Below, piece after piece: positions 1 to 64,000 of a stretch of DNA of 64,000 nucleotides (the first letter of the stretch is position 1; every line of letters begins with the position of its first letter). The notes beneath the pieces are model-generated. The model was not told where the DNA came from, searched no databases, and saw nothing but the letters and a program-made list of their open reading frames with translations. The translations under genes were made by a program, and so were the position numbers. The stretch is from the NCBI GenBank assembly GCA_902388495.1, contig CABMPP010000004.1, forward strand, positions 186,001-250,000, in the 5' to 3' direction. The DNA is from an uncultured Bacteroides sp. (GTDB lineage: Bacteria; Bacteroidota; Bacteroidia; Bacteroidales; Bacteroidaceae).

Positions 1-813
1 ACGTTGTATCCGTTGCGCTATACCTATGCTTTAAGTCGCGGCCCGTTGCAGGATGCTGCCGGTGCCAATGCTTTCTGGAACATAACGAACGCTACTCGTA
101 GCGACCGCACTTTCCACTATCTCGATGGTGCGGGTACTTATGCTACTTATTCTTCCAAAGACCCCGATGTACAGGCTGCTTTCCCCGCCTATATAGCCAC
201 TATCTCTACTCCTGAGGAACATCCCGAATGGTTCACCGACAATGTGGAGAGCAACATTTATAATTACTTGACTTCAAAGAATCTTCCTGTCGAAGTATCC
301 GATCAGAATTATATTGACTTGATGGTATGGCATCGTGGTTTGGCTGTTCCTGCTGCCCGTAATGTGGACGATGAAGAAGTGTTGCGTGGTAAAGAGCTTT
401 TCTCCGAACTGGGTTGTACCTATTGTCATAAGCCTTCGTGGACTACAGGTGATGATGAAATCCGCGACCCGGCGCGCTTCTTTGTTGGTGACAAGGCCGA
501 TTTGTTGCCCCGCTATCCGCATCAGAAGATTTGGCCGTACACCGATATGATACAGCACAGGCTTCACATGGTGAATGACATCCGTACTGGCTGGTGCCGT
601 ACTACTCCGTTATGGGGACGCGGCTTGCACCAGCGTTGTACGGGAGCAGAATATATTGACCGCCTGCATGACTGCCGTGCACGCACTACATTGGAGGCTA
701 TCATGTGGCATGGTACAAGTGAAGAGAGCGATGCTTACCGGACAGTCGTCAAGTTTCGCGAGTTGTCTAAAGCAGATAGAGACGCTGTCGTTAAATTCCT
801 GGATTCTATCTAA
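1..813 (+). CDS. Di-heme oxidoreductase (DUF1111 family), 3' part
   Basis: The reading frame is open from the first base, so the start lies outside the window; about 270 C-terminal residues are present. A heme c motif CTYCH is encoded at 415-429, after a segment typical of the C-terminal cytochrome domain (VLRGKELFSELG). Near the end, RLHDCRARTTLEAIMWHG matches the conserved end of DUF1111 'thiol oxidoreductase' proteins, which resemble MauG and cytochrome c peroxidases. These are periplasmic or surface redox proteins; the substrate is unknown. The next gene is a cytochrome c assembly factor, which fits a need for heme attachment. The family is well supported, the role is not. Confidence 0.85.
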   Translation, partial: TLYPLRYTYALSRGPLQDAAGANAFWNITNATRSDRTFHYLDGAGTYATYSSKDPDVQAAFPAYIATISTPEEHPEWFTDNVESNIYNYLTSKNLPVEVSDQNYIDLMVWHRGLAVPAARNVDDEEVLRGKELFSELGCTYCHKPSWTTGDDEIRDPARFFVGDKADLLPRYPHQKIWPYTDMIQHRLHMVNDIRTGWCRTTPLWGRGLHQRCTGAEYIDRLHDCRARTTLEAIMWHGTSEESDAYRTVVKFRELSKADRDAVVKFLDSI

Positions 814-850
814 GGAAAGGCTTTTATATATTCTCTTTTTAGTCTAATTT

Positions 851-902
851 TGTCATCTCGGGTGTAATGAAGGTTTCTTTATTAATTACGTCCGGGATGA
901 CA
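851..902. terminator. Inverted repeat after the di-heme gene
   Basis: TGTCATCTCGG (851-861) pairs with CCGGGATGACA (892-902), 10 of 11 positions, around a 30-base loop. It lies between the di-heme gene and ccsBA. It could weakly terminate or stabilise the upstream transcript, or it could be a dispersed palindrome. No T-tract follows, so the terminator label is tentative. Confidence 0.3.
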
Positions 903-928
903 TTGCATCAATATATATAATCATCTGT

Positions 929-3169
929 ATGAAACTGTTGAGAACTCTTTCTTTCAGTCTGACTGGTTTACTTGTCCTCTTTATGATAGTGGCTACTTTA
1001 TTGGAGAAGCAGTACGGAATGGATTTTGCTGCCCGGTATATATATGGTTCGCCTCTTTTTGTGATTTGTTGGGGAGTGCTGGCTGTGTCTTCTATTCTTT
1101 ATCTTTGGTGCCGCAGGGTGCAGAAACAACCGTTGACATTCCTTTTGCACTTTTCTTTTGTCGTCATTCTGTCGGGTGCATTGGTTACCCATATTTTCGG
1201 TTTGCAGGGGAGTGTGCATTTACGTCAGGATGCGGGCAAGCCGGTGAAGATGTTCATTGCAGCTGGTGATGTAATGAAACAATTTCCATTCAGCCTTTAT
1301 CTGAAGGACTTCAATGTGGTATATTATCCAGGCACTTCGGCTCCGATGGATTTTGTCAGTAGCATCCGTATTGAGGATGGGGTTGAGACTGCCGAAGGGG
1401 AAGTGTCCATGAACCATATATATAGTCATCACGACTATCGCTTTTATCAGTCCAGGTATGATTCGGATGGTAGGGGAGTAACGCTTTCGGTGGCTTATGA
1501 CCCATGGGGTATTGGGATAACTTACACCGGGTATGGGCTGCTTCTGCTTTCTATGTTCCTATTCTTTTTTGGAAAGCATAGTCAATTCCGTAAATTGTTG
1601 CGTAGTCCGTTGCTGAAGTCGGCGGCTGTTTGTGTGGCATTACTCTTTCTCGCTACTGCGCGTGTTCAGGCCGGGGAGCTTCCCGGAGTTCTGCCCAAGA
1701 AGACGGCGGAGAACTTTGGCAATCTTTATGTTTATTACAACGACCGTATATGTCCTTTACAAACATTGGCCAAAGACTTTACGGTCAAGCTGTATGGCAA
1801 GCCTTCGTACAGGGGGCTTACTGCGGAACAGGTGCTGACGGGGTGGTTCTTCTACTATGATAATTGGAAGGAGGAACCATGTATCCGTATCAAAAGTAAG
1901 GAGATGCAGCATCTTTTAGGTATTAAGGGAGAATATGCCCGTTTGGTGGATTTTGCCGATATAGAGGGCTACAAGCTGGATGAGGGGATGCAGGACGGAA
2001 CGGAAGTAGTGGATAAGCGTGGATTTGAGGAAGCGAATGAAAAGTTCAGCCTGGTCAGTATGGTAGCTGCCGGAAGTGTTTGGAAGCTATATCCGTATGT
2101 TTCTGCCGAAGACAGCACGGATAGTAAGGATATCACCTGGTATTCTCTGGCCGACCGTTTGCCGTATGAGATGCCTCAGGAATTGTCGAGCTTTGTGCGT
2201 GGTAGCATGAATTATGTGGCAGAGCAGGTGGCGAGGGGAGATTTTCGGCAAGTCGATGCATTGCTTAGTAAGATACGTAAATATCAGGTGCGTGAAGCTG
2301 GTAGTTTCCTGCCTTCCGACGCCCGTTTTAAAGCAGAAAAATGGTATAATAGCCTGAATAATAGCCGCCCTTTGGCAATGGTTTCCATCACGTTGGGCAT
2401 TTTGGCATTTGCCTTCTATTGCCATCGTATGATTGGTAGAAAACGGATTCCTGCTATGCTGACAGTCGTACTTCTTTCCTTATTGGGAGCACTTTTTGCC
2501 TATCTTTGTTTCATGATAACATTGAGAGGTTTTGTCAGTGGACATCTTCCCATGTCCAACGGCCATGAAACCATGCAACTGATGGCAGCATGTGTGGCTT
2601 TGCTTACTTTCTTCTTCTATCGCAGAATCCCCATAGTTGTTGCTTTTGGTTTCCTGCTTTGCGGGCTTGCACTGCTTGTCTCCATGTTGGGTGAAGCCAA
2701 TCCGCAGATTACGCAGTTGATGCCGGTACTGGCATCTCCGCTGCTTAGTTTCCATGTGGTAGTCATTATGATAGCTTATTCGTTGCTGGCATTTATTATG
2801 TTGAACGGTGTTACAGCCATTATTCTATACTATTCCCGCAAGGACTGTAGTGTGGAACTGGAACGCTTGCAAGTCATCAGTCGTATCATTCTTTATCCTG
2901 CCGTGTTCCTGTTGGCAATCGGTATCTTTATCGGTGCGGTGTGGGCCAATGTTTCATGGGGGCGTTATTGGGGATGGGATCCTAAGGAGGTTTGGGCACT
3001 TATCACGATGTTGGTTTATGCATTGGCGCTGCATCCGGCTTCTCTGCCGTGGTTTCGCCGTCCTGTGTTCTTCCATGTGTTCTCCATCATAGCTTTCTTC
3101 AGTGTGCTGATCACTTATTTCGGAGTGAATTTCTTGCTTGGAGGGATGCATAGCTATGCCAACTCATGA
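929..3169 (+). CDS. ccsA: Cytochrome c biogenesis protein, CcsB-CcsA fusion
   Basis: System II cytochrome c synthase: it exports heme across the inner membrane and attaches it to CxxCH motifs. The 746 residues combine an N-terminal ResB/CcsB-like part (membrane segments near residues 8-30, 38-60, 68-90 and about 200-222, with a periplasmic stretch) and a C-terminal CcsA/ResC part with many membrane helices. The WWD-type heme-handling motif GRYWGWDPKEVW lies near residue 680, flanked by candidate heme-ligand histidines in NGHETMQ (about 546) and LHPAS (about 701). Fused ccsBA genes are usual in Bacteroidetes. It follows the di-heme gene by 115 bases and may serve it. Confidence 0.93.
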   Translation: MKLLRTLSFSLTGLLVLFMIVATLLEKQYGMDFAARYIYGSPLFVICWGVLAVSSILYLWCRRVQKQPLTFLLHFSFVVILSGALVTHIFGLQGSVHLRQDAGKPVKMFIAAGDVMKQFPFSLYLKDFNVVYYPGTSAPMDFVSSIRIEDGVETAEGEVSMNHIYSHHDYRFYQSRYDSDGRGVTLSVAYDPWGIGITYTGYGLLLLSMFLFFFGKHSQFRKLLRSPLLKSAAVCVALLFLATARVQAGELPGVLPKKTAENFGNLYVYYNDRICPLQTLAKDFTVKLYGKPSYRGLTAEQVLTGWFFYYDNWKEEPCIRIKSKEMQHLLGIKGEYARLVDFADIEGYKLDEGMQDGTEVVDKRGFEEANEKFSLVSMVAAGSVWKLYPYVSAEDSTDSKDITWYSLADRLPYEMPQELSSFVRGSMNYVAEQVARGDFRQVDALLSKIRKYQVREAGSFLPSDARFKAEKWYNSLNNSRPLAMVSITLGILAFAFYCHRMIGRKRIPAMLTVVLLSLLGALFAYLCFMITLRGFVSGHLPMSNGHETMQLMAACVALLTFFFYRRIPIVVAFGFLLCGLALLVSMLGEANPQITQLMPVLASPLLSFHVVVIMIAYSLLAFIMLNGVTAIILYYSRKDCSVELERLQVISRIILYPAVFLLAIGIFIGAVWANVSWGRYWGWDPKEVWALITMLVYALALHPASLPWFRRPVFFHVFSIIAFFSVLITYFGVNFLLGGMHSYANS

Positions 3170-3231
3170 TTATTCAGTGGCTCTACCTACTAATGATGAC
3201 TGACTTTTCCCATTATACCTAATTTGAGCGA

Positions 3232-3262
3232 TTGTACTGTACCTGTCGATGCCGTATCTTTG
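3232..3262 (+). promoter_or_regulatory. Bacteroides-type promoter
   Basis: TTG at 3232-3234 and TATCTTTG at 3255-3262 are separated by 20 bases, matching the Bacteroides primary sigma consensus (TTTG/TTG, 19-21 bases, TAnnTTTG). Transcription would start near 3269 and run right. No ordinary gene lies downstream on this strand before the terminator at 3328-3362. Confidence 0.6.
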
Positions 3263-3268
3263 CAACAT

Positions 3269-3370
3269 CAGATTTGAATGAATTAGTTAGTCATAATTAC
3301 GTAACCACTTTTATGAAGATAAAAGGATCCCCGCCTCTCGATGAGATATCGCGAAGCGGGGATTTTGTTA
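3269..3370 (+). ncRNA. Candidate small RNA of about 100 nt
   Basis: A good promoter (3232-3262) and an intrinsic terminator (hairpin 3328-3362 followed by TTTTGTT) enclose roughly 100 bases with no recognisable gene. A 27-codon ORF at 3313-3396 overlaps the hairpin and runs past it, so a small peptide is possible but less likely. The call rests only on the promoter-terminator pairing; I recognise no known RNA family. Confidence 0.35.
3328..3362 (+). terminator. Intrinsic terminator
   Basis: TCCCCGC (3328-3334) pairs perfectly with GCGGGGA (3356-3362) and is followed on the + strand by TTTTGTT. It would end a rightward transcript from the promoter at 3232-3262. Confidence 0.65.
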
Positions 3371-3390
3371 ATAAGATCATGCCGACGGGC

Positions 3391-3489
3391 AATTAATTTC
3401 GTGTTGTGCACGTTGTTAATATGTTGTATTACAATAAATTAATATCGTGCAGACACGACGTTAATACTTTGCAGACACGAAATTAATTT
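3391..3489. repeat. Short inverted and direct repeats at the capsule border
   Basis: AATTAATTTCGTG (3391-3403) recurs inverted as CACGAAATTAATT (3476-3488). Between them GCAGACACGA occurs twice as a direct repeat (near 3450 and at 3471-3480), with several TTAAT and CGTG/CACG blocks. The array overlaps the stop codon of the DUF4373-type gene. It may be a protein-binding array or a relic of recombination; I cannot tell which. Confidence 0.5.
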
Positions 3490-4325
3490 CCTTCGGCACT
3501 CTTTCTTTTCCGTTCTTTTACGAGTGCTGCAATCAGGTATTTCCCTTTGGCGGCCACTTCGCCCCAACGCGTAGCATGGATCACTTGCCAGACGTATCCT
3601 TTCAGTCTTCCATAGTCGGACAGACGCAGGATGGCATTGATTTCACCGGAATCTGTGATGCGCATTTGCTGCAAGGTAAAGAGCAAGCCGTCATAGTTGT
3701 GCGTCTGCCTGTTGTAGGCATACCCCGGCGGTGTCAGGATCAAGTTCTCTGCAGGACTCCCTCCTCCTATATCTGCTTTACTTTCATTTACTTTACTTTG
3801 TTCGGAATTGTCTGCTTTTTCAGGTAAATTGTCGGCATTCTGCATACAAATTGCTTGCTTTTGCGTACCATTCTTATTTTTATCATCGCCTCCATTTCCG
3901 TTCTCTTCTTCTGTTTTCAGTTCATCCAGCAGGTAGAGCAGGGGCGTTGGATCTTTTTTTCTTCGCTTGGTGGCTTCGAGCCATATCTTCTGGATACTGA
4001 GGGAAGTCAACACATGCTTTGTTTCGTAGCAGGTACGGTCGAAGAAATTTTTCTCTACCAGTATTTTGATAATTTCTTCCATACATTCTTCTCCGATTCC
4101 TGCTTTGTGGGCAAAGAGCATGCACTGCTCTTTGTCCCAATTCAGGTAATATCCTTTTTCCTTGTGTAGCTTGCATAATAGTTTCATGACGGCAGCTATG
4201 GCTGCCAGTCCGCATTTTGCTTCAATCAACTCTATGGGTGCATCGTCAAAGAAATTCACGTTTAACGGGAAATACATGATTCCCACATAATTCATAGCCA
4301 TTTCTTCTAATTTTTCTTTTTTCAC
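3483..4325 (-). CDS. DUF4373 (Lin1244/Lin1753-like N-terminal) protein
   Basis: The 280-residue protein has an N-terminal region (residues about 12-115) that resembles the Lin1244/Lin1753 DUF4373 domain, starting NYVGIMYFPLNVNFFDD. Such domains are found in phage and mobile-element proteins that resemble replication-initiation or DnaD-like factors. A low-complexity Lys/Asn/Glu-rich linker covers about 135-190, and a basic C-terminal segment ends KERKRKS. It follows the DUF2693-type gene by 16 bases on the same strand, so the two are probably co-transcribed. Genes of this kind are often seen next to Bacteroides capsule loci; their function there is unknown to me. Confidence 0.7.
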   Translation of the reverse strand: MKKEKLEEMAMNYVGIMYFPLNVNFFDDAPIELIEAKCGLAAIAAVMKLLCKLHKEKGYYLNWDKEQCMLFAHKAGIGEECMEEIIKILVEKNFFDRTCYETKHVLTSLSIQKIWLEATKRRKKDPTPLLYLLDELKTEEENGNGGDDKNKNGTQKQAICMQNADNLPEKADNSEQSKVNESKADIGGGSPAENLILTPPGYAYNRQTHNYDGLLFTLQQMRITDSGEINAILRLSDYGRLKGYVWQVIHATRWGEVAAKGKYLIAALVKERKRKSAEGN

Positions 4326-4341
4326 TTTTCATTTTTCACTC

Positions 4342-4689
4342 TCAATTAATCGGTCTCCACTCCAGGAAGTTTTCCATTTGGAAACTTCTCCATGCTTGCA
4401 GTTCCACGTCCCAGTAGACGATGGTACTTGTCACTTTGGTGATGTCATACTCTCTTTGGAAGCTTGTTTCGTAGAACCGAAGGGTTGCCTTTACCAGTTT
4501 GAATGTCCCGTCCTGTTTGTGATAGGCTATGAGCGCGTAGCCGTATTGCATGTGGTCGATAAGACTTTCGATTCTTTCTGCCATCCAAGAGGCACACGTT
4601 TCCGTGTACCCCTTTTCAAGCATGATACGTATTTTCCATAGATTTCTGAGTGCTTCGTGAAGTGAAGCGGGCTTTTTCATTTTCTTCAT
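4342..4689 (-). CDS. Small SH3-like beta-barrel protein (DUF2693 / WYL_2 type)
   Basis: The protein has 115 residues. The second half (YALIAYHKQDGTFKLVKATL, then IVYWDVELQAWRSF) looks like the Bacteroidetes DUF2693 family with an Sm/SH3-like barrel, usually found in mobile or accessory DNA. The first half is helical and basic. It is the first gene of a two-gene leftward unit with the DUF4373-type gene. A strong terminator (4751-4780) lies between the nearest candidate promoter (4816-4823) and this start, which may mean attenuation. Function unknown. Confidence 0.6.
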   Translation of the reverse strand: MKKMKKPASLHEALRNLWKIRIMLEKGYTETCASWMAERIESLIDHMQYGYALIAYHKQDGTFKLVKATLRFYETSFQREYDITKVTSTIVYWDVELQAWRSFQMENFLEWRPIN

Positions 4690-4750
4690 TCTGTTTTATT
4701 TAATTAGTAAATTTGTTGGTTATTCAGCAGATGTTCAAGTCTAAAAAGAA

Positions 4751-4780
4751 AGATGCCGTCTTCTTGAGGAAGCGGCATCT
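4751..4780 (-). terminator. Strong intrinsic terminator, leftward
   Basis: AGATGCCG (4751-4758) pairs with CGGCATCT (4773-4780), and the loop can extend the stem. Read leftward, the hairpin is followed by a T-rich tract (TTCTTTTTAG). It can end transcripts coming from the split ORF at 4891-5243 and also lies in front of the DUF2693-type gene. Confidence 0.75.
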
Positions 4781-4815
4781 TTTCAGCTGTGGCTTGATCT
4801 TTGCTAAAGTGGCGG

Positions 4816-4823
4816 CAAAGATA
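4816..4823 (-). promoter_or_regulatory. Candidate -7 element, leftward
   Basis: The minus strand reads TATCTTTG, a perfect Bacteroides -7 element. No TTTG or TTG is visible 19-21 bases upstream, so the promoter is only half supported. If used, its transcript would meet the terminator at 4751-4780 before the DUF2693-type gene. Confidence 0.35.
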
Positions 4824-4890
4824 AAGTCAAATCTCTATATGTTGTTCATTTTTAAATATTGTCCAATATTTTTCTCTTGTCCATCACTTG

Positions 4891-5243
4891 TTAGATAACA
4901 TTATCTTTCTTCATCTCTCTCCATACTTCTCCGAATTCTTGCGTTAACGTATTTTCTGATAGTGGTTTACCATTATGCCCTATAAAGACCATACTCGTAT
5001 AAGCCCAATGTGCCAAAGCTTTTATACTTGTCGGATTTTCTTCTATAAAGAAATTCTTATAATGTCCTATGATGATTGTCTTGATGACCTTTTTTCTGCA
5101 TTCCGGTCGTATTCCTATAACCATTCCACTGATTGGTCTTCCTGCATTCCCGTTAACAGTTGATACATTGCTCTTTACGCTGTCTTCAAACGAAGTGACT
5201 TTCGTTTTTTTCCTTTACTTTCTAATGCTTTTTTTGCATTCAT
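4891..5243 (-). pseudogene. Small hypothetical gene split by a frameshift in an A7 run
   Basis: A start codon at 5243 opens MNAKKALESKGKK and then leaves frame at a run of seven A (minus strand; T5205-T5211 on +). The frame one base away continues without a stop from this run to 4891 (KVTSFEDSVKSNV ... REMKKDNVI). Together they give about 117 residues. The heptamer is in the phase A AAA AAA, so -1 ribosomal slippage, homopolymer phase variation, a sequencing error and decay are all possible. Downstream is a strong leftward terminator; upstream are a -7 element (5298-5305) and the OFF-oriented capsule promoter. I do not recognise the family. Confidence 0.45.
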
Positions 5244-5421
5244 TTGTACTTCTTTTTTGATTAATAATTAAAATTATGCTAAAATGTAAAATAAATGCAA
5301 AGGTATATTCCTTTTTTATTTCCTGAAAGTGATGTGGGTGCAGAATTTGATTTTTAATCTGAAAATGGCGGGTAATATGTTGATATACAGAAGTTGTTAA
5401 GGATAATAGGAAGGTGACTTT

Positions 5422-5442
5422 TAAACGTTCGTTTAATGGACG
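5422..5442 (+). repeat. Left inverted repeat of the invertible promoter
   Basis: TAAACGTTCGTTT is followed by two variable bases and TGGACG. It matches the right arm at 5616-5636 in 19 of 21 positions, inverted. The core AAACGTTCGT (5423-5432) fits ARACGTWCGT, the motif recognised by the Mpi serine invertase in B. fragilis. Confidence 0.88.
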
Positions 5443-5473
5443 CAAAGATAAAGCAGTTTTTTAAATCTGCAAA
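5443..5473 (-). promoter_or_regulatory. Promoter inside the invertible segment, firing left
   Basis: On the minus strand TTTG (5470-5473), 19 bases, then TATCTTTG (5443-5450) give an exact Bacteroides promoter. In this orientation it drives leftward toward the split ORF at 4891-5243. No comparable + strand promoter is seen inside the segment near the right arm. Confidence 0.85.
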
Positions 5474-5615
5474 ATGTTTAATAAAAATATTTGTAATTAT
5501 ATTGTTTCTTTCTATTCAATATACTGAAATACAGACAGATGGATGCTATTTTTTATATTTTAAATTTCCATTCTCTTTTATTAAACCTTGCTGCTTCTGT
5601 TTTTCTAAATCTTGA

Positions 5616-5636
5616 CGTCCAAAAAACGAACGTTTA
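5616..5636 (-). repeat. Right inverted repeat of the invertible promoter
   Basis: This is the inverted partner of 5422-5442, with the core ACGAACGTTT on the + strand. Two mismatches lie in the centre. It marks the downstream crossover site of the predicted promoter inversion. Confidence 0.88.
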
Positions 5637-5701
5637 TTGGACACTTTTATGGGTCTAATAGCTTCTTTAATAGATTATTATCGTTGCAAAAGTGTACAAT
5701 A

Positions 5702-5734
5702 CGGTTTGAGTGAGAAAATGTCTCGTTCAAACCG
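5702..5734 (+). promoter_or_regulatory. Leader hairpin upstream of upxY
   Basis: CGGTTTGAGTGAGA pairs along its full length with TCTCGTTCAAACCG (two G-U pairs) around a five-base loop. It lies in the untranslated leader between the invertible promoter and upxY. UpxY proteins prevent early termination in the leaders of their own operons, so this hairpin is a candidate recognition or pausing element. That role is inference. Confidence 0.5.
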
Positions 5735-5782
5735 CGAAGCGCACCCGGAACTGAGCTGATCTATTCGAAAAGAAATTCCTAA

Positions 5783-6319
5783 GTGACTGAACAACAGAAA
5801 TATTGGTTTGCTGCCCGCACCCGTGACAAGCAGGAATTTACAGTCCGGAAGTCTCTAGACCGACTTAAATCGGAAGAACATCTGGATCTTGACTATTATC
5901 TTCCCACACGTTTTGTCGTTTCGCAGTTGAAGTATCGTCGTAAACGCAGCGAAGTTCCGGTCATCCGAAATCTAATATTTGTTCATTCCACCAAACAGAC
6001 AGCCTGCGATATTTCTAACATTTATAATGTCTCCCTTTTCTATATGAAGGATCTTTCCACGCATTCTATGCTGGTGGTTCCTGATAAACAGATGGAGGAT
6101 TTTATGTTCGTGATGGATTTGAATCCTGATGGTGTCAGCTTTGATAGTGAAGTTCTTACTGTTGGCCATAAAGTAAAGGTTATAAAAGGAGAACTCAGCG
6201 GTATTGAAGGCGAAGTTGCCATAGAAGCCAATAAAACATACGTCGTTATTCGTATTAAAGACCTTTTGACTGCCAGTGTCAAGGTTCCCAAATCTTATTT
6301 GAAGATAATAAAAGATTGA
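5783..6319 (+). CDS. upxY: Capsule transcription antiterminator UpxY (NusG-like)
   Basis: A NusG/RfaH paralog of 178 residues that lets RNA polymerase read through its own long capsule operon. The NusG N-terminal fold starts at KYWFAARTRDKQEF (about residues 7-20), and a KOW-type segment GHKVKVIKGELSGIEGEV lies near 128-145. Length and position, first gene after an invertible promoter and next to upxZ, match the UpxY family of Bacteroides. The start is GTG at 5783; no better ATG precedes the NusG domain. Expression should depend on the promoter at 5422-5636 being turned around. Confidence 0.93.
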   Translation: MTEQQKYWFAARTRDKQEFTVRKSLDRLKSEEHLDLDYYLPTRFVVSQLKYRRKRSEVPVIRNLIFVHSTKQTACDISNIYNVSLFYMKDLSTHSMLVVPDKQMEDFMFVMDLNPDGVSFDSEVLTVGHKVKVIKGELSGIEGEVAIEANKTYVVIRIKDLLTASVKVPKSYLKIIKD

Positions 6320-6338
6320 TTATAAATTAGTGATACGT

Positions 6339-6365
6339 TGTCATCCTGAGCTTGTCGAAGGATCT
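6339..6365. repeat. Dispersed repeat fragment between upxY and upxZ
   Basis: TGTCATCCTGAGCTTGTCGA and the following AGGATCT form a short imperfect palindrome of a type scattered through many bacterial genomes, including Bacteroidetes. It lies wholly in the gap between upxY and upxZ. That the motif is common is recalled, not checked here. Confidence 0.5.
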
Positions 6366-6402
6366 CTTCTCCTTGCTTATAAATAATAAAAACTCAATAA
6401 AG

Positions 6403-6885
6403 ATGAATTCTTTACTTTCTCATGCTCTTGAGCTTCAATATTTGGCTCATGAGCTTATGTATCTTGGCATGGACGGTGCTCCTATCTATTCAGATGATTT
6501 TGGTAAGTTGAATAAAGAGGTACTTCTAAAATCTGATTCTCTTTTTCTTTCTAAAGGTTTTGATATCGAAGAAGAAGCCAATCTGTGTCTTGCTCTTTTG
6601 ATGGGCTATAATGCCACTATTTACGATAATGGAGATAAGGAACAAAAGAAACAAGTTGTGTTGGATCGTATTTGTAGTGTCTTGGAGCAACTTCCCATTT
6701 CTTTGCTTAAAGTCCGTTTATTGGCTTATTGTTATGGAGAAATTTATGAGGAGGCTTTACTTCATGAGGCTTATGCGATTATCGAAGGTTGGAACAGGAA
6801 TACTTTGACTTCGGAGCAGGCTGAAATCATTGAAGAATTGAAAAATATTGAAGAGAATCCGTATCCGTTTGAGGTGATGGAATAA
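6403..6885 (+). CDS. upxZ: UpxZ-type inhibitor of other capsule antiterminators
   Basis: UpxZ proteins block the UpxY factors of other capsule loci, so that one capsule dominates in a cell. This protein has 160 residues from the ATG at 6403, starting MNSLLSHALELQYLAHELMY, which matches the usual UpxZ length and opening. An upstream in-frame start at 6352 would place its first codons inside a dispersed repeat, so 6403 is preferred. It follows upxY by 83 bases in the canonical upxY-upxZ order. No enzyme motif is present. Confidence 0.88.
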   Translation: MNSLLSHALELQYLAHELMYLGMDGAPIYSDDFGKLNKEVLLKSDSLFLSKGFDIEEEANLCLALLMGYNATIYDNGDKEQKKQVVLDRICSVLEQLPISLLKVRLLAYCYGEIYEEALLHEAYAIIEGWNRNTLTSEQAEIIEELKNIEENPYPFEVME

Positions 6886-7003
6886 AAATCGTAAGAATTG
6901 TTATATTATTTTCTCTGAGAGTTTTATGTTCGTATGAGTATATTTACAACTAATACATTTGCTGTTTGGTAATGGATAAAGAGCAAAAGACGATTTAATA
7001 GAA

Positions 7004-8542
7004 GTGGCAACAGAACAAGATTTAGATAAACATCGTATCGCTAAAAATACTTTATTGCTCTATGTCCGCATGTTTTTAATGATACTTATTGGCTTATATG
7101 CCAGTAGAGTGATATTGAAGACATTAGGAATATCTGACTATGGCGTGTATAATGTGGTTGGGGGAATGGTTTCCATGTTTGCTTTCCTAAATTCTGCTAT
7201 GGTTGCTGCTTCACAAAGGTTTATTTCATATGAATTAGGGCGAGGAGACAAGAAAAGACTGAATATTGTATTTTGTACTTCAGTAAATATTCATGTAATT
7301 ATAGCAGTTGTCATCTTTATATTGGCCGAGACTATCGGATTATGGTTTGTTAATACACAATTGGTGATTGATGCGGATAGAATGATGGCTGCCAATTGGG
7401 TTTATCAGTTTTCTGTATTAACCTTTATGGTAACTGTGCTGAGTGTTCCCTATAATTCGTGTATAGTTGCTCACGAACACATGAAAGCTTTTGCTTATAT
7501 AGGTATTGTTGAAGCATGTTTGAAATTAGCGGTAGTATTCTTATTATTAGTATTTTCCTATGATAAATTGATATTTTATGCTTTTGGCGTTTTCGCTGTA
7601 AGCATTATAGTTCGCATTCTTTATAGTCTCTATTGTAAAAGACATTTTGAAGAATGTAGCTATCGCTTTATGATGGATAGGGGGTTACTTAGAAGAATGC
7701 TTTCTTTTGCCGGCTGGAGCATTTTTGGTAATTTGGGATTTTCATTTAAAGATCAAGGTTCTAATATTATTCTTAACCTATTTTATGGTACTTCCATTAA
7801 TGCTGCAAGGGGAATTTCCATGCAAGTAAGCGGATTGATTTCTACTTTCTCAGCAAATTTTTCAATGGCTTTATCTCCACAAATAACCAAACAGTATGCG
7901 GGTGGAAATATAGAAAATTGTTTGAATTTGGTATACTCCGGTGCACGATATACCTTTTATCTCTTAGCCTTGGTTTCTATTCCGTTTTTGATAAATGCGG
8001 ATTGTATACTTGGTTTGTGGTTAGAAAATGTGCCGGAATACACATCCATATTTCTAAAAATATCGATGATTGTATCTGTTTTTTATACAATTACAGGTAC
8101 TGTAACCACTGCTTTGCAAGCAACGGGAAAAATTAAGTGGTTTCAAATAGGTGTGTGTGTTATTATGCTGTTGGAATTACCCATAGCTTATGTTTGTTTG
8201 TTATATGGATATCCACCTTATTATGCATTGTATCCAGGAATATTAACAAGTACGATTGCTATATTTTTTCGTGTTTTTTTATTAAAAAGATATATACCTT
8301 CTTGTAGTATATCATATTATGTTTTTTCTGTATATTCTCGCTGTATAGCCATTGGAGGATTAACGTGGATTCTTTGCTATTATATTCGCAGTTTTTTCCC
8401 TGATAGTTTTTTTACAGTAATAGTCACATCGCTTGTTTCGATAGTTTTTTTTATTTCAACGGTTTTTGCTTTTGGGCTTTCTGGTAAAGAGCGTACGATG
8501 ATATTAAATAAAGTAAAAGCATTTGTTTGTAAATCTAAATAG
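7004..8542 (+). CDS. wzx: Polysaccharide flippase (Wzx type)
   Basis: A 512-residue integral membrane protein with about 12-14 helices. The start resembles Wzx/MATE-like exporters: RIAKNTLLLYVRMFLMILIG, then SRVILKTLGISDYGVYNVVG. It should move undecaprenyl-diphosphate-linked repeat units across the inner membrane for Wzy-dependent assembly. The start is GTG at 7004, right after a stop in the same frame. It is the first structural gene after upxZ, a frequent position in Bacteroides capsule loci. Confidence 0.9.
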   Translation: MATEQDLDKHRIAKNTLLLYVRMFLMILIGLYASRVILKTLGISDYGVYNVVGGMVSMFAFLNSAMVAASQRFISYELGRGDKKRLNIVFCTSVNIHVIIAVVIFILAETIGLWFVNTQLVIDADRMMAANWVYQFSVLTFMVTVLSVPYNSCIVAHEHMKAFAYIGIVEACLKLAVVFLLLVFSYDKLIFYAFGVFAVSIIVRILYSLYCKRHFEECSYRFMMDRGLLRRMLSFAGWSIFGNLGFSFKDQGSNIILNLFYGTSINAARGISMQVSGLISTFSANFSMALSPQITKQYAGGNIENCLNLVYSGARYTFYLLALVSIPFLINADCILGLWLENVPEYTSIFLKISMIVSVFYTITGTVTTALQATGKIKWFQIGVCVIMLLELPIAYVCLLYGYPPYYALYPGILTSTIAIFFRVFLLKRYIPSCSISYYVFSVYSRCIAIGGLTWILCYYIRSFFPDSFFTVIVTSLVSIVFFISTVFAFGLSGKERTMILNKVKAFVCKSK

Positions 8543-8603
8543 TTGTAGCACAACGTGGTAGTTCGTTTGAACTGGTATGTATTTTGCTCAGTGATACCAT
8601 ATT

Positions 8604-8804
8604 ATGAAATATATTGCAACAATCTCTAATGTCTTATTTTATACTGCTGTTTGGTTGCCGCTTCATATAGGTGTTGCACTGTTTACATTGATTAGTGGGT
8701 ATTGGGGATTGAGTGTTATGCAAAGAATTGTTTGGTTTGATAGGACAAATGTTTGTATATACGACTCTATTACTTTTAATCAATTACTATTTGCATTTAG
8801 GTGA
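8604..8804 (+). pseudogene. Remnant of an acyltransferase-3-like gene
   Basis: An ORF of 66 codons whose first half, LPLHIGVALFTLISGYWG, looks like an early membrane segment of capsule-linked acyltransferase family 3 proteins. These normally exceed 300 residues. The similarity fades after residue 40, and the following 165 bases have no long frame. A truncated remnant is the simplest reading; a small membrane protein is the alternative. Confidence 0.4.
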
Positions 8805-8969
8805 GGATAAGGAATTCATTAAAAGACTCTTATTTGTTTTCAATTCTTCTATTGGTTCATGTGTACTTATTGTCGCCTAAATTGAATTGAGTCTATAATG
8901 GAGTATTTGGGATATGAATCAAAAAAATGGATGAATTATGTCAAACATTCAAAAGTGAAATAAATAGTT

Positions 8970-10283
8970 ATGAATATAGCAATTGTCGGCACCGGTTATG
9001 TAGGCTTGGTGTCAGGAACTTGTTTTGCCGAAATGGGTGTCCACGTGACTTGTGTGGATGTGAACGAAGAAAAGATTAATGCGCTTAAAGCGGGGAAAGT
9101 ACCTATCTATGAACCTGGACTGGATGAGATGGTACTACGTAATTGTCACGAAGGTCGGTTGAATTTTACTACAGATTTGACCTCGGTGCTTGATGATGTG
9201 GATATTGTATTCAGTGCTGTGGGCACCCCACCTGATGAGGATGGATCTGCAGATTTGCAATATGTGCTTGCTGTGGCTCGTCAGTTTGGGCAAAACATAA
9301 AGAGGTATACGGTGCTGGTGACGAAGTCCACGGTTCCGGTGGGTACCGCTGAAAAAGTGAAAGCTGTTATCGAGAAAGAACTGCAGAAGCGTGGGGAGGA
9401 AGTGCCCTTTGATGTAGCTTCCAACCCTGAGTTCCTGAAAGAGGGGGCTGCCATCAAGGACTTCATGAGTCCTGACCGTGTGGTGGTAGGGGTGGAGAGC
9501 GAGAAGGCTCAGGAGATGATGACAAAGCTTTATCGTCCATTCCTGCTGAATAACTTTCGTGTCATTTTTACCGATATTCCCAGTGCTGAGATGATTAAGT
9601 ACGCTGCCAACTCCATGCTGGCCACTCGCATTAGTTTTATGAATGACATTGCCAACCTTTGCGAACTAGTGGGCGCCGATGTGAGCATGGTGCGCAAGGG
9701 CATCGGATCGGACAGCCGCATCGGCTCGAAGTTCCTCTATCCAGGTTGTGGATATGGTGGCAGTTGTTTTCCTAAGGATGTAAGGGCACTCATTAAGACT
9801 GCCGAGAAGAATGGCTACCAGATGAAAGTGTTGAAATCGGTTGAGGAGGTGAATGAGCACCAGAAGAGTGTACTGTTTCATAAGCTTAGTGCTTACTATA
9901 ATAACGATTTGAAGGGCAAAACCATCGCTCTGTGGGGACTCGCCTTCAAGCCAGAGACCGATGATATGCGCGAGGCTACTGCTTTGGTCACCATTAGACT
10001 ACTTTTGGATGCAGGATGTATAGTGAAAGTGTATGATCCCGTGGCCATGGCCGAATGTAAGCGTCGCATTGGTAATGTGGTAACTTATGCCACGGACATG
10101 TATGATGCCGTGCTCAATGCTGATGCCTTGTTGATGATTACCGAGTGGAAGCAGTTCCGTTTGCCTTCGTGGGGCGTGATTGTGAAGAGTATGAAGAAGG
10201 CATTGGTGATTGACGGACGGAATATCTATGATGTGGAGGAGATGAAGGAAGCCGGAGTTGAGTATAGATGTATAGGGAGATAG
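8970..10283 (+). CDS. ugd: UDP-glucose 6-dehydrogenase
   Basis: It oxidises UDP-glucose to UDP-glucuronate with two NAD+, supplying an acidic sugar. The 437 residues hold the N-terminal NAD motif GTGYVGLVSG (7-16), EPGLDEMV, the central helix region EMIKYAANSMLA, and the catalytic cysteine in GCGYGGSCFPKD (about residue 265). The C-terminal domain reads LWGLAFKPETDDMREA. The length is standard. Codon use and GC content look closer to the core genome than to the glycosyltransferases that follow. Confidence 0.96.
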   Translation: MNIAIVGTGYVGLVSGTCFAEMGVHVTCVDVNEEKINALKAGKVPIYEPGLDEMVLRNCHEGRLNFTTDLTSVLDDVDIVFSAVGTPPDEDGSADLQYVLAVARQFGQNIKRYTVLVTKSTVPVGTAEKVKAVIEKELQKRGEEVPFDVASNPEFLKEGAAIKDFMSPDRVVVGVESEKAQEMMTKLYRPFLLNNFRVIFTDIPSAEMIKYAANSMLATRISFMNDIANLCELVGADVSMVRKGIGSDSRIGSKFLYPGCGYGGSCFPKDVRALIKTAEKNGYQMKVLKSVEEVNEHQKSVLFHKLSAYYNNDLKGKTIALWGLAFKPETDDMREATALVTIRLLLDAGCIVKVYDPVAMAECKRRIGNVVTYATDMYDAVLNADALLMITEWKQFRLPSWGVIVKSMKKALVIDGRNIYDVEEMKEAGVEYRCIGR

Positions 10284-10286
10284 AAA

Positions 10287-10454
10287 ATGTTATATAAAAT
10301 TATTGTGAAAAATAGTAATGCAGTACGCAAAACAACAAAAGGAGAAGATAATGATGCCGAATCAAAAGATAATTTATTCAATATGCATTTTTGGGGTGTT
10401 AATCCAGTCCTTCCCAGTATTTCCCTCGTAAATGATTATGAGGTAAGTGATTGA
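10287..10454 (+). CDS. Small hypothetical protein, possibly a gene remnant
   Basis: A 55-codon frame begins three bases after the ugd stop and ends DYEVSD. It contains a short aromatic stretch MHFWGVNPVLP. I recognise no family. The tight spacing to ugd suggests co-transcription and possible translation, but it could equally be the scar of a lost capsule gene. Confidence 0.3.
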   Translation: MLYKIIVKNSNAVRKTTKGEDNDAESKDNLFNMHFWGVNPVLPSISLVNDYEVSD

Positions 10455-10489
10455 TCATTGACGGCTTACAAAGAAAATAATGATAAGAA

Positions 10490-11473
10490 ATGAAGTTTGA
10501 TGTAGTAATTAATACCGATGATAACTATATCCAGCATTGCATGGCAATGCTTTGTTCTTTGTACGAGAACAATAAGGAACATACTATCGCATTGCATGTA
10601 GTGCTGAAATCACTTTCTGACCAAAACCGAAACTTTATTTCGGGCATAACCCAAAAGTATGGGAATGAATGTCATTATTATATTGTTGATGAATCTCCAT
10701 TGGAAGGTGTTCAGTTTAGAAAACAACGGCCTTTATCAAAGGCTGCTTATTATAGGCTTTTGTTAGGTAGTCTATTACCTCAGACTATTGATAAGATTCT
10801 TTATTTAGATTGTGATGTCATCATTTTGAAGGATATTTCTGAAGTATTTCAAATAGAGTTGGATGACTATGCTTTGGCGGCTGCTATTGATGATTTCCCT
10901 TATACATCGCAACATAGACTCCAGTTAAGCATGGAGGCGGATGAACGAACTTTCTGTTCTGGTGTTATGATGATAAATCTTAAATATTGGAGAGAACATG
11001 ATAGTGAAACACAACTTTTGGAGTATGCAAAACGCTATAGAAAAGAAGTTCATTTGCATGATCAAGATGTCTTGAACTATGTGTTTAAGAAAAAGTGGTT
11101 CTTGTTGCCTCCTAAATGGAATAGACTTCCATATAGTCTATTACTTGCCGGAAATGTTCACTTCCAATCATTTGATGTGGATGAATACTTGCATAATCCC
11201 ATGTTGCTTCATTATGCTAGCTTGAATTTGAAGCCGTGGTATAATATCTATACTTATAAGAAGCATTACTATTGTGATTACTTAAAAAAATCAGGGTATA
11301 CTCCTGTCAAATATGATAAGGTTTCTTGGAAAGTGCGGATGTTAGCTTATAAAGCTCAGCTAAGACTTATAATTTGTTTATATTTAGAGCCGTACACTCC
11401 TAGGATTATTCAGATTGTTTTAGGAGATTTAAAGAACCTTATTAAAGGTTGTATGAAGCTATTCTCTATTTAA
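10490..11473 (+). CDS. Glycosyltransferase family 8
   Basis: A retaining sugar transferase of the GT8 type, 327 residues. The fold starts FDVVINTDDNYIQHCMAML. A metal-binding DxD motif lies in LYLDCDVIILKD (about residues 103-114), and the downstream segment HDQDVLNYVF is typical of the family. GT8 enzymes commonly add glucose or galactose from UDP-sugars; the donor cannot be read from the sequence. It acts at the cytoplasmic face during repeat-unit assembly. Confidence 0.88.
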   Translation: MKFDVVINTDDNYIQHCMAMLCSLYENNKEHTIALHVVLKSLSDQNRNFISGITQKYGNECHYYIVDESPLEGVQFRKQRPLSKAAYYRLLLGSLLPQTIDKILYLDCDVIILKDISEVFQIELDDYALAAAIDDFPYTSQHRLQLSMEADERTFCSGVMMINLKYWREHDSETQLLEYAKRYRKEVHLHDQDVLNYVFKKKWFLLPPKWNRLPYSLLLAGNVHFQSFDVDEYLHNPMLLHYASLNLKPWYNIYTYKKHYYCDYLKKSGYTPVKYDKVSWKVRMLAYKAQLRLIICLYLEPYTPRIIQIVLGDLKNLIKGCMKLFSI

Positions 11474-11540
11474 TATTACTCACATGTGTGGCTACTCCTT
11501 TTAGGTTCTTAAACGGGAGGTAAAATAAGAGTTTACAAAT

Positions 11541-12677
11541 ATGAGGATTTTAATTTTTATGGCAGGTTTTTTCCCTGGGAGAAAATATGGAGGACCTCCT
11601 GTTAGTATTCATAATTTTTGTTCTTTAATTAGTGGTAACGATAAGCAGATTTATATTGTTACGACTAATCATGATTTAGGTGATAAAGAAAAGTATCAAG
11701 ATATAACAGATGGATGGAACAACCAAGGTAATTGTAAAGTTCTATACCTTAGAGATGCAGATTATAACAAATCGGTTTTTGAAAATGTTATAAAAAAACT
11801 TTCGCCTGATTTAATATATCTTCAAGGTTTGTTTCAAAAATGCGTCATGCCATGTTTGCAACTTAGTAAGAAATACGGGATAAAGGTTCTTCTGGCTCCT
11901 AGAGGTGAGTTATGTAGTGGTGCATTTAAGAAGAAATACAAAAAAGTTCTATATTTAACGTTTCTGAAGAAAATGGGATTATTGAAAAATGCTTATTTTC
12001 AGTCAACCTGCGAGGAAGAAACTGGAGAAATATTAAAATGGCTGACATCTAGTTCTGATAAAATATTCGATATCTCAAATATACCTTCCATACCAAAGTA
12101 TCCTCTTTCGAGTTTAAAGAAGATTCCAGGAGAGATTAGAGTAATCTTTGTCTCAAGAATTGTTCCTAAGAAAAACCTTTTGTATGCATTAAATATTTTT
12201 TCTGAAATCAAGAGTAATGTTGTTTTTGATATTTACGGTGCGATAGAAGATGAAGCCTATTGGAAAAATTGCGGGGATGTAATTAATAAGCTACCTGCAA
12301 ATATTAAAGTCACGTATAAGGGGGTAGCTTCTCATAAAGAAATTCATTCCATTTTTGCCGAATATCATATTTTCCTTTTTCCTACCTTTAGCGAAAATTA
12401 TGGTCATGTTATTGCTGAAGCATTATCTGTTGGTTGCTATGTTCTAACAAGCGATCAGGTTCCATGGTTGGATATAAGTGAATATGGGGCAGGTAATTGT
12501 ATTTCTCTTGATAATTGTTCCGCATTTAAAGAACACATTCTGAAAATTCTCGAATTGAACAGTGAAGAGTATGCCAAGATTAGAAGTAATTGCATTGCTT
12601 ATTCCAAGACTAAGTTCAATGTTGACGATTTGAGATTGAAATACAATAATATGTTTAAGTCTATAGGTTTAAAGTAA
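11541..12677 (+). CDS. Glycosyltransferase family 4
   Basis: A GT-B sugar transferase of 378 residues. The N-terminal domain begins MRILIFMAGFFPGRKYGGPP, with the glycine-rich acceptor loop of GT4 enzymes, and continues with LLAPRGELCSGA. The C-terminal donor domain has IFVSRIVPKKNL and the E-x7-E type motif SENYGHVIAEAL. It ends one base before the next glycosyltransferase gene, so the two are probably translated together. Base composition is clearly AT-rich. Donor and acceptor are unknown. Confidence 0.88.
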   Translation: MRILIFMAGFFPGRKYGGPPVSIHNFCSLISGNDKQIYIVTTNHDLGDKEKYQDITDGWNNQGNCKVLYLRDADYNKSVFENVIKKLSPDLIYLQGLFQKCVMPCLQLSKKYGIKVLLAPRGELCSGAFKKKYKKVLYLTFLKKMGLLKNAYFQSTCEEETGEILKWLTSSSDKIFDISNIPSIPKYPLSSLKKIPGEIRVIFVSRIVPKKNLLYALNIFSEIKSNVVFDIYGAIEDEAYWKNCGDVINKLPANIKVTYKGVASHKEIHSIFAEYHIFLFPTFSENYGHVIAEALSVGCYVLTSDQVPWLDISEYGAGNCISLDNCSAFKEHILKILELNSEEYAKIRSNCIAYSKTKFNVDDLRLKYNNMFKSIGLK

Positions 12678-12678
12678 G

Positions 12679-13848
12679 ATGGAGAGAATTAAATATATAG
12701 TGTCATATGATTTAGAATCGAATAAGCATCAAAACAGACTTAATGTTTTAGCTTCTGCAAATAAGATAAATTATATTATATCTGTTTTAAATGATTTAGG
12801 TTATGCAGTTGAAATTGTTTCAACGAGTCAGACGCTCAACAAAAAATGCTATAAAGGGAATAGTGCGGCGTTTGGAGTTAATACGATAAGAAGATTCCCA
12901 ACAACATGGAGAGGGAGAATTCTATTGAAAGTAATCAATATGTTGGTTATGAATCTCTCAATATTGATATATTTAATTCGGAATGTCAAGAGGAATGAAA
13001 GAATAATTATTTATCATTCAGTAGGCAATTTGTGGATGCTTCCCATTTTGAGAAAGGTTAAGAAAGCATATATTATAGAGGAAGTAGAGGAAATATATGG
13101 CGATATTTGGGGAAGGCCTAGGATGGCACAAAAAGAAAAGAATAAATTACAGAATGCGTCTGCTTATATATATCCAACTAAACTTTTAAATCCAATTGTT
13201 AATACAAATAGTAAACCTTTCTTGGTTGTGCATGGAGCATATAAAGATAATTCTAATGAATACTATTCTGATCAAGCGGCTGAAGAAAAATCTTATTTTG
13301 AAAAAGGAATTTACCATATAGGATATACAGGAATTTTAGACCCGAAAAAAGGTTGCTTGAATATTTTGGAAGCAGCTAAATATTTAGATTCAACTTATCA
13401 TATTCATATTTTAGGATTTGGTGGAGATGAGGAGGTTGAAGTGGTTACTAAAACGGTTGAAGATTATATAGCCGATAAGAATATTGAATGTAAAGTTTCA
13501 TACGATGGGGTAAGGAGAGGATATGCGTATACTAATTATTTAAAACATTTAGATTTAGGTATTTGTCCTGTTGATGCCAGCCAAGATTTTATAAATACGC
13601 AATTTCCGTCCAAAGTAATTACCTACTTGGTTGCAGGCTTGCCTGTACTATGCTCTGAAGCAGAATCTGTTATGACATCTGATATTGCTGAAGCAATTAT
13701 GTTTTATAATGGTAATAGACCTGAAGATATTGCTAAAGCAATAATCTCTTTTAGAGAGGATAAATCAATAAAAGAACCTTTGGAGATATTGGAGCAATGC
13801 GATATGCGTTTTAGGAAGGAAATGTTTAATATATTAAATACTAATTAG
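12679..13848 (+). CDS. Glycosyltransferase, GT4-like
   Basis: 389 residues. The C-terminal half holds a GT-B donor domain: HIGYTGILDPKKGCLNILEA, then HILGFGG and FPSKVITYLVAGLPVL. The N-terminal half is divergent and carries a membrane-associated stretch near 85-105. It starts one base after the preceding GT4 gene and ends one base before a PIG-L deacetylase. That tight pairing resembles cases where a transferred GlcNAc is then N-deacetylated. The specificity is inference; the glycosyltransferase fold is reasonably clear. Confidence 0.78.
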   Translation: MERIKYIVSYDLESNKHQNRLNVLASANKINYIISVLNDLGYAVEIVSTSQTLNKKCYKGNSAAFGVNTIRRFPTTWRGRILLKVINMLVMNLSILIYLIRNVKRNERIIIYHSVGNLWMLPILRKVKKAYIIEEVEEIYGDIWGRPRMAQKEKNKLQNASAYIYPTKLLNPIVNTNSKPFLVVHGAYKDNSNEYYSDQAAEEKSYFEKGIYHIGYTGILDPKKGCLNILEAAKYLDSTYHIHILGFGGDEEVEVVTKTVEDYIADKNIECKVSYDGVRRGYAYTNYLKHLDLGICPVDASQDFINTQFPSKVITYLVAGLPVLCSEAESVMTSDIAEAIMFYNGNRPEDIAKAIISFREDKSIKEPLEILEQCDMRFRKEMFNILNTN

Positions 13849-13849
13849 T

Positions 13850-14491
13850 ATGAATTTGAGAAATGTTTTGATAATCGGTGCTCATTATGATGATACCGAA
13901 CTGGGTGCTGGCGGTACGGCTGCTAAACTAGCTGCTGAAGGTAAGACTGTTTATAAATTAACATTAACAGATAATGAAACTAATTTTCGTCAGATGGGCA
14001 TTAAGGTTGATAATCAGTCAAGTAGAATCAGTAGTGCCAAAGCGTGCGAAGTTTTAGGAATTCATGAAATCACAGATTTCCAAACTGAGAAGTGTAATGA
14101 ACTGAAGTATTCAAAAGAAGTTATGCAACGAATTGAATCAATAATATTTAAAAAAAATATTGATACCGTTTTCATGCACTTCAGATATGATATGAACCAA
14201 GATCATATAGAAGCATCTCGCTTATGTCTCACAGCAGCAAGGCATTGTAATAATATTTTAGCGTATCAAAGTAATAATTATATCTGTGAGCAAGTTTATA
14301 ACCCGGTATATTTCGTAGATATTTCCGATTATTATCTGCAAAAAATATCAGCATTGGAGGCTTATGGAAAAGAACATAATAGGTTTGACAGATTGTTCCA
14401 AACAAAATTAGAAATGAATCACGTTTGGGGTGCACAGAATAAGGTGGAGTATGCTGAAGGATTCCATGTTGTGAAAATACTTGATTGCTAG
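13850..14491 (+). CDS. PIG-L family N-acetylglucosaminyl deacetylase
   Basis: A zinc-dependent amide hydrolase of 213 residues. The metal-binding motif appears as GAHYDDTELGAGGTAAK (residues about 10-26), a variant of the usual AHPDDE. The second metal region is HFRYDMNQDHIEASRL (about 105-120). PIG-L enzymes remove the acetyl group from GlcNAc residues on lipid or sugar carriers. Directly downstream of a glycosyltransferase, it probably deacetylates a HexNAc in the capsule precursor and so adds a positive charge. A zwitterionic capsule is therefore possible. Confidence 0.87.
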   Translation: MNLRNVLIIGAHYDDTELGAGGTAAKLAAEGKTVYKLTLTDNETNFRQMGIKVDNQSSRISSAKACEVLGIHEITDFQTEKCNELKYSKEVMQRIESIIFKKNIDTVFMHFRYDMNQDHIEASRLCLTAARHCNNILAYQSNNYICEQVYNPVYFVDISDYYLQKISALEAYGKEHNRFDRLFQTKLEMNHVWGAQNKVEYAEGFHVVKILDC

Positions 14492-14640
14492 AGTGATTAT
14501 ACAATCTTAAAACAAAAAGAAATGGCTTAAAATATTGTATTTTAGTTTCGTGAAATTTAATACAACACATTAATAGACAGGTGTAAAGATCCCGCTTTTA
14601 CGTATATGTGTTCTGATAGCAATCACTCATTAATCGCATT

Positions 14641-15846
14641 ATGACTGCCGATTATAAATTAGATAAATTTTGCTTTTATATTTTTATAGTTGATATTTTC
14701 TTTCTACCTCTTTTCCCATTTTTTTCGGTAAGCTTATCATTGCCATTTATTATATACTGGTTTTTAAAGAGAGGATATCGAGTGAAAGTATTTAGGGAAT
14801 ATAAGTATTTTCCTTTAGTGACTGTTCTAATGTCCATTAGCACAGTGATTTCGATAGTATATCCTGTAGAGGCATCTTATGAAACTGATTTTTTTACAAC
14901 TTCTAAACGTTTACTTCAATTCATTACATCTTTTTGGTATTTCTTTTTCTTTAAATATTATTTTGAAACATACAAAGTTTCAATCAATAAAGTATACTTC
15001 TATTCTATCATATATATAGCAATATATGCTTTATTTTATTTTTTTAATAGGGAAGCTTATGCAAATATCAAAATTGTTATAAATCCTGTTGATAATCATA
15101 CTAGACGTATACTGGCAAATGATTACTCATATATATATTATAGGTTTAATTTTTTATGGTCTGATCCCAATAATGTTGCATATGCTGTAGGTACTTTACT
15201 ATTAACTTTTTTATCAAAAGAGCATGGCAAATTTTTTTTTAAAATACTTGCGTTTATTTTAGGTGTTTTTGTGCTTTTGTGTACACAGAGTATAGGAGGA
15301 GTATCTTCAATGGCGGTTTCATTATTCCTCTTGTTTCTATTTAAGAAAAAAAGTTTTATTATAAAAAAAACAAAGTTCTATAGTACTATTTTTTCAATAA
15401 TAGTTATAGCTCTTCTGATAATCTATTTTTTTCCAATCATTTCTGATTTTTTTAATTCGGATATAATAAATGATTTTACATCAAGAGTAGATTATTATGA
15501 TGATAGATCTGATTCAAGTGGTGGTAGGGGCAGGGATTTTTTTAACTCCCTGAAATATTTAAATCCAATATTCTTATTAGTTGGTTGTGGCATTGAAGGT
15601 TTTGTATATGAAATAGGGCATATGTATATTATATTTATGTATGGTCTTCCAGTATATATTTATTTCATGTATATATTATTTTGGAGAAAAAGAAATATTA
15701 GTTGGAGTAGATTAATTCCTTTAATCCCCATGTTCACTGGATTTACTATGAATATTGCAATTATAGATCAAAAATATCTACTGATTTTATTATTTACTTC
15801 AGCTTATTTATCGGTTCTTAATCTTGATAAAAAACTAGTTAATTAA
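14641..15846 (+). CDS. wzy: Repeat-unit polymerase (Wzy-like)
   Basis: A 401-residue, very hydrophobic protein with about 10-12 membrane helices and a large loop near residues 270-305 (NDFTSRVDYYDDRSDSSGGR). A single multi-spanning protein with such a loop, of this length and inside a capsule locus that also has Wzx, is most likely the polymerase. Sequence conservation in Wzy proteins is too low for a motif-based call. The gene is among the most AT-rich in the window. No competing polymerase candidate exists in the locus. Confidence 0.78.
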   Translation: MTADYKLDKFCFYIFIVDIFFLPLFPFFSVSLSLPFIIYWFLKRGYRVKVFREYKYFPLVTVLMSISTVISIVYPVEASYETDFFTTSKRLLQFITSFWYFFFFKYYFETYKVSINKVYFYSIIYIAIYALFYFFNREAYANIKIVINPVDNHTRRILANDYSYIYYRFNFLWSDPNNVAYAVGTLLLTFLSKEHGKFFFKILAFILGVFVLLCTQSIGGVSSMAVSLFLLFLFKKKSFIIKKTKFYSTIFSIIVIALLIIYFFPIISDFFNSDIINDFTSRVDYYDDRSDSSGGRGRDFFNSLKYLNPIFLLVGCGIEGFVYEIGHMYIIFMYGLPVYIYFMYILFWRKRNISWSRLIPLIPMFTGFTMNIAIIDQKYLLILLFTSAYLSVLNLDKKLVN

Positions 15847-15853
15847 TAATTAT

Positions 15854-16444
15854 ATGAAAAATATTATAGCTCCAATAGCTGTTGCGCTCAATGGAATTAG
15901 GATTTTCCCGTTATGGCTTTTACTTTGCATAAAAGTTTATGTACTGAGGGATGAATATTCTTTTTTGTTTAAGAAAGACTTAGAGCGTTCGCATATGGGT
16001 TTTTGGAGTGCCTTATATTATCGCCCTTATTTAAAGAGTATATTATATCATAGGTTAGGATTTGTTAGTTATCCTTTAAAACTAATATGCGGATCATTTC
16101 CCTTATATATACCATGTGAAAAGATACTAATGGGGGGAGTCGAATTGGAACATCCTTATAATACTTTTTTGAATGCTAGTTCTATAGGTGAAAATTTTAC
16201 GGCAATGCATTCTGTTACGATAGGAAGACGTTCAGGACGTTTAGGAGAAAAGCTCCCTGTTATTGGGAATAATGTATTTATAGGATGTGGAGCATGTATT
16301 TTGGGACACATTTCAATTGGGAGCAATGTGAAGATTGGTGCGAATGCGGTTGTTTTGAAGGACGTTCCTGATAATTCAACTGTTATAGGCAATCCTGCAT
16401 ATATAGTTAAATTGAATGGTGAAAAGGTTTACATTAAATTATAA
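15854..16444 (+). CDS. Serine acetyltransferase-like O-acetyltransferase
   Basis: 196 residues with left-handed beta-helix hexapeptide repeats in the second half: HSVTIGRRSGRLGEKLPVIG, then NVFIGCGACILGHISIGSNV and AVVLKDVPDNSTVIGNPA. The N-terminal part contains the YRPYLKSILYHRLG segment typical of capsule CysE-like acetyltransferases. It should transfer acetyl from acetyl-CoA to a sugar hydroxyl. It starts eight bases after wzy. Confidence 0.85.
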   Translation: MKNIIAPIAVALNGIRIFPLWLLLCIKVYVLRDEYSFLFKKDLERSHMGFWSALYYRPYLKSILYHRLGFVSYPLKLICGSFPLYIPCEKILMGGVELEHPYNTFLNASSIGENFTAMHSVTIGRRSGRLGEKLPVIGNNVFIGCGACILGHISIGSNVKIGANAVVLKDVPDNSTVIGNPAYIVKLNGEKVYIKL

Positions 16445-16582
16445 TACTCTTCAATAATAATATCATTTAGAATTTTAAAGAGTACTATCATTGCTTGTCT
16501 GATTCTTACGACATCGCTGTAAAGTGCTTCTAGCATCAGTGGAAACGGAATCTGTTTGAATGTCAATTACAATAATAACGCG

Positions 16583-18343
16583 ATGAATAGAAATATTGAG
16601 TTGGATGCCTTAAAGGGTATTGCTATCTTGACCGTGGTGCTTTTTCACCTTGGATTGATGCCTAATGGGTATTTGGGTGTGGATATTTTTTTAGTGATTA
16701 ATGGATATTTTATCACGAAGGGAGTTATCTCGGCCTATGAGAAGGGGAGCTTTGGATATTTTTCTTTTGTTGCCAAAAGGTTGGTACGGCTTTGGCCACT
16801 GGTGGTCTTGGTCGGAGGGGTGTCGCTGGCTGCTGGATGTTTTACTATGTTGCCTGATGACTTGGAGAATCTGGGGCAGTCGGTAGTGGCATCAAACTTT
16901 TTCTTGAACAATGTGCTAGCTTGTATCACTACAGGTAACTATTGGGATGTGGTGAACGCACACAAGCCATTGATGCACTTCTGGTATTTGGGCATTGTAG
17001 TGCAATGGTATGTTGTATATCCACTGCTCTTTATGGGGGTGCGGAAATACTGCAAACGCAACTTTTTAAGTAACGTGGAATTGCTGCTTGCGGTTCTCGT
17101 AATCGTATCGCTTGCGCTTTATTTTTCTCCTTTTTTCTCTACTGCACAGAAGTTCTACTATCTACCTTTTCGTATTTTCGAAATGGGTATAGGTGGACTG
17201 GTGGCTTTCCGTCTCTGTGCGCAGTCTAAAGATGCGTTTTTTTCGCTATCTACTGTGTGTAAGACGGTTTTTATTCTTTGTATACTTTTTGTCATTCTAC
17301 TGAATGACTATATGAATAATGCTGAGAAAATTTTGATTGTCAGCTTACTATCCGGTGGAGTGTGCTATGTTTCTGTATCAGTGAATTATGCATTGCCGGG
17401 CTTAAAAGTCCTGGCCTACTTGGGTGAAGCAAGTTTCAGCATTTATGTTTGGCATCAAGTACTTTTTGCTTTTTATAAGTATTCTTTTCACGCGCAGTTG
17501 GGATGGGTGGACTATGCTATACTGTTTGTTCTCATCGCTTTTATAAGTTTTCTTTCGTATACTTGGCTTGAAAAGCCGCTTGGCAATTGGGCGAAACATA
17601 GCACATTCAGCCTGCTTGGTGTTACTGCTGCGGCTTGTGTATTGACTACAGCGGGTGGTATGATGTTATACATAAAAGCGGGTGTGCTTCGGGATATCCC
17701 GGAACTGAATGTTTCAGCAACAGATATCCATAGGGGCATGCACGCCGAGTATTGCGACCGTATCTATAAATTGGAAAAAGACTTTGAACATAATGGGAAA
17801 CTGAAGGTAATGGTGATGGGCGACAGCTATGGACGTGACTTCGTCAATGTGCTAATGGAGTCTGTTTATAAAGATTCCATTGATTTGCGATATATGTTTC
17901 CGCATCGATTAGAATTGACCGAAGAACAGCGGAAGAGAGTGGAAGAAGCGGATGTCGTGTTTGTGCGAGCTGCATGGATGAGAGGAGCTAGTGGTTCGTT
18001 GCTGAGAGAGATAAGGAAATGTGCGAAATCCAAAATCTGGGGTATCGGTACAAAAGAGTATGGCGAAACTAACGGAAATGTTTATAGTAAACGCTTCAAA
18101 GCTGATTATCATCAAACAAGGGTCCGTATGTCTGAAAATTACAGCAAGGATTATGAAGAGGAGTTGAACTATTGGGGTGAAAACTACGTGGATTTCATAG
18201 CGCCGCTAATGGATGATAGGGGGACACTACCCGCTTTTACAGACAATGGGATGTATATTAGCCAGGATTGCAGGCATTTGACCCAAGCGGGCGCCAGATA
18301 TTATGCTAAAGTGTTTGATTTAAAAAGATTTTTATACAGATAA
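16583..18343 (+). CDS. OafA-type acyltransferase with C-terminal SGNH domain
   Basis: A membrane O-acyltransferase of 587 residues from the ATG at 16583. A TTG nine codons upstream is in frame but less likely. The acyltransferase-3 domain starts IELDALKGIAILTVVLFHLG and spans about ten helices to residue 365. A periplasmic SGNH esterase-like domain follows, with the nucleophile block MGDSYGRDF near 411-419 and the D-x-x-H block DCRHLTQAGARYY near 561. Such fusions acetylate or otherwise acylate surface sugars. It may modify capsule on the periplasmic side. GC content is higher than in the neighbouring wzy. Confidence 0.88.
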   Translation: MNRNIELDALKGIAILTVVLFHLGLMPNGYLGVDIFLVINGYFITKGVISAYEKGSFGYFSFVAKRLVRLWPLVVLVGGVSLAAGCFTMLPDDLENLGQSVVASNFFLNNVLACITTGNYWDVVNAHKPLMHFWYLGIVVQWYVVYPLLFMGVRKYCKRNFLSNVELLLAVLVIVSLALYFSPFFSTAQKFYYLPFRIFEMGIGGLVAFRLCAQSKDAFFSLSTVCKTVFILCILFVILLNDYMNNAEKILIVSLLSGGVCYVSVSVNYALPGLKVLAYLGEASFSIYVWHQVLFAFYKYSFHAQLGWVDYAILFVLIAFISFLSYTWLEKPLGNWAKHSTFSLLGVTAAACVLTTAGGMMLYIKAGVLRDIPELNVSATDIHRGMHAEYCDRIYKLEKDFEHNGKLKVMVMGDSYGRDFVNVLMESVYKDSIDLRYMFPHRLELTEEQRKRVEEADVVFVRAAWMRGASGSLLREIRKCAKSKIWGIGTKEYGETNGNVYSKRFKADYHQTRVRMSENYSKDYEEELNYWGENYVDFIAPLMDDRGTLPAFTDNGMYISQDCRHLTQAGARYYAKVFDLKRFLYR

Positions 18344-18384
18344 AACAGTTGTAACATTTTAAAATTGAACTAAAATTGAATCTT

Positions 18385-19458
18385 ATGTCTATATTTAAAG
18401 ACAAAGTCTTGCTGATAACAGGTGGAACGGGATCGTTCGGTAATGCTGTACTTCGTAGATTCCTTGACAGTGACATCAAGGAAATCCGCATATTCAGCCG
18501 TGATGAGAAGAAGCAGGATGACATGCGTCATCATCTGCAAAATCCGAAAGTGAAGTTTTATATTGGTAATGTCCGCGACCGCCAGTCTGTGGATGGTGCA
18601 ATGATGGGAGTGGATTATGTTTTTTCTGCTGCTGCTTTGAAACAAGTCCCCAGTTGTGAATTCTTTCCACTTCAAGCGGTACAAACGAATGTCATTGGTA
18701 CGGATAATGTATTAGAGTCGGCTATTGCTCATGGAGTGAAAAATGTAGTTGTTCTTTCTACGGATAAGGCTGCATATCCTATTAATGCCATGGGAATCAG
18801 TAAAGCTATGATGGAAAAGGTCGCTATCGCCAAAGGGCGTGCTTTGGGGGATGGAGCTGGTACAACTATTTGTTGTACTCGTTACGGTAATGTGATGGCA
18901 AGCCGTGGCTCTGTAATTCCTTTGTGGGTAGAGCAGATAAAGAATGGCAAGCCCGTTACGATAACGGATCCCAATATGACCCGTTTCATGATGACCTTGG
19001 ATGATGCCGTAGATTTGGTAATTTATGCATTTGAGCACGGTCATAACGGGGACTTGTTCGTGCAGAAAGCTCCTGCCGCCACGCTGGATGTATTGGCTCA
19101 AGCTCTAAAAGAAACTTACGCACAGATAAACCAAGAATATGGTGAGACGGAAGTAAAGACTATCGGTACCCGCCATGGTGAGAAACTGTACGAGACACTG
19201 GTGACTCGTGAAGAAATGGCTAAAGCCATTGATATGGGTGAATATTACCGTATCCCTTGTGATACCCGCGATCTGAATTATGATAAGTTCTTTACGGAGG
19301 GTAATGAGGATGTCGCTAAAATAGAAGACTACCACAGTCATAACACTGCCCGTCTGGATGTAGAAGGTATGAAAAAGCTTCTTCTGAAACTTCGTTTTAT
19401 CCGTGAAGACCTTGGACTGGAGGAAAAGGCTAAGTCTGCGGAAATCAAGAGTGAATAA
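18385..19458 (+). CDS. fnlA: UDP-GlcNAc 4,6-dehydratase/5-epimerase (FnlA/CapE type)
   Basis: First enzyme of UDP-N-acetyl-L-fucosamine synthesis. The Rossmann motif TGGTGSFGNAV is at about residues 11-21 from the ATG at 18385 (a TTG at 18376 is also in frame). The block SAAALKQVPSCEFFPLQAVQ and the segment STDKAAYPINAMGISKAMME match the inverting dehydratases CapE/FnlA/WbjB. The length of about 357 is usual. It heads the fnlA-fnlB-fnlC set, whose joint presence fixes the pathway assignment better than any one gene. Confidence 0.92.
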   Translation: MSIFKDKVLLITGGTGSFGNAVLRRFLDSDIKEIRIFSRDEKKQDDMRHHLQNPKVKFYIGNVRDRQSVDGAMMGVDYVFSAAALKQVPSCEFFPLQAVQTNVIGTDNVLESAIAHGVKNVVVLSTDKAAYPINAMGISKAMMEKVAIAKGRALGDGAGTTICCTRYGNVMASRGSVIPLWVEQIKNGKPVTITDPNMTRFMMTLDDAVDLVIYAFEHGHNGDLFVQKAPAATLDVLAQALKETYAQINQEYGETEVKTIGTRHGEKLYETLVTREEMAKAIDMGEYYRIPCDTRDLNYDKFFTEGNEDVAKIEDYHSHNTARLDVEGMKKLLLKLRFIREDLGLEEKAKSAEIKSE

Positions 19459-19477
19459 CCACCAAACATCAACTTCA

Positions 19478-20626
19478 ATGAATATTCTAGTGACCGGCGC
19501 CAAGGGGTTTGTCGGACGTAATCTTGTGTCCCAACTACATAATATCCGGTCGGGTAAGGCCCGGAATTACCGTGTACAAGGTGAGGGACTAACAGTATTT
19601 GAGTATGATACGGACAGTACCCTTGCGGAACTGGAGGAGTATTGCCGCCAGGCTGATTTTGTATTCAACTTGGCGGGTGTGAACAGACCGAAGGAACAGT
19701 CGGAGTTCATGGAAGGCAACTTCGGTTTTGCTTCCCTGCTGCTTGGTACGTTGAGGAGGTACGGCAATACCTGCCCGGTGATGATTTCCTCGTCTACCCA
19801 GGCTGCGCTTGACAATTCTTACGGCGAGTCGAAACGTGCGGGTGAACAGTTACTGTTTGAGTACTCAAGGGAAACGGGTGCAAGGGTATTGGTGTACCGC
19901 TTTCCGAATGTTTTCGGCAAATGGTGCCGTCCGAACTATAACAGTGCGGTAGCCACTTTCTGCAATAACATAGCCCATGATCTGCCCATTACGGTGAATG
20001 ATCCTTCTGTAATGATGAATCTTGTATACATTGATGACGTGGTGGATGAGCTGATAGGTGCCCTCAGTGGAAATGAGCATCGTAATGGGGACTACTGTGA
20101 AGTGCCGATAGTGCATACCGTTACTTTGGGCAGCATTGTAGAACTGATACAGTCTTTCAAGGAGATGCCCGTTACTTTGTCCGTACCAGATTTGAGTAAT
20201 GCCTTTACCAAGAAACTTTATTCCACCTATCTGTCCTATCTGCCCCAGGAAAAGTTTGCCTATCCCCTGAAGATGAATGTGGACGGGCGCGGTAGTTTTA
20301 CTGAAATTATCCGTACGGTTGGCTGTGGGCAGTTCTCGGTGAATGTTTCCAAGCCGGGCGTCACAAAGGGCCAACATTGGCATCATACGAAGAATGAGAA
20401 GTTTGTAGTGGTAAGCGGCCATGGTCTGATACAGCTCCGGAAGATAGGCACGGAAGAGATCATCAATTTTGAGGTGAGTGGCGAAAGGATGGAGGTCGTG
20501 GAAATGATTCCCGGATATACGCATAATATCATCAATCTCTCTGAAACGGAAGATCTGGTGACGTTCATGTGGTGTAACGAGTGTTTTGACCCGGATAGGC
20601 CGGATACATATTTTGAAGAGGTTTGA
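19478..20626 (+). CDS. fnlB: UDP-6-deoxy-hexosulose reductase, epimerase-cupin fusion (FnlB/CapF)
   Basis: Second step toward UDP-L-FucNAc. The N-terminal NAD(P) domain starts MNILVTGAKGFVGRNLVSQL, and the C-terminal cupin (from about residue 265) carries HWHHTKNEKFVVVSGHG and PGYTHNIINLSE. This two-domain build is the hallmark of CapF/FnlB. The start at 19478 removes the overlap with fnlA that a longer frame from 19403 would create. The length is 382 residues. Confidence 0.92.
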   Translation: MNILVTGAKGFVGRNLVSQLHNIRSGKARNYRVQGEGLTVFEYDTDSTLAELEEYCRQADFVFNLAGVNRPKEQSEFMEGNFGFASLLLGTLRRYGNTCPVMISSSTQAALDNSYGESKRAGEQLLFEYSRETGARVLVYRFPNVFGKWCRPNYNSAVATFCNNIAHDLPITVNDPSVMMNLVYIDDVVDELIGALSGNEHRNGDYCEVPIVHTVTLGSIVELIQSFKEMPVTLSVPDLSNAFTKKLYSTYLSYLPQEKFAYPLKMNVDGRGSFTEIIRTVGCGQFSVNVSKPGVTKGQHWHHTKNEKFVVVSGHGLIQLRKIGTEEIINFEVSGERMEVVEMIPGYTHNIINLSETEDLVTFMWCNECFDPDRPDTYFEEV

Positions 20627-20657
20627 AGACATAAGAACAAAAGAAGAAAAATAGAAA

Positions 20658-21842
20658 ATGGAGATTCGATTGGATTATTCTGATATAAAGTTTCAGGAGA
20701 ACGGCAAATTGAAACTTTTGATAATCGTGGGTACCCGTCCGGAGATTATTCGCCTGGCTGCCGTGATTAATAAATGTCGCAAGTATTTTGACTGTATACT
20801 TGCCCATACAGGCCAGAATTATGATTATAACCTGAACGGGATTTTCTTTCGTGACTTGAAGCTGAAAGATCCTGATGTTTATATGAACGCCGTAGGTGAT
20901 GATCTCGGTGCCACGATGGGAAATATTATCAATGCCAGCTATAAATTGATGGCGGAGACAAATCCTGATGCAGTGTTGGTGCTTGGTGATACCAATTCTT
21001 GTCTGAGCGTGATAGGTGCCAAACGGCTTCATATTCCTATTTTCCACATGGAGGCTGGTAACCGCTGTTTTGATGAATGCCTGCCGGAAGAAACCAACCG
21101 CAGGATAGTGGATATAATTTCTGATGTGAATCTTTGCTATTCGGAACATGCCCGCCGATACCTGAACGCTTCGGGTGTGGCCAAGGAACGTACCTACGTC
21201 ACCGGCTCACCTATGGCTGAAGTGTTGCATGAGAACTTGGCGGAGATTGAGGCCAGTGATATCCATAGCCGTTTGAATCTTCAGAAGGGTAAATATATCC
21301 TGCTTTCTGCTCACCGTGAAGAGAACATTGACACAGAGAAGAACTTCCTATCGCTTTTCAATGCAATCAATACGATGGCAGAGAGATATGACATGCCTAT
21401 ACTCTACAGTTGCCATCCCCGTAGCTGGAAACGTTTGGAGTCAAGCGGCTTTGAACTGGATAGACGGGTTATCCGTCATGAACCTTTGGGCTTTCACGAT
21501 TACAACTGTTTGCAAATGAACGCTTATGCCGTTGTAAGTGACAGCGGTACATTGCCTGAAGAGAGTAGTTTCTTTACTTCGGTAGGGCATCCTTTTCCAG
21601 CGGTATGCATCCGTACCAGTACGGAACGTCCTGAAGCTCTTGACAAGGGGGGCTTTGTTCTGGCTGGTATTGACGGTAAGTCATTGCTTCAGGCTGTCGA
21701 TACTGCTGTGAAGATGAACAGGAATGGCGACAATGGTTTGCCGGTGCCCAATTATACGGATGAGAACGTCTCGGCTAAAGTTGTGAGGATAATACAGAGC
21801 TATACCGGGGTGGTGAATAAAATGGTTTGGAGAAAATTCTGA
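20658..21842 (+). CDS. fnlC: UDP-N-acetyl hexosamine 2-epimerase (FnlC/CapG)
   Basis: A WecB-like epimerase of 394 residues that completes UDP-L-FucNAc. Motifs include IIVGTRPEIIRLAAVI near the N-terminus, HTGQNYDYNLNGIFF, LVLGDTNSCLS, HMEAGNRCFDECLPEETNRR, and SDSGTLPEESSF in the C-terminal UDP-binding half. The residues fit the CapG/FnlC branch rather than housekeeping WecB because of the flanking fnlA and fnlB. It ends eight bases before the next chosen start. Confidence 0.92.
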   Translation: MEIRLDYSDIKFQENGKLKLLIIVGTRPEIIRLAAVINKCRKYFDCILAHTGQNYDYNLNGIFFRDLKLKDPDVYMNAVGDDLGATMGNIINASYKLMAETNPDAVLVLGDTNSCLSVIGAKRLHIPIFHMEAGNRCFDECLPEETNRRIVDIISDVNLCYSEHARRYLNASGVAKERTYVTGSPMAEVLHENLAEIEASDIHSRLNLQKGKYILLSAHREENIDTEKNFLSLFNAINTMAERYDMPILYSCHPRSWKRLESSGFELDRRVIRHEPLGFHDYNCLQMNAYAVVSDSGTLPEESSFFTSVGHPFPAVCIRTSTERPEALDKGGFVLAGIDGKSLLQAVDTAVKMNRNGDNGLPVPNYTDENVSAKVVRIIQSYTGVVNKMVWRKF

Positions 21843-21850
21843 TTGTTTGG

Positions 21851-23053
21851 ATGAACATACTGTTTTTAACCATATCACGTATCAATGATTTGAAGGTGCG
21901 TGGCATCTATACGGACTTGATGCGTGAGTTTATGAGGAACGGGCATGCCATGTATATAGTATCCCCTTACGAACGGAGGTTTCATTTGCCTACCGGAATC
22001 ATGGAAAGCGGTGGGGCGAGAATATTGAAAGTAAAGACACTTAATATTCAGAAAACAAATATTGTGGAGAAGGGGATTGGTACCTTATTATTGGAAAGCC
22101 AGTATCTGCATGCCATTAATAAATACTGGCAGGGTGTGAAGTTCGACCTTATTCTTTATTCCACTCCTCCCATCACCTTCAATAAGGTAATCCAGACTTT
22201 AAAAAAACGCTGGAATGCGAAAACCTATCTGATGTTGAAGGATATTTTTCCACAGAATGCTGTGGATTTGGAAATGTTTTCCAAGCAGAGCGTTCTCTAT
22301 AGGATGTTTAGGAGTAAGGAAGAAAGGCTTTATGAATTATCAGATTTTATCGGTTGTATGTCACCGGCCAACTGTGAGTATGTGTTGAAACATAATCCTG
22401 CTGTTGATGCAGCAAAGGTGGAAATCTGTCCGAATAGTGTGGAATTGCAAGAGAGGTCGAAGAGGGACAAGGAACAGAGTGAGCTCCTGAAAGAACTGAA
22501 TATTCCTGCATCCAAGAGAATCTTTATCTATGGTGGTAATTTGGGAAAACCCCAAGGAATAGATTTCCTATTGAAAGTGATTGAGGAGAATGAAAAGCGG
22601 AATGACTCATATTTTATAATAGTGGGTGGAGGTACAGAATATGGCAAGATGAAGATATGGTTTGATACACACCTGCCTCAAAATGCTTGTCTTCTTGCTG
22701 CATTGCCAAAGGCAAAATATGATGAATTGGTAAGTCTGTGTGATGTAGGCTTGATCTTCCTAGACAGACGGTTTACCATACCCAATTTCCCATCGCGCCT
22801 GCTTTCATATCTGGAATACAAAATGCCGGTATTGATGGCTACGGATGTAAATACTGATGTTGGACAGATAGCTGAAGAAAATGGTTTCGGTCTGTGGACA
22901 GAGAATGGAAATATTGATACTTTTATGGAAATGGTGGAGTTTATGGTAGAAGATGAAAGGCAAATAAAGGAGATGGGGGAAAAGGGTTATAGGTTCTTGT
23001 GTGAAAACTATACGGTGGATAAGAGTTATAAGGCGGTAATGAAGCATTTTTGA
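21851..23053 (+). CDS. wbuB: Glycosyltransferase family 4, WbuB-like (probable FucNAc transferase)
   Basis: A GT-B enzyme of 400 residues from the ATG at 21851 (an upstream in-frame ATG at 21827 would overlap fnlC). It starts MNILFLTISRINDLKVRGIY and has the donor-domain block FIYGGNLGKPQGIDFLLKVI and NFPSRLLSYLEYKMPVLMAT. The overall form is like WbuB, which follows fnlABC in E. coli and transfers L-FucNAc. With fnlABC directly upstream, FucNAc is the likely donor sugar. It ends four bases before the initiating transferase gene. Confidence 0.85.
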   Translation: MNILFLTISRINDLKVRGIYTDLMREFMRNGHAMYIVSPYERRFHLPTGIMESGGARILKVKTLNIQKTNIVEKGIGTLLLESQYLHAINKYWQGVKFDLILYSTPPITFNKVIQTLKKRWNAKTYLMLKDIFPQNAVDLEMFSKQSVLYRMFRSKEERLYELSDFIGCMSPANCEYVLKHNPAVDAAKVEICPNSVELQERSKRDKEQSELLKELNIPASKRIFIYGGNLGKPQGIDFLLKVIEENEKRNDSYFIIVGGGTEYGKMKIWFDTHLPQNACLLAALPKAKYDELVSLCDVGLIFLDRRFTIPNFPSRLLSYLEYKMPVLMATDVNTDVGQIAEENGFGLWTENGNIDTFMEMVEFMVEDERQIKEMGEKGYRFLCENYTVDKSYKAVMKHF

Positions 23054-23057
23054 AAGT

Positions 23058-23666
23058 ATGTATAGACATGGCTTGAAAAGAGTGGCTGATTTCATTCTTG
23101 TTTTTATTGTATTGGTTATTATTTGGCCTATTTTATTGCTTATTACTATATGGTTGCATTTAGCCAATAAGGGAGCAGGAGCATTCTTTACTCAGGAGCG
23201 ACCTGGAAAGAATGGAAAATTTTTCCGAGTGATAAAGTTCAAGACGATGACGGATGAACGGGATGCAGACGGTAATTTGTTGCCCGATGCTGCACGTTTG
23301 ACTAAAGTCGGGTGTCTTGTACGTTCTACTTCGATAGATGAACTTCCACAACTGATAAATGTATTGAAAGGGGATATGGCCTTGATAGGACCAAGACCGT
23401 TGCTGCCCCAATACTTGCCATTATACAATGAGGTGCAGGCTCGCCGCCATGAAGTACGTCCAGGTATTACGGGCTGGGCGCAGGTGAACGGGCGCAATGC
23501 TATCAGTTGGACGCGGAAGTTTGAGCTGGATGTATGGTATGTGGACCATTGTTCTTTTCTGCTTGATTTGAAAATCGTTTTTATGACAATAAAGAAAGTC
23601 TTTGTGCGTGAGGGCATCAGTTCGGAAACTTCGGCTACTATGGAGGCTTTTACAGGAAATAATTGA
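23058..23666 (+). CDS. wcfS: Initiating undecaprenyl-phosphate sugar-1-phosphate transferase (PglC/WcfS-like)
   Basis: The short 202-residue form of the bacterial sugar transferase family, which loads the first sugar phosphate on the lipid carrier. One N-terminal membrane helix (about 13-35) precedes the catalytic part with FFRVIKFKTMTDERDADGNL, the RSTSIDELPQLINVLKGDMA block and LIGPRPLLPQYLPLY. Enzymes of this size commonly use 2,4-diamino-type sugars, such as PglC in Campylobacter and WcfS in B. fragilis PSA. The PglD- and PglE-like genes nearby support that. The exact substrate is inferred. Confidence 0.9.
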   Translation: MYRHGLKRVADFILVFIVLVIIWPILLLITIWLHLANKGAGAFFTQERPGKNGKFFRVIKFKTMTDERDADGNLLPDAARLTKVGCLVRSTSIDELPQLINVLKGDMALIGPRPLLPQYLPLYNEVQARRHEVRPGITGWAQVNGRNAISWTRKFELDVWYVDHCSFLLDLKIVFMTIKKVFVREGISSETSATMEAFTGNN

Positions 23667-23674
23667 ATGATAGA

Positions 23675-24316
23675 ATGAAAGATATTGCAATTTATGGAGC
23701 TGGAGGGTTTGGACGTGAAGTCGCTTGTCTGTTGAGTAGAATTAATGCGGTGGCACCGGAATGGAACTTGATAGGTTTTTTTGATGATGGTAAGGAACCG
23801 GGCTATGCCACTGAATATGGTAAAGTATTGGGGGGAATTGAACATTTGAATTCTTTTTCCTCTCCTCTTTCCATTGTGATAGCTATCGGTTCTCCGAAAG
23901 TGGTAGAGAAGGTGGTGAGTAAAGTTACGAATCCGTTGATTGATTTTCCAACTTTATTTTCTCCTGATACTCTTTTTTTGGACAAGTATAATATCTCTTT
24001 TGGACAAGGGAATCTAGTTTGTTCAGGATGCCTATTTTCTTGTAATGTGAAAGTCGGTAATTTTAATACGTTCAATGGGTTTATAACGGTTGGTCATGAT
24101 GCTACCATCAATAATTTCAACTCTTTCATGCCTGCAGTTCGAATCTCTGGTGAAGTAAATATCGGAAGCCGTAATTTCTTTGGAGTATCTTCTGTGGTGT
24201 TACAACAGATAAAGATTGGTAATGATACCGTGGTAGGAGCCAATAGTACAATTCTTAGAAAAACAAAAGATGGAAATACATATGTGGGCAATCCTGCATC
24301 AATTGTGAAATATTAA
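23675..24316 (+). CDS. Sugar N-acyltransferase, PglD/NeuD family
   Basis: 214 residues from the ATG at 23675. The N-terminal nucleotide-sugar domain starts MKDIAIYGAGGFGREVACLL; the C-terminal half is a left-handed beta-helix with hexapeptides such as VNIGSRNFFGVSSVVLQQI and ends GNPASIVKY. PglD relatives add an acyl group to the 4-amino of a UDP-4-amino-sugar, usually from acetyl-CoA. The acyl carrier protein gene starts eight bases later, so here the donor may be an acyl-ACP. That donor is an inference from context. Confidence 0.87.
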   Translation: MKDIAIYGAGGFGREVACLLSRINAVAPEWNLIGFFDDGKEPGYATEYGKVLGGIEHLNSFSSPLSIVIAIGSPKVVEKVVSKVTNPLIDFPTLFSPDTLFLDKYNISFGQGNLVCSGCLFSCNVKVGNFNTFNGFITVGHDATINNFNSFMPAVRISGEVNIGSRNFFGVSSVVLQQIKIGNDTVVGANSTILRKTKDGNTYVGNPASIVKY

Positions 24317-24324
24317 AAGTAGAT

Positions 24325-24561
24325 ATGATTATGGAATTAAAAGAATTTGTTGAACATTTTGCGGAACAGTTTGAAGATACCGAAGTTTCAGATTTTCATT
24401 CTGATACAAAATTTAAGGAATTAGATGAGTGGTCTTCCTTGATGGCTCTGTCTGTCATAGCCATGGTGGATGAAGAATATGCTATCCGTATTAAAGGAGA
24501 TGATATTCGTTCATCGGAAACCATAGAGGATTTGTTCAATCTAGTTAAACGTAGAAGCTAA
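24325..24561 (+). CDS. Dedicated acyl carrier protein
   Basis: 78 residues, acidic, with the carrier-protein helix pattern. The attachment serine lies in LDEWSSLMALSVIAMVDEEY, which replaces the usual DSL motif by SSL near residue 38. The second start at 24331 is equally plausible. It is not the housekeeping acpP, which is nearly invariant and pairs with fabF. Placement between an N-acyltransferase and a reductase/ketosynthase pair suggests it carries the acyl chain for sugar decoration. Confidence 0.85.
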   Translation: MIMELKEFVEHFAEQFEDTEVSDFHSDTKFKELDEWSSLMALSVIAMVDEEYAIRIKGDDIRSSETIEDLFNLVKRRS

Positions 24562-24627
24562 TCTTTTATGATTTTTTCATCAGGTAGATATCATAATTTG
24601 TATTGGAGTTGTTGAATTATAGTAGTG

Positions 24628-25383
24628 ATGTATAATCCTTTTTCTTTGAATGGGAAAACGGTATTAGTGACAGGGGCGTCTTCTGGAATAGGACGTTCTA
24701 TTGCCGTGGAGTGTTCCCGTATGGGGGCAAGTGTTGTCTTGACTGGCCGTAATATGGAGCGGCTGAACGTAACCTTGGATTTGATGGGGCGTGGAAATCA
24801 CATGGTGTTGCCTGCGGATTTATTGAATGAGTCTGATATCGTGAAGCTTGTGGATGAGTTACCGGTATTGGATGGAATTGTTCATAATGCCGGTGTTGGT
24901 AATAGAGTGATTTGCAAGGCTGTGAAGGTTCATGATATAAACTTCTCTTTTAAACCTAATTTCTATGGGCCTGTATTATTACAGCGCTATTTATTGAAGA
25001 AGAAAAAAGTAAATAGGGAAGCCTCCATTGTCTTTATAGCTTCCCGTGCTCCTTTTGCACCGTCTGTTGGAAATAGCATCTATGCAGCATCTAAAGGAGC
25101 GATTCTGGGGTATGCGAAGGTTCTCGCACTTGAGGTTGCTCCTCAAAAAATACGGGTCAACTCGATCTGTCCTGCCATGGTATGGACGGATTTGGTAGAA
25201 AAGGATGCCTTGGCAATGGGAGCTGATTATCATGAACTTCAAATGAAATATCCTTTGAAACGTTATGGCAAACCAGAAGATGTGGCTTATTTGACGATTT
25301 ATCTTCTTTCTGATGCTTCTTGCTGGATGACTGGGAATGCCATTGATTTGACAGGAGGGGGCGAAGGAATTTTAACATTGTAA
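24628..25383 (+). CDS. Short-chain dehydrogenase, FabG-like
   Basis: 251 residues. It has the cofactor motif TGASSGIGRSIAVE (about 15-28), NAG in IVHNAGVGN, and the catalytic Ser and Tyr-x3-Lys in FIASRAPFAPSVGNSIYAAS and KGAILGYAK. It closes with DLTGGGEGILTL, typical of 3-oxoacyl-ACP reductases. A GTG one codon earlier (24625) is also possible. Between an ACP and a FabH-like gene, reduction of a 3-ketoacyl-ACP to a 3-hydroxyacyl-ACP is the best guess. Reduction of a keto-sugar is the alternative. Confidence 0.87.
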   Translation: MYNPFSLNGKTVLVTGASSGIGRSIAVECSRMGASVVLTGRNMERLNVTLDLMGRGNHMVLPADLLNESDIVKLVDELPVLDGIVHNAGVGNRVICKAVKVHDINFSFKPNFYGPVLLQRYLLKKKKVNREASIVFIASRAPFAPSVGNSIYAASKGAILGYAKVLALEVAPQKIRVNSICPAMVWTDLVEKDALAMGADYHELQMKYPLKRYGKPEDVAYLTIYLLSDASCWMTGNAIDLTGGGEGILTL

Positions 25384-25386
25384 TAT

Positions 25387-26391
25387 ATGAATGCTTATAT
25401 CGAAGCGATTAGCTATTGTTTGCCAGAGAGGATAGTTACGAATGAGGATATTATCCGTGAATTTCCGGAATGGAGTGTTGAAAAGATAGCCTCCAAGGTT
25501 GGAGTAAATAAACGTCATGTAGCGGTAGCAGATGAAACAGCTGTGGATTTGGCTATAGAAGCGGCCGAACGTCTGTTTGCTCAAGGAAAAGTCGATAGGA
25601 ATGAGATAGATTATCTATTGTTTTGTACGCAAAGTCCAGATTATCTATTGCCTTCTTCAGCGTGTATTATACAAGAACATCTAAGATTGCGGAAGAATAT
25701 TGGTGCGCTCGATTTTAATTTGGGATGTTCAGGCTATGTCTATGGCCTTTCTTTGGCTAAAGGGCTAATTTGTGGGAGAATTGCAGGGAAAGTGTTATTG
25801 TTGACAGGGGAAACTTACAATAAGCATCTTCATCCCAGAGATAAGGGGAACCGCACGATTTTTGGTGATGCCGCTTCGGCGACTGTAATTAGTATGTCAG
25901 GATTTGCGAGCATTGGAAATTTCAGTTTGGGAACGGATGGAAGCGGAGCGGAGAACTTGATCATAAGGTCGGGAGGGATGCGTTGCGCTGAAAAGTGTAA
26001 CGACTTGTCATTTGATGAAAATGGTAATCCTCATTCTTCGGACTTTCTTTATATGAACGGGAGTGAAATCTTTACGTTTACATTAGATAATGTTCCTCCT
26101 TTGGTAGAAGATACACTGCTTTGTAATGGAATCCAGAAGGAAAAAGTAGATTTGTTTGTTTTTCATCAGGCGAATAAGTATATGCTGGATTTTCTACGCA
26201 AGAAAATAAAGATTGTACCGGAACGCTTTTATTATTGTCTGTCGGAGTACGGAAATACAGTTTCCAATACAATACCTATAGCTTTGTGTGAAGCGATGAC
26301 TGAAAAAAGAATTGGCGGGGATATGAAAGTTCTGATAGCTGGTTTTGGTGTGGGTTATTCCTGGGGCGGTACAGTTCTTCACTTTTCTTAA
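25387..26391 (+). CDS. 3-oxoacyl-ACP synthase III (FabH-like)
   Basis: A ketosynthase III of 334 residues that condenses an acyl-CoA with malonyl-ACP. The triad is visible: Cys in LGCSGYVYGL (about 114), His in FHQANKYML (about 260) and Asn in YGNTVSNTIPIAL (about 290). It starts three bases after the reductase gene, in one transcription unit with ACP and the PglD-like gene. A capsule-borne FabH would let the locus make its own short acyl-ACP, for example acetoacetyl-ACP. The product is inferred; the fold and active site are clear. Confidence 0.9.
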   Translation: MNAYIEAISYCLPERIVTNEDIIREFPEWSVEKIASKVGVNKRHVAVADETAVDLAIEAAERLFAQGKVDRNEIDYLLFCTQSPDYLLPSSACIIQEHLRLRKNIGALDFNLGCSGYVYGLSLAKGLICGRIAGKVLLLTGETYNKHLHPRDKGNRTIFGDAASATVISMSGFASIGNFSLGTDGSGAENLIIRSGGMRCAEKCNDLSFDENGNPHSSDFLYMNGSEIFTFTLDNVPPLVEDTLLCNGIQKEKVDLFVFHQANKYMLDFLRKKIKIVPERFYYCLSEYGNTVSNTIPIALCEAMTEKRIGGDMKVLIAGFGVGYSWGGTVLHFS

Positions 26392-26492
26392 CTTGTTCAA
26401 GTGTCTTTTCATTGTAGATTTTGGAGTCTGATTAGATGGTTATTTATTCCTCATTATGTTTGGCGGAAGTAGTCGCTTGGTAGAGGAATTTG

Positions 26493-26500
26493 TATTTTTG
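26493..26500 (+). promoter_or_regulatory. Candidate -7 element before the aminotransferase gene
   Basis: TATTTTTG sits 17 bases before the ATG in a 126-base gap. No TTTG or TTG occurs 19-21 bases upstream, so the evidence is partial. If active, it would let the aminotransferase be made when the main capsule promoter is OFF. Confidence 0.35.
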
Positions 26501-26517
26501 TAAATCACATATATCTT

Positions 26518-27762
26518 ATGGATAAGAGAGTATATCTTTGCCTCGCTCACATGAGCGGCAAAGAGATGGGCTTCATACAGGAAGCTTTTGATACGAACTG
26601 GGTAGTTCCGCTCGGTCCGAATGTGAATGCCTTTGAGCAGGATTTGGAACGCTTCATCGGTCAGGACAAGAAGGTAGTGGCTTTGAGTGCCGGTACGGCA
26701 GCGGTACATCTGGCTTTGTTAGCTTGTGGAGTGGGGCAGGGTGACGAAGTGATAGTACAAAGCTTTACCTTCTGTGCCTCTTCCCATCCGGTGACTTATC
26801 TCGGGGCTACTCCGGTATTTGTGGACTCCGAGGCTGATACGTGGAACATGGATCCGATTCTTTTGGAGAAAGCTATCGAGGACCGTATTCTCAAGACAGG
26901 TCGGAAGCCCAAAGCGATTGTTCCGGTTTATCTGTATGGCATGCCTGCTAAGATTAGTGAGATAATGGCGATAGCTACCAAGTATGACATTCCGGTAATA
27001 GAAGATGCTGCCGAAGGCTTTGGCAGTAAGTATAACGGACGTATGTGTGGGACGTTCGGTAAGTACGGTGTCCTGAGTTTCAACGGCAATAAGATGATAA
27101 CTACCAGTGGCGGCGGTGCCTTGATTTGTGCTGACGAGGAGGCGAAGCGTGAGATTATGTTCTATGCCACTCAGGCGCGTGAGTCTTATCCTTACTATCA
27201 GCATGAGCAGATAGGCTATAACTATAGGATGAGTAACATTTGCGCCGGCATTGGTCGCGGTCAGATGACGGTGGCGAACGAACATATAGAGCATCACAAG
27301 TATGTATGCGGTCTGTATCGCGACTTGCTTGCAGATGTGGAGGGAGTTACATTGCATGAGAATCCTTCTACCCTCTATAACAGTAATTACTGGCTGAACA
27401 CAGTGCTTCTGGATGAGAATTTGCATGTAAAGGGCGAGGAGGATGCTTATGGTGAAACAGTGAAGGGAGCCGTTGGTGGCGCGGCGGGTGTGACGCATGA
27501 GGCGAAGAGTGTTCATACTGCTTGTGAGCCTAACTGTAATGTGGAGGCTATGCGTGTTTGTTTGGACAAGGCTGGTATAGAAAGTCGTCCCTTGTGGAAG
27601 CCTATGCATCTACAGCCGGTTTATGCTGCTAATCCTGCTTATGTGAATGGTGTGAGTGAGGGGCTGTTCAGGAGAGGGCTTTGCTTGCCAAGTGGTCCGT
27701 ATGTGACGGAGCAGGATGTGAGATATATTGTGGAGCAAATAAAGGTATGCTGTAAGAATTAG
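26518..27762 (+). CDS. wcfR: UDP-4-keto-sugar aminotransferase (PglE/WcfR-like, DegT family)
   Basis: A PLP enzyme of 414 residues. It opens VYLCLAHMSGKEMGFIQEAF and DTNWVVPLGPNVNAFEQDLE, has EDAAEGFGSKYNGR, and the PLP lysine lies in FNGNKMITTSGGG (about residue 192). These match PglE-type enzymes and WcfR of the B. fragilis PSA locus, which form 2-acetamido-4-amino-trideoxy sugars. A segment near residues 310-335 (GETVKGAVGGAAGVTHEAKS) looks like an extra low-complexity insert. It is the last capsule gene, followed by a terminator. It should supply the amino sugar for the initiating transferase and the PglD-like acyltransferase. Confidence 0.9.
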   Translation: MDKRVYLCLAHMSGKEMGFIQEAFDTNWVVPLGPNVNAFEQDLERFIGQDKKVVALSAGTAAVHLALLACGVGQGDEVIVQSFTFCASSHPVTYLGATPVFVDSEADTWNMDPILLEKAIEDRILKTGRKPKAIVPVYLYGMPAKISEIMAIATKYDIPVIEDAAEGFGSKYNGRMCGTFGKYGVLSFNGNKMITTSGGGALICADEEAKREIMFYATQARESYPYYQHEQIGYNYRMSNICAGIGRGQMTVANEHIEHHKYVCGLYRDLLADVEGVTLHENPSTLYNSNYWLNTVLLDENLHVKGEEDAYGETVKGAVGGAAGVTHEAKSVHTACEPNCNVEAMRVCLDKAGIESRPLWKPMHLQPVYAANPAYVNGVSEGLFRRGLCLPSGPYVTEQDVRYIVEQIKVCCKN

Positions 27763-27803
27763 CTGATTTGTTTTAGAAATCAATACTTTATAAACTTATT
27801 TCA

Positions 27804-27837
27804 GAAAACAGCTCCAGTAGGGCTGTTTTCTTTGTTT
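27804..27837 (+). terminator. Terminator of the capsule operon
   Basis: GAAAACAGC (27804-27812) pairs with GCTGTTTTC (27822-27830), followed by TTTGTTT. It stands about 40 bases after the aminotransferase stop and overlaps the -33 box of the next promoter. Confidence 0.8.
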
Positions 27838-27862
27838 ATGGACGTATATATATCCACCTTTG
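27831..27862 (+). promoter_or_regulatory. Promoter of the HU-like gene
   Basis: TTTG (27831-27834), 20 bases, CACCTTTG (27855-27862) differs from the Bacteroides consensus at one base. Transcription should begin near 27869, leaving a leader of about 60 bases with AAAGGAGAAAG before the start codon. Confidence 0.65.
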
Positions 27863-27928
27863 CATCGTTGATCAACACAATGAGAATTAAAACGATGTTG
27901 AATTTAAATGTAAAAGGAGAAAGAAAAT

Positions 27929-28429
27929 ATGCCTTTATTCTATTATGCAAGACAGTCGTCTTTGGCGACGAAAGAGGGTGCCAAGTTGTGGCATTTAAGT
28001 TTGAAGAAAGTAGGAAGAGCTGTGGATGCTCAACAGTTGGCTGAGGTAATTGCCGAGAAGTCTTCGTTGACGCCGGGTGATGTACACAATGTGATCAGAA
28101 ACCTGATGACGGTGATGCGCAGTCAGTTGCTGAATAGCCGTACGGTGCGGCTGGATGGTTTGGGTACATTTACGATGAAAGTGCGTACACGCGGGAAGGG
28201 GGTAGCGAAGGCTGAAGATGTGAATCCCAATCAGGTGACTGCTTTGCGTTGCCAGTTTACTCCTGAATATACCCGCCCGGCGGCTATCGGTACTACACGT
28301 GCCCTGATTCAAGGTGTGGAGTTCGAGAAATGGACCGGTACGGTTACGGATGGCAAGGATGATACCGATGATGGTGGTAATTCCGGCGGAGGTTCTGACG
28401 GGGATCAAGGAGAAAATCCTTTGGGATAA
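27929..28429 (+). CDS. HU-family DNA-binding protein (HU-HIG type)
   Basis: 166 residues. The fold of the Bacteroidetes HU-like group starts PLFYYARQSSLATKEGAKLW, followed by AEVIAEKSSLTPGDVHNVIR and the DNA-arm region LDGLGTFTMKVRTRGKG. The C-terminus is a glycine/asparagine/aspartate-rich tail. Such genes are found throughout Bacteroides genomes, often next to a cell-wall lytic enzyme, as here. It has its own promoter and a terminator-like repeat after it. Confidence 0.87.
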   Translation: MPLFYYARQSSLATKEGAKLWHLSLKKVGRAVDAQQLAEVIAEKSSLTPGDVHNVIRNLMTVMRSQLLNSRTVRLDGLGTFTMKVRTRGKGVAKAEDVNPNQVTALRCQFTPEYTRPAAIGTTRALIQGVEFEKWTGTVTDGKDDTDDGGNSGGGSDGDQGENPLG

Positions 28430-28493
28430 GCGGACAAATTCCGTAGTCATTAGTAATCAATGATCGCTGATTTGTAATTAATGCCATAATTTC

Positions 28494-28532
28494 TGAAAAA
28501 GGCAGTGAGGAGTTTACTCTTCATCGCTTTTT
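28494..28532 (+). terminator. Terminator-like repeat, copy 1
   Basis: TGAAAAAGGCAGTGAGGAG pairs across TTTA with CTCTTCATCGC and a run of seven T. A second, nearly identical copy lies at 29275-29313, and the two bracket the muramidase gene. This copy ends the HU-like transcript. Confidence 0.75.
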
Positions 28533-28614
28533 TTGATTGTTTTGGATTTGCCAAATGTTGTTTAAGGGGAAAAATGTGTCGTTTAAAAACTTATTCGGTC
28601 GTCTGGAAAGGTAT

Positions 28615-28646
28615 TTTGCTTTTATGGGAAGTTGTTTCTATTTTTG
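28615..28646 (+). promoter_or_regulatory. Promoter of the muramidase gene
   Basis: TTTG (28615-28618), 20 bases, TATTTTTG (28639-28646) is an exact Bacteroides promoter. The start codon is 40 bases downstream. Confidence 0.75.
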
Positions 28647-28685
28647 AAAAATATTTGCAAGTATGAACATATAATTAAATGATGA

Positions 28686-29273
28686 ATGATGAATAATATT
28701 TTAGAAGAAGATTATCAACGGATAGCAGATATGCTAAACGTAGAAGTAGCTACATTAAAAGCTGTACAAGAGGTAGAAACCGGTGGACGTGGTGGATTTT
28801 TTGCACCTGGAAAACCTGCGATCCTTTTTGAAGGACATATATTCTGGAATCAACTTAAAAGAAAGGGAATAGATCCGGAGAAGTTTGTAGCGGGAAATGA
28901 AAATGTTCTTTATCCTAAATGGGAAAGGAAATGGTATTTAGGCGGCATCAAGGAATATGACCGGTTGGAAAAAGCTAAAGAAATAGATGTAGATGCTGCC
29001 GAATGTTCTGCTAGTTGGGGTATGTTTCAAATAATGGGTTTTAACTATAAGCAGTGTGGCTGTAAGAGTGTTACAGATTTTGTTGAAAATATGTGTAAGA
29101 GTGAAAAAGCACAATTGGAGTGTTTTGCCCAATTTATTCAGAGTAATCATATGGAGGTGTATCTTCAACGAAAAGATTGGGCTGGTTTTGCCAGGCGTTA
29201 TAATGGACCTGGCTATGAGCAAAATCGGTATGATGAGAAGTTGGAACATGCGTATAATAAGTACTGTAGATAG
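28686..29273 (+). CDS. N-acetylmuramidase-domain protein (endolysin-like)
   Basis: 195 residues covering a single N-acetylmuramidase domain (PF11860 type): VATLKAVQEVETGGRGGFF with the likely catalytic Glu, KPAILFEGHIFWNQL, SASWGMFQIMGFNYKQCG and YNGPGYEQNRYDEKLEHAY. It should cut the glycan strands of peptidoglycan. No signal peptide or export motif is visible, as in phage endolysins. It has its own promoter and lies between two copies of one terminator repeat, which suggests insertion or replacement as a unit. Confidence 0.88.
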   Translation: MMNNILEEDYQRIADMLNVEVATLKAVQEVETGGRGGFFAPGKPAILFEGHIFWNQLKRKGIDPEKFVAGNENVLYPKWERKWYLGGIKEYDRLEKAKEIDVDAAECSASWGMFQIMGFNYKQCGCKSVTDFVENMCKSEKAQLECFAQFIQSNHMEVYLQRKDWAGFARRYNGPGYEQNRYDEKLEHAYNKYCR

Positions 29274-29274
29274 T

Positions 29275-29313
29275 TGAAAAAGGCGGTGAGGAGTTTACTC
29301 TTCATCGCCTTTT
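29275..29313 (+). terminator. Terminator-like repeat, copy 2
   Basis: TGAAAAAGGCGGTGAGGAG pairs across TTTA with CTCTTCATCGCCTTTTCA. It differs from copy 1 (28494-28532) at only a few positions; here the stem is fully paired apart from G-U pairs. It starts almost at the muramidase stop codon. Confidence 0.75.
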
Positions 29314-29343
29314 CAGTTCATTTAATTTTTGGTAAGTCAAGGT

Positions 29344-29958
29344 TTATAGTGTTCCCTTTATATCACTCAGCTCCACCAGTTTATTCACGATTGCATAAAT
29401 CGTGAGTCCTGCCGGAGAATGTATCTGCAATTTGCGGGCGATATTTCGCCGGTGTGTGATGACGGTGTGGATGGAGAGGAATAGCTTGTCGGCAATAGCC
29501 TTGTTTGTCATACCTTTCACCACGCAGGTGATGATCTCCTTTTCACGTTGACTGAGGGTTTCCTGTTCGTTGTCTTTCTCTTCTTCCTCTTCGGTGTGCA
29601 GGAGACGATTGATTTTGGACGATATAACCTCTATGTCATCGCAGATGGCGAAGTTTTCGTCGTATTCTTTCAATACATTGTTGTCGATGACGGAGCATAC
29701 TACGGCAATGTATTTAGTGTTGTTCTTTCCATGTTCCGACTTGAAAGCAGGCAGGTCGAACCATCCGCCGAAAGTGGGGTTGATGATGACGATGTCTGTG
29801 GGATGTATATGCAGGAAGTTTCGCAGTGACTCCATGGATGATACTTCAATGGGGTGCGCATTCAAATTAGGAATGCGTTTCAGTACTGCTGTAAGACCAC
29901 TCCGGATGATGACAGAAGTCTCTGCGACGACAATCTTCAAAGAAGTATTATTGTTCAT
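29344..29958 (-). CDS. LuxR-family regulator with degenerate receiver domain
   Basis: 204 residues. The N-terminal region (about 8-115) resembles a response-regulator receiver (LKIVVAETSVIIRSGLTAVL), but the expected phosphorylation site reads DIVIINPTFGG, with Asn in place of Asp. An acidic linker (EEEEEKDNEQE) precedes the LuxR helix-turn-helix, LSQREKEIITCVVKGMTNKA and SIHTVITHRRNIARKL. It overlaps the upstream hemerythrin gene by 11 bases, so the pair is co-translated. Control by something other than phosphorylation is likely. Confidence 0.87.
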   Translation of the reverse strand: MNNNTSLKIVVAETSVIIRSGLTAVLKRIPNLNAHPIEVSSMESLRNFLHIHPTDIVIINPTFGGWFDLPAFKSEHGKNNTKYIAVVCSVIDNNVLKEYDENFAICDDIEVISSKINRLLHTEEEEEKDNEQETLSQREKEIITCVVKGMTNKAIADKLFLSIHTVITHRRNIARKLQIHSPAGLTIYAIVNKLVELSDIKGTL

Positions 29959-30655
29959 CTTTCAGTTTCCTTTCTATTTGCGCTACGGCGGGAACAAACA
30001 TGTAATCTTCTACCTGGCAGTGCGTGGCAAGGTCTTGTTCGCAATTAAATATATCGAATAAGGCGGCGTTCAGTAGGTTGTTGTTGCCTTTTTCCGGGTA
30101 ATATTTGATGATGATGTTTTTTAGTTCTTTCAGTTTGGTGTCTATCTGGTTATGCTTGCTGGCAAAGGTGGTAATGTTGTAATCATCGGAAAGTTTACCT
30201 TGAAGCAGTTGCTCTACGTAGGTGAACACTGCTTCGTTTTCGTACTCCATGTGCCGACGTACCTCTTTGGCATATTCATCGAAGAACTTCAGGATGAGGT
30301 AGGCTACGTCGTTGTTTGTTCCGGAACAGTCGATTGCTTCGATAAGTTTACGGCGGATACCGGGCAGGTTGAAGTCCAGGAAATAAGTATGGGCTCGTTT
30401 CAGATAATCCATGAGGGCGGCAATGGAGAAGTCTTTCTCGTTTCCGCTATAAGAATATTGTTCCTCACTGATAAAATTGGCTACTGCGAGGAATGTAGGG
30501 CAATCAACACCTTGTGCTTCGCAGACATCTTTCACATTCTTGTCTCCGAATCCCAGCGATAACCCGAAGCGGCTCATCACCATTAATAAGGAGTAATTGT
30601 CGCAGATGAGGTCGCTCATCTTGTCTGTGGCGCGGTACTTATGTTGCTCATTCAT
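29948..30655 (-). CDS. Hemerythrin-like / RIC (YtfE-ScdA type) protein
   Basis: 235 residues. An N-terminal ScdA_N-like part has the cysteine motif GVDCPTF (near 49-55), and the rest is a hemerythrin-like four-helix bundle with candidate iron ligands in KRAHTYFLDFNLP, RRHMEYENEAVFTYVE, SKHNQID and ATHCQVEDYMFVP. Relatives (YtfE, ScdA) act in repair of iron-sulfur centres under nitrosative or oxidative stress. In operon with a LuxR regulator, it may also act as an iron or redox sensor. The promoter is at 30690-30720. Confidence 0.85.
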   Translation of the reverse strand: MNEQHKYRATDKMSDLICDNYSLLMVMSRFGLSLGFGDKNVKDVCEAQGVDCPTFLAVANFISEEQYSYSGNEKDFSIAALMDYLKRAHTYFLDFNLPGIRRKLIEAIDCSGTNNDVAYLILKFFDEYAKEVRRHMEYENEAVFTYVEQLLQGKLSDDYNITTFASKHNQIDTKLKELKNIIIKYYPEKGNNNLLNAALFDIFNCEQDLATHCQVEDYMFVPAVAQIERKLKDEQ

Positions 30656-30689
30656 TGTATGTTATTGTTTTAATTCTCTAATTGGGATA

Positions 30690-30720
30690 CAAAGTAACGG
30701 CTTTTACGCGAGAACTGCAA
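30690..30720 (-). promoter_or_regulatory. Promoter of the hemerythrin-luxR operon
   Basis: On the minus strand TTG (30718-30720), 20 bases, TTACTTTG (30690-30697) matches the Bacteroides consensus with one change in the -7 box. It lies 35 bases upstream of the hemerythrin start. Confidence 0.6.
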
Positions 30721-30791
30721 TCACTATTAGTAGGTATTTTGCGACGAATAGTGGCAGGAAATTGCTATTAAACAATGCCGACTCTCCATTG

Positions 30792-30808
30792 AACTAAAGG
30801 CTTTAGTT
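30792..30808. promoter_or_regulatory. Palindrome, probable BlaI-type operator 1
   Basis: AACTAAAG-G-CTTTAGTT is a perfect 8+8 palindrome with a one-base centre. It shares the AACTA/TAGTT half-site with the palindrome at 30821-30846, and both precede the BlaI-like gene. Confidence 0.55.
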
Positions 30809-30820
30809 TTATTTAACGAG

Positions 30821-30846
30821 ATAAATTAGTTTTAGAACTAATTTAT
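30821..30846. promoter_or_regulatory. Palindrome, probable BlaI-type operator 2
   Basis: ATAAATTAGTT, four bases, AACTAATTTAT form a perfect 11+11 palindrome 30 bases before the BlaI-like start codon. BlaI/MecI repressors bind such dyads as dimers and repress their own operon. Confidence 0.65.
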
Positions 30847-30876
30847 TTAGTTATTTGCAAAAAACAAAGAAACATC

Positions 30877-31239
30877 ATGAAAGGATTGACTGCGAAAGAA
30901 GAAGAACTCATGGGCTTTTTTTGGGAAAAAGGACCATTGTTTGTAAAGGAGATGCTGGCGTTCTATGAAGAGCCTAAGCCGCATTTCAATACTTTGTCTA
31001 CCATTGTGAGAGGACTGGAAGATAAAGGATTTCTGAGCCACAATACTTATGGCAATACTTATCAGTATTATGCTGTAGTGAGCGAAGAAGATTTCCGTAA
31101 GCGGACTCTGAAAAATGTAATCAGCAAATACTTCAATAACTCCTATCTCAGTGCGGTGTCGTCTCTGGTGAAAGAGGAGGATATCTCATTGGAGGAACTG
31201 AAACAGCTGATACGGGACGTGGAGAAGGGAAAAAACTGA
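30877..31239 (+). CDS. BlaI/MecI-family repressor
   Basis: A 120-residue winged-helix repressor. It opens GLTAKEEELMGFFWEKGPLF, the DNA-reading helix region is PHFNTLSTIVRGLEDKGFLS, and the C-terminal dimerisation helix holds SLVKEEDISLEELKQLIRDV. BlaI proteins are released when a membrane M56 peptidase senses a signal; such a gene lies two genes downstream. Two palindromes upstream (30792-30846) are likely operators, so autoregulation is expected. No beta-lactamase gene is present. Confidence 0.9.
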   Translation: MKGLTAKEEELMGFFWEKGPLFVKEMLAFYEEPKPHFNTLSTIVRGLEDKGFLSHNTYGNTYQYYAVVSEEDFRKRTLKNVISKYFNNSYLSAVSSLVKEEDISLEELKQLIRDVEKGKN

Positions 31240-31268
31240 GATTATTGAGAACTTAATAACTCTTGCTT

Positions 31269-33134
31269 ATGAAAAACATCGGATTAGCTTGTTTGCTCCT
31301 GGTGAGTATTTGCTGCGGATTGCAGGCAAAGAAAACTGTGAAGACCCCCTATTTCATGGCATGCAATACACGTAGCATTGAAGTGGAACAGGTGACGCTT
31401 GGAAAAGATACGACCTGGCTGGAAGTAAAGATATACGGTATGCAGGGTGATAAGGTCAGGATTGATTCGGCAGCTGTATTGCAGGCATCCGGAAAGCATT
31501 ATGAATATTGGGGGAATACCGGTTTTTCCGGGGGAGAATGGACGAATATTCCTGCTTCCGGTGAAATGACTGCCACCTTGAAGTTCAAACCACTTCCGAT
31601 GGATACCGAGAGTTTTGATTTTCTGGAGATACCGGGTAGTGATGAAGGATGGATAATCTATGGTGTACAGCTTAACGGACAGAAACCTCAGGTGGATATT
31701 CCTGAAAGGCTGCTGAACAGAGAGCCGGATGAAGTTTTGCCTTTGCCCGCACCGGAACTGAATGTAGGAAAGGTTGTCGTAAAGGGGCGGATACTGGGGT
31801 ATAAACCAGAGTATGGAGTGACGCTGCGCTACTATGATTCGCCTTGGTTCTTTATGTATTTTGCCGGCAAGGACTTGGAGATAGCAGAGGATGGCACTTT
31901 CCGCTATGAAACAGAGGTGCTGTTGCCAAGCGGTGCCGCATTGTGGATATCTCGCTCGAAGATAGAATTGTTTCTCGTTCCGGGTGGAGAACTGGATATT
32001 ACAATCAATCTGCCTGAAATATTCTATTCGCAAAGCCGTCTTTTAAGCCGGAAAAAGGACGGGGCAGTGGAGAACCGTGTCTGGTTTGAAGGAGATTATG
32101 CCGGACTGAATGCCGAGTTGCAGCGGTTTGGTGAAATGAAAAGCCTGTCGGGAGCGGATGATTTCTATTCCGATATTTGTGGGATGACTCCTCAGGCGTA
32201 TAAGAAATATCTCTTCAAGCACTATGAAGAGATGCAGAAGAGCCTTTTGAAGAGTAAGGATATGAGCCAGGCTTGCCGCACATATATCCGGTCGAATATG
32301 GATATGAATCTATTCAGTCTTATTTATAATTATAAGAGCAATCTTAGTTATGCACCGATGCTGTCGGGCAAGAAGGGAGTGAAAAGGGCAGATATGACGG
32401 TGGACAGTACCTCGTACTTTAAAGAAATACTGCAATTGGACATTTTGCATGCTCCCGAACAGAAGTATTACGACTATTATACGGACTTTGTGAGGATTGC
32501 TACCGGAGAACTTCGGGATAAGTTTGTGCAGGATCCGCTTTGGCCGGATATGCTTCTTGCCAGACGTGCTTCCCGTAATTTGAGTAAATATATGCCTTTG
32601 ACAGCAGAAGAGCGTATGACGGTAGACAGCATTTCTTCTCGTGACCTTAAACAACTGTTCCTGATGAGAAACGAGCGGATTGAAGCCGAACTGAAGGCCG
32701 GATTGGAAGCTGCTAAGGACAAGACCGGATATACGGTTGTTGAGGTGGAAAAGGAGGTAGCGGCAGATAGTTTGTTGCAGGTCATCACCCGTCCTTATCG
32801 TGGCAAGATGGTACTGGTTGACATGTGGAACACCTGGTGCGGTCCTTGCATGCGGGCCATGAAGAACCTGAAACCTTTGAAGGAGGAATTGAAAGAGGTG
32901 GTTTACCTGTATATTGCCGACGAAACGTCTCCCGAAGGAAAATGGAAAGTAACGATACCTGATATACACGGCATACACTGCCGGATCAGCAATGAGCAAA
33001 GCACAGCGTTGGCAAATCTGTACGAATATCCGGGCATTCCGACCTATTTCGTGATAAACCGTGAGGGGGAAATCTCCTATAAGACAACCGGATTTCCCGG
33101 GGTGGAGGCGTTGCGGCAAGAGCTGACCAAGTGA
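31269..33134 (+). CDS. Exported thioredoxin-domain protein
   Basis: 621 residues from the ATG at 31269. A signal peptide (KNIGLACLLLVSICCGLQA) leads to a long, Bacteroidetes-specific beta-rich and helical region. The C-terminal TlpA-like thioredoxin domain (about 490-621) has the active site NTWCGPCMRAMKNLK near residue 523 and the cis-proline region YPGIPTYFVINREGEI. It should act as a periplasmic thiol reductant or oxidant. It lies between the BlaI-like and M56 genes, so its expression is probably tied to that sensing system. Confidence 0.87.
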   Translation: MKNIGLACLLLVSICCGLQAKKTVKTPYFMACNTRSIEVEQVTLGKDTTWLEVKIYGMQGDKVRIDSAAVLQASGKHYEYWGNTGFSGGEWTNIPASGEMTATLKFKPLPMDTESFDFLEIPGSDEGWIIYGVQLNGQKPQVDIPERLLNREPDEVLPLPAPELNVGKVVVKGRILGYKPEYGVTLRYYDSPWFFMYFAGKDLEIAEDGTFRYETEVLLPSGAALWISRSKIELFLVPGGELDITINLPEIFYSQSRLLSRKKDGAVENRVWFEGDYAGLNAELQRFGEMKSLSGADDFYSDICGMTPQAYKKYLFKHYEEMQKSLLKSKDMSQACRTYIRSNMDMNLFSLIYNYKSNLSYAPMLSGKKGVKRADMTVDSTSYFKEILQLDILHAPEQKYYDYYTDFVRIATGELRDKFVQDPLWPDMLLARRASRNLSKYMPLTAEERMTVDSISSRDLKQLFLMRNERIEAELKAGLEAAKDKTGYTVVEVEKEVAADSLLQVITRPYRGKMVLVDMWNTWCGPCMRAMKNLKPLKEELKEVVYLYIADETSPEGKWKVTIPDIHGIHCRISNEQSTALANLYEYPGIPTYFVINREGEISYKTTGFPGVEALRQELTK

Positions 33135-33196
33135 AGATAACTTGTTCTTCTATGCGGGAACTGTACATTATAAATGACTAAATTGTAAATGAATTT

Positions 33197-35323
33197 ATGG
33201 GTTTATTTTTCGTCTACATACTTAAATCATCCATTTGCCTGGCGGTATTCTATCTGTTTTACCGCTTGCTGATGGCTCGTGAAACTTTTCATCGTTTCAA
33301 CCGGTTTGCACTGTTGGGCATCTTGCTGCTATCTTGCTTGTTGCCATTGATTGAGGTCAGCGTGAAGCAACATTCGGAGGTGACTCAGACGATGCTGACG
33401 CTGGAACAGCTGTTGATGATGGCCGACGCCATGAGTTCAGTAGGGCCCGAAGTTCAGGTGCAGGACTCGACGTCTGTCTGGATAAAAGTTGCATTGCTGG
33501 TTTATCTGGCAGGAATCTTCTTCTTTGCTTTACGTAATGTGTATTCGCTGACGAGGCTGTTGATGCTGCTGAAATCGGGACGGAGGGAGCGAATTGCCAC
33601 TTACTTGCCGGATAAAGGGAAACGTGTGACTTTGATTGTACACAACCGTGATATTGCCCCGTTCAGCTGGATGAAATATATCGTTATTTCCCGGAAGGAT
33701 CTGGAAGAGAACGGACGTGAAATTCTTATCCACGAGCTTGCTCATATCCATAACCGGCATTCCTGGGACTTGCTGGTGGCTGATATTTGTATTTTCTTCC
33801 AATGGTTCAATCCGGCTTCCTGGCTATTGAAGCAGGAGTTGCAGAACATTCATGAGTTTGAAGCTGACGAAACCGTGATAAAGGAAGGCGTAGATGCGAA
33901 ACAATACCAATTATTATTAATTAAAAAAGCTGTCGGCACAAGGCTCTACTCTATGGCCAACAGCTTTAATCACAGTAAACTTAAAAAACGTATCACTATG
34001 ATGTTAAAAGAAAAATCAAGTCCGTGGGCGCGTTTGAAGTACTTGTATGTACTTCCGGTAGCAGCTATTGCAGTGACTGCTTTTGCCCGTCCCGAAATCT
34101 CCGAAAAAGTTGAAGAGATTTCGGTCGTCAAAGTTAATGATTTGTCGGCAATTGTAGAAACAAAAGCGACGGAAAGTGTGGAGAAAGCATTGGAGATGCC
34201 GGCTGTAAAAGCCTTGCCGGGCGACACGACAAAACCTGCCGGAGTGCAGTATGTGCCTGTACCGGTTGATGAACAATCCAATGGTGGCGCCGTCTTTGAA
34301 GTGGTGGAGAAGATGCCTGAATTCCCCGGCGGCGGAGTTACTGCTATGATGGATTATTTGCAGAAAAATATGCAATATCCCGAATCGGCTAAGAAAGCAG
34401 GAACACAAGGACGGGTTACAGTGCGCTTTGTGGTCGATAAGGATGGGAGTATAAAGAATCCGTCCGTGCTTCGTTCGGTGGATAAGGACATGGATGCTGA
34501 GGCTCTCCGCCTGGTGAAGTCTATGCCGAAGTGGCAGCCGGGAATGCAGGGAGGAAAGGCGGTAGCCGTGAAGTATACAATACCGGTAGTGTTCAAGTTG
34601 GAAGGAGGAACTTTTGTGAACTCCAAGTTGAATGGTAACGTCGTTTCAATAGACGTTGATGCCGGTAATCTTCCATTGTATGTTGTAGATGGATTGGAAG
34701 CGTCTCCGTCTATAATGGGGGCATTGGATCCGTCGCGTATCGAGGGCATTACGGTACTGAAGGACAAAAGTGCTACAGATTTGTATGGAGAAAAAGGAAA
34801 GAATGGGGTACTTTTGATTACTTTGAAGAAAGGAAATCTGCCTACAGTGAAGATAGATAAAAATACGACCGGAATTTCCGGAATAGGTGGAGTCTATGAT
34901 GGTGGCAAGAAACTTGATATGTCGGATGTGACTATCTATATAGATGGTGCTGAAGTTATCTCGGGCAGACCGATAGATGAAGTAATACCGGCTGACAAGA
35001 TAGACAATGTCCGTATTGATAAGGATGCAAGCGGAAAAGGTGCAATCTACATTACTACTAAAAAAGGTAAAGGTGTTGAAAAGACTTCTGCCCAAGGCAA
35101 TATGAAGGTAGAAGGTCGGGTGCAGGACAAGCAAGGCGAACCTGTTGTAGGTGCTTCTGTTTTGATAGAAGGTACGAACATGGGAACTATATCCGATGTT
35201 GATGGAAGATTCGTTTTGTCTGTTCCTGATAAAAATGCCGTATTGCTGATTTCCTATATCGATATGGAAACTGCCAAAGTAAAGGCCAAGTCAAAACTGG
35301 TTGTTACTTTGAAAAGCGAATAA
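33197..35323 (+). CDS. M56 (BlaR1-like) metallopeptidase with TonB-C, plug-like and CarbopepD-type domains
   Basis: 708 residues with an unusual domain order. The N-terminal membrane part (helices near 5-20, 33-52, 95-113) carries the zinc site EILIHELAHIHNRHSWD (about 174-190). A helix near 275-293 follows. Then a TonB C-terminal domain (about 375-475: GRVTVRFVVDKDGSIKNPSV), two stretches like TonB-receptor plug segments (PLYVVDGLEAS ... GVLLITLKKG and DVTIYIDGAEVISGR ... GAIYITTKKG), and a carboxypeptidase-regulatory-like domain at the end (KVEGRVQDKQGEPVVGASVL). M56 proteins relay a signal by cleaving a BlaI repressor. The outer domains suggest contact with an outer-membrane system; that is inference. 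Confidence 0.88.
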   Translation: MGLFFVYILKSSICLAVFYLFYRLLMARETFHRFNRFALLGILLLSCLLPLIEVSVKQHSEVTQTMLTLEQLLMMADAMSSVGPEVQVQDSTSVWIKVALLVYLAGIFFFALRNVYSLTRLLMLLKSGRRERIATYLPDKGKRVTLIVHNRDIAPFSWMKYIVISRKDLEENGREILIHELAHIHNRHSWDLLVADICIFFQWFNPASWLLKQELQNIHEFEADETVIKEGVDAKQYQLLLIKKAVGTRLYSMANSFNHSKLKKRITMMLKEKSSPWARLKYLYVLPVAAIAVTAFARPEISEKVEEISVVKVNDLSAIVETKATESVEKALEMPAVKALPGDTTKPAGVQYVPVPVDEQSNGGAVFEVVEKMPEFPGGGVTAMMDYLQKNMQYPESAKKAGTQGRVTVRFVVDKDGSIKNPSVLRSVDKDMDAEALRLVKSMPKWQPGMQGGKAVAVKYTIPVVFKLEGGTFVNSKLNGNVVSIDVDAGNLPLYVVDGLEASPSIMGALDPSRIEGITVLKDKSATDLYGEKGKNGVLLITLKKGNLPTVKIDKNTTGISGIGGVYDGGKKLDMSDVTIYIDGAEVISGRPIDEVIPADKIDNVRIDKDASGKGAIYITTKKGKGVEKTSAQGNMKVEGRVQDKQGEPVVGASVLIEGTNMGTISDVDGRFVLSVPDKNAVLLISYIDMETAKVKAKSKLVVTLKSE

Positions 35324-35334
35324 TCAAGAATATT

Positions 35335-36102
35335 ATGATACGAAATTCTCTCTTTCTGTTTTTCATTTTAATTGTTGTGGGGGCGGGGTTATGCTCCGCC
35401 CAAACAACTGAAAAGAAGTACTACCTGGTTAATGGACTCTTCTTTGACGGAATGCCTCCCGGAGTAAGTTGGGAAAATGCTTCTACTCTTATCGACCATC
35501 AGGATGAAGCGGGTCATAAAGCCATAGAACTGCGCCTGCGCAAAGGCTTTGAATTACCGGAAGAAGTGAAGAAGTATGCTACGCCTGTCGAAGAAGTTCC
35601 CGGTGCGGAAGCACTGTTGATGAGTTCGCGCGGAGAACTGGGGAAGAAAATGCCGGTTGGTGTGGTACCTACGATGAAGCGGGAAGAGTGGCTGGGAAAA
35701 CCTTTTCCGGATTTTAAAGTTACAGATACCGAAGGTAAAGTTTGGACAAATGCTGATATTGACGGACAGCCGTTAGTGCTGAACTTCTGGTATATAGGTT
35801 GCGGTCCTTGCATCAATGAGATGCCGGAACTGAACAAATGGATGGAACTTTTCCCGAATGTGACTTATTGGGCTACGACTTTCAATACGGCAGAGCAAAT
35901 CAAGAAGATTGTAGAGAACCGTCCTTTCCGCTTTACGCAGATTGCCGATGAATTGTTTTTCTTTAAGACCTTTAAGGTCAGTGGAATGCCCGTTACTATA
36001 TTAGTCGATAAAAAAGGAATTATCCGATGGATAGAAGATGGAACGAGTAATGCTAAGTTGAGGTATCTGCAAGATAAATTGAAAGAATTATCGGTAGAGT
36101 AG
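35335..36102 (+). CDS. TlpA-family thioredoxin-like protein
   Basis: 255 residues with an N-terminal signal peptide (LFLFFILIVVGAGLCSAQ). The redoxin domain covers about 120-250, with active site WYIGCGPCINEMPELNKWM near residue 156 and the cis-proline loop SGMPVTILVDKKG. It follows the M56 gene by 12 bases as the last gene of the BlaI operon. Together with the thioredoxin protein at 31269-33134 it gives the operon two periplasmic CxxC proteins. Confidence 0.9.
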   Translation: MIRNSLFLFFILIVVGAGLCSAQTTEKKYYLVNGLFFDGMPPGVSWENASTLIDHQDEAGHKAIELRLRKGFELPEEVKKYATPVEEVPGAEALLMSSRGELGKKMPVGVVPTMKREEWLGKPFPDFKVTDTEGKVWTNADIDGQPLVLNFWYIGCGPCINEMPELNKWMELFPNVTYWATTFNTAEQIKKIVENRPFRFTQIADELFFFKTFKVSGMPVTILVDKKGIIRWIEDGTSNAKLRYLQDKLKELSVE

Positions 36103-36125
36103 TGGTTTCTTCAAGTCGTTTGCAC

Positions 36126-36133
36126 TATCTTTG
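36126..36133 (+). promoter_or_regulatory. -7 element before the amide hydrolase gene
   Basis: TATCTTTG is a perfect -7 box, 28 bases before the ATG. The -33 region 20 bases upstream has no clear TTTG. It probably starts a separate transcript for the hydrolase. Confidence 0.5.
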
Positions 36134-36160
36134 TGAATACTAACGATAAACGATGCATCT

Positions 36161-37396
36161 ATGAAACGAATACTCTTTGCCTTGCTTCTTACAGGTAGTA
36201 TTTGGAACTGTGAACCGGTTTCTGCCTGCACTTCTGCCGTTATCTCCGGTAAAATAACTCCTGATGGCCGTCCTTTGCTGTGGAAAAACCGTGATACGGA
36301 CTTTCCTCAAAACAGTGTGAAGTATTTCTCCGGTGAGCGTTATCCGTTCATAGCTATTGTCAATAGTGTGGAGGATAATCCTACTGATGTGTGGATTGGT
36401 ACAAACTCGGTCGGTTTCTCCGTAATGAACACGCAATCTTATAATCTGGTGGAAATAAAACCCGGCGAAGAGCGGGGCGAGGCAAATGGTCGCATGATGC
36501 GTCGTGCACTGGAAGTCTGTGCCACGGTGGAGGATTTCTGCCATTTCCTCGATACGATTGCCAAGCCGAGTTTGATTGAAGCGAACTTCGGTGTGATTGA
36601 TGCCAAAGGCGGTGCAGCTATGTTTGAAGTAGATTACTACAAGTACACAATGTATGATGCTAACAATCCTAAAGATGCTCCTTGTGGCTACATAGCCCGT
36701 ACCAATTTCTCTTTCTCCGGTAAAGTAAACGAAGGCGCAGGCTATGTGCGCTTCATGCAAGAAGACAAGGTGCTGTTGCCTGCATCGGCCACCGGACAGA
36801 TTACTCCCCAATGGATATTTACAGAACTTTCCCGCTCTTTTGCCAACCCATTGATGGGGATTGACTTAAAGACAGGCGAATTTAATCGTCCCAAAACAAA
36901 TGGCTGGTTTGTGGATCAGGATTTCATTGCACGTAGCAGTACGGCAAGTTCTGTCGTGGTGCAAGGTGTAAAACCCGGCGAGAATCCGGAACTGACTACG
37001 ATGTGGACCATACTCGGCTATCCTCCTACCGGCGTGGCAATGCCCGTATGGCTGAAAGGAGCTGATAAAAATCTACCGAAGCTCATGGCTCGCGATGAGG
37101 TAAAGAAGGTTTCTCCTTTGGGCAATTGGTCAGTGATACTGGCGGGGGATGTTTTCTCTTATACACAAGGGATGGGGAGCAGCCGCTATATGAATTGGGA
37201 AAAGCTCTATAATACGGAGAAGAATGGCTATATGCAACTGCTTGCTCCGGTGGAAGAGGAAGTATTCAAACGCGCGCAGCCTGTTATCAAAGAATGGCGC
37301 AAGAAAGGGGCTGTCGATCTGAAAGAGATGCAGGCGCTTTACGGTGAACTCGATACCTTTATCGAAACGAAATATGCCGATCTGTTCGAGCTATAA
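36161..37396 (+). CDS. Exported Ntn amide hydrolase (C45/C59-like)
   Basis: 411 residues. The signal peptide ends ...EPVSA, right before Cys23 in CTSAVISGK, the expected N-terminal nucleophile after cleavage. The block LLWKNRDTDF is typical of peptidase C45 and linear amide C-N hydrolases (penicillin V acylase and bile salt hydrolase relatives), and NFGVIDAKGGAAMFEVD supports it. It probably cleaves a small amide in the periplasm. Length and motifs fit C45 better than C59 bile salt hydrolase. The substrate is unknown. Confidence 0.85.
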   Translation: MKRILFALLLTGSIWNCEPVSACTSAVISGKITPDGRPLLWKNRDTDFPQNSVKYFSGERYPFIAIVNSVEDNPTDVWIGTNSVGFSVMNTQSYNLVEIKPGEERGEANGRMMRRALEVCATVEDFCHFLDTIAKPSLIEANFGVIDAKGGAAMFEVDYYKYTMYDANNPKDAPCGYIARTNFSFSGKVNEGAGYVRFMQEDKVLLPASATGQITPQWIFTELSRSFANPLMGIDLKTGEFNRPKTNGWFVDQDFIARSSTASSVVVQGVKPGENPELTTMWTILGYPPTGVAMPVWLKGADKNLPKLMARDEVKKVSPLGNWSVILAGDVFSYTQGMGSSRYMNWEKLYNTEKNGYMQLLAPVEEEVFKRAQPVIKEWRKKGAVDLKEMQALYGELDTFIETKYADLFEL

Positions 37397-37405
37397 ATAA
37401 AGCAA

Positions 37406-38302
37406 TTACATCATTGAACGGAGGTACGCAAGTATCTCCGTTTCTTGTTCCGGGTGGAACCAGCGGATTTCCTCATCCCGTTTGAACCAGGTCATCTGCT
37501 TGCGGGAGTAAATGCGGGAGTTCTGTTTGATTTTATCAATGGCAAAAGGGAGTGTCCATTCTCCGTCGAGATACTTGAATATCTCCTTGTAGCCTACTGT
37601 GTTCAGAGAATTGAGCGCCCGATGCGGATAGACGCGGCGGGCTTCTTCTATCAATCCGTCCTCTATCATTTGGTCTACGCGGCGGTTGATGCGGTCGTAA
37701 AGTTCTTCGCGGTCACGGGTGAGGCCTATCTTGATGATTCGGAACGGGCGTTCCTTCTTTTGCTGCGTACGGAAGGAAGTATAGGTTTTGCCTGTCATGT
37801 AACAGATTTCCAATGCGTGGACTACACGCTTGGGATTCTTTAAATCTACAATCTTGTAATATTCAGGATCCAGCAGTTTGAGTTCTGCGCAGAGTCTTTC
37901 TAGCCCCTCTGTCTCATATTTGTGCAACATCAACTGGCGGGTTTCGGTATCTACGGTAGGTATGTCGTCTATTCCTTTGCAGATAGCATCTACATACATC
38001 ATTGAACCACCGGTCAGCAACACAGTGTCGTGTTCGGCAAATAGGGAGTCGAGGAGATGCAGGACTTCCGCTTCGTATTGGGCGGCACTATAATAGTCAG
38101 TCAGTTTCAGGGTGCCTACAAAGTGGTGTTCCACCCGTTGCAGTTGTTCGGGGGTGGGGGCGGCTGTACCTATCTTTAAGTCCGCATAGAGTTGCCTCGA
38201 ATCGGCCGAGACAATACAAGTGTGGAATTGCTCTGCCAGTCGGAGGCTTAATTCTGTTTTGCCTACTCCGGTGGGGCCGATAAGTACAATTAAAGTCTGC
38301 AT
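37406..38302 (-). CDS. miaA: tRNA dimethylallyltransferase
   Basis: It adds the dimethylallyl group to A37 of tRNAs that read UNN codons. 298 residues: the P-loop [14 protein letters not shown] (8-21), [20 protein letters not shown], the [19 protein letters not shown] substrate loop, [13 protein letters not shown] and [15 protein letters not shown]. The length is slightly short of enterobacterial MiaA but normal for Bacteroidetes. It converges with the amide hydrolase gene, ten bases away. Confidence 0.96.
37417..37448 (+). terminator. Terminator of the amide hydrolase gene, inside the 3' end of miaA
   Basis: AACGGAGGTAC (37417-37427) pairs with GTATCTCCGTT (37432-37442), followed by TCTTGTT. 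It lies 20 bases after the hydrolase stop and within the last codons of the convergent miaA. Confidence 0.5.
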
Positions 38303-38335
38303 ATAGGAAAGGAGGGAAGGATTATTATTTATTTT

Positions 38336-38405
38336 TTAGGCACGGATTACACAGATTACGCGGAAGGTTTTAATAATCCGTGAAATCCGTGTAATCCGTG
38401 CCTAA
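38336..38405. repeat. Large palindromic intergenic repeat
   Basis: TTAGGCACGGATTACAC and the following bases pair with GTGTAATCCGTGCCTAA; the arms of about 29 bases are almost fully complementary around a 12-base loop. The unit CACGGATTACAC resembles dispersed repeats I know from Bacteroides genomes. It lies between miaA and the pRiA4b ORF-3-like gene and could fold as RNA from either strand. Confidence 0.75.
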
Positions 38406-38437
38406 TTATTATCACACGGCAGATTGCCTCTTTTATC

Positions 38438-38995
38438 TTAGAATTTCTCTTCTTCGAAAGGAGCGCCACCGGCATCGTCCAGACCTACGAAGCCTTCTTT
38501 GTCGAAGTCCTCCATGTCGAAGTCCTGGTCGCCGTAGAAGTTCTCGTCCAAGTCGAGGGAACCGCCGGCTGCTGCCATCTCTTCAAAGTCCATAATTTGC
38601 TTGGGAGCATCGCCTGCTTTCTTAGTGCACTTGGCACCCTTCATTTCCTTACCGGTGATGATTTCGGAAAGTTCGATAAAGAAGCAACGCTCCGTCATAT
38701 AGTCGAATACATAAAGCAGCTTCTGCTTTTCGTCTTCTATCAGTTCACTGAGCTGGGTGTCTTTCATTACCCAACTGTCCATTTCCGGATTGTCGTCCAT
38801 CTCTTCCAGGGTTATTTCCTTTTCTTTCTCCCAGTCGTCGTCGCAGATGAAGAAAGAAGTCATCTGGTCGTCAGTGTAGCCTGCCGATTTTAAGATTGCC
38901 TCATGGAAGTCGAAAAAAGTAGCTTCCGGGTCTATTTGTATTTCTCTGACAAAGTCGTCCACCTCATCTGAGATGATTGTAAATCTGTAGATCAT
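38438..38995 (-). CDS. Plasmid pRiA4b ORF-3-like protein
   Basis: 185 residues. The family domain spans about 1-150: MIYRFTIISDEVDDFVREIQ, the FDFHEAILKSAGYTDDQMTS block and LYVFDYMTERCFFIELSEI. The C-terminus is a very acidic tail. The family (PF07929) is named for a plasmid gene but is chromosomal in many Bacteroides; nothing here marks a mobile element. Function unknown. A heptamer repeat starts three bases before the start codon region. Confidence 0.85.
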   Translation of the reverse strand: MIYRFTIISDEVDDFVREIQIDPEATFFDFHEAILKSAGYTDDQMTSFFICDDDWEKEKEITLEEMDDNPEMDSWVMKDTQLSELIEDEKQKLLYVFDYMTERCFFIELSEIITGKEMKGAKCTKKAGDAPKQIMDFEEMAAAGGSLDLDENFYGDQDFDMEDFDKEGFVGLDDAGGAPFEEEKF

Positions 38996-38998
38996 GAT

Positions 38999-39040
38999 GA
39001 TTTATGATTTATGATTTATAATTTATGATTTATGATTTAT
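38999..39040. repeat. Heptamer tandem repeat, GATTTAT x6
   Basis: Six tandem copies of GATTTAT (the fourth is AATTTAT) lie directly upstream of the pRiA4b ORF-3-like start codon (at 38995). Tract-length change would alter that gene's leader. Polymorphism is not shown. Confidence 0.85.
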
Positions 39041-39043
39041 GGC

Positions 39044-39096
39044 TTCTGATTTCAGGTTTTGTCAATTGGCAATAAATCGTAAATCTGAAATCAGAA
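39044..39096. repeat. Inverted repeat between lpxA and the pRiA4b-like gene
   Basis: TTCTGATTTCAG (39044-39055) and CTGAAATCAGAA (39085-39096) are perfect 12-base arms around 29 bases. It may end lpxA transcription, though no clear T-tract follows on the minus strand. Confidence 0.55.
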
Positions 39097-39102
39097 ATCT
39101 TT

Positions 39103-39879
39103 TTATTTCCCTGCGGGGATAATGCCTCGAGCCGATTCACGTATAAAGTTTACAATATAGCTGATCTCTGGTGTCATTTCCATTTCCTCCTCAATCTTCT
39201 TCAAAGCGTCCGTATTGTTCAGCCCGCTTTGGTAGATGATGCGGTATGCATTATGGATTTGCTCGATGGTTTCGTTGGAGAAACCACGGCGGCGCAGTCC
39301 TACGATATTGATACCGGCGTAGCAGATCGGCTCGCGTCCGGCAATGATATACGGTGGAATGTCCTTGCTGAAGCGGCAACCGCCCTGCAACATGCCATAT
39401 CCGCCTACGCGGCAGAATTGATGCATCAATACGTTGGCACTGACTATGGAGTAATCGTCAATAACAATTTCGCCAGCCATCTTGGTGGAGTTGCCAATGA
39501 TACATTCATTGCCAATCAACGCATCGTGTGCCACATGTACGCTTTCCATAAAGAGGTTGTTATTGCCCACAATCGTTCTGCCTTTGGCGGCTGTACCACG
39601 GTTGATCGTAACGTTCTCACGGATAATATTATTATTACCGATTTCAGCAGTGGTTTCTTCGCCTCTGAACTTTAAATCCTGAGGGATGGCACCAATAACA
39701 GCTCCCGGAAAAATAGTGTTTCCGTTGCCGATGCGTGCACCATACAGAATGTTGGCATTTGCCATAATCTTATTGTTATCGCCGATTACCACATTCTTGT
39801 CAATGAAAACAAAAGGAGCAATCTCTACGTTTTCCCCGATTTTTGCTTCGGGATGAATATACGCTAAGGGACTTATCAT
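39103..39879 (-). CDS. lpxA: UDP-N-acetylglucosamine acyltransferase
   Basis: First step of lipid A synthesis: it transfers a 3-hydroxyacyl chain from ACP to UDP-GlcNAc. The 258 residues form a hexapeptide-repeat helix from SPLAYIHPEAKIGENVEIAP. The catalytic His is in the ESVHVAHDALIGNECIIGN block, and GGYGMLQGGCRFSKDIPPYI follows. The length is usual. It lies ten bases after lpxC-fabZ in the order lpxD, lpxC-fabZ, lpxA. Confidence 0.96.
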   Translation of the reverse strand: MISPLAYIHPEAKIGENVEIAPFVFIDKNVVIGDNNKIMANANILYGARIGNGNTIFPGAVIGAIPQDLKFRGEETTAEIGNNNIIRENVTINRGTAAKGRTIVGNNNLFMESVHVAHDALIGNECIIGNSTKMAGEIVIDDYSIVSANVLMHQFCRVGGYGMLQGGCRFSKDIPPYIIAGREPICYAGINIVGLRRRGFSNETIEQIHNAYRIIYQSGLNNTDALKKIEEEMEMTPEISYIVNFIRESARGIIPAGK

Positions 39880-39888
39880 GCTTGGTAT

Positions 39889-41274
39889 TTATTTGTTCTT
39901 AACTATTTGCGCCATAAATTCTGCTTCGCACACTACTTTTTCGCCTACAAACACATAGCCTTTCATGGTAGAAATACCACGGCGGATAGGAGCAAGCAGC
40001 TCTACACGGAAAATCAGTGTATCTCCCGGCACTACTTTCTGGCGGAATTTCACACCGTCTATTTTCAGGAAATAAGTGGAGTAACGTTCCGGTTCGTCCA
40101 CGGAGTTCAGTACCAGTAAGCCTCCCGTCTGTGCCATTGCCTCTATCTGTAATACGCCGGGCATTACGGGTTCCTGAGGGAAGTGTCCCTGGAAGAAGGG
40201 TTCGTTGGAAGTAACGTTCTTGATACCTACAATGTAGTTGGCACCTATTTCGATAACTTTGTCCACCAGCTGCATCGGGTAACGGTGGGGCAGCAGTTCG
40301 CGGATGCGGTTGACGTCCATGATAGGTTCGCGGTTGCAGTCGTAGGTAGGAGCCTGGATTTCGTGCAGGCGGATTTCCTTACGCATCTGACGGGCGAACT
40401 TGTTATTGATGGTATGTCCCGGACGGGTGGCGATGATACGGCCTTTGATGGGCTTACCTATCAGAGCCAGGTCACCGATAACATCCAGCAATTTATGACG
40501 GGCGCACTCGTTGGGCCATACCAGCGGCTGGTGATTAATGTAGCCCAACTGCTTGGCATCCATGTGCGGGACCCCCATCACGTCGGCCAACTTGTCATAG
40601 TTCTCTTGCGACATTTCGCGTTCGTAGATAACGATGGCATTGTCCAGGTCGCCGCCTTTGATAAGACCTGCCTGCAGCAGCGGTTCAATTTCGCGTACAA
40701 ACACGAAGGTACGGCTGGCAGCTATTTCGTCCTTGAACTTCTTCATGTCCTCCAGCGTAGCAAACTGGTTGGGAATGATGGAGGAATCGTAAGATACCAA
40801 TACGTTCAGGCTGAAATTCTCGTCGGGCAATACAATGATGGAAGAACCGGTTGCATCGTCGCGGAACTCGATTTTGGACTTGATGATATAGAAATCCTTG
40901 ACGGCATTCTGCTCCACAGTGCCCACGCGTTCTATTTCGTTGACGTAATATTGGGCGCTTCCGTCCAGGATCGGAAACTCCGGTCCGTTCACTTGTATCA
41001 GGCAGTTGTCTATGCCCAGTGCATAGAGTGCTGCCATGCCATGCTCTACCGTACTTACTTTTGCTCCGTTTTTGGAGAGTACGGTACCACGGGTAGTTTC
41101 GATAACATTATCGGCAACGGCATCGATGAGAGGTTGTCCTTCCAGGTCGATGCGTTGAATCTTATATCCGTGATTGTCAGGAGCCGGATTAAAAGTAACG
41201 GTTAGGTCAAGTCCTGTGTGCAGGCCTTTCCCACTGAGCGAAAAGCTATCTTTCAGAGTCTTTTGTTTCAACAT
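39889..41274 (-). CDS. lpxC-fabZ: Bifunctional LpxC deacetylase / FabZ dehydratase
   Basis: A fusion of 461 residues, normal in Bacteroidetes. The N-terminal LpxC part (1 to about 300) starts QKTLKDSFSLSGKGLHTGLD. It holds the zinc ligands in STVEHGMAALYALGIDN and in NECARHKLLDVIGDLALIG. The C-terminal FabZ part (about 315-461) has LLPHRYPMQLVDKV and the catalytic GHFPQEPVMPGVLQIEAMAQ. It deacetylates UDP-3-acyl-GlcNAc and dehydrates 3-hydroxyacyl-ACP, so one chain balances lipid A and fatty acid synthesis. Confidence 0.97.
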   Translation of the reverse strand: MLKQKTLKDSFSLSGKGLHTGLDLTVTFNPAPDNHGYKIQRIDLEGQPLIDAVADNVIETTRGTVLSKNGAKVSTVEHGMAALYALGIDNCLIQVNGPEFPILDGSAQYYVNEIERVGTVEQNAVKDFYIIKSKIEFRDDATGSSIIVLPDENFSLNVLVSYDSSIIPNQFATLEDMKKFKDEIAASRTFVFVREIEPLLQAGLIKGGDLDNAIVIYEREMSQENYDKLADVMGVPHMDAKQLGYINHQPLVWPNECARHKLLDVIGDLALIGKPIKGRIIATRPGHTINNKFARQMRKEIRLHEIQAPTYDCNREPIMDVNRIRELLPHRYPMQLVDKVIEIGANYIVGIKNVTSNEPFFQGHFPQEPVMPGVLQIEAMAQTGGLLVLNSVDEPERYSTYFLKIDGVKFRQKVVPGDTLIFRVELLAPIRRGISTMKGYVFVGEKVVCEAEFMAQIVKNK

Positions 41275-41277
41275 TGG

Positions 41278-42318
41278 TTACTTATTTAATTGTTGTTTTA
41301 ATTCATTCAGTTCTTTGCGGAGCATGTTGAGCTCTGCATACATGTCGGGCAACTTCTTATACACAACAGATGCTTTAAAATATTGTTTGGCATCGAAGGC
41401 GGGCGAACCCATGATCTGGCTGCCTTCTTTCACATTGCCGGGTACACCGCTTTGGGCTGCGATGCCTACTTTGTTGCCGATGTGGGCATGTCCTGCCAGA
41501 CCTACTTGTCCGCCTATCATGCACCATTCGCCTACCTTGGTGGAGCCGGCTATACCGGATTGGGCTGCCATGACAGTATTGGCACCTACTTCGTCGTTGT
41601 GAGCTATCTGAACCAGATTGTCCAGCTTTACACCGCTACGCACGATGGTGGCGCCCATGGTGGCGCGGTCTACACAGGTGTTTGCGCCGATTTCCACATT
41701 GTCTTCCAATATGGTAATGCCTATCTGAGGGATTTTCTCATAGCCTTGAGGTGTGGGAGCAAAGCCGAAGCCGTCTGCACCGATCACGCAGCCCGAATGC
41801 AGGATGCAATGGTTGCCTACACGGCAATCGTGGTAAACGGTGGCATTGGCATAAATGATGCAGTCACTGCCTATTTTGGCGCCGCCGCCGATGGTGACAT
41901 GCGGGTGAATAACCGTGTTGTCTCCCACTTCGGCATGGTCGCCGATGCAGGCAAATGGCGCGATGTAAACATCCTTTCCGATTTTAGCAGTTTCGGCAAC
42001 GAATGCTAATGAGTCAATTCCTACGCGTTTGGGCTTGCTTTGCTCATAAAGATTTAGCAATTTAGCAAGACTTTCGTAGGCGTTGTCCACTTTTATCAGT
42101 GTAGCTTTTACTTCCTGTTCAGGAACAAAGTCTTTGTTTACCAAAACGATGCTTGACTGGGTTTCGTATATATAAGAGGTATATTTAGGATTGGATAGAA
42201 AGGAGATAGCCCCCGGTATTCCTTCTTCGATTTTCGCGAAGGTATGAACGGTAGCATTTTCGTCTCCAACAATCTCTCCTTGGATAAATGTTGCAATTTG
42301 TTTAGCAGAGAACTCCAT
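41278..42318 (-). CDS. lpxD: UDP-3-O-acylglucosamine N-acyltransferase
   Basis: Third step of lipid A synthesis. 346 residues: an N-terminal uridine-binding domain ([20 protein letters not shown]), a long hexapeptide helix with the catalytic His region [20 protein letters not shown], and a C-terminal helix rich in Leu/Lys/Gln. It is three bases upstream of lpxC-fabZ on the same strand. Confidence 0.96.
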
Positions 42319-42402
42319 GTCTTCTTCTTGTTAGATGGTTTCAAAACACAAATAACGGACTTTTTTTTTATATATCCTTGTCCTCGGGTGAATATTTTAT
42401 AC

Positions 42403-43632
42403 TTACTTATGCAAACGTTGGTAACACAAGTAGTACTTTTTTACTTTTTTAGACAGAAGAGAGATATTGAGCATATCCGATGCTTCGGCAATGTTCTTTG
42501 TGCTGCCGTCGTTGTAGAGGATGTCAATACTGTCGTCTGCCTCGTCGTACATATTCTTCTCGATGCTGGGGGTAGAGATGAAATATCTCGCTTCGGAGAG
42601 GGGGATGTCCAGTTGCTTACTGAGCTGCAAAGTTAATTCTTTTTTTCGTTCTTCACTAAAAGGTTCGGTAGAAATCTCTACTTTGAAGATATTCCGGTTA
42701 ATCATTCCAAGGCTCAGGGTAGCCAGCACCTTGTCGGGATGAGTGCTCCAGACCTTCAGAGCTGTCCAAATATCGTTGTCATCCAGCTGGATGTAGTTCT
42801 CCAGACATTCGGGGTTGTTGTAGAATGTCTTCCGGTTGATGTCGTTGTAAAGGAAAAACTTCAGTGCAGGCGATGCAAACAACCCTACGCCTTGGCTTGC
42901 CAGTTCTTTGGCACGCAGTAAGGCACTGATGAGCATCTTCTCGTAGGCTACGGAGGTTTTGTGCAGATAGACCTGCCAATACATCAGGCGGCGGGCGGTG
43001 AGGAAGTTCTCGATGGAGTAGATGCCTTTGGACTCTACCACGAGGTGGTCGTCTTTCACATCGAGCATCTTGATGATGCGGGCGGAGCCGATGTTGCCTT
43101 CCGTCACTCCGGTATAGAAGCTGTCGCGGCGCAGGTAGTCGAGGCGGTCCATATCCAGTTGACCGCTAACCAATTGGTGCAGGAAGCGTTTGGGGTATTC
43201 GTCCTTGAACATCTGGATGGCGAGCGTCAGCTGGCCGTTCATCTCCTTGTTGATGCGTTCCATTAGCATCAGGGAGATGTCCTCGTGCGAAACACCGCGC
43301 ACAATGGTGTCTTCGAGCACGTGTGAGAAAGGCCCGTGACCGATGTCGTGCATCAGTATGGCTGCTTCCACGGCTTCGGCTTCACTGTCGAAGATGAAGT
43401 TTCCCTTGGCTGTGAGGTGCTGGATGGTTTCGCTCATCAGGTAGAAAGCACCCAGTGAATGCTGGAAACGCGTGTGCTGTGCGCCGGGATAAACCACGGA
43501 CGACAAGCCGAGTTGCTTGATACGGTTCAGACGTTGCAAAAGGGGATGCCGCACGATATCGTACAGCAGCCCCTTCGGTATGTTGATGAACCCGAAGACC
43601 GGGTCGTTGATAATTTTACGTTCGTAGGACAT
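42403..43632 (-). CDS. HD-domain phosphohydrolase (dNTPase-like)
   Basis: 409 residues with an HD domain near 45-170. Metal-binding residues appear in HTRFQHSLGAFYLMSE and MHDIGHGPFSHVLEDT, and later in LDMDRLDYLRRDSFYTGVTE. The fold resembles dGTPases (SamHD1-like). It stands upstream of lpxD, an order common in Bacteroidetes, but an 84-base gap means co-transcription is only likely. A -7 box TACCTTTG (43650-43657, minus) lies just upstream. Confidence 0.9.
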   Translation of the reverse strand: MSYERKIINDPVFGFINIPKGLLYDIVRHPLLQRLNRIKQLGLSSVVYPGAQHTRFQHSLGAFYLMSETIQHLTAKGNFIFDSEAEAVEAAILMHDIGHGPFSHVLEDTIVRGVSHEDISLMLMERINKEMNGQLTLAIQMFKDEYPKRFLHQLVSGQLDMDRLDYLRRDSFYTGVTEGNIGSARIIKMLDVKDDHLVVESKGIYSIENFLTARRLMYWQVYLHKTSVAYEKMLISALLRAKELASQGVGLFASPALKFFLYNDINRKTFYNNPECLENYIQLDDNDIWTALKVWSTHPDKVLATLSLGMINRNIFKVEISTEPFSEERKKELTLQLSKQLDIPLSEARYFISTPSIEKNMYDEADDSIDILYNDGSTKNIAEASDMLNISLLSKKVKKYYLCYQRLHK

Positions 43633-43664
43633 GGTTAAGTATTTGTCCGCAAAGGTAGTTGGTT

Positions 43665-43696
43665 TTTGGGAGAATATGAAATAAATTGTAACTTTG
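43665..43696 (+). promoter_or_regulatory. Promoter of the DUF6930-like / yjbQ unit
   Basis: TTTG (43665-43668), 20 bases, TAACTTTG (43689-43696) is an exact Bacteroides promoter. The transcript would start near 43703, which excludes an earlier in-frame start at 43694 and supports the ATG at 43724. The region is shared with the divergent HD gene. Confidence 0.75.
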
Positions 43697-43723
43697 CCAG
43701 TCTTAACTCAAAAAAACAGAAAG

Positions 43724-44779
43724 ATGATATTAACAGATGACATGCTTGCTGCTGCGTTGCTATACCGTGAAACTGAAGTGTGGAGCATTTTGACCGACAG
43801 CGATATATTTGCCTTCCGCCTATCCGACGGGGAAACTGGCTATTGCTGTGTGATGGGAAACGGTGGCGAACATTTAGCCTTGGGCTTCTATCGGGGACGA
43901 AAAGGGTTCAGCTCTTATTTGAAGACTCTCATTTTGAACGATAGGGAGATGTCTCATGCGGAAATGTTGGATTTGGCTTCTACTTTAGACTGCATTAATT
44001 GTGACTTTATGCCGGCGGCCGATATGGGTTCTGAGGTAAAGAAACGTATTCGCAATTATGCTGAGACTCATGGAATGACAATACGCCGTCCCAAGGGATG
44101 GCCCGACTTCACCAGGCATACGCCTTTCAAACTGTCCTTTGGCATTACTTGCGAGGAAGATGCACGCGACATTACAGAGGCACTGTATGCAGCTATAGGT
44201 GTGGCTTGGATGCTGGTGGCTTATACTCCGGAGAAGCTTGGCTTTAACGAAAGGGGCGATTATCCTACTATGCAGGGTGGAAGACAAGTTCCTTACCTTA
44301 TTCCCAACGAGAGAGGCACTTACGATTGGGAAACTACAGAGCTTCCTGCTTTCTTGCCGGACGAATGGGATGCGCCGGAGTTCGGCAATGACATTCTTGC
44401 GAGTGTGGTAAAGAAACTACGTAAGTCCGGAACACTTCAGGTAGACCTTGTTTATTTGCCGATACCTTGTGCTAAAAAGGATAGCGAGGAAGTTTATGCT
44501 TCGGCGGCGTTGATTTGCTTGGATATAGACAATATGGATTTATTCCCCATTATCAATATGAGTGGAGGAGAGGAAAGGTACAAGGAGATGTTTGCCGAAT
44601 TGGTTGATAAGTTGCGTAACAGCGGCTGTAAGCCTTGCGCGATTGAGGTGGTAAATGAGAAAACGGAATCGTTCCTGAAAGATTTCTGTAACAAGTGCGA
44701 TATTGGCTTGTCCCGTAAAAAGGAACTTCCGGAACTTGAAGATGCTCGTTCTTTCTTGCTTGGCAACCTTATGAAGTGA
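43724..44779 (+). CDS. Hypothetical protein, DUF7309/DUF6930-like
   Basis: 351 residues from the ATG at 43724. No catalytic motif is visible. The N-terminal half (LLYRETEVWSILTDSDIFAF) and the C-terminal half (SAALICLDIDNMDLFPIINM ... NSGCKPCAIEVV) resemble the DUF7309 and DUF6930 domains found together in Bacteroides and Firmicutes proteins. No signal peptide, so probably cytoplasmic. It is co-transcribed with yjbQ (nine-base gap). The family match is by memory and moderate. Confidence 0.6.
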   Translation: MILTDDMLAAALLYRETEVWSILTDSDIFAFRLSDGETGYCCVMGNGGEHLALGFYRGRKGFSSYLKTLILNDREMSHAEMLDLASTLDCINCDFMPAADMGSEVKKRIRNYAETHGMTIRRPKGWPDFTRHTPFKLSFGITCEEDARDITEALYAAIGVAWMLVAYTPEKLGFNERGDYPTMQGGRQVPYLIPNERGTYDWETTELPAFLPDEWDAPEFGNDILASVVKKLRKSGTLQVDLVYLPIPCAKKDSEEVYASAALICLDIDNMDLFPIINMSGGEERYKEMFAELVDKLRNSGCKPCAIEVVNEKTESFLKDFCNKCDIGLSRKKELPELEDARSFLLGNLMK

Positions 44780-44788
44780 TTATAGAAT

Positions 44789-45202
44789 ATGTGGAAACAA
44801 ACTGAATTTAAACTACAGGAACGTCGGCGCGGCTTTCATCTCATAACGAATGAAGTCCTGCGCCATCTGCCTGAACTGCCTAAGGTGGGAATGTTGCATC
44901 TTTTCATCAAGCACACCTCGGCAGCCCTCACCCTCAATGAGAATGCCGACCCGGATGTGCGTGCGGATATGGAAAGTATCTTCAACCACTTGGTCAAGGA
45001 GCGTGAACCGTACTACCTGCATACGCTGGAAGGTGACGACGATATGCCGGCTCATGCCAAATGCAGCATCGTCGGACCCTCTGTCACCATACCTGTTACG
45101 AATGGTCGTCTGAATCTTGGGACATGGCAGGGTATTTATCTTTGTGAGTTTCGCGACTACGGAGGTGCCAGAAGCATTGTGGCAACTATAATGGGAGAAT
45201 AG
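44789..45202 (+). CDS. yjbQ: YjbQ family protein (UPF0047)
   Basis: 137 residues, the full family length. Key blocks: GMLHLFIKHTSAALTLNENA, DVRADMESIFNHLV, and DDDMPAHAKCSIVGPSVTIP with conserved acidic and His residues, ending GTWQGIYLCEFRDYGGARSI. Some members are reported to have weak thiamine-phosphate synthase activity; the real role is unclear. It is the second gene of a two-gene unit. Confidence 0.92.
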   Translation: MWKQTEFKLQERRRGFHLITNEVLRHLPELPKVGMLHLFIKHTSAALTLNENADPDVRADMESIFNHLVKEREPYYLHTLEGDDDMPAHAKCSIVGPSVTIPVTNGRLNLGTWQGIYLCEFRDYGGARSIVATIMGE

Positions 45203-45255
45203 CGGTATTTAATTTTGTATATTGTAATAAGTATTTTTCATCTCAATGGCTTTCA

Positions 45256-46182
45256 TTATACGAGGAAGTTCATTACCAGCCTTGTCATAATCTCCTTTTC
45301 CTCTGTTTTAGATTCGGCTATCATGATGGTAATGGCTACGAGAGTACTGTCGCTGATGCGCTTCTCGCCATTTTCACGATAAAGGATTCCGTTCTTTTGC
45401 AGGAAGTATAGAAATAGGGTGGCGGCAATGCGTTTGTTGCCGTCGCTGAATGAATGGTTTTTGGTTATGAAATAGAGCAGATTGGCTGCTTTCTCCTCAA
45501 CGGACGGATAAACATCTTCACTGCCAAAGGTTTGATAGATGGCACCGATGCTGCTATGAAACGATTCATCTTTTTCATTTCCGAAGAGATCACTGTCTGC
45601 GTTGAAGTTCATACTGTTTATCACGTCGCGGCACTCCTCGTAGGTCAGAACATATGTTGCTTTACTACCATCGGGTTTACTAATACACTGATGGTCATAG
45701 TCATCCAGCAAATCAAGAGCCATAGTGTATTGCTTCACTACGGCAAGCATTTGTTGGGCGTCGAGTTGGCTGGTAGTACGCTTCAGAACCTTGATAACTT
45801 CACCCAGTTGCTTCAGACGGTTGTCGTTGACGGCAATGCCACGGATGAGGTAATCTTTAAGGACTGAATTAGCCCAGATACGAAATTGTGTACCTCTTTG
45901 GCTTTTTACTCTGTAGCCTACGGATATAATAACGTCTAAGCTATAAATAGTAGTAGGTTTATATTTGGAGAGAGTATTATGCAAAATTTGCATATTACTA
46001 TTTTTATCGAGTTCTCCCTCTTTAAAAACGTTTGCAATATGGCGGGCAATTACAGACTGATCTTTTTGAAACAAATCAGCCATTTGTGCTTGCGTAAGCC
46101 ACACCGTGTCCTGCTCCAACTTCACATCGATAGTCGTTTTCCCATCCTGGGTTTGATATATGATAATCTTGTTTTGGCTCAT
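45256..46182 (-). CDS. RhuM-Fic protein
   Basis: 308 residues from the ATG at 46182 (an in-frame ATG at 46221 would add 13). The N-terminal part (VWLTQAQMADLFQKDQSVIA, then VISVGYRVKSQRGTQFRIWA) is the virulence RhuM / KilA-N-like DNA-binding type. The C-terminal part is a Fic/Doc fold with NHSFSDGNKRIAATLFLYFL, matching the H-x-F-x-D-G-N-x-R core. Fic enzymes commonly transfer AMP to a target protein. No small partner gene adjoins it. It could be a lone toxin-like or regulatory protein. Confidence 0.88.
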   Translation of the reverse strand: MSQNKIIIYQTQDGKTTIDVKLEQDTVWLTQAQMADLFQKDQSVIARHIANVFKEGELDKNSNMQILHNTLSKYKPTTIYSLDVIISVGYRVKSQRGTQFRIWANSVLKDYLIRGIAVNDNRLKQLGEVIKVLKRTTSQLDAQQMLAVVKQYTMALDLLDDYDHQCISKPDGSKATYVLTYEECRDVINSMNFNADSDLFGNEKDESFHSSIGAIYQTFGSEDVYPSVEEKAANLLYFITKNHSFSDGNKRIAATLFLYFLQKNGILYRENGEKRISDSTLVAITIMIAESKTEEKEIMTRLVMNFLV

Positions 46183-46221
46183 GATATATGTTTTGTAATA
46201 GGTGGAACTTACTGTTGCCAT

Positions 46222-46521
46222 TCATCGCGACATACAAATATCCGAATCAAATATTGAACCTCAAAATTTAATCCGAATATTTATCTCTTTCGAGTGAAGA
46301 TTACCGAATGGACAATTGAATGCTTCAGAGTTTACCACTATTGGAGCGTCACCTCACCGCTAATGCAGTTTCACTTTATCAGTAATACAGTGATACTTTA
46401 ACAGTGATAAAGCACCGCTTTATCACTGTTAAAGTGTTGCTTTATTACAACTAAAGCATTACTGTATAATAGATAAAATATAATAAAGCTGTAATGGGTT
46501 GAATGATAGTGTTATATTCCG
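46222..46521. other. Non-coding stretch holding a large hairpin
   Basis: No gene is visible in these 300 bases. The only clear structure is the 19-bp perfect inverted repeat at 46395-46435, with weaker flanking complementarity. Confidence 0.6.
46395..46435. repeat. Perfect 19-bp inverted repeat with 3-base loop
   Basis: ACTTTAACAGTGATAAAGC (46395-46413), loop ACC, GCTTTATCACTGTTAAAGT (46417-46435). Further out, CAGTAATAC and GCATTACTG nearly pair as well. The stem is AT-rich and has no T-tract on either side. It may be a cruciform, a dispersed palindrome or a small hairpin RNA. Confidence 0.85.
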
Positions 46522-46977
46522 TCATTCATTCCACCTCAAGCAGTACTGAAATTCATCGAACTTCGGTTCGCTGACAACACCTGCGGAACGGAATACGTTG
46601 CGGATTTTCTCCTGTTCTTCGGGAGAGATGAGGCGGGTGCCTTTGCGGCTTTGGTAGAAATAACTCTCGCATGAGAAGCAGTGCATCACTCGCAGACGGA
46701 CGAGGCGGGCTTGTCGCAGAGGCAGATCTTCAAAAAGTTGTGTCATGCCTTTGGCGTAACGCAGGGGCTTGTTGTCGCGATAGAACCGGCAACTGTCCGG
46801 ATGGGGAAGCCGTTGCACATAGACGGGATTTACGGTTTCTATTATGGCGGCTGACTCTTCCGGACTTTCAGTAAGGATTTGCGCCGCAATGGCCCGCAGG
46901 CATGTATTCGCTTTGGGGCAGATGTCCTGGGCGAAGCAGTAGGCGAAAGATTTGGGGATGTCTTGCAGATATATCAT
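46522..46977 (-). CDS. DUF6078 family protein
   Basis: 151 residues with several cysteines: SFAYCFAQDICPKANTCLRA near the N-terminus, PHPDSCRFYRDNKPLRYAKG in the middle and VMHCFSCESYFYQSRKGTR in the C-terminal half. The pattern matches the Bacteroides DUF6078 family as I recall it. The cysteines could bind a metal. It lies downstream of the pyrF terminator and must have its own promoter, which I could not identify. Confidence 0.7.
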   Translation of the reverse strand: MIYLQDIPKSFAYCFAQDICPKANTCLRAIAAQILTESPEESAAIIETVNPVYVQRLPHPDSCRFYRDNKPLRYAKGMTQLFEDLPLRQARLVRLRVMHCFSCESYFYQSRKGTRLISPEEQEKIRNVFRSAGVVSEPKFDEFQYCLRWNE

Positions 46978-47003
46978 CGTTCTGTGGTATTGATATGAAA
47001 TAA

Positions 47004-47042
47004 GCGAGAACGGACAAACGTCAAATGTTTGTCTGTTCTCGC
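47004..47042 (-). terminator. Terminator of the purM-prfA-pyrF unit
   Basis: GCGAGAACGGACAAAC (47004-47019) pairs with GTTTGTCTGTTCTCGC (47027-47042), one G-U pair, seven-base loop. Read leftward it is followed by TTATTTCAT. It stands 42 bases after the pyrF stop. Confidence 0.8.
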
Positions 47043-47083
47043 CCGGATTTATGCTTTGGGGAAATAAGTTCAGGACAGCTTTC

Positions 47084-47908
47084 TTAGAGAATTGCTTTCA
47101 GTTGCTCTGCCATCTGTTCCTGCACTTCTTGGGCGGCTTTGCGGCTGGCAGCGGCAAATTTTTCGGTCTTATCTACGTAGATAATGCCACGGCTGGAGTT
47201 CACAATCAGTCCGCAGGTCTTGTTCATACCGTACTTGCAGACTTCTTCGAGCGAACCGCCTTGTGCACCTACGCCGGGAACCAGCAGGAAGTGTTCGGGA
47301 ACCAGCTTGCGGATGTCCTCGAAAGCGCGGCCTTGCGTGGCGCCTACCACGTACATCATCTGTTCGTCGCCCGCCCATTTCTGAGATTTGCGCAGCACTC
47401 GTTCGAAGAGGCGTTCGCCGTCATCATCCATCATCAGTTGGAAGTCGTGCGAGCCTTTGTTGCTGGTCAGGGCGAGGAGGATGACCCATTTGTTCTTATA
47501 AGTAAGGAAAGGGGTTACGCTGTCTTCGCCCATGTAGGGGGCTACGGTTACGGAATCGATATCCAGTTCTTCGAAGAAGGTGCGGGCATACATGGCAGAG
47601 GTGTTCCCGATATCACCGCGCTTGGCATCGGCGATGATGAATTGGTCGGGGTAGTTCTGCTTGATGTAGTTCACGGTTTTCTCGAAGGAGATCCAGCCTT
47701 TCACGCCCATGCTTTCGTAGAAGGCGAGGTTGGGCTTGTAGGCGATGCAGAGATCGGCGGTTGCATCAATGATGGCTTTGTTGAACGCGAAGATGGGATC
47801 TTCTTCTTTCAGCAGATGTTCGGGAATCTTCTTGATGTCGGTGTCAAGACCTACGCAAAGAAATGACTGCTTGCGCTTTATGTTTTCAAATAATTCTTGC
47901 TTGTTCAT
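47084..47908 (-). CDS. pyrF: Orotidine 5'-phosphate decarboxylase
   Basis: Final step of UMP synthesis. 274 residues, the longer type 2 form. It opens [20 protein letters not shown]; the catalytic Lys-Asp pair lies in [20 protein letters not shown], and the phosphate loop region is [11 protein letters not shown] and [10 protein letters not shown]. It follows prfA by 13 bases. Confidence 0.95.
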
Positions 47909-47921
47909 TTTTATGTTGTTC

Positions 47922-49034
47922 TTAAAGTTCGCTTTCTTTTAGTCTTTCTGCATTTTCAGCCACAATCAGGTGGTCGATGCAATCTTGGATATCACCGTCC
48001 ATAAAGGCGGCAAGGTTGTAAATGGTATAGTTGATGCGGTGGTCGGTAATACGTCCTTGCGGGTAGTTGTAGGTACGGATCTTGGCGGAGCGGTCGCCGG
48101 TGCTGACCATCGTTTTACGTTTGGAGGCGATGTCGTCGATGTACTTCTGATGCTCTTTGTCGTAGATAAAGGTACGCAGACGGGCGAGGGCGCGCTCCTT
48201 GTTCTTGGGCTGGTCGCGTGTTTCGGTACATTCTATCAGGATTTCTTCGACTACGCCAGTGTTGGGGTTCTTCCAGTTGTAGCGCAGGCGCACACCGGAT
48301 TCTACCTTATTTACGTTCTGGCCGCCGGCACCGCCGCTTCGGAAAGTGTCCCATTTTATCTCGCCTTCGTTGATGATTACGTCAAACTCTTCGGCTTCGG
48401 GCAGCACTGCCACGCTGGCGGCGGAGGTGTGTACGCGTCCTTGTGTTTCGGTGGCGGGTACGCGTTGCACGCGGTGCACGCCCGATTCGTATTTCATCGT
48501 ACCGTATACACCGTCGCCGGTGATGCTGCACACAATTTCCTTGAATCCGCCGGCACTGCCTTCGTTGGCGCTGGATACTTCCAACTTCCAGCCTTTCGTT
48601 TCGCAGTACTTGGTGTACATGCGGAAGAGGTCGCCTGCAAAGATGGCAGCTTCGTCACCACCCGTACCGCCACGAATCTCGAGGATGGCGTTGCGGCTGT
48701 CCTGCGGGTCGGCGGGGACGAGCAGAAGCTTTATCTGTTCTTCCAGTTCCGGCTGGCGGGTTTGGCAGGCGTCGAGTTCTTCGCGTGCCATGTCGCGCAT
48801 CTCCGGGTCGGTTTCGTTGGCGATGATTTCTTTGGCTTCTTCGATGCCGCTCAGTACTTGCATATACTCCTTGCGGGCATTCATCAAGTCGCCCAGTTCT
48901 TTATATTCTTTGGTGAGTTTGACGTAACGCTTCTGGTCGGCAATTACTGCCGGGTCGGTAATCAGGGTCGATACCTCTTCGAAGCGGGCTACGAGCCCAT
49001 CCAGTTTTTCGAGTATGGTGTTGTTTTCTGCCAT
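47922..49034 (-). CDS. prfA: Peptide chain release factor 1
   Basis: It releases proteins at UAA and UAG. 370 residues: N-terminal helical domain, then [20 protein letters not shown], the PAT-type codon reading region in [20 protein letters not shown], and the catalytic GGQ in [23 protein letters not shown] rather than SPF marks RF1 and not RF2. It lies between purM and pyrF with gaps of 3 and 13 bases. Confidence 0.97.
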
Positions 49035-49037
49035 ATA

Positions 49038-50207
49038 TTAATAGTTGAATTCTCCGAACTCACTCTTGATAATCAGTTCCTTCTTGCTGCTTTCCTCAAT
49101 CCGTCCTACAATCTGTGCATCGATGCCGAAACTCTTTGAGATGGCAATCACCTCTTCGGCATGTTCGGGCGAGAGGTAAACTTCGAGACGATGTCCCATG
49201 TTGAATACCTTGTACATTTCGCTCCAGTCCGTGTCGCTTTGTTCCTTGATGGTGCGGAACAAGGGCGGAACGGGGAACAGATTATCTTTCACCACACGGC
49301 AATTATCACCAACAAAATGCAGCACCTTGGTCTGTGCGCCGCCCGAGCAGTGTACCATACCATGTATTTCGGGGCGGAGTGCATCGAGCAGTTTCTTTAC
49401 TACCGGCGCATACGTGCGGGTAGGAGAGAGCACCAGCTTCCCAGCATCCAGCGGACTGCCTTCTACGGCATCCGTCAGTTTCAGTTTGCCGCTGTACACC
49501 AGTTCTTCGGGCACTGCCTTGTCATAACTTTCGGGATACTTCTCTGCCAGATATTTGGAGAATACATCGTGACGGGCCGAAGTCAGACCGTTGCTGCCCA
49601 TGCCGCCGTTGTACTCTTTCTCATAAGTAGCCTGTCCGTAAGAAGCCAAGCCTACAATGACATCTCCGGGGCGGATATTGGCGTTGTCGATTACGTCCGA
49701 GCGCTTCATGCGGCATGTCACTGTAGAGTCCACGATGATGGTACGTACAAGGTCGCCCACATCAGCCGTTTCGCCGCCGGTGGCATATACACCTACGCCC
49801 ATTTCACGAAGCTCGGCAAGCAACTCGTCCGTACCGTTGATGATGGCGGAGATTACTTCGCCGGGGATGAGCAGTTTGTTACGCCCGATGGTGGAAGAAA
49901 CCAGAATATTGTCTACGGCACCTACACAAAGCAGGTCGTCGATGTTCATAATCAGTGCATCCTGCGCAATACCTTTCCATACGCCGAGGTCGCCGGTTTC
50001 TTTCCAGTACATATAGGCCAGGCTCGACTTGGTGCCTGCACCGTCGGCATGCATAATGTTGCAATACTCCGGGTCACCGCCCAGGATGTCAGGGATGATT
50101 TTGCAGAAAGCCTGCGGAAAAATACCTTTGTCGATGTTCTTGATGGCGTTGTGCACATCTTCTTTCGATGCGCTGACGCCGCGCATCATGTATCGTTGAT
50201 TACTCAT
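49038..50207 (-). CDS. purM: Phosphoribosylformylglycinamidine cyclo-ligase
   Basis: Fifth step of purine synthesis, an AIR synthetase. 389 residues, the longer Bacteroidetes form. MMRGVSASKEDVHNAIKNID opens the protein; NIMHADGAGTKSSLAYMYWK and VGVYATGGETADVGDLVRTI are the ATP-binding and substrate regions. A -7 box TACTTTTG lies at 50226-50233 (minus). It heads the purM-prfA-pyrF unit. Confidence 0.94.
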   Translation of the reverse strand: MSNQRYMMRGVSASKEDVHNAIKNIDKGIFPQAFCKIIPDILGGDPEYCNIMHADGAGTKSSLAYMYWKETGDLGVWKGIAQDALIMNIDDLLCVGAVDNILVSSTIGRNKLLIPGEVISAIINGTDELLAELREMGVGVYATGGETADVGDLVRTIIVDSTVTCRMKRSDVIDNANIRPGDVIVGLASYGQATYEKEYNGGMGSNGLTSARHDVFSKYLAEKYPESYDKAVPEELVYSGKLKLTDAVEGSPLDAGKLVLSPTRTYAPVVKKLLDALRPEIHGMVHCSGGAQTKVLHFVGDNCRVVKDNLFPVPPLFRTIKEQSDTDWSEMYKVFNMGHRLEVYLSPEHAEEVIAISKSFGIDAQIVGRIEESSKKELIIKSEFGEFNY

Positions 50208-50225
50208 GAGTTAATAAGTTTTGCG

Positions 50226-50263
50226 CAAAAGTAGTGATTATTTCGCTTATAGCCTTAGCTTTG
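50226..50263. promoter_or_regulatory. Divergent -7 elements between purM and the sigma factor gene
   Basis: TACTTTTG (50226-50233, minus) faces purM and TAGCTTTG (50256-50263, plus) faces the sigma factor gene. Neither has a clear TTTG at the right distance. A 12-base palindrome TTTTGCGCAAAA lies at the left edge. Confidence 0.45.
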
Positions 50264-50349
50264 TATAAGAAAATAGAGGTTACTTTTTTCCTCTCCCCCT
50301 GCAACTAATCATCAAAACGGGCGTCTTATGTTATAAAGAACGTGCACGA

Positions 50350-50838
50350 ATGGAACAGAATGAAAAAGAAAAGCGGTTTACTTCCCTTATCATGGAGTAC
50401 AAGCGGGTGATATACAAAATCTGCTATATGTATGCCACGGATGGGGATAACTTCAAGGACCTTTATCAAGAGGTGGTGATAAACCTTTGGCGAGGCTTCG
50501 ACGGATATGAAGGAAAAGGCAAGCCTTCCTCATGGATCTACCGTGTGGGACTGAACACTTGCATTTCTTTCTATCGCCAGCAGCAACGTCGCGGCGAGCA
50601 TACTTCGCTCGATAGCCTTTACGGCCTCGAAGCGGAGAATGACGAGACGACGAAGCGCCTGAAGGAAATGTATCGCCTCATTGCCGGGTTGAATAAGTTT
50701 GAACGCGCCGTCATTCTGTTATGGCTCGATGAGAAGTCTTACGAGGAGATTGCGGAAATTGTAGGCATGCCTCGCAATACCGTTGCTTCAAGATTAAAAC
50801 GAATTAAAGAAAAATTGACTAAACAAGCGAATAGCTAA
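50350..50838 (+). CDS. ECF-type RNA polymerase sigma factor
   Basis: 162 residues. Region 2 (LIMEYKRVIYKICYMYATDG, then DLYQEVVINLWRGFDGYEGK) and region 4 (LNKFERAVILLWLDEKSYEE, then IVGMPRNTVASRLKRIKEKL) are both present. The next gene, 11 bases on, encodes a membrane protein that is probably its regulator. The signal is unknown. Confidence 0.92.
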   Translation: MEQNEKEKRFTSLIMEYKRVIYKICYMYATDGDNFKDLYQEVVINLWRGFDGYEGKGKPSSWIYRVGLNTCISFYRQQQRRGEHTSLDSLYGLEAENDETTKRLKEMYRLIAGLNKFERAVILLWLDEKSYEEIAEIVGMPRNTVASRLKRIKEKLTKQANS

Positions 50839-50849
50839 GGAGATAGATT

Positions 50850-51410
50850 ATGGAACTGGAAGATTTGAAGAAGAATTGGAATGAGATGGAAGAACGACTC
50901 GGACGATTGGAGATGGAGAACCGTCAATTGCAGCATAAGGCCGTGAACAGTAAAGTGGAGCAGATGCGCAAGCGTTTGTTGCTGCGACAGACGTTTTTCG
51001 TCCTCTTTTTGCCTTGGTTCTTTTATCAGGTAGTTCGTAACTCAGAGTTTGGTTTCAGTACTCTGACGTGGAGTTTATTGGGAGTGTTTATTGTGGCGAT
51101 ACTGATCAGGCAGCTCACTTGGTTGTTGCTGTTGAGGAAGGTGGACTGCGTGGAACAGACGGTACGCGAAGTATGTTTGGCAGAGAGTCGCTTCCGCATT
51201 TCGTTCAAGATAGGAATTGCTGCTTGTGGGGTTTGTGCCATACCTTTACTGGTAAGTCTGATATGGGATATTGCCGGGATGGGCGACCGCTATCTGCTGT
51301 ATGGGGCATGGGCAGGGCTTGTTGTAGGTTTGTTGCTCGGTGTTCGTCTCTTCCTTAAAGCATGGCGGGGAGTGAAAGAGTTGAGGGAGGCGATAGCGGA
51401 TTTGCAGTAA
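50850..51410 (+). CDS. Membrane protein, probable partner of the sigma factor
   Basis: 186 residues. An N-terminal coiled-coil region (LKKNWNEMEERLGRLEMENR) is followed by four membrane helices, near 50-67, 70-90, 115-135 and 142-165. It lacks the zinc motif of classical anti-sigma factors. Its position right after the ECF gene, and the cytoplasmic coiled coil, suggest an anti-sigma role; this is inference. Confidence 0.65.
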   Translation: MELEDLKKNWNEMEERLGRLEMENRQLQHKAVNSKVEQMRKRLLLRQTFFVLFLPWFFYQVVRNSEFGFSTLTWSLLGVFIVAILIRQLTWLLLLRKVDCVEQTVREVCLAESRFRISFKIGIAACGVCAIPLLVSLIWDIAGMGDRYLLYGAWAGLVVGLLLGVRLFLKAWRGVKELREAIADLQ

Positions 51411-51488
51411 GAGTGCGATAGGCGATCTCCTCCCTGACAGATAGTCTGCTTTTGAATGATAGAATGAATATATTTAAATTCTACCAGT

Positions 51489-52070
51489 TTAGAACTGTAC
51501 CTGCGGTGCAGTCTCTGTTCCCTCAGCAGCTTCGAAATAAGCACGCTTGTCAAATCCGAAAAGGCCGGCAAGGATGTTCTTCGGGAAGCGGCGGATGGCG
51601 GTATTGAAGTCCTTCGCCGCGTTGTTGAAGTTGGTACGTGCCACGTTGATGCGGTTTTCCGTACCTTCCAGTTGGGCTTGCAGTTCAAGGAAGTTCTGGT
51701 TGGCTTTCAGGTCGGGGTAGTTCTCCGTGATGGCAAGCAGCTTGCCCAGGGCAGAGGTTACGGCACCTTGGGCTTTCTGGTATTCAGCCAGCTTTTCGGG
51801 TGTCAGGTCGTTGGCATCTACTTTGATTTGGGTTGCCTGGCTGCGTGCCTGCACTACACCTTCCAAAGTCTCCTTTTCGTGAGAAGCATATCCTTTGACT
51901 GTATTTACAAGATTCGGAATCAGGTCGGCACGGCGTTGATATTGGGTTTCGACGTTCGACCATTGTCCGCTGACGTTCTCGTCCATGGTTACGAGTCCGT
52001 TGTAACCGCTAACGCCCCAAATGGCGAGGAGGGCTACAACAACAATGATGATAATGGTTGATTTCTTCAT
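51489..52070 (-). CDS. lemA: LemA family protein
   Basis: 193 residues from the ATG at 52070. One N-terminal membrane helix (TIIIIVVVALLAIWGVSGYN) precedes the helical LemA domain with QWSNVETQYQRRADLIPNLV, LLAITENYPDLKANQNFLEL and GTENRINVARTNFNNAAKDF. LemA proteins are membrane-anchored and of unknown function, often next to a TPM-domain protein, as here. Confidence 0.93.
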   Translation of the reverse strand: MKKSTIIIIVVVALLAIWGVSGYNGLVTMDENVSGQWSNVETQYQRRADLIPNLVNTVKGYASHEKETLEGVVQARSQATQIKVDANDLTPEKLAEYQKAQGAVTSALGKLLAITENYPDLKANQNFLELQAQLEGTENRINVARTNFNNAAKDFNTAIRRFPKNILAGLFGFDKRAYFEAAEGTETAPQVQF

Positions 52071-52105
52071 ACTCTTTTCTTTATTATAGTGATACAATAT
52101 GTTAT

Positions 52106-53017
52106 TTAGAACCGGGAACCAGCACCTCCGCCGCCTCCCATACCTCCTCCGAAGCTGCCACCGCTAAAGCCTCCGCCTCCTCCGCTTCCGCCAAATAGAC
52201 CTCCGCCTCCAAAGATAACCGGACCACCTCCGCCGCCACCCCGGTAATTCTCATCGTACGATTGCTGGCGGCGCACTACTTTGTGGCCACAGTTACGGCA
52301 AGTATAAGTCACATCTTCCGTCTTCACTCCGTTGCGACGTGAAACAAGGGTGCTACCGCTGCGCTGCAACTTATGTTGTCCGCAGTTGGGGCATTTGGTT
52401 GCGGCGCGTTGGGTCATGATGCCTATCAGCAGGGCTACACCGATGAATCCGAAAACTGCCAGCAAGATACCTCCTACGGAAATATCTTCTTCCTCTTCGG
52501 TGTCATTCTCCATACTGCCGTCCAGGCGCGTGCAGACGGCGCGTACACCTGCCACCATGCCGGCGTCCCAATTCCCGTCTTTCAGGTAAGGAATCATATA
52601 CCGGGTTTGGATGCGCTTGCAGATAGCGTCGGGCAAGTCTCCTTCCAGACCATAGCCTGTATAGAACTGAATGCAGCGTTGGTCGGTCACCAGCAGTATT
52701 ACAAGTCCGTTGTTCTTTCCCTTTTTTCCCACTCCCCACTCGTTGAGCAGTTGGTGGGAGAAGTCAAAGCAATCTTCCTCGCCGATGGAAGGCACAACAG
52801 CTACAACGGTTTCTATGCCGGTCTGCTGTTCCAGCGCGTAGAGCATACGGTCTATACTGTCGCACGCAGCTGTAGAGAGGATGCCGGCAGGATTGCATAC
52901 GTACCTCATCTTGTTTTGAAGATGTACTTTAGGGATGTTCTTGGTGGTGTATACCTCTTGTGCCTGCATGGAAAAGAGCAGGCATAAGAAGAATGTTATG
53001 GAGATAAATCGTTTCAT
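52106..53017 (-). CDS. TPM-domain membrane protein (YgcG-like)
   Basis: 303 residues. A signal peptide (FISITFFLCLLFSMQAQ), then the TPM domain (about 45-170: YALEQQTGIETVVAVVPSIG, GVGKKGKNNGLVILLVTDQR), a membrane helix near 180-205, and a zinc-ribbon-like part with CPNCGQH and CRNCGH. The tail is glycine-rich with repeated GGG runs. It pairs with lemA. Function unknown, likely envelope-related. Confidence 0.9.
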   Translation of the reverse strand: MKRFISITFFLCLLFSMQAQEVYTTKNIPKVHLQNKMRYVCNPAGILSTAACDSIDRMLYALEQQTGIETVVAVVPSIGEEDCFDFSHQLLNEWGVGKKGKNNGLVILLVTDQRCIQFYTGYGLEGDLPDAICKRIQTRYMIPYLKDGNWDAGMVAGVRAVCTRLDGSMENDTEEEEDISVGGILLAVFGFIGVALLIGIMTQRAATKCPNCGQHKLQRSGSTLVSRRNGVKTEDVTYTCRNCGHKVVRRQQSYDENYRGGGGGGPVIFGGGGLFGGSGGGGGFSGGSFGGGMGGGGGAGSRF

Positions 53018-53056
53018 ACTAATGTATTTGTAGTTGCGAAGATAAGGAAAATCACA

Positions 53057-54007
53057 TCAACGGATGTATTTTCCTACAAAATTCTTTACCCGTTGCGTGT
53101 ATTCCTGCGGATAGTCCTTATAAGACATAGCATGCGTGGCACCGGGAACAAGCCACAACTCCTTTGGCTCGGACTTTGCTTCATACAGCGGGTAGACCAT
53201 CCACGTGGGTACATACGTGTCGGCATCTCCGTGGATGAAGAGCATCGGCAATTTGCATTTCTTTACCTGGTTCAGCGAGGATGCTTCCTTGAAATTCCAG
53301 CCGTACTTTGCGTTGCATAGCCAGCTGGCAGTATATAGTAGCGGGAAAGGAGGCAGCCCGAACTGTCCTTTCAGTTCGTGCGCAAATTCATCCCATACAC
53401 TTGTATAGCCGCAGTCTTCTACGAAGCACTTAACGAACGGTTTCTGCTCCTCGCCCGATACCATCATGGTGGTGGCGGCTCCCATGGAAATGCCGTGTAC
53501 CACCATCCGGGTGTTTCCGCCGTAAATATCGTCGGCGATATCCATCCAGCGCAATACGTCGAGGCGGTCTTTCCAGCCCATCTGAATGGCGGGGCCGTCG
53601 CTCAGTCCCTGGTCTTGCAGGTCGGGCAGTAGGATGTTATACTTTAATTCTTTATTATAGAGGTAGCCTATCATCAGCATGCGGATGGCATTGTCCGTAT
53701 AGCCGTGCACAATGACGGCCGTCTTGTCGGTAGGCTCAGGAGCGGCGGCAAAGATGGCATGCAGTTGCCGCCCTTCGGAATTGATGATAAAGGTATCGCG
53801 CAAGGCGCCCACCGTTTGCAGGCTGTCCAGCCACGGCTTTATCGACGGATATTCGCTGAGCATGTATTCGTAGGAACCGGGGATGTCTTTCCCTTTGTTA
53901 TGTTCCGGTCTCAGCGAATAGCCGAGCATGTAGAAACTACCGCCGATGACGGCGATGATAATAAGTATGAACAGTCCTGCCAGACTGTATTTGAGCCATT
54001 TTCTCAT
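53057..54007 (-). CDS. Membrane-anchored alpha/beta hydrolase
   Basis: 316 residues from the ATG at 54007, which avoids overlap with aroE. An N-terminal helix (YSLAGLFILIIIAVIGGSFY) anchors the protein. The nucleophile serine lies in VVHGISMGAATTMMVSG and the oxyanion region in AVIVHGYTDNAIR; the acid and base are in LFIHGDADTYVP and PGATHAMSY. The substrate is unknown. It sits between aroE and the TPM gene in a long leftward operon. Confidence 0.9.
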   Translation of the reverse strand: MRKWLKYSLAGLFILIIIAVIGGSFYMLGYSLRPEHNKGKDIPGSYEYMLSEYPSIKPWLDSLQTVGALRDTFIINSEGRQLHAIFAAAPEPTDKTAVIVHGYTDNAIRMLMIGYLYNKELKYNILLPDLQDQGLSDGPAIQMGWKDRLDVLRWMDIADDIYGGNTRMVVHGISMGAATTMMVSGEEQKPFVKCFVEDCGYTSVWDEFAHELKGQFGLPPFPLLYTASWLCNAKYGWNFKEASSLNQVKKCKLPMLFIHGDADTYVPTWMVYPLYEAKSEPKELWLVPGATHAMSYKDYPQEYTQRVKNFVGKYIR

Positions 54008-54008
54008 A

Positions 54009-54755
54009 TTATCTATTCCAGATTTCCCATGCAGCAAAGGCTTGCAGCAGCAGCATCTCCAGTCCGTTCTTGGTGACGGCTCCTTGCGCCTGGCCTTTCT
54101 TCATGAAGAGAGTTTCATTTGGATTATATAACAAATCGTAGAGCAAATGGTTGGGTGTTAACAGTTCGTAAGGGATGTTGGGACAGAAGTCCACTTTGGG
54201 ATACATACCCACAGGGGTGCAGTTGACAATGACAGTGTACTCCTGCATGATTTCCGGTGTCAGTTCTTCGTAGGTGAGGAATTTGGCATCTTTCTTGGTG
54301 CGCGATACGAAAGTACTTTGGATGCCCAGGTTTTCCAGGCTGCGATATACAGCTTTCGATGCGCCGCCCGTACCCAGAATCAGGGCTTTCGTGTGTTGCG
54401 GTTGCAACAGTGGTTCTATGGATTGGGTGAATCCGATGATGTCGGAGTTATAGCCTACCAGTTTTACCTTTCCTTTGGGGAGGCGGATGATCTTGATGAC
54501 GTTGACGGCGCCTATCTTGGCAGTGTCCTTGTCCAGTTCGTCCAGATAGGGAATAACTTGTTCCTTATAAGGGATGGTCACGTTGAGCCCGCAGAGGTTG
54601 GGATTCTCCTCTATCACTTCCATAAAGTCTTCGATGCGTGGTATTTCGAAGTTCACGTATTCTGCATCAATATTCTCTGCTTTGAACTTCTCATTGAAAA
54701 ATCCGATAGAGAACGAATGTTTCAGCGGGTAACCTATTAAACCGTATTTCTGCAT
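54009..54755 (-). CDS. aroE: Shikimate dehydrogenase
   Basis: It reduces 3-dehydroshikimate to shikimate. 248 residues: substrate domain YGLIGYPLKHSFSIGFFNEK and LNVTIPYKEQVIPYLDELDK with the catalytic Lys (about 65), and the NADP motif ILGTGGASKAVYRSLENLG. The protein is shorter than E. coli AroE but typical for Bacteroidetes. Confidence 0.94.
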   Translation of the reverse strand: MQKYGLIGYPLKHSFSIGFFNEKFKAENIDAEYVNFEIPRIEDFMEVIEENPNLCGLNVTIPYKEQVIPYLDELDKDTAKIGAVNVIKIIRLPKGKVKLVGYNSDIIGFTQSIEPLLQPQHTKALILGTGGASKAVYRSLENLGIQSTFVSRTKKDAKFLTYEELTPEIMQEYTVIVNCTPVGMYPKVDFCPNIPYELLTPNHLLYDLLYNPNETLFMKKGQAQGAVTKNGLEMLLLQAFAAWEIWNR

Positions 54756-54786
54756 GATTAGGGTGTGTTAAAGGGGTGATTAATGC

Positions 54787-55524
54787 TTATTTCCTGGCTG
54801 TATATAATGTGCATATTCCAAAAGTGAGCCGCTTGAAGTGTACTTCGCTGAAGCCCGCCCGTCGGATGACTTCCTGCATCACCTCGCCTTGCGGAAAAGC
54901 ACGGATGCTTTGTGGCAGGTAGGTGTAAGCGCTGTTGTCTTTCGAAATGAATTTGCCGAGCAGGGGGATGACTATTTTCGAATAAATGGTGAATAACTGC
55001 TTCATCGGGAAACGGTCCGGGGTGGAAAGTTCCAGAATGACGAGATGTCCGCCGGGTGTCAACACGCGGCACATCTCGGACAGTCCTTTGTCCAGTCCTT
55101 CGAAGTTGCGGATGCCGAACGCTACGGTCACGGCATCGAAACTACCATCGGCAAACGAGAGGGAGGTGCAATCCTCCCGGGCAAAGGAAATCTTGTCCGA
55201 GAGGTGCGCCTGTTTTACTTTTTCACGACCCACATCCATCATGCCTTCCGAAATGTCGGTACCTATCAAGGTGTCGGGCTGGAGTTCGTGGCACGCAAGG
55301 ATGGCAAAGTCGCCTGTGCCGGTAGCCACATCCATGATGCGGCGGGGGCGGAACGGGCGGAGAATGTTGATTGCCTTCCTGCGCCAACTGCGGTCTATAC
55401 CCATGGAGAGGGTATGGTTCAGCTTGTCGTAGGCGGGGGCAATGTTGTCGAACATTTCTTCTACCTGTTCGCTCTTCTTGCCGTCGTTGCCGTAGGGCTT
55501 GATGTGTTCTTGTGGGTAGTCCAT
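54787..55524 (-). CDS. menG: Demethylmenaquinone methyltransferase (UbiE/MenG)
   Basis: Last step of menaquinone synthesis. 245 residues: [23 protein letters not shown]-binding [16 protein letters not shown], and [20 protein letters not shown] followed by LEL. These are the classic UbiE motifs. Bacteroides uses menaquinone, so MenG is the better name. It starts one base after purC ends. Confidence 0.94.
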
Positions 55525-55525
55525 A

Positions 55526-56467
55526 TTATTTCAGATACTCCATTACGTTCTTTTCGATACGTTCGGCGATGTTGCTGGTATCTTCTTTTACGAACTTCTC
55601 ACCGGTGATGTGTTCGTATAATTCGATGTAGCGGTCGCTGATAGAAGCCACGATTTCATCGGTCATTTCCGGTACTTGCTGTCCTTCTTTGCCTTGGAAA
55701 CCGTTATCCATCAACCATTCGCGTACGAATTCTTTGGAAAGTTGCTTCTGGGGCTCGCCTTTGGCAAAACGGTCTTCGTAGCCTTCGGAGTAGAAGTAAC
55801 GGCTGGAGTCCGGCGTGTGGATTTCGTCCATCAGGTAGATGGTGCCGTTGTGCTTGCCGAATTCATATTTCGTATCAACAAGAATCAGTCCGCGTTCTGC
55901 AGCGATTTCGGTACCACGCAGGAACAGAGCCATGGTGTACTTCTCAAGGATGGCATATTCTTCGGGAGTAGCCAGACCTTTGGCAAGGATTTCTTCTTTA
56001 GAGATATCTGCATCGTGCTCGCCGATTTCTGCTTTGGTAGTCGGGGTGATGATGGGTTCGGGGAACTTCTGGTTTTCTTTCATTCCTTCGGGCAGCTTGA
56101 TGCCGCAGATTTCGCGGACACCGCTCTTGTAGGCACGCCATGCGCTACCGCAGAGGTAACCGCGTACAATCATCTCGATGGGGAAACCTTCGCACATTAC
56201 ACCTACCGTAACCATCGGGTCGGGTGTAGCTTGCTTCCAGTTGGGGCAGATGTCGGTGGTGGCATCCAGGAACTTGGCTGCAATCTGGTTCAGCATCTGA
56301 CCTTTGAAGGGGATGCCTTTCGGCAATACTACGTCGAAGGCAGAGATGCGGTCGGTAGCTACCATGACCAGCTTTTCACCATTGATGTTATAAACATCAC
56401 GTACTTTTCCGTGGTACACGCTCTGTTGTCCGGGGAAATTAAAATCAGTCTTTGTTAATGCTTTCAT
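55526..56467 (-). CDS. purC: SAICAR synthase
   Basis: It couples CAIR with aspartate in purine synthesis. 313 residues, the longer form shared by Bacteroidetes and eukaryotes. Motifs: [53 protein letters not shown] [20 protein letters not shown], and [20 protein letters not shown]. It lies between phoH and menG. Confidence 0.95.
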
Positions 56468-56496
56468 CTTTGTAATATATTGAGTTTATATTCTTT

Positions 56497-57477
56497 TTAT
56501 TCCTTTTGTTCCGCTTTCCGTCTTTCCCGTTCCGCCTTGGCTTCTTTGTCGAATTTTTCGTAAGCCTCCACAATTTGGGTAACGAGTTTATGCCTTACAA
56601 TGTCCTTCTTGTTCAGTTCGATAAAGCTGATACCTTTTACACCTTTCAGGATGCGGAGTGCTTGCACCAGACCGGAAGTCTGTGATTGCGGCAAGTCAAT
56701 CTGCGTCATATCTCCTGTTACAATCATCTTGGTGTTCATGCCCATACGGGTGAGGAACATTTTGATTTGCTGGGTGGTAGTGTTCTGCGCTTCGTCCAAG
56801 ATAACGACGGCATCATTCAGTGTGCGTCCGCGCATAAAGGCGAGGGGGGCAATCTGGATGATGTTCAGTTCCATGTATTCTTTCAGCTTGGCGGCAGGTA
56901 TCATGTCCTGCAGGGCGTCGTAGAGCGGTTGCAGGTACGGGTCTATCTTGTCCTTCATGTCGCCGGGCAGGAAACCGAGTTTTTCTCCGGCTTCTACGGC
57001 AGGACGGCTGAGGATGATTTTCTTGATTTCTTTGTTTTTCAGCGCCCGTACAGCCAGTGCTATGGCAGTATAGGTCTTACCGGAACCGGCCGGGCCGATG
57101 GCGAATACCATGTCGTTCTTGGCAAAAGCTTCCACCAGCTTGAGTTGGTTTTCGCTACGCGGAATGATTGGTTTTCCGGTGACGCTGAAGACGATGACAT
57201 TGCCCGACTTCTCGGCTTGCGGGGCATTGCCTTTGATGATGTCTATGATGACTTCTTCTTTCAGGGAGTTATATTCGGCGCAATACTTTTCCAGTTTGGT
57301 GATGTTTTCTTCGAATGCACACATTTCCTCTTCGTCTCCCAGTACCTTGATGACATTGCCGCGGGCAACAATGCGAAGCTTGGGATACAAGGCTTTTATC
57401 AGTTGCATGTTGGCGTTGTTTACGCCGTAAAAGATAACCGGATCGATATCCTCGAGAACAATCAGTTTTTCTATCAT
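56497..57477 (-). CDS. phoH: PhoH family ATPase
   Basis: 326 residues. An N-terminal KH-like region precedes the ATPase: Walker A GPAGSGKTYTAIALAVRA (about 129-146), SRPAVEAGEKLGFLPGDMKD, and Walker B AVVILDEAQNTTTQQIKMFL, then TGDMTQIDLP. PhoH proteins are thought to act on RNA; a link to rRNA or ribosome maturation (via YbeY) is suggested for the family. It is followed by purC after 29 bases. Confidence 0.93.
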   Translation of the reverse strand: MIEKLIVLEDIDPVIFYGVNNANMQLIKALYPKLRIVARGNVIKVLGDEEEMCAFEENITKLEKYCAEYNSLKEEVIIDIIKGNAPQAEKSGNVIVFSVTGKPIIPRSENQLKLVEAFAKNDMVFAIGPAGSGKTYTAIALAVRALKNKEIKKIILSRPAVEAGEKLGFLPGDMKDKIDPYLQPLYDALQDMIPAAKLKEYMELNIIQIAPLAFMRGRTLNDAVVILDEAQNTTTQQIKMFLTRMGMNTKMIVTGDMTQIDLPQSQTSGLVQALRILKGVKGISFIELNKKDIVRHKLVTQIVEAYEKFDKEAKAERERRKAEQKE

Positions 57478-57486
57478 TGATATGCT

Positions 57487-58206
57487 TTAAAGTTCAATTC
57501 GTGTCGGTAATGAAACGTTCTGCAAATGTAGTGAAAGGTTTGGATACTTATACGGTTCTAATGGGTATTTTTTTTGTAGGCGGGGTCTGTAGATCATCGG
57601 TAACTGTTTTACAATAATCCCGTTGCCCTTTCGGGTACAACTGATATTCCTTTTGTTCAGTGTCCTTTCTTTCATGTCGAAGATGAGGGTAGGGTCGAAA
57701 TGCTGCCCGTTGATGCGGGTCTCGAAATGCAGGTGTTCGGTGGTGGCGCGTCCGGTACGTCCGGTCAGGGCTATGGGCTGTCCTGCTTTTACGGTGTCAC
57801 CGCTCTGCACGAGGTTTTTGAAGTTATGGCTGTATATGGTTTCCAGTCCGAAGGAGTGGCGCACTACGATGACATTGCCGTATGCACTGTATGGTTTGGC
57901 CATCCGTACCACACCATCGAAAGCGCAGCGGATCGTATCTTTGGCACGGGTCTTGATGTCTATGCCGCTATGGTGCCTGCGCGCACCTCCATAGGGAGAA
58001 ATGACTTTGGCTCCGGGCAAGGGAAAGGCGTATGCTGCGTCGGGCAAGGTGTCGAGGTATATCTCTATCTGATTGGTGTTGTCGAACAGTCCCGGAGTAG
58101 CTACGCGGATGTGGTTAATCTCCATGGAGGTGAAAGGCGGATTCTTGGCTTGCGTCACTGTGGAGAAAGTGATTAATAGTATAGATATGATAGAGGTGAA
58201 CTTCAT
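57487..58206 (-). CDS. M23-family peptidase
   Basis: 239 residues with a signal peptide (FTSIISILLITFSTVTQA). The LytM core is present: SPYGGARRHHSGIDIKTRAK and the H-x-H site in TTEHLHFETRINGQHFDP. It should cut peptide cross-links in the wall or act as a regulator of such enzymes. The length matches the small Bacteroidetes M23 proteins in this operon position. Confidence 0.9.
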   Translation of the reverse strand: MKFTSIISILLITFSTVTQAKNPPFTSMEINHIRVATPGLFDNTNQIEIYLDTLPDAAYAFPLPGAKVISPYGGARRHHSGIDIKTRAKDTIRCAFDGVVRMAKPYSAYGNVIVVRHSFGLETIYSHNFKNLVQSGDTVKAGQPIALTGRTGRATTEHLHFETRINGQHFDPTLIFDMKERTLNKRNISCTRKGNGIIVKQLPMIYRPRLQKKYPLEPYKYPNLSLHLQNVSLPTRIEL

Positions 58207-58209
58207 AGG

Positions 58210-58875
58210 CTATAAGAAATAGTGTATGCTTCCGCCGTTTGAGGCGGCGTATTTCCTTAAAAGGTCTTGTGTCATTTCAGCGGCTTCTTCCAGTCCGTCC
58301 GAGCCGCTGTAACCGTTGATGATGGCGAGGATGTGGCGGGTTTCAATATCCATTTTAGTGCGTTCGTTATCACTGGTCGGGGTGCCGATGCCTCCTATGA
58401 GGTCACGGTAGACGGGAAGTCCTTCGATGTTCAATACACCGCGACCGATACCTTCAAACGGCTCATCGGCACGTCCGATGCCGAGTTCGAGGTGGGTACC
58501 TTGTATCTTGTCGGCATCAAAGCCACCAATGGAGTAGCCGGTACGCAGGGAGACGAGGTTGATAAGATCGACCAGCGTGTCGATTTGATATAATGCCAGT
58601 CCGCGCATCAACCGGCGGCGCAAGGCTTCGGCAGACGGACGGTAACGGCTGGGATCTTTGCCACAACGTTTGTAGGCTTCACGGGTGGCGGCAATGGCGG
58701 GCTGCAGTTTGATGTCGTCCGGTTGGGTAGTGCTGGTCAGTTCTTGGGTGAATGCGTCGATCTCTTCCCATAATCCCTTGCAGAAAGCAGTGTTGGTGAC
58801 TTCTGCATAAACGGCTGCTCCTCTAAAGATGGGGCAGGCAAGTCTTATTTCTTCTGATACGGTGATGTTGTACAT
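58210..58875 (-). CDS. B3/B4 tRNA-binding domain protein
   Basis: 221 residues that match the stand-alone B3/B4 domain of phenylalanyl-tRNA synthetase beta chains: EAYKRCGKDPSRYRPSAEAL, VDLINLVSLRTGYSIGGFDA and GSDGLEEAAEMTQDLLRKY. The domain edits mischarged tRNA in PheT; the role of free-standing versions is not settled. It lies three bases from each neighbour. Confidence 0.9.
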   Translation of the reverse strand: MYNITVSEEIRLACPIFRGAAVYAEVTNTAFCKGLWEEIDAFTQELTSTTQPDDIKLQPAIAATREAYKRCGKDPSRYRPSAEALRRRLMRGLALYQIDTLVDLINLVSLRTGYSIGGFDADKIQGTHLELGIGRADEPFEGIGRGVLNIEGLPVYRDLIGGIGTPTSDNERTKMDIETRHILAIINGYSGSDGLEEAAEMTQDLLRKYAASNGGSIHYFL

Positions 58876-58878
58876 AAT

Positions 58879-59691
58879 TTAATTCATAATCATTATTCCC
58901 GACAATATCCGTCCGGACTTGATGCCCAGACGCCGCGCCGAGAAGAATTCTTCGTGTTGTTGATAAGTGCATATTCCGGCTGTTTCCACTTGGGCAGAAG
59001 GTACACCGAAGTCTAACAGTTGCATCCGGTTGGCAGCCCACAGGTCGATGTGGTATTTATGTGTTTCCGGTTTCCATTCTGAGATGTAATCCATGGCAAA
59101 GCCATTCATACGGAACGCTTCATAAACCTCGTCTCCTACTTCAAAGGCAGGCAGGGAGATGCCGGGGCCAATGCAGGCAATGATGTCTTTGCCGTCGGTG
59201 TTATAGAGTGCCCGCATTTTGTCGAGCGTATGCCCGAGAATGTAATTGACGGTTCCTCGCCAACCTGCGTGGACGGCAGCTATCACTTTGTGTGCGCGGT
59301 CATAGAGCAAGACAGGAATACAATCTGCTGTGGAGATGCAGATGCAGCAACCCGGTTCACGGGTTATAAGGGCATCTACTCCTTGCAACATGTCGAGGCG
59401 TGCTTCGGAAGATGCGGTGAGGTATTTCCTGTCAATCACCTCCACCTTCGTGCCATGTGTCTGAAAGGGAATAATCAGCTCTTTAGGCCGTTGCGGCAGG
59501 GATGCACACAAAATTTCCTGATTCCGGCGGACACATTCCTCATCGTCTCCCGTATAAGACGTGCAGTTGAAGGTACCATAATTTCCCCGGCTGCAACCTC
59601 CGTGGCGGGTGGTTACAAAACAAGAAATGTCGGGATACGGGGCAAGCGCCTCATATCCCAACATTCTCCTATCTTGGGTGAGAGAAATCAT
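58879..59691 (-). CDS. pgeF: Purine nucleoside phosphorylase / laccase-domain protein (PgeF, YfiH)
   Basis: 270 residues from the ATG at 59691, which overlaps the obg stop as ATGA. Motifs: [51 protein letters not shown] and [15 protein letters not shown], with the conserved His and Cys zinc ligands. YfiH proteins act on purine nucleosides and have been linked to peptidoglycan editing. Confidence 0.92.
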
Positions 59692-60872
59692 TTTCCGTCT
59701 TCCTCCCAATCTTCTTCTTCGTATTCAAAGTCCTCAAGATCTTCTATGTCCTCGTCATCGTTGACATATTCGTAGCTGAGGTCTTCATCTTCGCCTTCCT
59801 CCTTCAGTTCTTCCTGCAAGTGGCTCATGTCTTTGGCACGGTGGGCAATGCTTTCTACCTTGCCTTCTATCTTATTGCTTTCCTTGTTCAACTCTTCCCA
59901 AAGGATGTCTTTCAGCACGGAGACGCCCATGCCGGAGATAGCAGAGATAAATACGTGTGGAATGCCTTCGGGCAATGTCGGCTCTATCTCGTCCATCAGT
60001 TCCTGATCGAGCATATCGCACTTGGTGATGGCGAGTACCCGTTGTTTATCCAGCATTTCAGGGTTGAAGGTACGGAGCTCGTTCAGCAATATCTCATATT
60101 CTTTACGAATATCGTCACTGTCGGCAGGCACCATGAACAACAGTAAAGAGTTGCGTTCAATGTGGCGCAGGAAGCGCAGACCGAGACCTTTGCCCGCGCT
60201 GGCACCTTCGATGATTCCGGGGATATCTGCCATGACGAACGATTTTCCGTCACGATAGGATACAATACCCAGATTGGGTTCCAGCGTGGTGAAAGGATAG
60301 TTGGCAATCTTCGGTTTGGCGGCAGAGACAGAGGCGAGCAGGGTCGATTTACCCGCATTGGGGAAACCTACCAAGCCGACGTCTGCCAGCAACTTCAGTT
60401 CCATGATGACCGTCATTTCCTGCATCGGTTCGCCCGGTTGTGCAAAGCGGGGAGCCTGGCGGGTGGCAGTCTTGAAGTGCCAGTTACCTAAGCCACCGCG
60501 TCCGCCTTTCAGCAGAACAACTTCTTGTCCGTGCTCGGTGACATCGCAGATGTATTCGCCGGTTTCAGCGTTATATACTACGGTACCGCAGGGCACTTCA
60601 ATCGTTTTATCTTCTCCATCCTTGCCGAAACTGCGGCCTTTTGAGCCCGATGCACCATGTCCGGCCAGGATGTGGCGGTCGTACTTCAAGTGCAGCAGCG
60701 TCCAGTAGTTGCGGTTACCGCGAAGAATCACATGACCTCCTCGTCCTCCGTCACCTCCGTCGGGGCCGCCATTGGGGATGTATTTCTCACGCCTCATGTG
60801 CGTAGAGCCTCGGCCACCCTTTCCGGAGCGGCAATATATTTTTACGTAGTCAACAAAATTCGATTCAGCCAT
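59688..60872 (-). CDS. obg: Obg GTPase
   Basis: A ribosome-associated GTPase, essential in many bacteria. 394 residues: glycine-rich Obg domain ([20 protein letters not shown] and [12 protein letters not shown]), then the G domain with [40 protein letters not shown] and ITKCDM. The C-terminus is a strongly acidic tail (many Glu and Asp over the last 45 residues). Confidence 0.97.
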
Positions 60873-60899
60873 ATATGGTTAATGTGCTAATGGGTTTAA

Positions 60900-61472
60900 T
60901 TATTTCACGGCATCAATCGCCTCGCAAACATCGGCAAAGATCTGTTCCAGTTCGCCGAAGCCTTTGATGTGTTGATATTTTCCGTCTTGCTTGTACCAGT
61001 CGATCAGCGGAGCCGTCTGTGAGTGGTAAACAACGAGACGCTTCTTGATAGTCTCTTCGTTATCGTCGGCACGGCCCGATTCTTTTCCGCGACGGATGAG
61101 GCGGGTCATCAATTCTTCTTCGGGTACTTCGAGATCGAGCATGACGCTTACTTCCTGTCCGCGTTCGGCAAGCATCTTCTTTAATGCTTCGGCCTGGGCA
61201 ATTGTTCTGGGGAAACCGTCGAAAATGACACCTTTGCTATCTTCAAAGCTGTCGAATACACTTGCCAGAATGTCAATCATCAGTTCATCGGGGATCAACT
61301 GACCCTGGTCGATATAGCCTTTGGCTGTTTTACCCAGCTCGGTGCCGTTCTTCATTTCAGCACGCAGCACGTCTCCGGTGGAGATGTGGTTGATGCCATA
61401 CTTCTCTACAATCTTCTCGCTTTGTGTTCCCTTGCCTGAGCCGGGAGCACCGAAAATTACAATGTTCAACAT
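60900..61472 (-). CDS. adk: Adenylate kinase
   Basis: It interconverts AMP, ADP and ATP. 190 residues, the short form without the zinc LID. P-loop GAPGSGKGTQSEKIVEKYGI (8-27), AMP site HISTGDVLRAEMKNG, DGFPRTIAQAEAL and LIRRGKESGRADDNEETIKK. It lies between hpt and obg. Confidence 0.97.
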   Translation of the reverse strand: MLNIVIFGAPGSGKGTQSEKIVEKYGINHISTGDVLRAEMKNGTELGKTAKGYIDQGQLIPDELMIDILASVFDSFEDSKGVIFDGFPRTIAQAEALKKMLAERGQEVSVMLDLEVPEEELMTRLIRRGKESGRADDNEETIKKRLVVYHSQTAPLIDWYKQDGKYQHIKGFGELEQIFADVCEAIDAVK

Positions 61473-61541
61473 TTGTTTAGTTCCTATATTTAAAAGTTAT
61501 TATTGAATTGGATTCACTCTTTTTCTATCCGCAGCTTCTTA

Positions 61542-62078
61542 TTATTCCACCACGGTATAGATATCGGGGTAGTTGCGTCCGAAGCCGTCATAATCCAGTC
61601 CGTAACCCACGATGAAGTCGTTGGGGATATTCATGGCGACGTATTCGATGTTGAGGTCCACCTTCAGTTTATCCGGCTTCACCAGCAGCGAAGCGATATG
61701 GATTTCTTTCGGGCCGCGTGTGCCGAGTGTTTCCAGTAGGCGCTGCATGGTGAGTCCCGTATCTACAATATCTTCTACAATGACTACTGTGCGGTCTGCA
61801 AGGTCTTCGTTGATGCCGATAACTTCTTTAATCGTTCCGGTAGAAGACACTCCTTGATAAGACGCCAGTTTGACGAACGAAATCTCACAAGGAATGGTGA
61901 TACGTTTCATCAAGTCGGCGGTGAACATGAACGAACCATTCAGTACGCTGAGGAACAGAGGATTCTTTCCGTCCAGGTCGCGGTTAATTTCGTTCGCCAC
62001 GCGGGTTACTTCTTTCAGTATGTCCTGTTCTCTGATGGAAACGGAGAACATTTTGTCTTTTATTTGTATGATATCCAT
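61542..62078 (-). CDS. hpt: Hypoxanthine phosphoribosyltransferase
   Basis: Purine salvage enzyme of 178 residues. The PRPP loop reads VVIVEDIVDTGLTMQRLLET; FLSVLNGSFMFTADLMKRI and DFIVGYGLDYDGFGRNYPDI complete the active site. A -7 box TATTTTTG (62105-62112, minus) lies within the end of the upstream transporter gene, so hpt probably heads the long leftward operon. Confidence 0.95.
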   Translation of the reverse strand: MDIIQIKDKMFSVSIREQDILKEVTRVANEINRDLDGKNPLFLSVLNGSFMFTADLMKRITIPCEISFVKLASYQGVSSTGTIKEVIGINEDLADRTVVIVEDIVDTGLTMQRLLETLGTRGPKEIHIASLLVKPDKLKVDLNIEYVAMNIPNDFIVGYGLDYDGFGRNYPDIYTVVE

Positions 62079-62104
62079 AGATGGGATGTTTTAGAAAGTT
62101 GGCG

Positions 62105-62112
62105 CAAAAATA
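62105..62112 (-). promoter_or_regulatory. -7 element upstream of hpt
   Basis: The minus strand reads TATTTTTG, 27 bases before the hpt start. No matching TTTG is visible 19-21 bases upstream, so support is partial. Confidence 0.4.
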
Positions 62113-62118
62113 CGATTT

Positions 62119-63657
62119 TTATTCCACTCCGTGCATCATCTTCTGCAATTTCTTTGAAAGCAGGAAGAGGATAAGCGATGCCGTGGCCGACATGATGACG
62201 AACACCATAAAGAAATCGAACATCGTTTCAATGCGGTAACCAAGCAGCGTTTTCACCTTTCCGGCTTCGGGATAAAGACCGGTCAGCGTGCCTGCAAACT
62301 TGTTGGCGGTGGCGGTCGAGAGATACCATATACCCATCATCAGCGACGCGAAACGGATAGGCGTCAGCTTGTTTACCATCGACAAGCCGATGGGGGAGAG
62401 CACGATTTCGCCCATTGTATGGATAAAGTAAAGTCCGGTTAGCCAGATGAGGCTCACTTTGACGCCGGGCTGCACATCTTTCACTCCGAAGCAGATGACC
62501 AGATAGCCCAGGGAGAGCAACAGCAGTCCGATGGCTTGTTTGGTGGGAGAAGCCGGTTCCAGTCCCCGTTGGTTGAGGAATCCCCATACTCCCGGCATGA
62601 TGGCGGCCAATATCACCACGAAGAACGGGTTGAAAGACTGTATCCACGATGCCGGCATTTCCCAGCCGAAGATTACGCGGTCGGTCTGCTCCGAGGCAAA
62701 GAGCGTCAGTGAGGCACCGGCTTGTTCGTAAGCCGCCCAGAAGAAGATGACGAAGAAGGCGATGATATAAATGACGAAGATACGGTCGCGTTCGATCTTG
62801 GTGAGCGAACCTTCCAGTAAGATGCTGACGGGGAACACGATGCAGGCGGTGAAGATGCCGATACTGATCCAATCATCGCCGAAACACCAATAGAAGAAAG
62901 AGGCGAGTGCAACGGTCAATATTCCGAGGATAATGTAATTGCGGAGTTTATTGCTCTTGTCCGCATCCATTTGGCTGATGGTCTTGGCGGCTTGCGGTTG
63001 TCCTTTCCGGGAATCGGGGATAATGCCGAGTTGTTCTCCATCGGGGCCGATCAGGTATTTGTTCTTTTGCGTCTCGAACAAGATGACCGTGAACACCGTG
63101 ACGATACCTGCAATCAGAAAACCCCATTTGAAGTCGTTCGGATCGCCCGTCTCGCCGAAATATCCGCAAACCAGCGGGGCGAGGAAGGAGCCGACGTTGA
63201 CACCCATATAGAAAATGGTGTAGGCCGAATCCAGTCGTCGGTCTCCCGGCTTGTAGAGTTGTCCTACGAGGGAGGCTACGGTCGGCTTGAAACATCCGTT
63301 GCCTAATATAAGAAAGGTGAGCCCACCATACATCAGCCAGTGCGAGAGTTCCTTGGCTTCGAGCATGGAGGCGCTGGAGAACATCAGGAATTGTCCCACT
63401 GCCATCATCATCGCACCCCAAAACACGGAACGACGGATGCCCCAGTATTTATCCGCGATATATCCGCCGATGAGCGGCGTCAGGTAAACCAGTCCGGTAT
63501 AGCTGCCGTAGATGGAGGCGGCATGCTCTTTGTCGAACAGCAATGCCTGGGTTAAAAACAAGATGAAAATGGCGCGCATGCCATAGTAACTGAAACGCTC
63601 TGCCGTACTGGTAGCGAAGATAAGGTAAAGACCTTTGGGGTGCTTGGGTGTACTCAT
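62119..63657 (-). CDS. POT-family proton-coupled oligopeptide transporter
   Basis: 512 residues with 12-14 membrane helices. PTR2 signatures are present: FATSTAERFSYYGMRAIFIL (the E-x-x-E-R-F-x-Y-Y-type motif), YTGLVYLTPLIGGYIADKYW and FYMGVNVGSFLAPLVCGYFG. It imports di- or tripeptides with protons. Its stop is 40 bases before hpt; the spacing and a -7 box suggest separate transcription. Confidence 0.94.
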   Translation of the reverse strand: MSTPKHPKGLYLIFATSTAERFSYYGMRAIFILFLTQALLFDKEHAASIYGSYTGLVYLTPLIGGYIADKYWGIRRSVFWGAMMMAVGQFLMFSSASMLEAKELSHWLMYGGLTFLILGNGCFKPTVASLVGQLYKPGDRRLDSAYTIFYMGVNVGSFLAPLVCGYFGETGDPNDFKWGFLIAGIVTVFTVILFETQKNKYLIGPDGEQLGIIPDSRKGQPQAAKTISQMDADKSNKLRNYIILGILTVALASFFYWCFGDDWISIGIFTACIVFPVSILLEGSLTKIERDRIFVIYIIAFFVIFFWAAYEQAGASLTLFASEQTDRVIFGWEMPASWIQSFNPFFVVILAAIMPGVWGFLNQRGLEPASPTKQAIGLLLLSLGYLVICFGVKDVQPGVKVSLIWLTGLYFIHTMGEIVLSPIGLSMVNKLTPIRFASLMMGIWYLSTATANKFAGTLTGLYPEAGKVKTLLGYRIETMFDFFMVFVIMSATASLILFLLSKKLQKMMHGVE

Positions 63658-64000
63658 AGTAATTTGTTTAATCTGCTGGCGAAATCAATCCCTTTTGAAG
63701 AGAGAAAGGAAGCAAAATGGGGCTGACAAGGGTTAGACTGACAACGGACTGCGCGACGGATGATGATTTAGGGGTTAAATTATTAACAGCTGTTAGTAAT
63801 AGAGCTCTCGTGGCGCCGTCACGTTAACGGCTGTTAGTAATAGAACTCTCGTGGCGCCTTCACGTTAACATCCGTTGGTAATAGAGCTCCCGTGGAGGCT
63901 TCCGTCGTCAAGGAAGGCTCCGCAAGAGCTCCCGTGGAGGTGTCCGTCGTCAAGGAAGGCTTCGCGAGAGCTCCCGTGGAGGTATCCATCGTCGAGGTAG
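63658..64000. repeat. Two-part tandem repeat region at the right edge
   Basis: From 63783, units of 41 bases begin with TTAAC at 63783, 63824 and 63865 and share TAATAGAGCTC and CACG. From 63883, units of 42 bases begin with AGAGCTCCCGTGGAGG at 63883, 63925 and 63967 and continue beyond the window. The first 125 bases (63658-63782) hold nothing I recognise. The 42-base part is open in some frames on both strands, so it could be the end of a repetitive protein gene lying mostly outside. Confidence 0.8.

Follow-up and report, generated by a model that had tools for sequence, protein, structure and literature searches.

What would fatty-acid-type genes do inside a Bacteroides capsule locus? The window analysed here, a stretch of 64,000 nucleotides, carries at 23675–26391 a block of four + strand genes: a PglD/NeuD/VioB-type sugar N-acyltransferase (23675..24316), a dedicated acyl carrier protein (ACP; 24325..24561), an SDR enzyme resembling 3-oxoacyl-ACP reductases (24625..25383), and a FabH-like ketosynthase III (KAS III; 25387..26391). 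We consider it probable that the four form a self-contained unit for supplying an acyl group, most likely 3-hydroxybutyryl, and transferring it to the sugar that begins the capsule repeat. This is the best explanation for the gene content, intact active sites, modelled ACP fold and conserved synteny, from which we infer the reactions, donor, sugar and chain length. The PglD-like gene starts with ATG, with an alternative TTG at 23663; the ACP gene may begin at 24325 or 24331 and the reductase gene at 24625 (GTG) or 24628 (ATG). Starts at 24325 and 24628 reproduce the spacings of 8, 66 and 3 bases given in an earlier note on this DNA, and the gene identities and operon layout proposed there also hold: the four genes are intact, tightly spaced and carry matching Pfam domains. 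A chance grouping or a set of broken genes was rejected, since the frames are intact, the catalytic residues are present, and the block recurs across loci.

The block lies within a capsule locus of the UpxY/UpxZ kind. The first gene of the locus encodes a NusG-like antiterminator (5783..6319, + strand; PF02357, 39.4 bits), probably UpxY because it precedes UpxZ (6352..6885, +; PF06603, 153 bits). Both precede Wzx, Wzy and glycosyltransferase genes; the Wzy_C match falls below the Pfam cut-off. Further along are a hexapeptide, acyltransferase-like enzyme (15854–16444) and an OafA-type acyltransferase-like gene (16556–18343), followed on the + strand by genes for an FnlA-like UDP-GlcNAc 4,6-dehydratase/5-epimerase (18376..19458; PF02719, 343.7 bits; TIGR04130, 568.6 bits, under its cut-off of 730), an FnlB-like UDP-2-acetamido-2,6-dideoxy-hexulose reductase (19475..20626; NF047837, 398.7 bits, under 500), and an FnlC-like non-hydrolysing UDP-GlcNAc 2-epimerase (20658..21842; TIGR00236, 220 bits, over 210). 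The open frame of the FnlB-like gene begins at 19403. A GT4 glycosyltransferase gene (21851..23053, +; PF00534, 44.8 bits) occupies the place of WfpA/WbuB; its open frame begins at 21827, and searches used 21863–23050. The four-gene block is then flanked by a PglC-like phosphoglycosyl transferase gene (23058..23666, +; PF02397, 206.7 bits) and by a gene for a LegC/PglE/WcfR-type sugar aminotransferase, the predicted maker of the 4-amino group (26518..27762, +; PF01041, 303 bits; TIGR04181, 346.6 bits, under 420). No second 4,6-dehydratase was seen in the part of the window's ORF lists that was scanned.

Is the small protein truly an ACP? Its Pfam score is marginal (PF00550, 20.9 bits against a cut-off of 20.8), and an NCBIfam search returned no match to it. 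We rejected the reading that no ACP is present: of 40 relatives, 23 reach PF00550 at E 0.001 and 17 fall short, and a profile built on all 40 retrieves solved ACPs. The predicted structure (mean pLDDT 95.1) folds as a four-helix bundle in which Ser36, the predicted phosphopantetheine site (counting from the Met at 24331), opens helix II; this serine is kept in all 77 alignment rows. The top profile match is 2lml (E 3.4e-8), described as a holo-ACP of Geobacter metallireducens, which we take to be GmACP3. The window ACP and GmACP3 are specialised ACPs with a W-x-S-L motif, and the title of the GmACP3 paper names a putative role in LPS synthesis, although its host belongs to a different phylum from that of the window.

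The two putative chain-building enzymes have their catalytic residues. The reductase (PF13561/PF00106, adh_short/adh_short_C2) has its Ser140, Tyr153 and Lys157 in 75, 77 and 77 of 77 alignment rows. The KAS III has both family domains (ACP_syn_III, PF08545; ACP_syn_III_C, PF08541), with 253.4 bits to NF006829 (over 249) and 236.2 to TIGR00747 (under 292). The earlier note's claim of an intact Cys-His-Asn set is confirmed: Cys114, His260 and Asn290 occur in 116, 115 and 115 of 116 rows, and the missing cells are gaps. In the proposed mechanism, KAS III would join acetyl-CoA to a malonyl group carried by the dedicated ACP, and the SDR enzyme would then reduce the resulting 3-oxo compound. The 3-hydroxyacyl-ACP so formed, most likely bearing 3-hydroxybutyryl, would serve the PglD-like enzyme as donor for acylating UDP-4-amino-4,6-dideoxy-GlcNAc at its 4-amino group. 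The aminotransferase would make the 4-amino sugar itself out of a 4-keto precursor; the dehydratase that yields this precursor probably has its gene outside the locus. Once acylated, the sugar phosphate would be loaded on undecaprenyl phosphate by the PglC-like enzyme, after which the GT4 enzyme would likely add L-FucNAc, supplied by FnlABC. The earlier note had proposed the same flow from KAS III, reductase and ACP to PglD-like transfer onto the 4-amino group, and its putative reactions agree with the gene content, the catalytic residues and the association of the PglD clade with ACPs.

Because the window has one ketosynthase, a single round and thus 3-hydroxybutyryl is our best guess for the acyl group, judged from gene content. 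ACP-fed acylation with another group is possible but rather unlikely: KAS III might act twice (giving 3,5-dihydroxyhexanoyl), take another acyl-CoA primer (giving a 3-hydroxyacyl group that is longer or branched), or the 3-oxo group might be retained. Four near relatives that share the window's PglD clade (L002, L004, L006 and L109) do carry a second ketosynthase, and the window KAS III has Leu at the position of Phe87 of E. coli FabH, which we take to be the pocket gate. Against these stand the one ketosynthase and one reductase found in the locus, for which C4 is the simplest product, and the frequency of single-ketosynthase blocks (39 of 72 full blocks). The window PglD itself does not tell chain length, because its clade holds both one- and two-ketosynthase loci. 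Pocket positions of E. coli FabH were also tried as a guide to the donor and are not decisive; nor does the Leu settle whether acetyl-CoA is the primer. Dropped, after a search for KSB, was the idea that KSA is an obligate starter and KSB an optional extender. KSB matches at E 1e-70 occur in 61 of 393 genomes, in many of which only five candidates were scored, and five genomes (G243, G266, G366, G475 and G486) have a KSB of at least 50% identity and no KSA match. With KSB-type enzymes present where KSA has no match, neither role, starter or extender, can be assigned.

Which donor would the PglD-like enzyme use? The protein contains PglD_N (49.6 bits) and Hexapep domains (PF17836, PF00132), a left-handed beta helix and the catalytic His141, with a TIGR03570 score just under the cut-off (159.9 against 160.8 bits). 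Its structure model (pLDDT 96.6) matches the folds of PerB, PglB, VioB, WeeI and PglD in the PDB, and the best of these matches are acetyl-CoA enzymes. Like its counterpart in diacetylbacillosamine synthesis, the PglD-like enzyme might accordingly use acetyl-CoA for acetylation, with the ACP block feeding the OafA-type or hexapeptide enzyme upstream; elsewhere, the same cassette does stand near MBOAT or GNAT genes. We regard this as improbable, as the PglD and ACP genes lie 8 bases apart in the window, and all 17 PglD matches of at least 42% identity have a same-strand ACP in the stretch read (one of these ACPs being frame-broken). Of the 24 matches, the seven below 42% comprise two with a same-strand ACP, four without, and one ambiguous (L171), which groups with the ACP-free rows and has an ACP ∼5 kb off. 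This distance and those between the ACP and PglD genes in L151 (5.6 kb) and L154 (3.7 kb) show that an ACP on the same strand need not be tightly linked. Asn167, Gln177 and Tyr203 occur in 23 of 23 ACP-linked near rows versus one of four ACP-free rows. We considered them as a donor signature and found them only suggestive: several distant ACP-linked rows lack these residues, so no signature is proved. Genome context points to the ACP as the putative donor.

How widely does such a block occur? The earlier note had suggested a search of other loci, and homologous blocks prove widespread in Bacteroidota: of the genomes sampled, 24 of 393 from one order and 17 of 249 from one genus contain a close KAS III. 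Among 114 loci with this KAS III type, an ACP is near in 104 and a reductase in 91; all three occur together in 88, and their grouping is therefore not due to chance. The order PglC, PglD, ACP, reductase, KAS III, aminotransferase recurs in L004, L076 and L109, each with one additional ketosynthase. L004 also has a second PglD-like gene after PglC, and in L109 two small genes precede the aminotransferase. A long dehydratase-type gene stands beside the aminotransferase in L109 (by Pfam) and L076 (by profile and length). The block also recurs among sugar genes of other genera. This recurrence, and the position between two capsule genes within a capsule gene run, make it very improbable that the ACP, reductase and KAS III produce a free lipid or small metabolite and merely travel with the capsule genes, even though such sets are known to serve other pathways.

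In other loci, the ACP-reductase-KAS III cassette is also near GNAT, AAC(3)-like and MBOAT acyltransferases, which suggests a plug-in acyl supply. Pfam had no match for the gene that separates PglC from ACP in L110, nor for three genes that follow the L001 block, and a GNAT-like neighbour in L032 had no solved relative at E 1. We tentatively conjecture, with considerable doubt, that in Bacteroidota surface-polysaccharide loci the number and type of ketosynthases (plus extras such as a Rieske oxygenase) may determine the acyl chain, and that the sugar position may depend on an exchangeable acyltransferase (PglD-like, GNAT, AAC(3)-like or MBOAT). The result would be a combinatorial code of acyl groups that diversifies capsules and O-antigens, with the window as its minimal form. 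Encounters of gut Bacteroides with antibodies and phages are governed by the chemistry at the capsule surface. If made, a locus-encoded short hydroxyacyl amide would be a serotype-setting mark predictable from gene content, and the window module allows one to ask directly whether acyl length can be predicted from the number of ketosynthases.

Several known systems resemble parts of this module. The Campylobacter PglF-PglE-PglD-PglC pathway to diacetylbacillosamine shares the PglD fold and the pathway places of PglD, PglE and PglC (PMC6519341 and general knowledge), but uses acetyl-CoA and has no ACP block. AntD (3vbi) is likewise a hexapeptide enzyme that acylates a 4-amino-4,6-dideoxy sugar; its sugar is dTDP-linked, it was crystallised with CoA, and its fold match is weaker (E 3.3e-6). 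Amides of 3-hydroxybutanoate on amino sugars are reported from other bacteria (PMC12355684, PMC6222762); these papers, like PMC5601056, do not decide the case here. Bacteroides fragilis PS A2 is, according to PMC12648304, a Bacteroides capsule with 3-hydroxybutanoic acid; we set it apart as a precedent because the acid is ether-linked, to heptose, in contrast to the amide proposed here. Of the open-licence PMC matches listed, in some cases 20 of 112, 15 of 24 or 12 of 220, none had a title or abstract opening on ACP-fed acylation in a capsule of Bacteroides, a weak negative.

The closest counterpart is the O-antigen locus of Flavobacterium psychrophilum. PMC6519341 reports, by NMR, a 3,5-dihydroxyhexanoyl amide in the O-polysaccharide, on C4 of the first sugar, QuiNAc4N, the position we propose for the window. 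In 2019 that paper proposed an ACP-fed route, assigning a PglD-like enzyme, an ACP, a reductase and two ketosynthases to the amide, and it describes R-group gene differences that accompany differences in LPS antigenicity. The earlier note's view of this route as non-standard is thus not supported, given that proposal and the spread of homologous blocks. The wfpB-wfpG genes with pglE, pglF and fnl, as presented there, share with the window a PglC-like and a PglD-like enzyme, a locus-specific ACP, ketosynthase, reductase, PglE, UDP-L-FucNAc genes and a WbuB-type glycosyltransferase. F. psychrophilum was not among the names given for the best 120 proteins of one search, and loci from its genus (L119, L123 and L125) stood in for it in sequence comparison. 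The window's FnlA-FnlB-FnlC-GT4-PglC run is collinear with L123 and L119, whose same-place glycosyltransferases are 52% and 51% identical to the window GT4. The F. psychrophilum locus serves an O-antigen and includes PglF; the window has a UpxZ capsule locus, and no PglF was seen there. The window contains the gene set of a wfp-type R-group module (PglD-like, ACP, reductase, ketosynthase, PglC-like and PglE-like) with one KAS III in place of two ketosynthases, and for that reason we class its block as a variant rather than a full member. The module belongs, in reduced form, to a kind already described, and its mechanism, though well supported by inference, is not of a new sort.

The four genes that the earlier note had read as an acyl module were found intact on the plus strand at 23675–26391, and their Pfam domains match that reading: PglD_N/Hexapep for the PglD-like acyltransferase, PP-binding for the acyl carrier protein (ACP), SDR for the ketoreductase (KR), and KAS III for the ketosynthase (KS). 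The block is flanked by a PglC-like phosphoglycosyl transferase gene (23058–23666, plus strand) on one side and a LegC/PglE-like aminotransferase (AT) gene (26518–27762, plus strand) on the other. FnlA-, FnlB- and FnlC-like genes (18376–21842, plus strand) and a GT4 gene lie upstream in the same strand run. The locus, which starts with a NusG-like gene (5783) and UpxZ (6352), is a Bacteroides-type capsule locus. It further encodes a MatE-family flippase, a UDP-sugar dehydrogenase, GT8 and GT4 enzymes, a hexapeptide enzyme, an OafA-type acyltransferase, and a Wzy-like protein whose Pfam score is under the cut-off. Within it, a PIG-L de-N-acetylase family gene (PF02585, 13850–14491) lies close to the Wzy-like, hexapeptide and OafA-type acyltransferase genes and could allow further editing of amino or acyl groups on the capsule. 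An LpxC/FabZ core protein, encoded at 39889–41274, shares 97% identity with a 5770-sequence cluster that has no genus in its name and 89% with a weaker match named Bacteroides sp.; Bacteroides is the probable source. No long 4,6-dehydratase was seen in the ORF lists of the window, where FnlA is present; a PF02719 frame of at least 644 residues occurs in all 10 relative genomes searched.

We aligned the window proteins with homologs from the 80 loci kept in a KAS III search of genome contigs. The intact Cys-His-Asn set claimed earlier for the ketosynthase is borne out (116, 115 and 115 of 116 rows). Similarly, the reductase Ser, Tyr and Lys are found in 75, 77 and 77 of 77 rows, the ACP serine in 77 of 77, and the PglD histidine in 35 of 36, the remaining row being gapped. 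Because the ACP scored just 20.9 bits against a Pfam cut-off of 20.8, it was tested further. PF00550 was matched by 23 of 40 relatives at E 0.001, and a profile of these 40 retrieved solved ACPs, with 2lml on top (E 3.4e-8). AlphaFold2 predicts a confident four-helix bundle in which Ser36 begins helix II, and PDB fold matches of this model are largely ACPs. The predicted PglD structure (pLDDT 96.6) matches those of PerB, PglB, VioB, WeeI and PglD. The block is functional-looking and ordinary in its parts.

The earlier note had proposed looking for the same block elsewhere, and homologous blocks were found, including one in another Bacteroides sp. (locus L004). The contig search confirmed 214 loci, and in the 80 top-scoring ones that were kept, KAS III identity to the window reaches 76%. 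In whole-genome samples at E 1e-100, KAS III matches occur in 6/111 genomes of the genus of L004, 24/393 of the order of L006 (a Parabacteroides), and 17/249 of the genus to which L052 (F. johnsoniae) belongs. Taking 114 non-repeated loci with this KAS III type, the window among them, a census found a nearby ACP in 104, a reductase in 91 and both in 88, counts that are partly circular since the profiles derive from loci of the contig search; the ten loci lacking an ACP include cut contigs. Two spirochaete-labelled contigs (L009 and L013; KAS III 68% and 66% identical) also bear the block, hinting at horizontal spread or binning error. A doubled block, ACP-KR-KS-KS-ACP-KR, is seen in L036 (7001–10528) and L064 (7023–11269), perhaps a longer two-ACP line.

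L004 and L076 (Flavobacteriaceae) carry PglC-PglD-ACP-KS-KR-KS-AT, the window order with an additional ketosynthase. Downstream of its PglC gene, L004 encodes two PglD-like proteins in tandem (4533–5929), of which the second alone falls in the window's clade. In L109, two small genes separate the last ketosynthase from the aminotransferase, which adjoins a 637-residue PF02719 dehydratase; a long gene of the same profile adjoins the aminotransferase of L076. L123, which has the same KAS III sequence as an entry named Flavobacterium xinjiangense, is collinear with the window across FnlA-FnlB-FnlC-GT4-PglC (67, 34, 48, 52 and 62% identity).

Searching the order of L006 (393 genomes) and the genus of L004 (111 genomes) with the window PglD at E 1e-35 returned 11 matches in 10 genomes and 13 in 12, respectively, and the surroundings of all 24 were read (21 new stretches and three already in the set). 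A same-strand ACP lies in the stretch in 19 cases, is absent in four and is ambiguous in one (L171). All 17 matches at ≥42% identity have an ACP, as do two of seven below 42%. Most of the 19 ACPs are adjacent to PglD or one gene away; the distance reaches 5.6 kb in L151 and 3.7 kb in L154. L171 counts as ambiguous because its PglD gene is ∼5 kb away from an ACP block that accompanies a different PglD (L154) and clusters with ACP-free rows. L156, L157, L158 and L171 group with 98/98 support in a tree with 13 of 25 inner forks unresolved. Two of the four ACP-free cases (L157, L159) are on short or cut contigs. In L161, the ACP frame is broken upstream of the DEWSSL motif, around the PglD-KR gap, which may be an assembly error.

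Other acyltransferases also neighbor the block. Genes up to two places away were clustered and cluster representatives scanned with Pfam; gene boundaries followed a simple ORF rule, so the pattern is a lead. GNATs of the PF13527 kind occur at 10 loci (of two scanned, one passed and one missed the Pfam cut-off), PF13302 GNATs at four (one scanned), AAC(3)-like PF02522 proteins at five (two scanned), and MBOAT PF03062 proteins at 11 (one scanned). Together with the PglD-like enzymes, this pattern suggests a cassette for acyl supply whose transferases can be exchanged. Against a simple rule, some loci hold several kinds (GNAT and AAC(3) in L039; MBOAT and PglD-like in L088), and two other recurrent neighbor clusters had no Pfam match. 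A Rieske oxygenase is near the block at 22 loci, 20 of them in L052–L080 (two scanned), and sits inside Flavobacterium acyl blocks in L068 (6161–7249) and L123 (9924–11012); additional oxidation of the acyl chain is possible.

Ketosynthase number varies. Among 72 full blocks (ACP, reductase and KAS III) in which 3.5 kb or more separates the KAS III from the end of its contig, 39 show a single ketosynthase within 3.5 kb, seven of them alongside a PglD-like gene, and 33 show two, 27 of them alongside such a gene. Without L052–L080, mostly similar Flavobacterium loci with some other genera, the counts are 36 (six with a PglD-like gene) and 12 (seven). A ketosynthase of the second type (KSB) also occurs in genomes with no match to the first. 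The seven rows of the window's PglD clade include one-ketosynthase (window, L038, L055) and two-ketosynthase loci (L002, L004, L006, L109), and because one clade spans both, gain or loss of a ketosynthase may shift chain length. One round by the KAS III and reductase would yield 3-hydroxybutyryl-ACP. That the window's lone KAS III instead acts twice seems less likely, even taken jointly with another primer or a retained 3-oxo group. We favor the single round, with the PglD-like enzyme passing the hydroxyacyl group to a 4-amino sugar.

The earlier note considered an ACP-fed route inside a Bacteroides capsule locus not standard; an ACP-fed route has been proposed in print for Flavobacterium psychrophilum, whose O-polysaccharide carries 3,5-dihydroxyhexanoyl on Qui2NAc4N by NMR (PMC6519341). 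In the part of that paper available to us, WfpB is a PglC homolog, WfpG a PglD homolog with the locus-specific ACP WfpD as its predicted acyl source, WfpC and WfpE are two ketoacyl synthases, WfpF is a reductase, WfpA is WbuB-type, and fln/fnl genes lead to UDP-L-FucNAc; that part holds no enzymology for the route. The idea of an ACP-fed acyl route has therefore already been published for Bacteroidota. Compared with the wfp genes as described there, which include two ketosynthases and serve an O-polysaccharide, the window block is a real and useful new variant: a one-ketosynthase version within a capsule locus.
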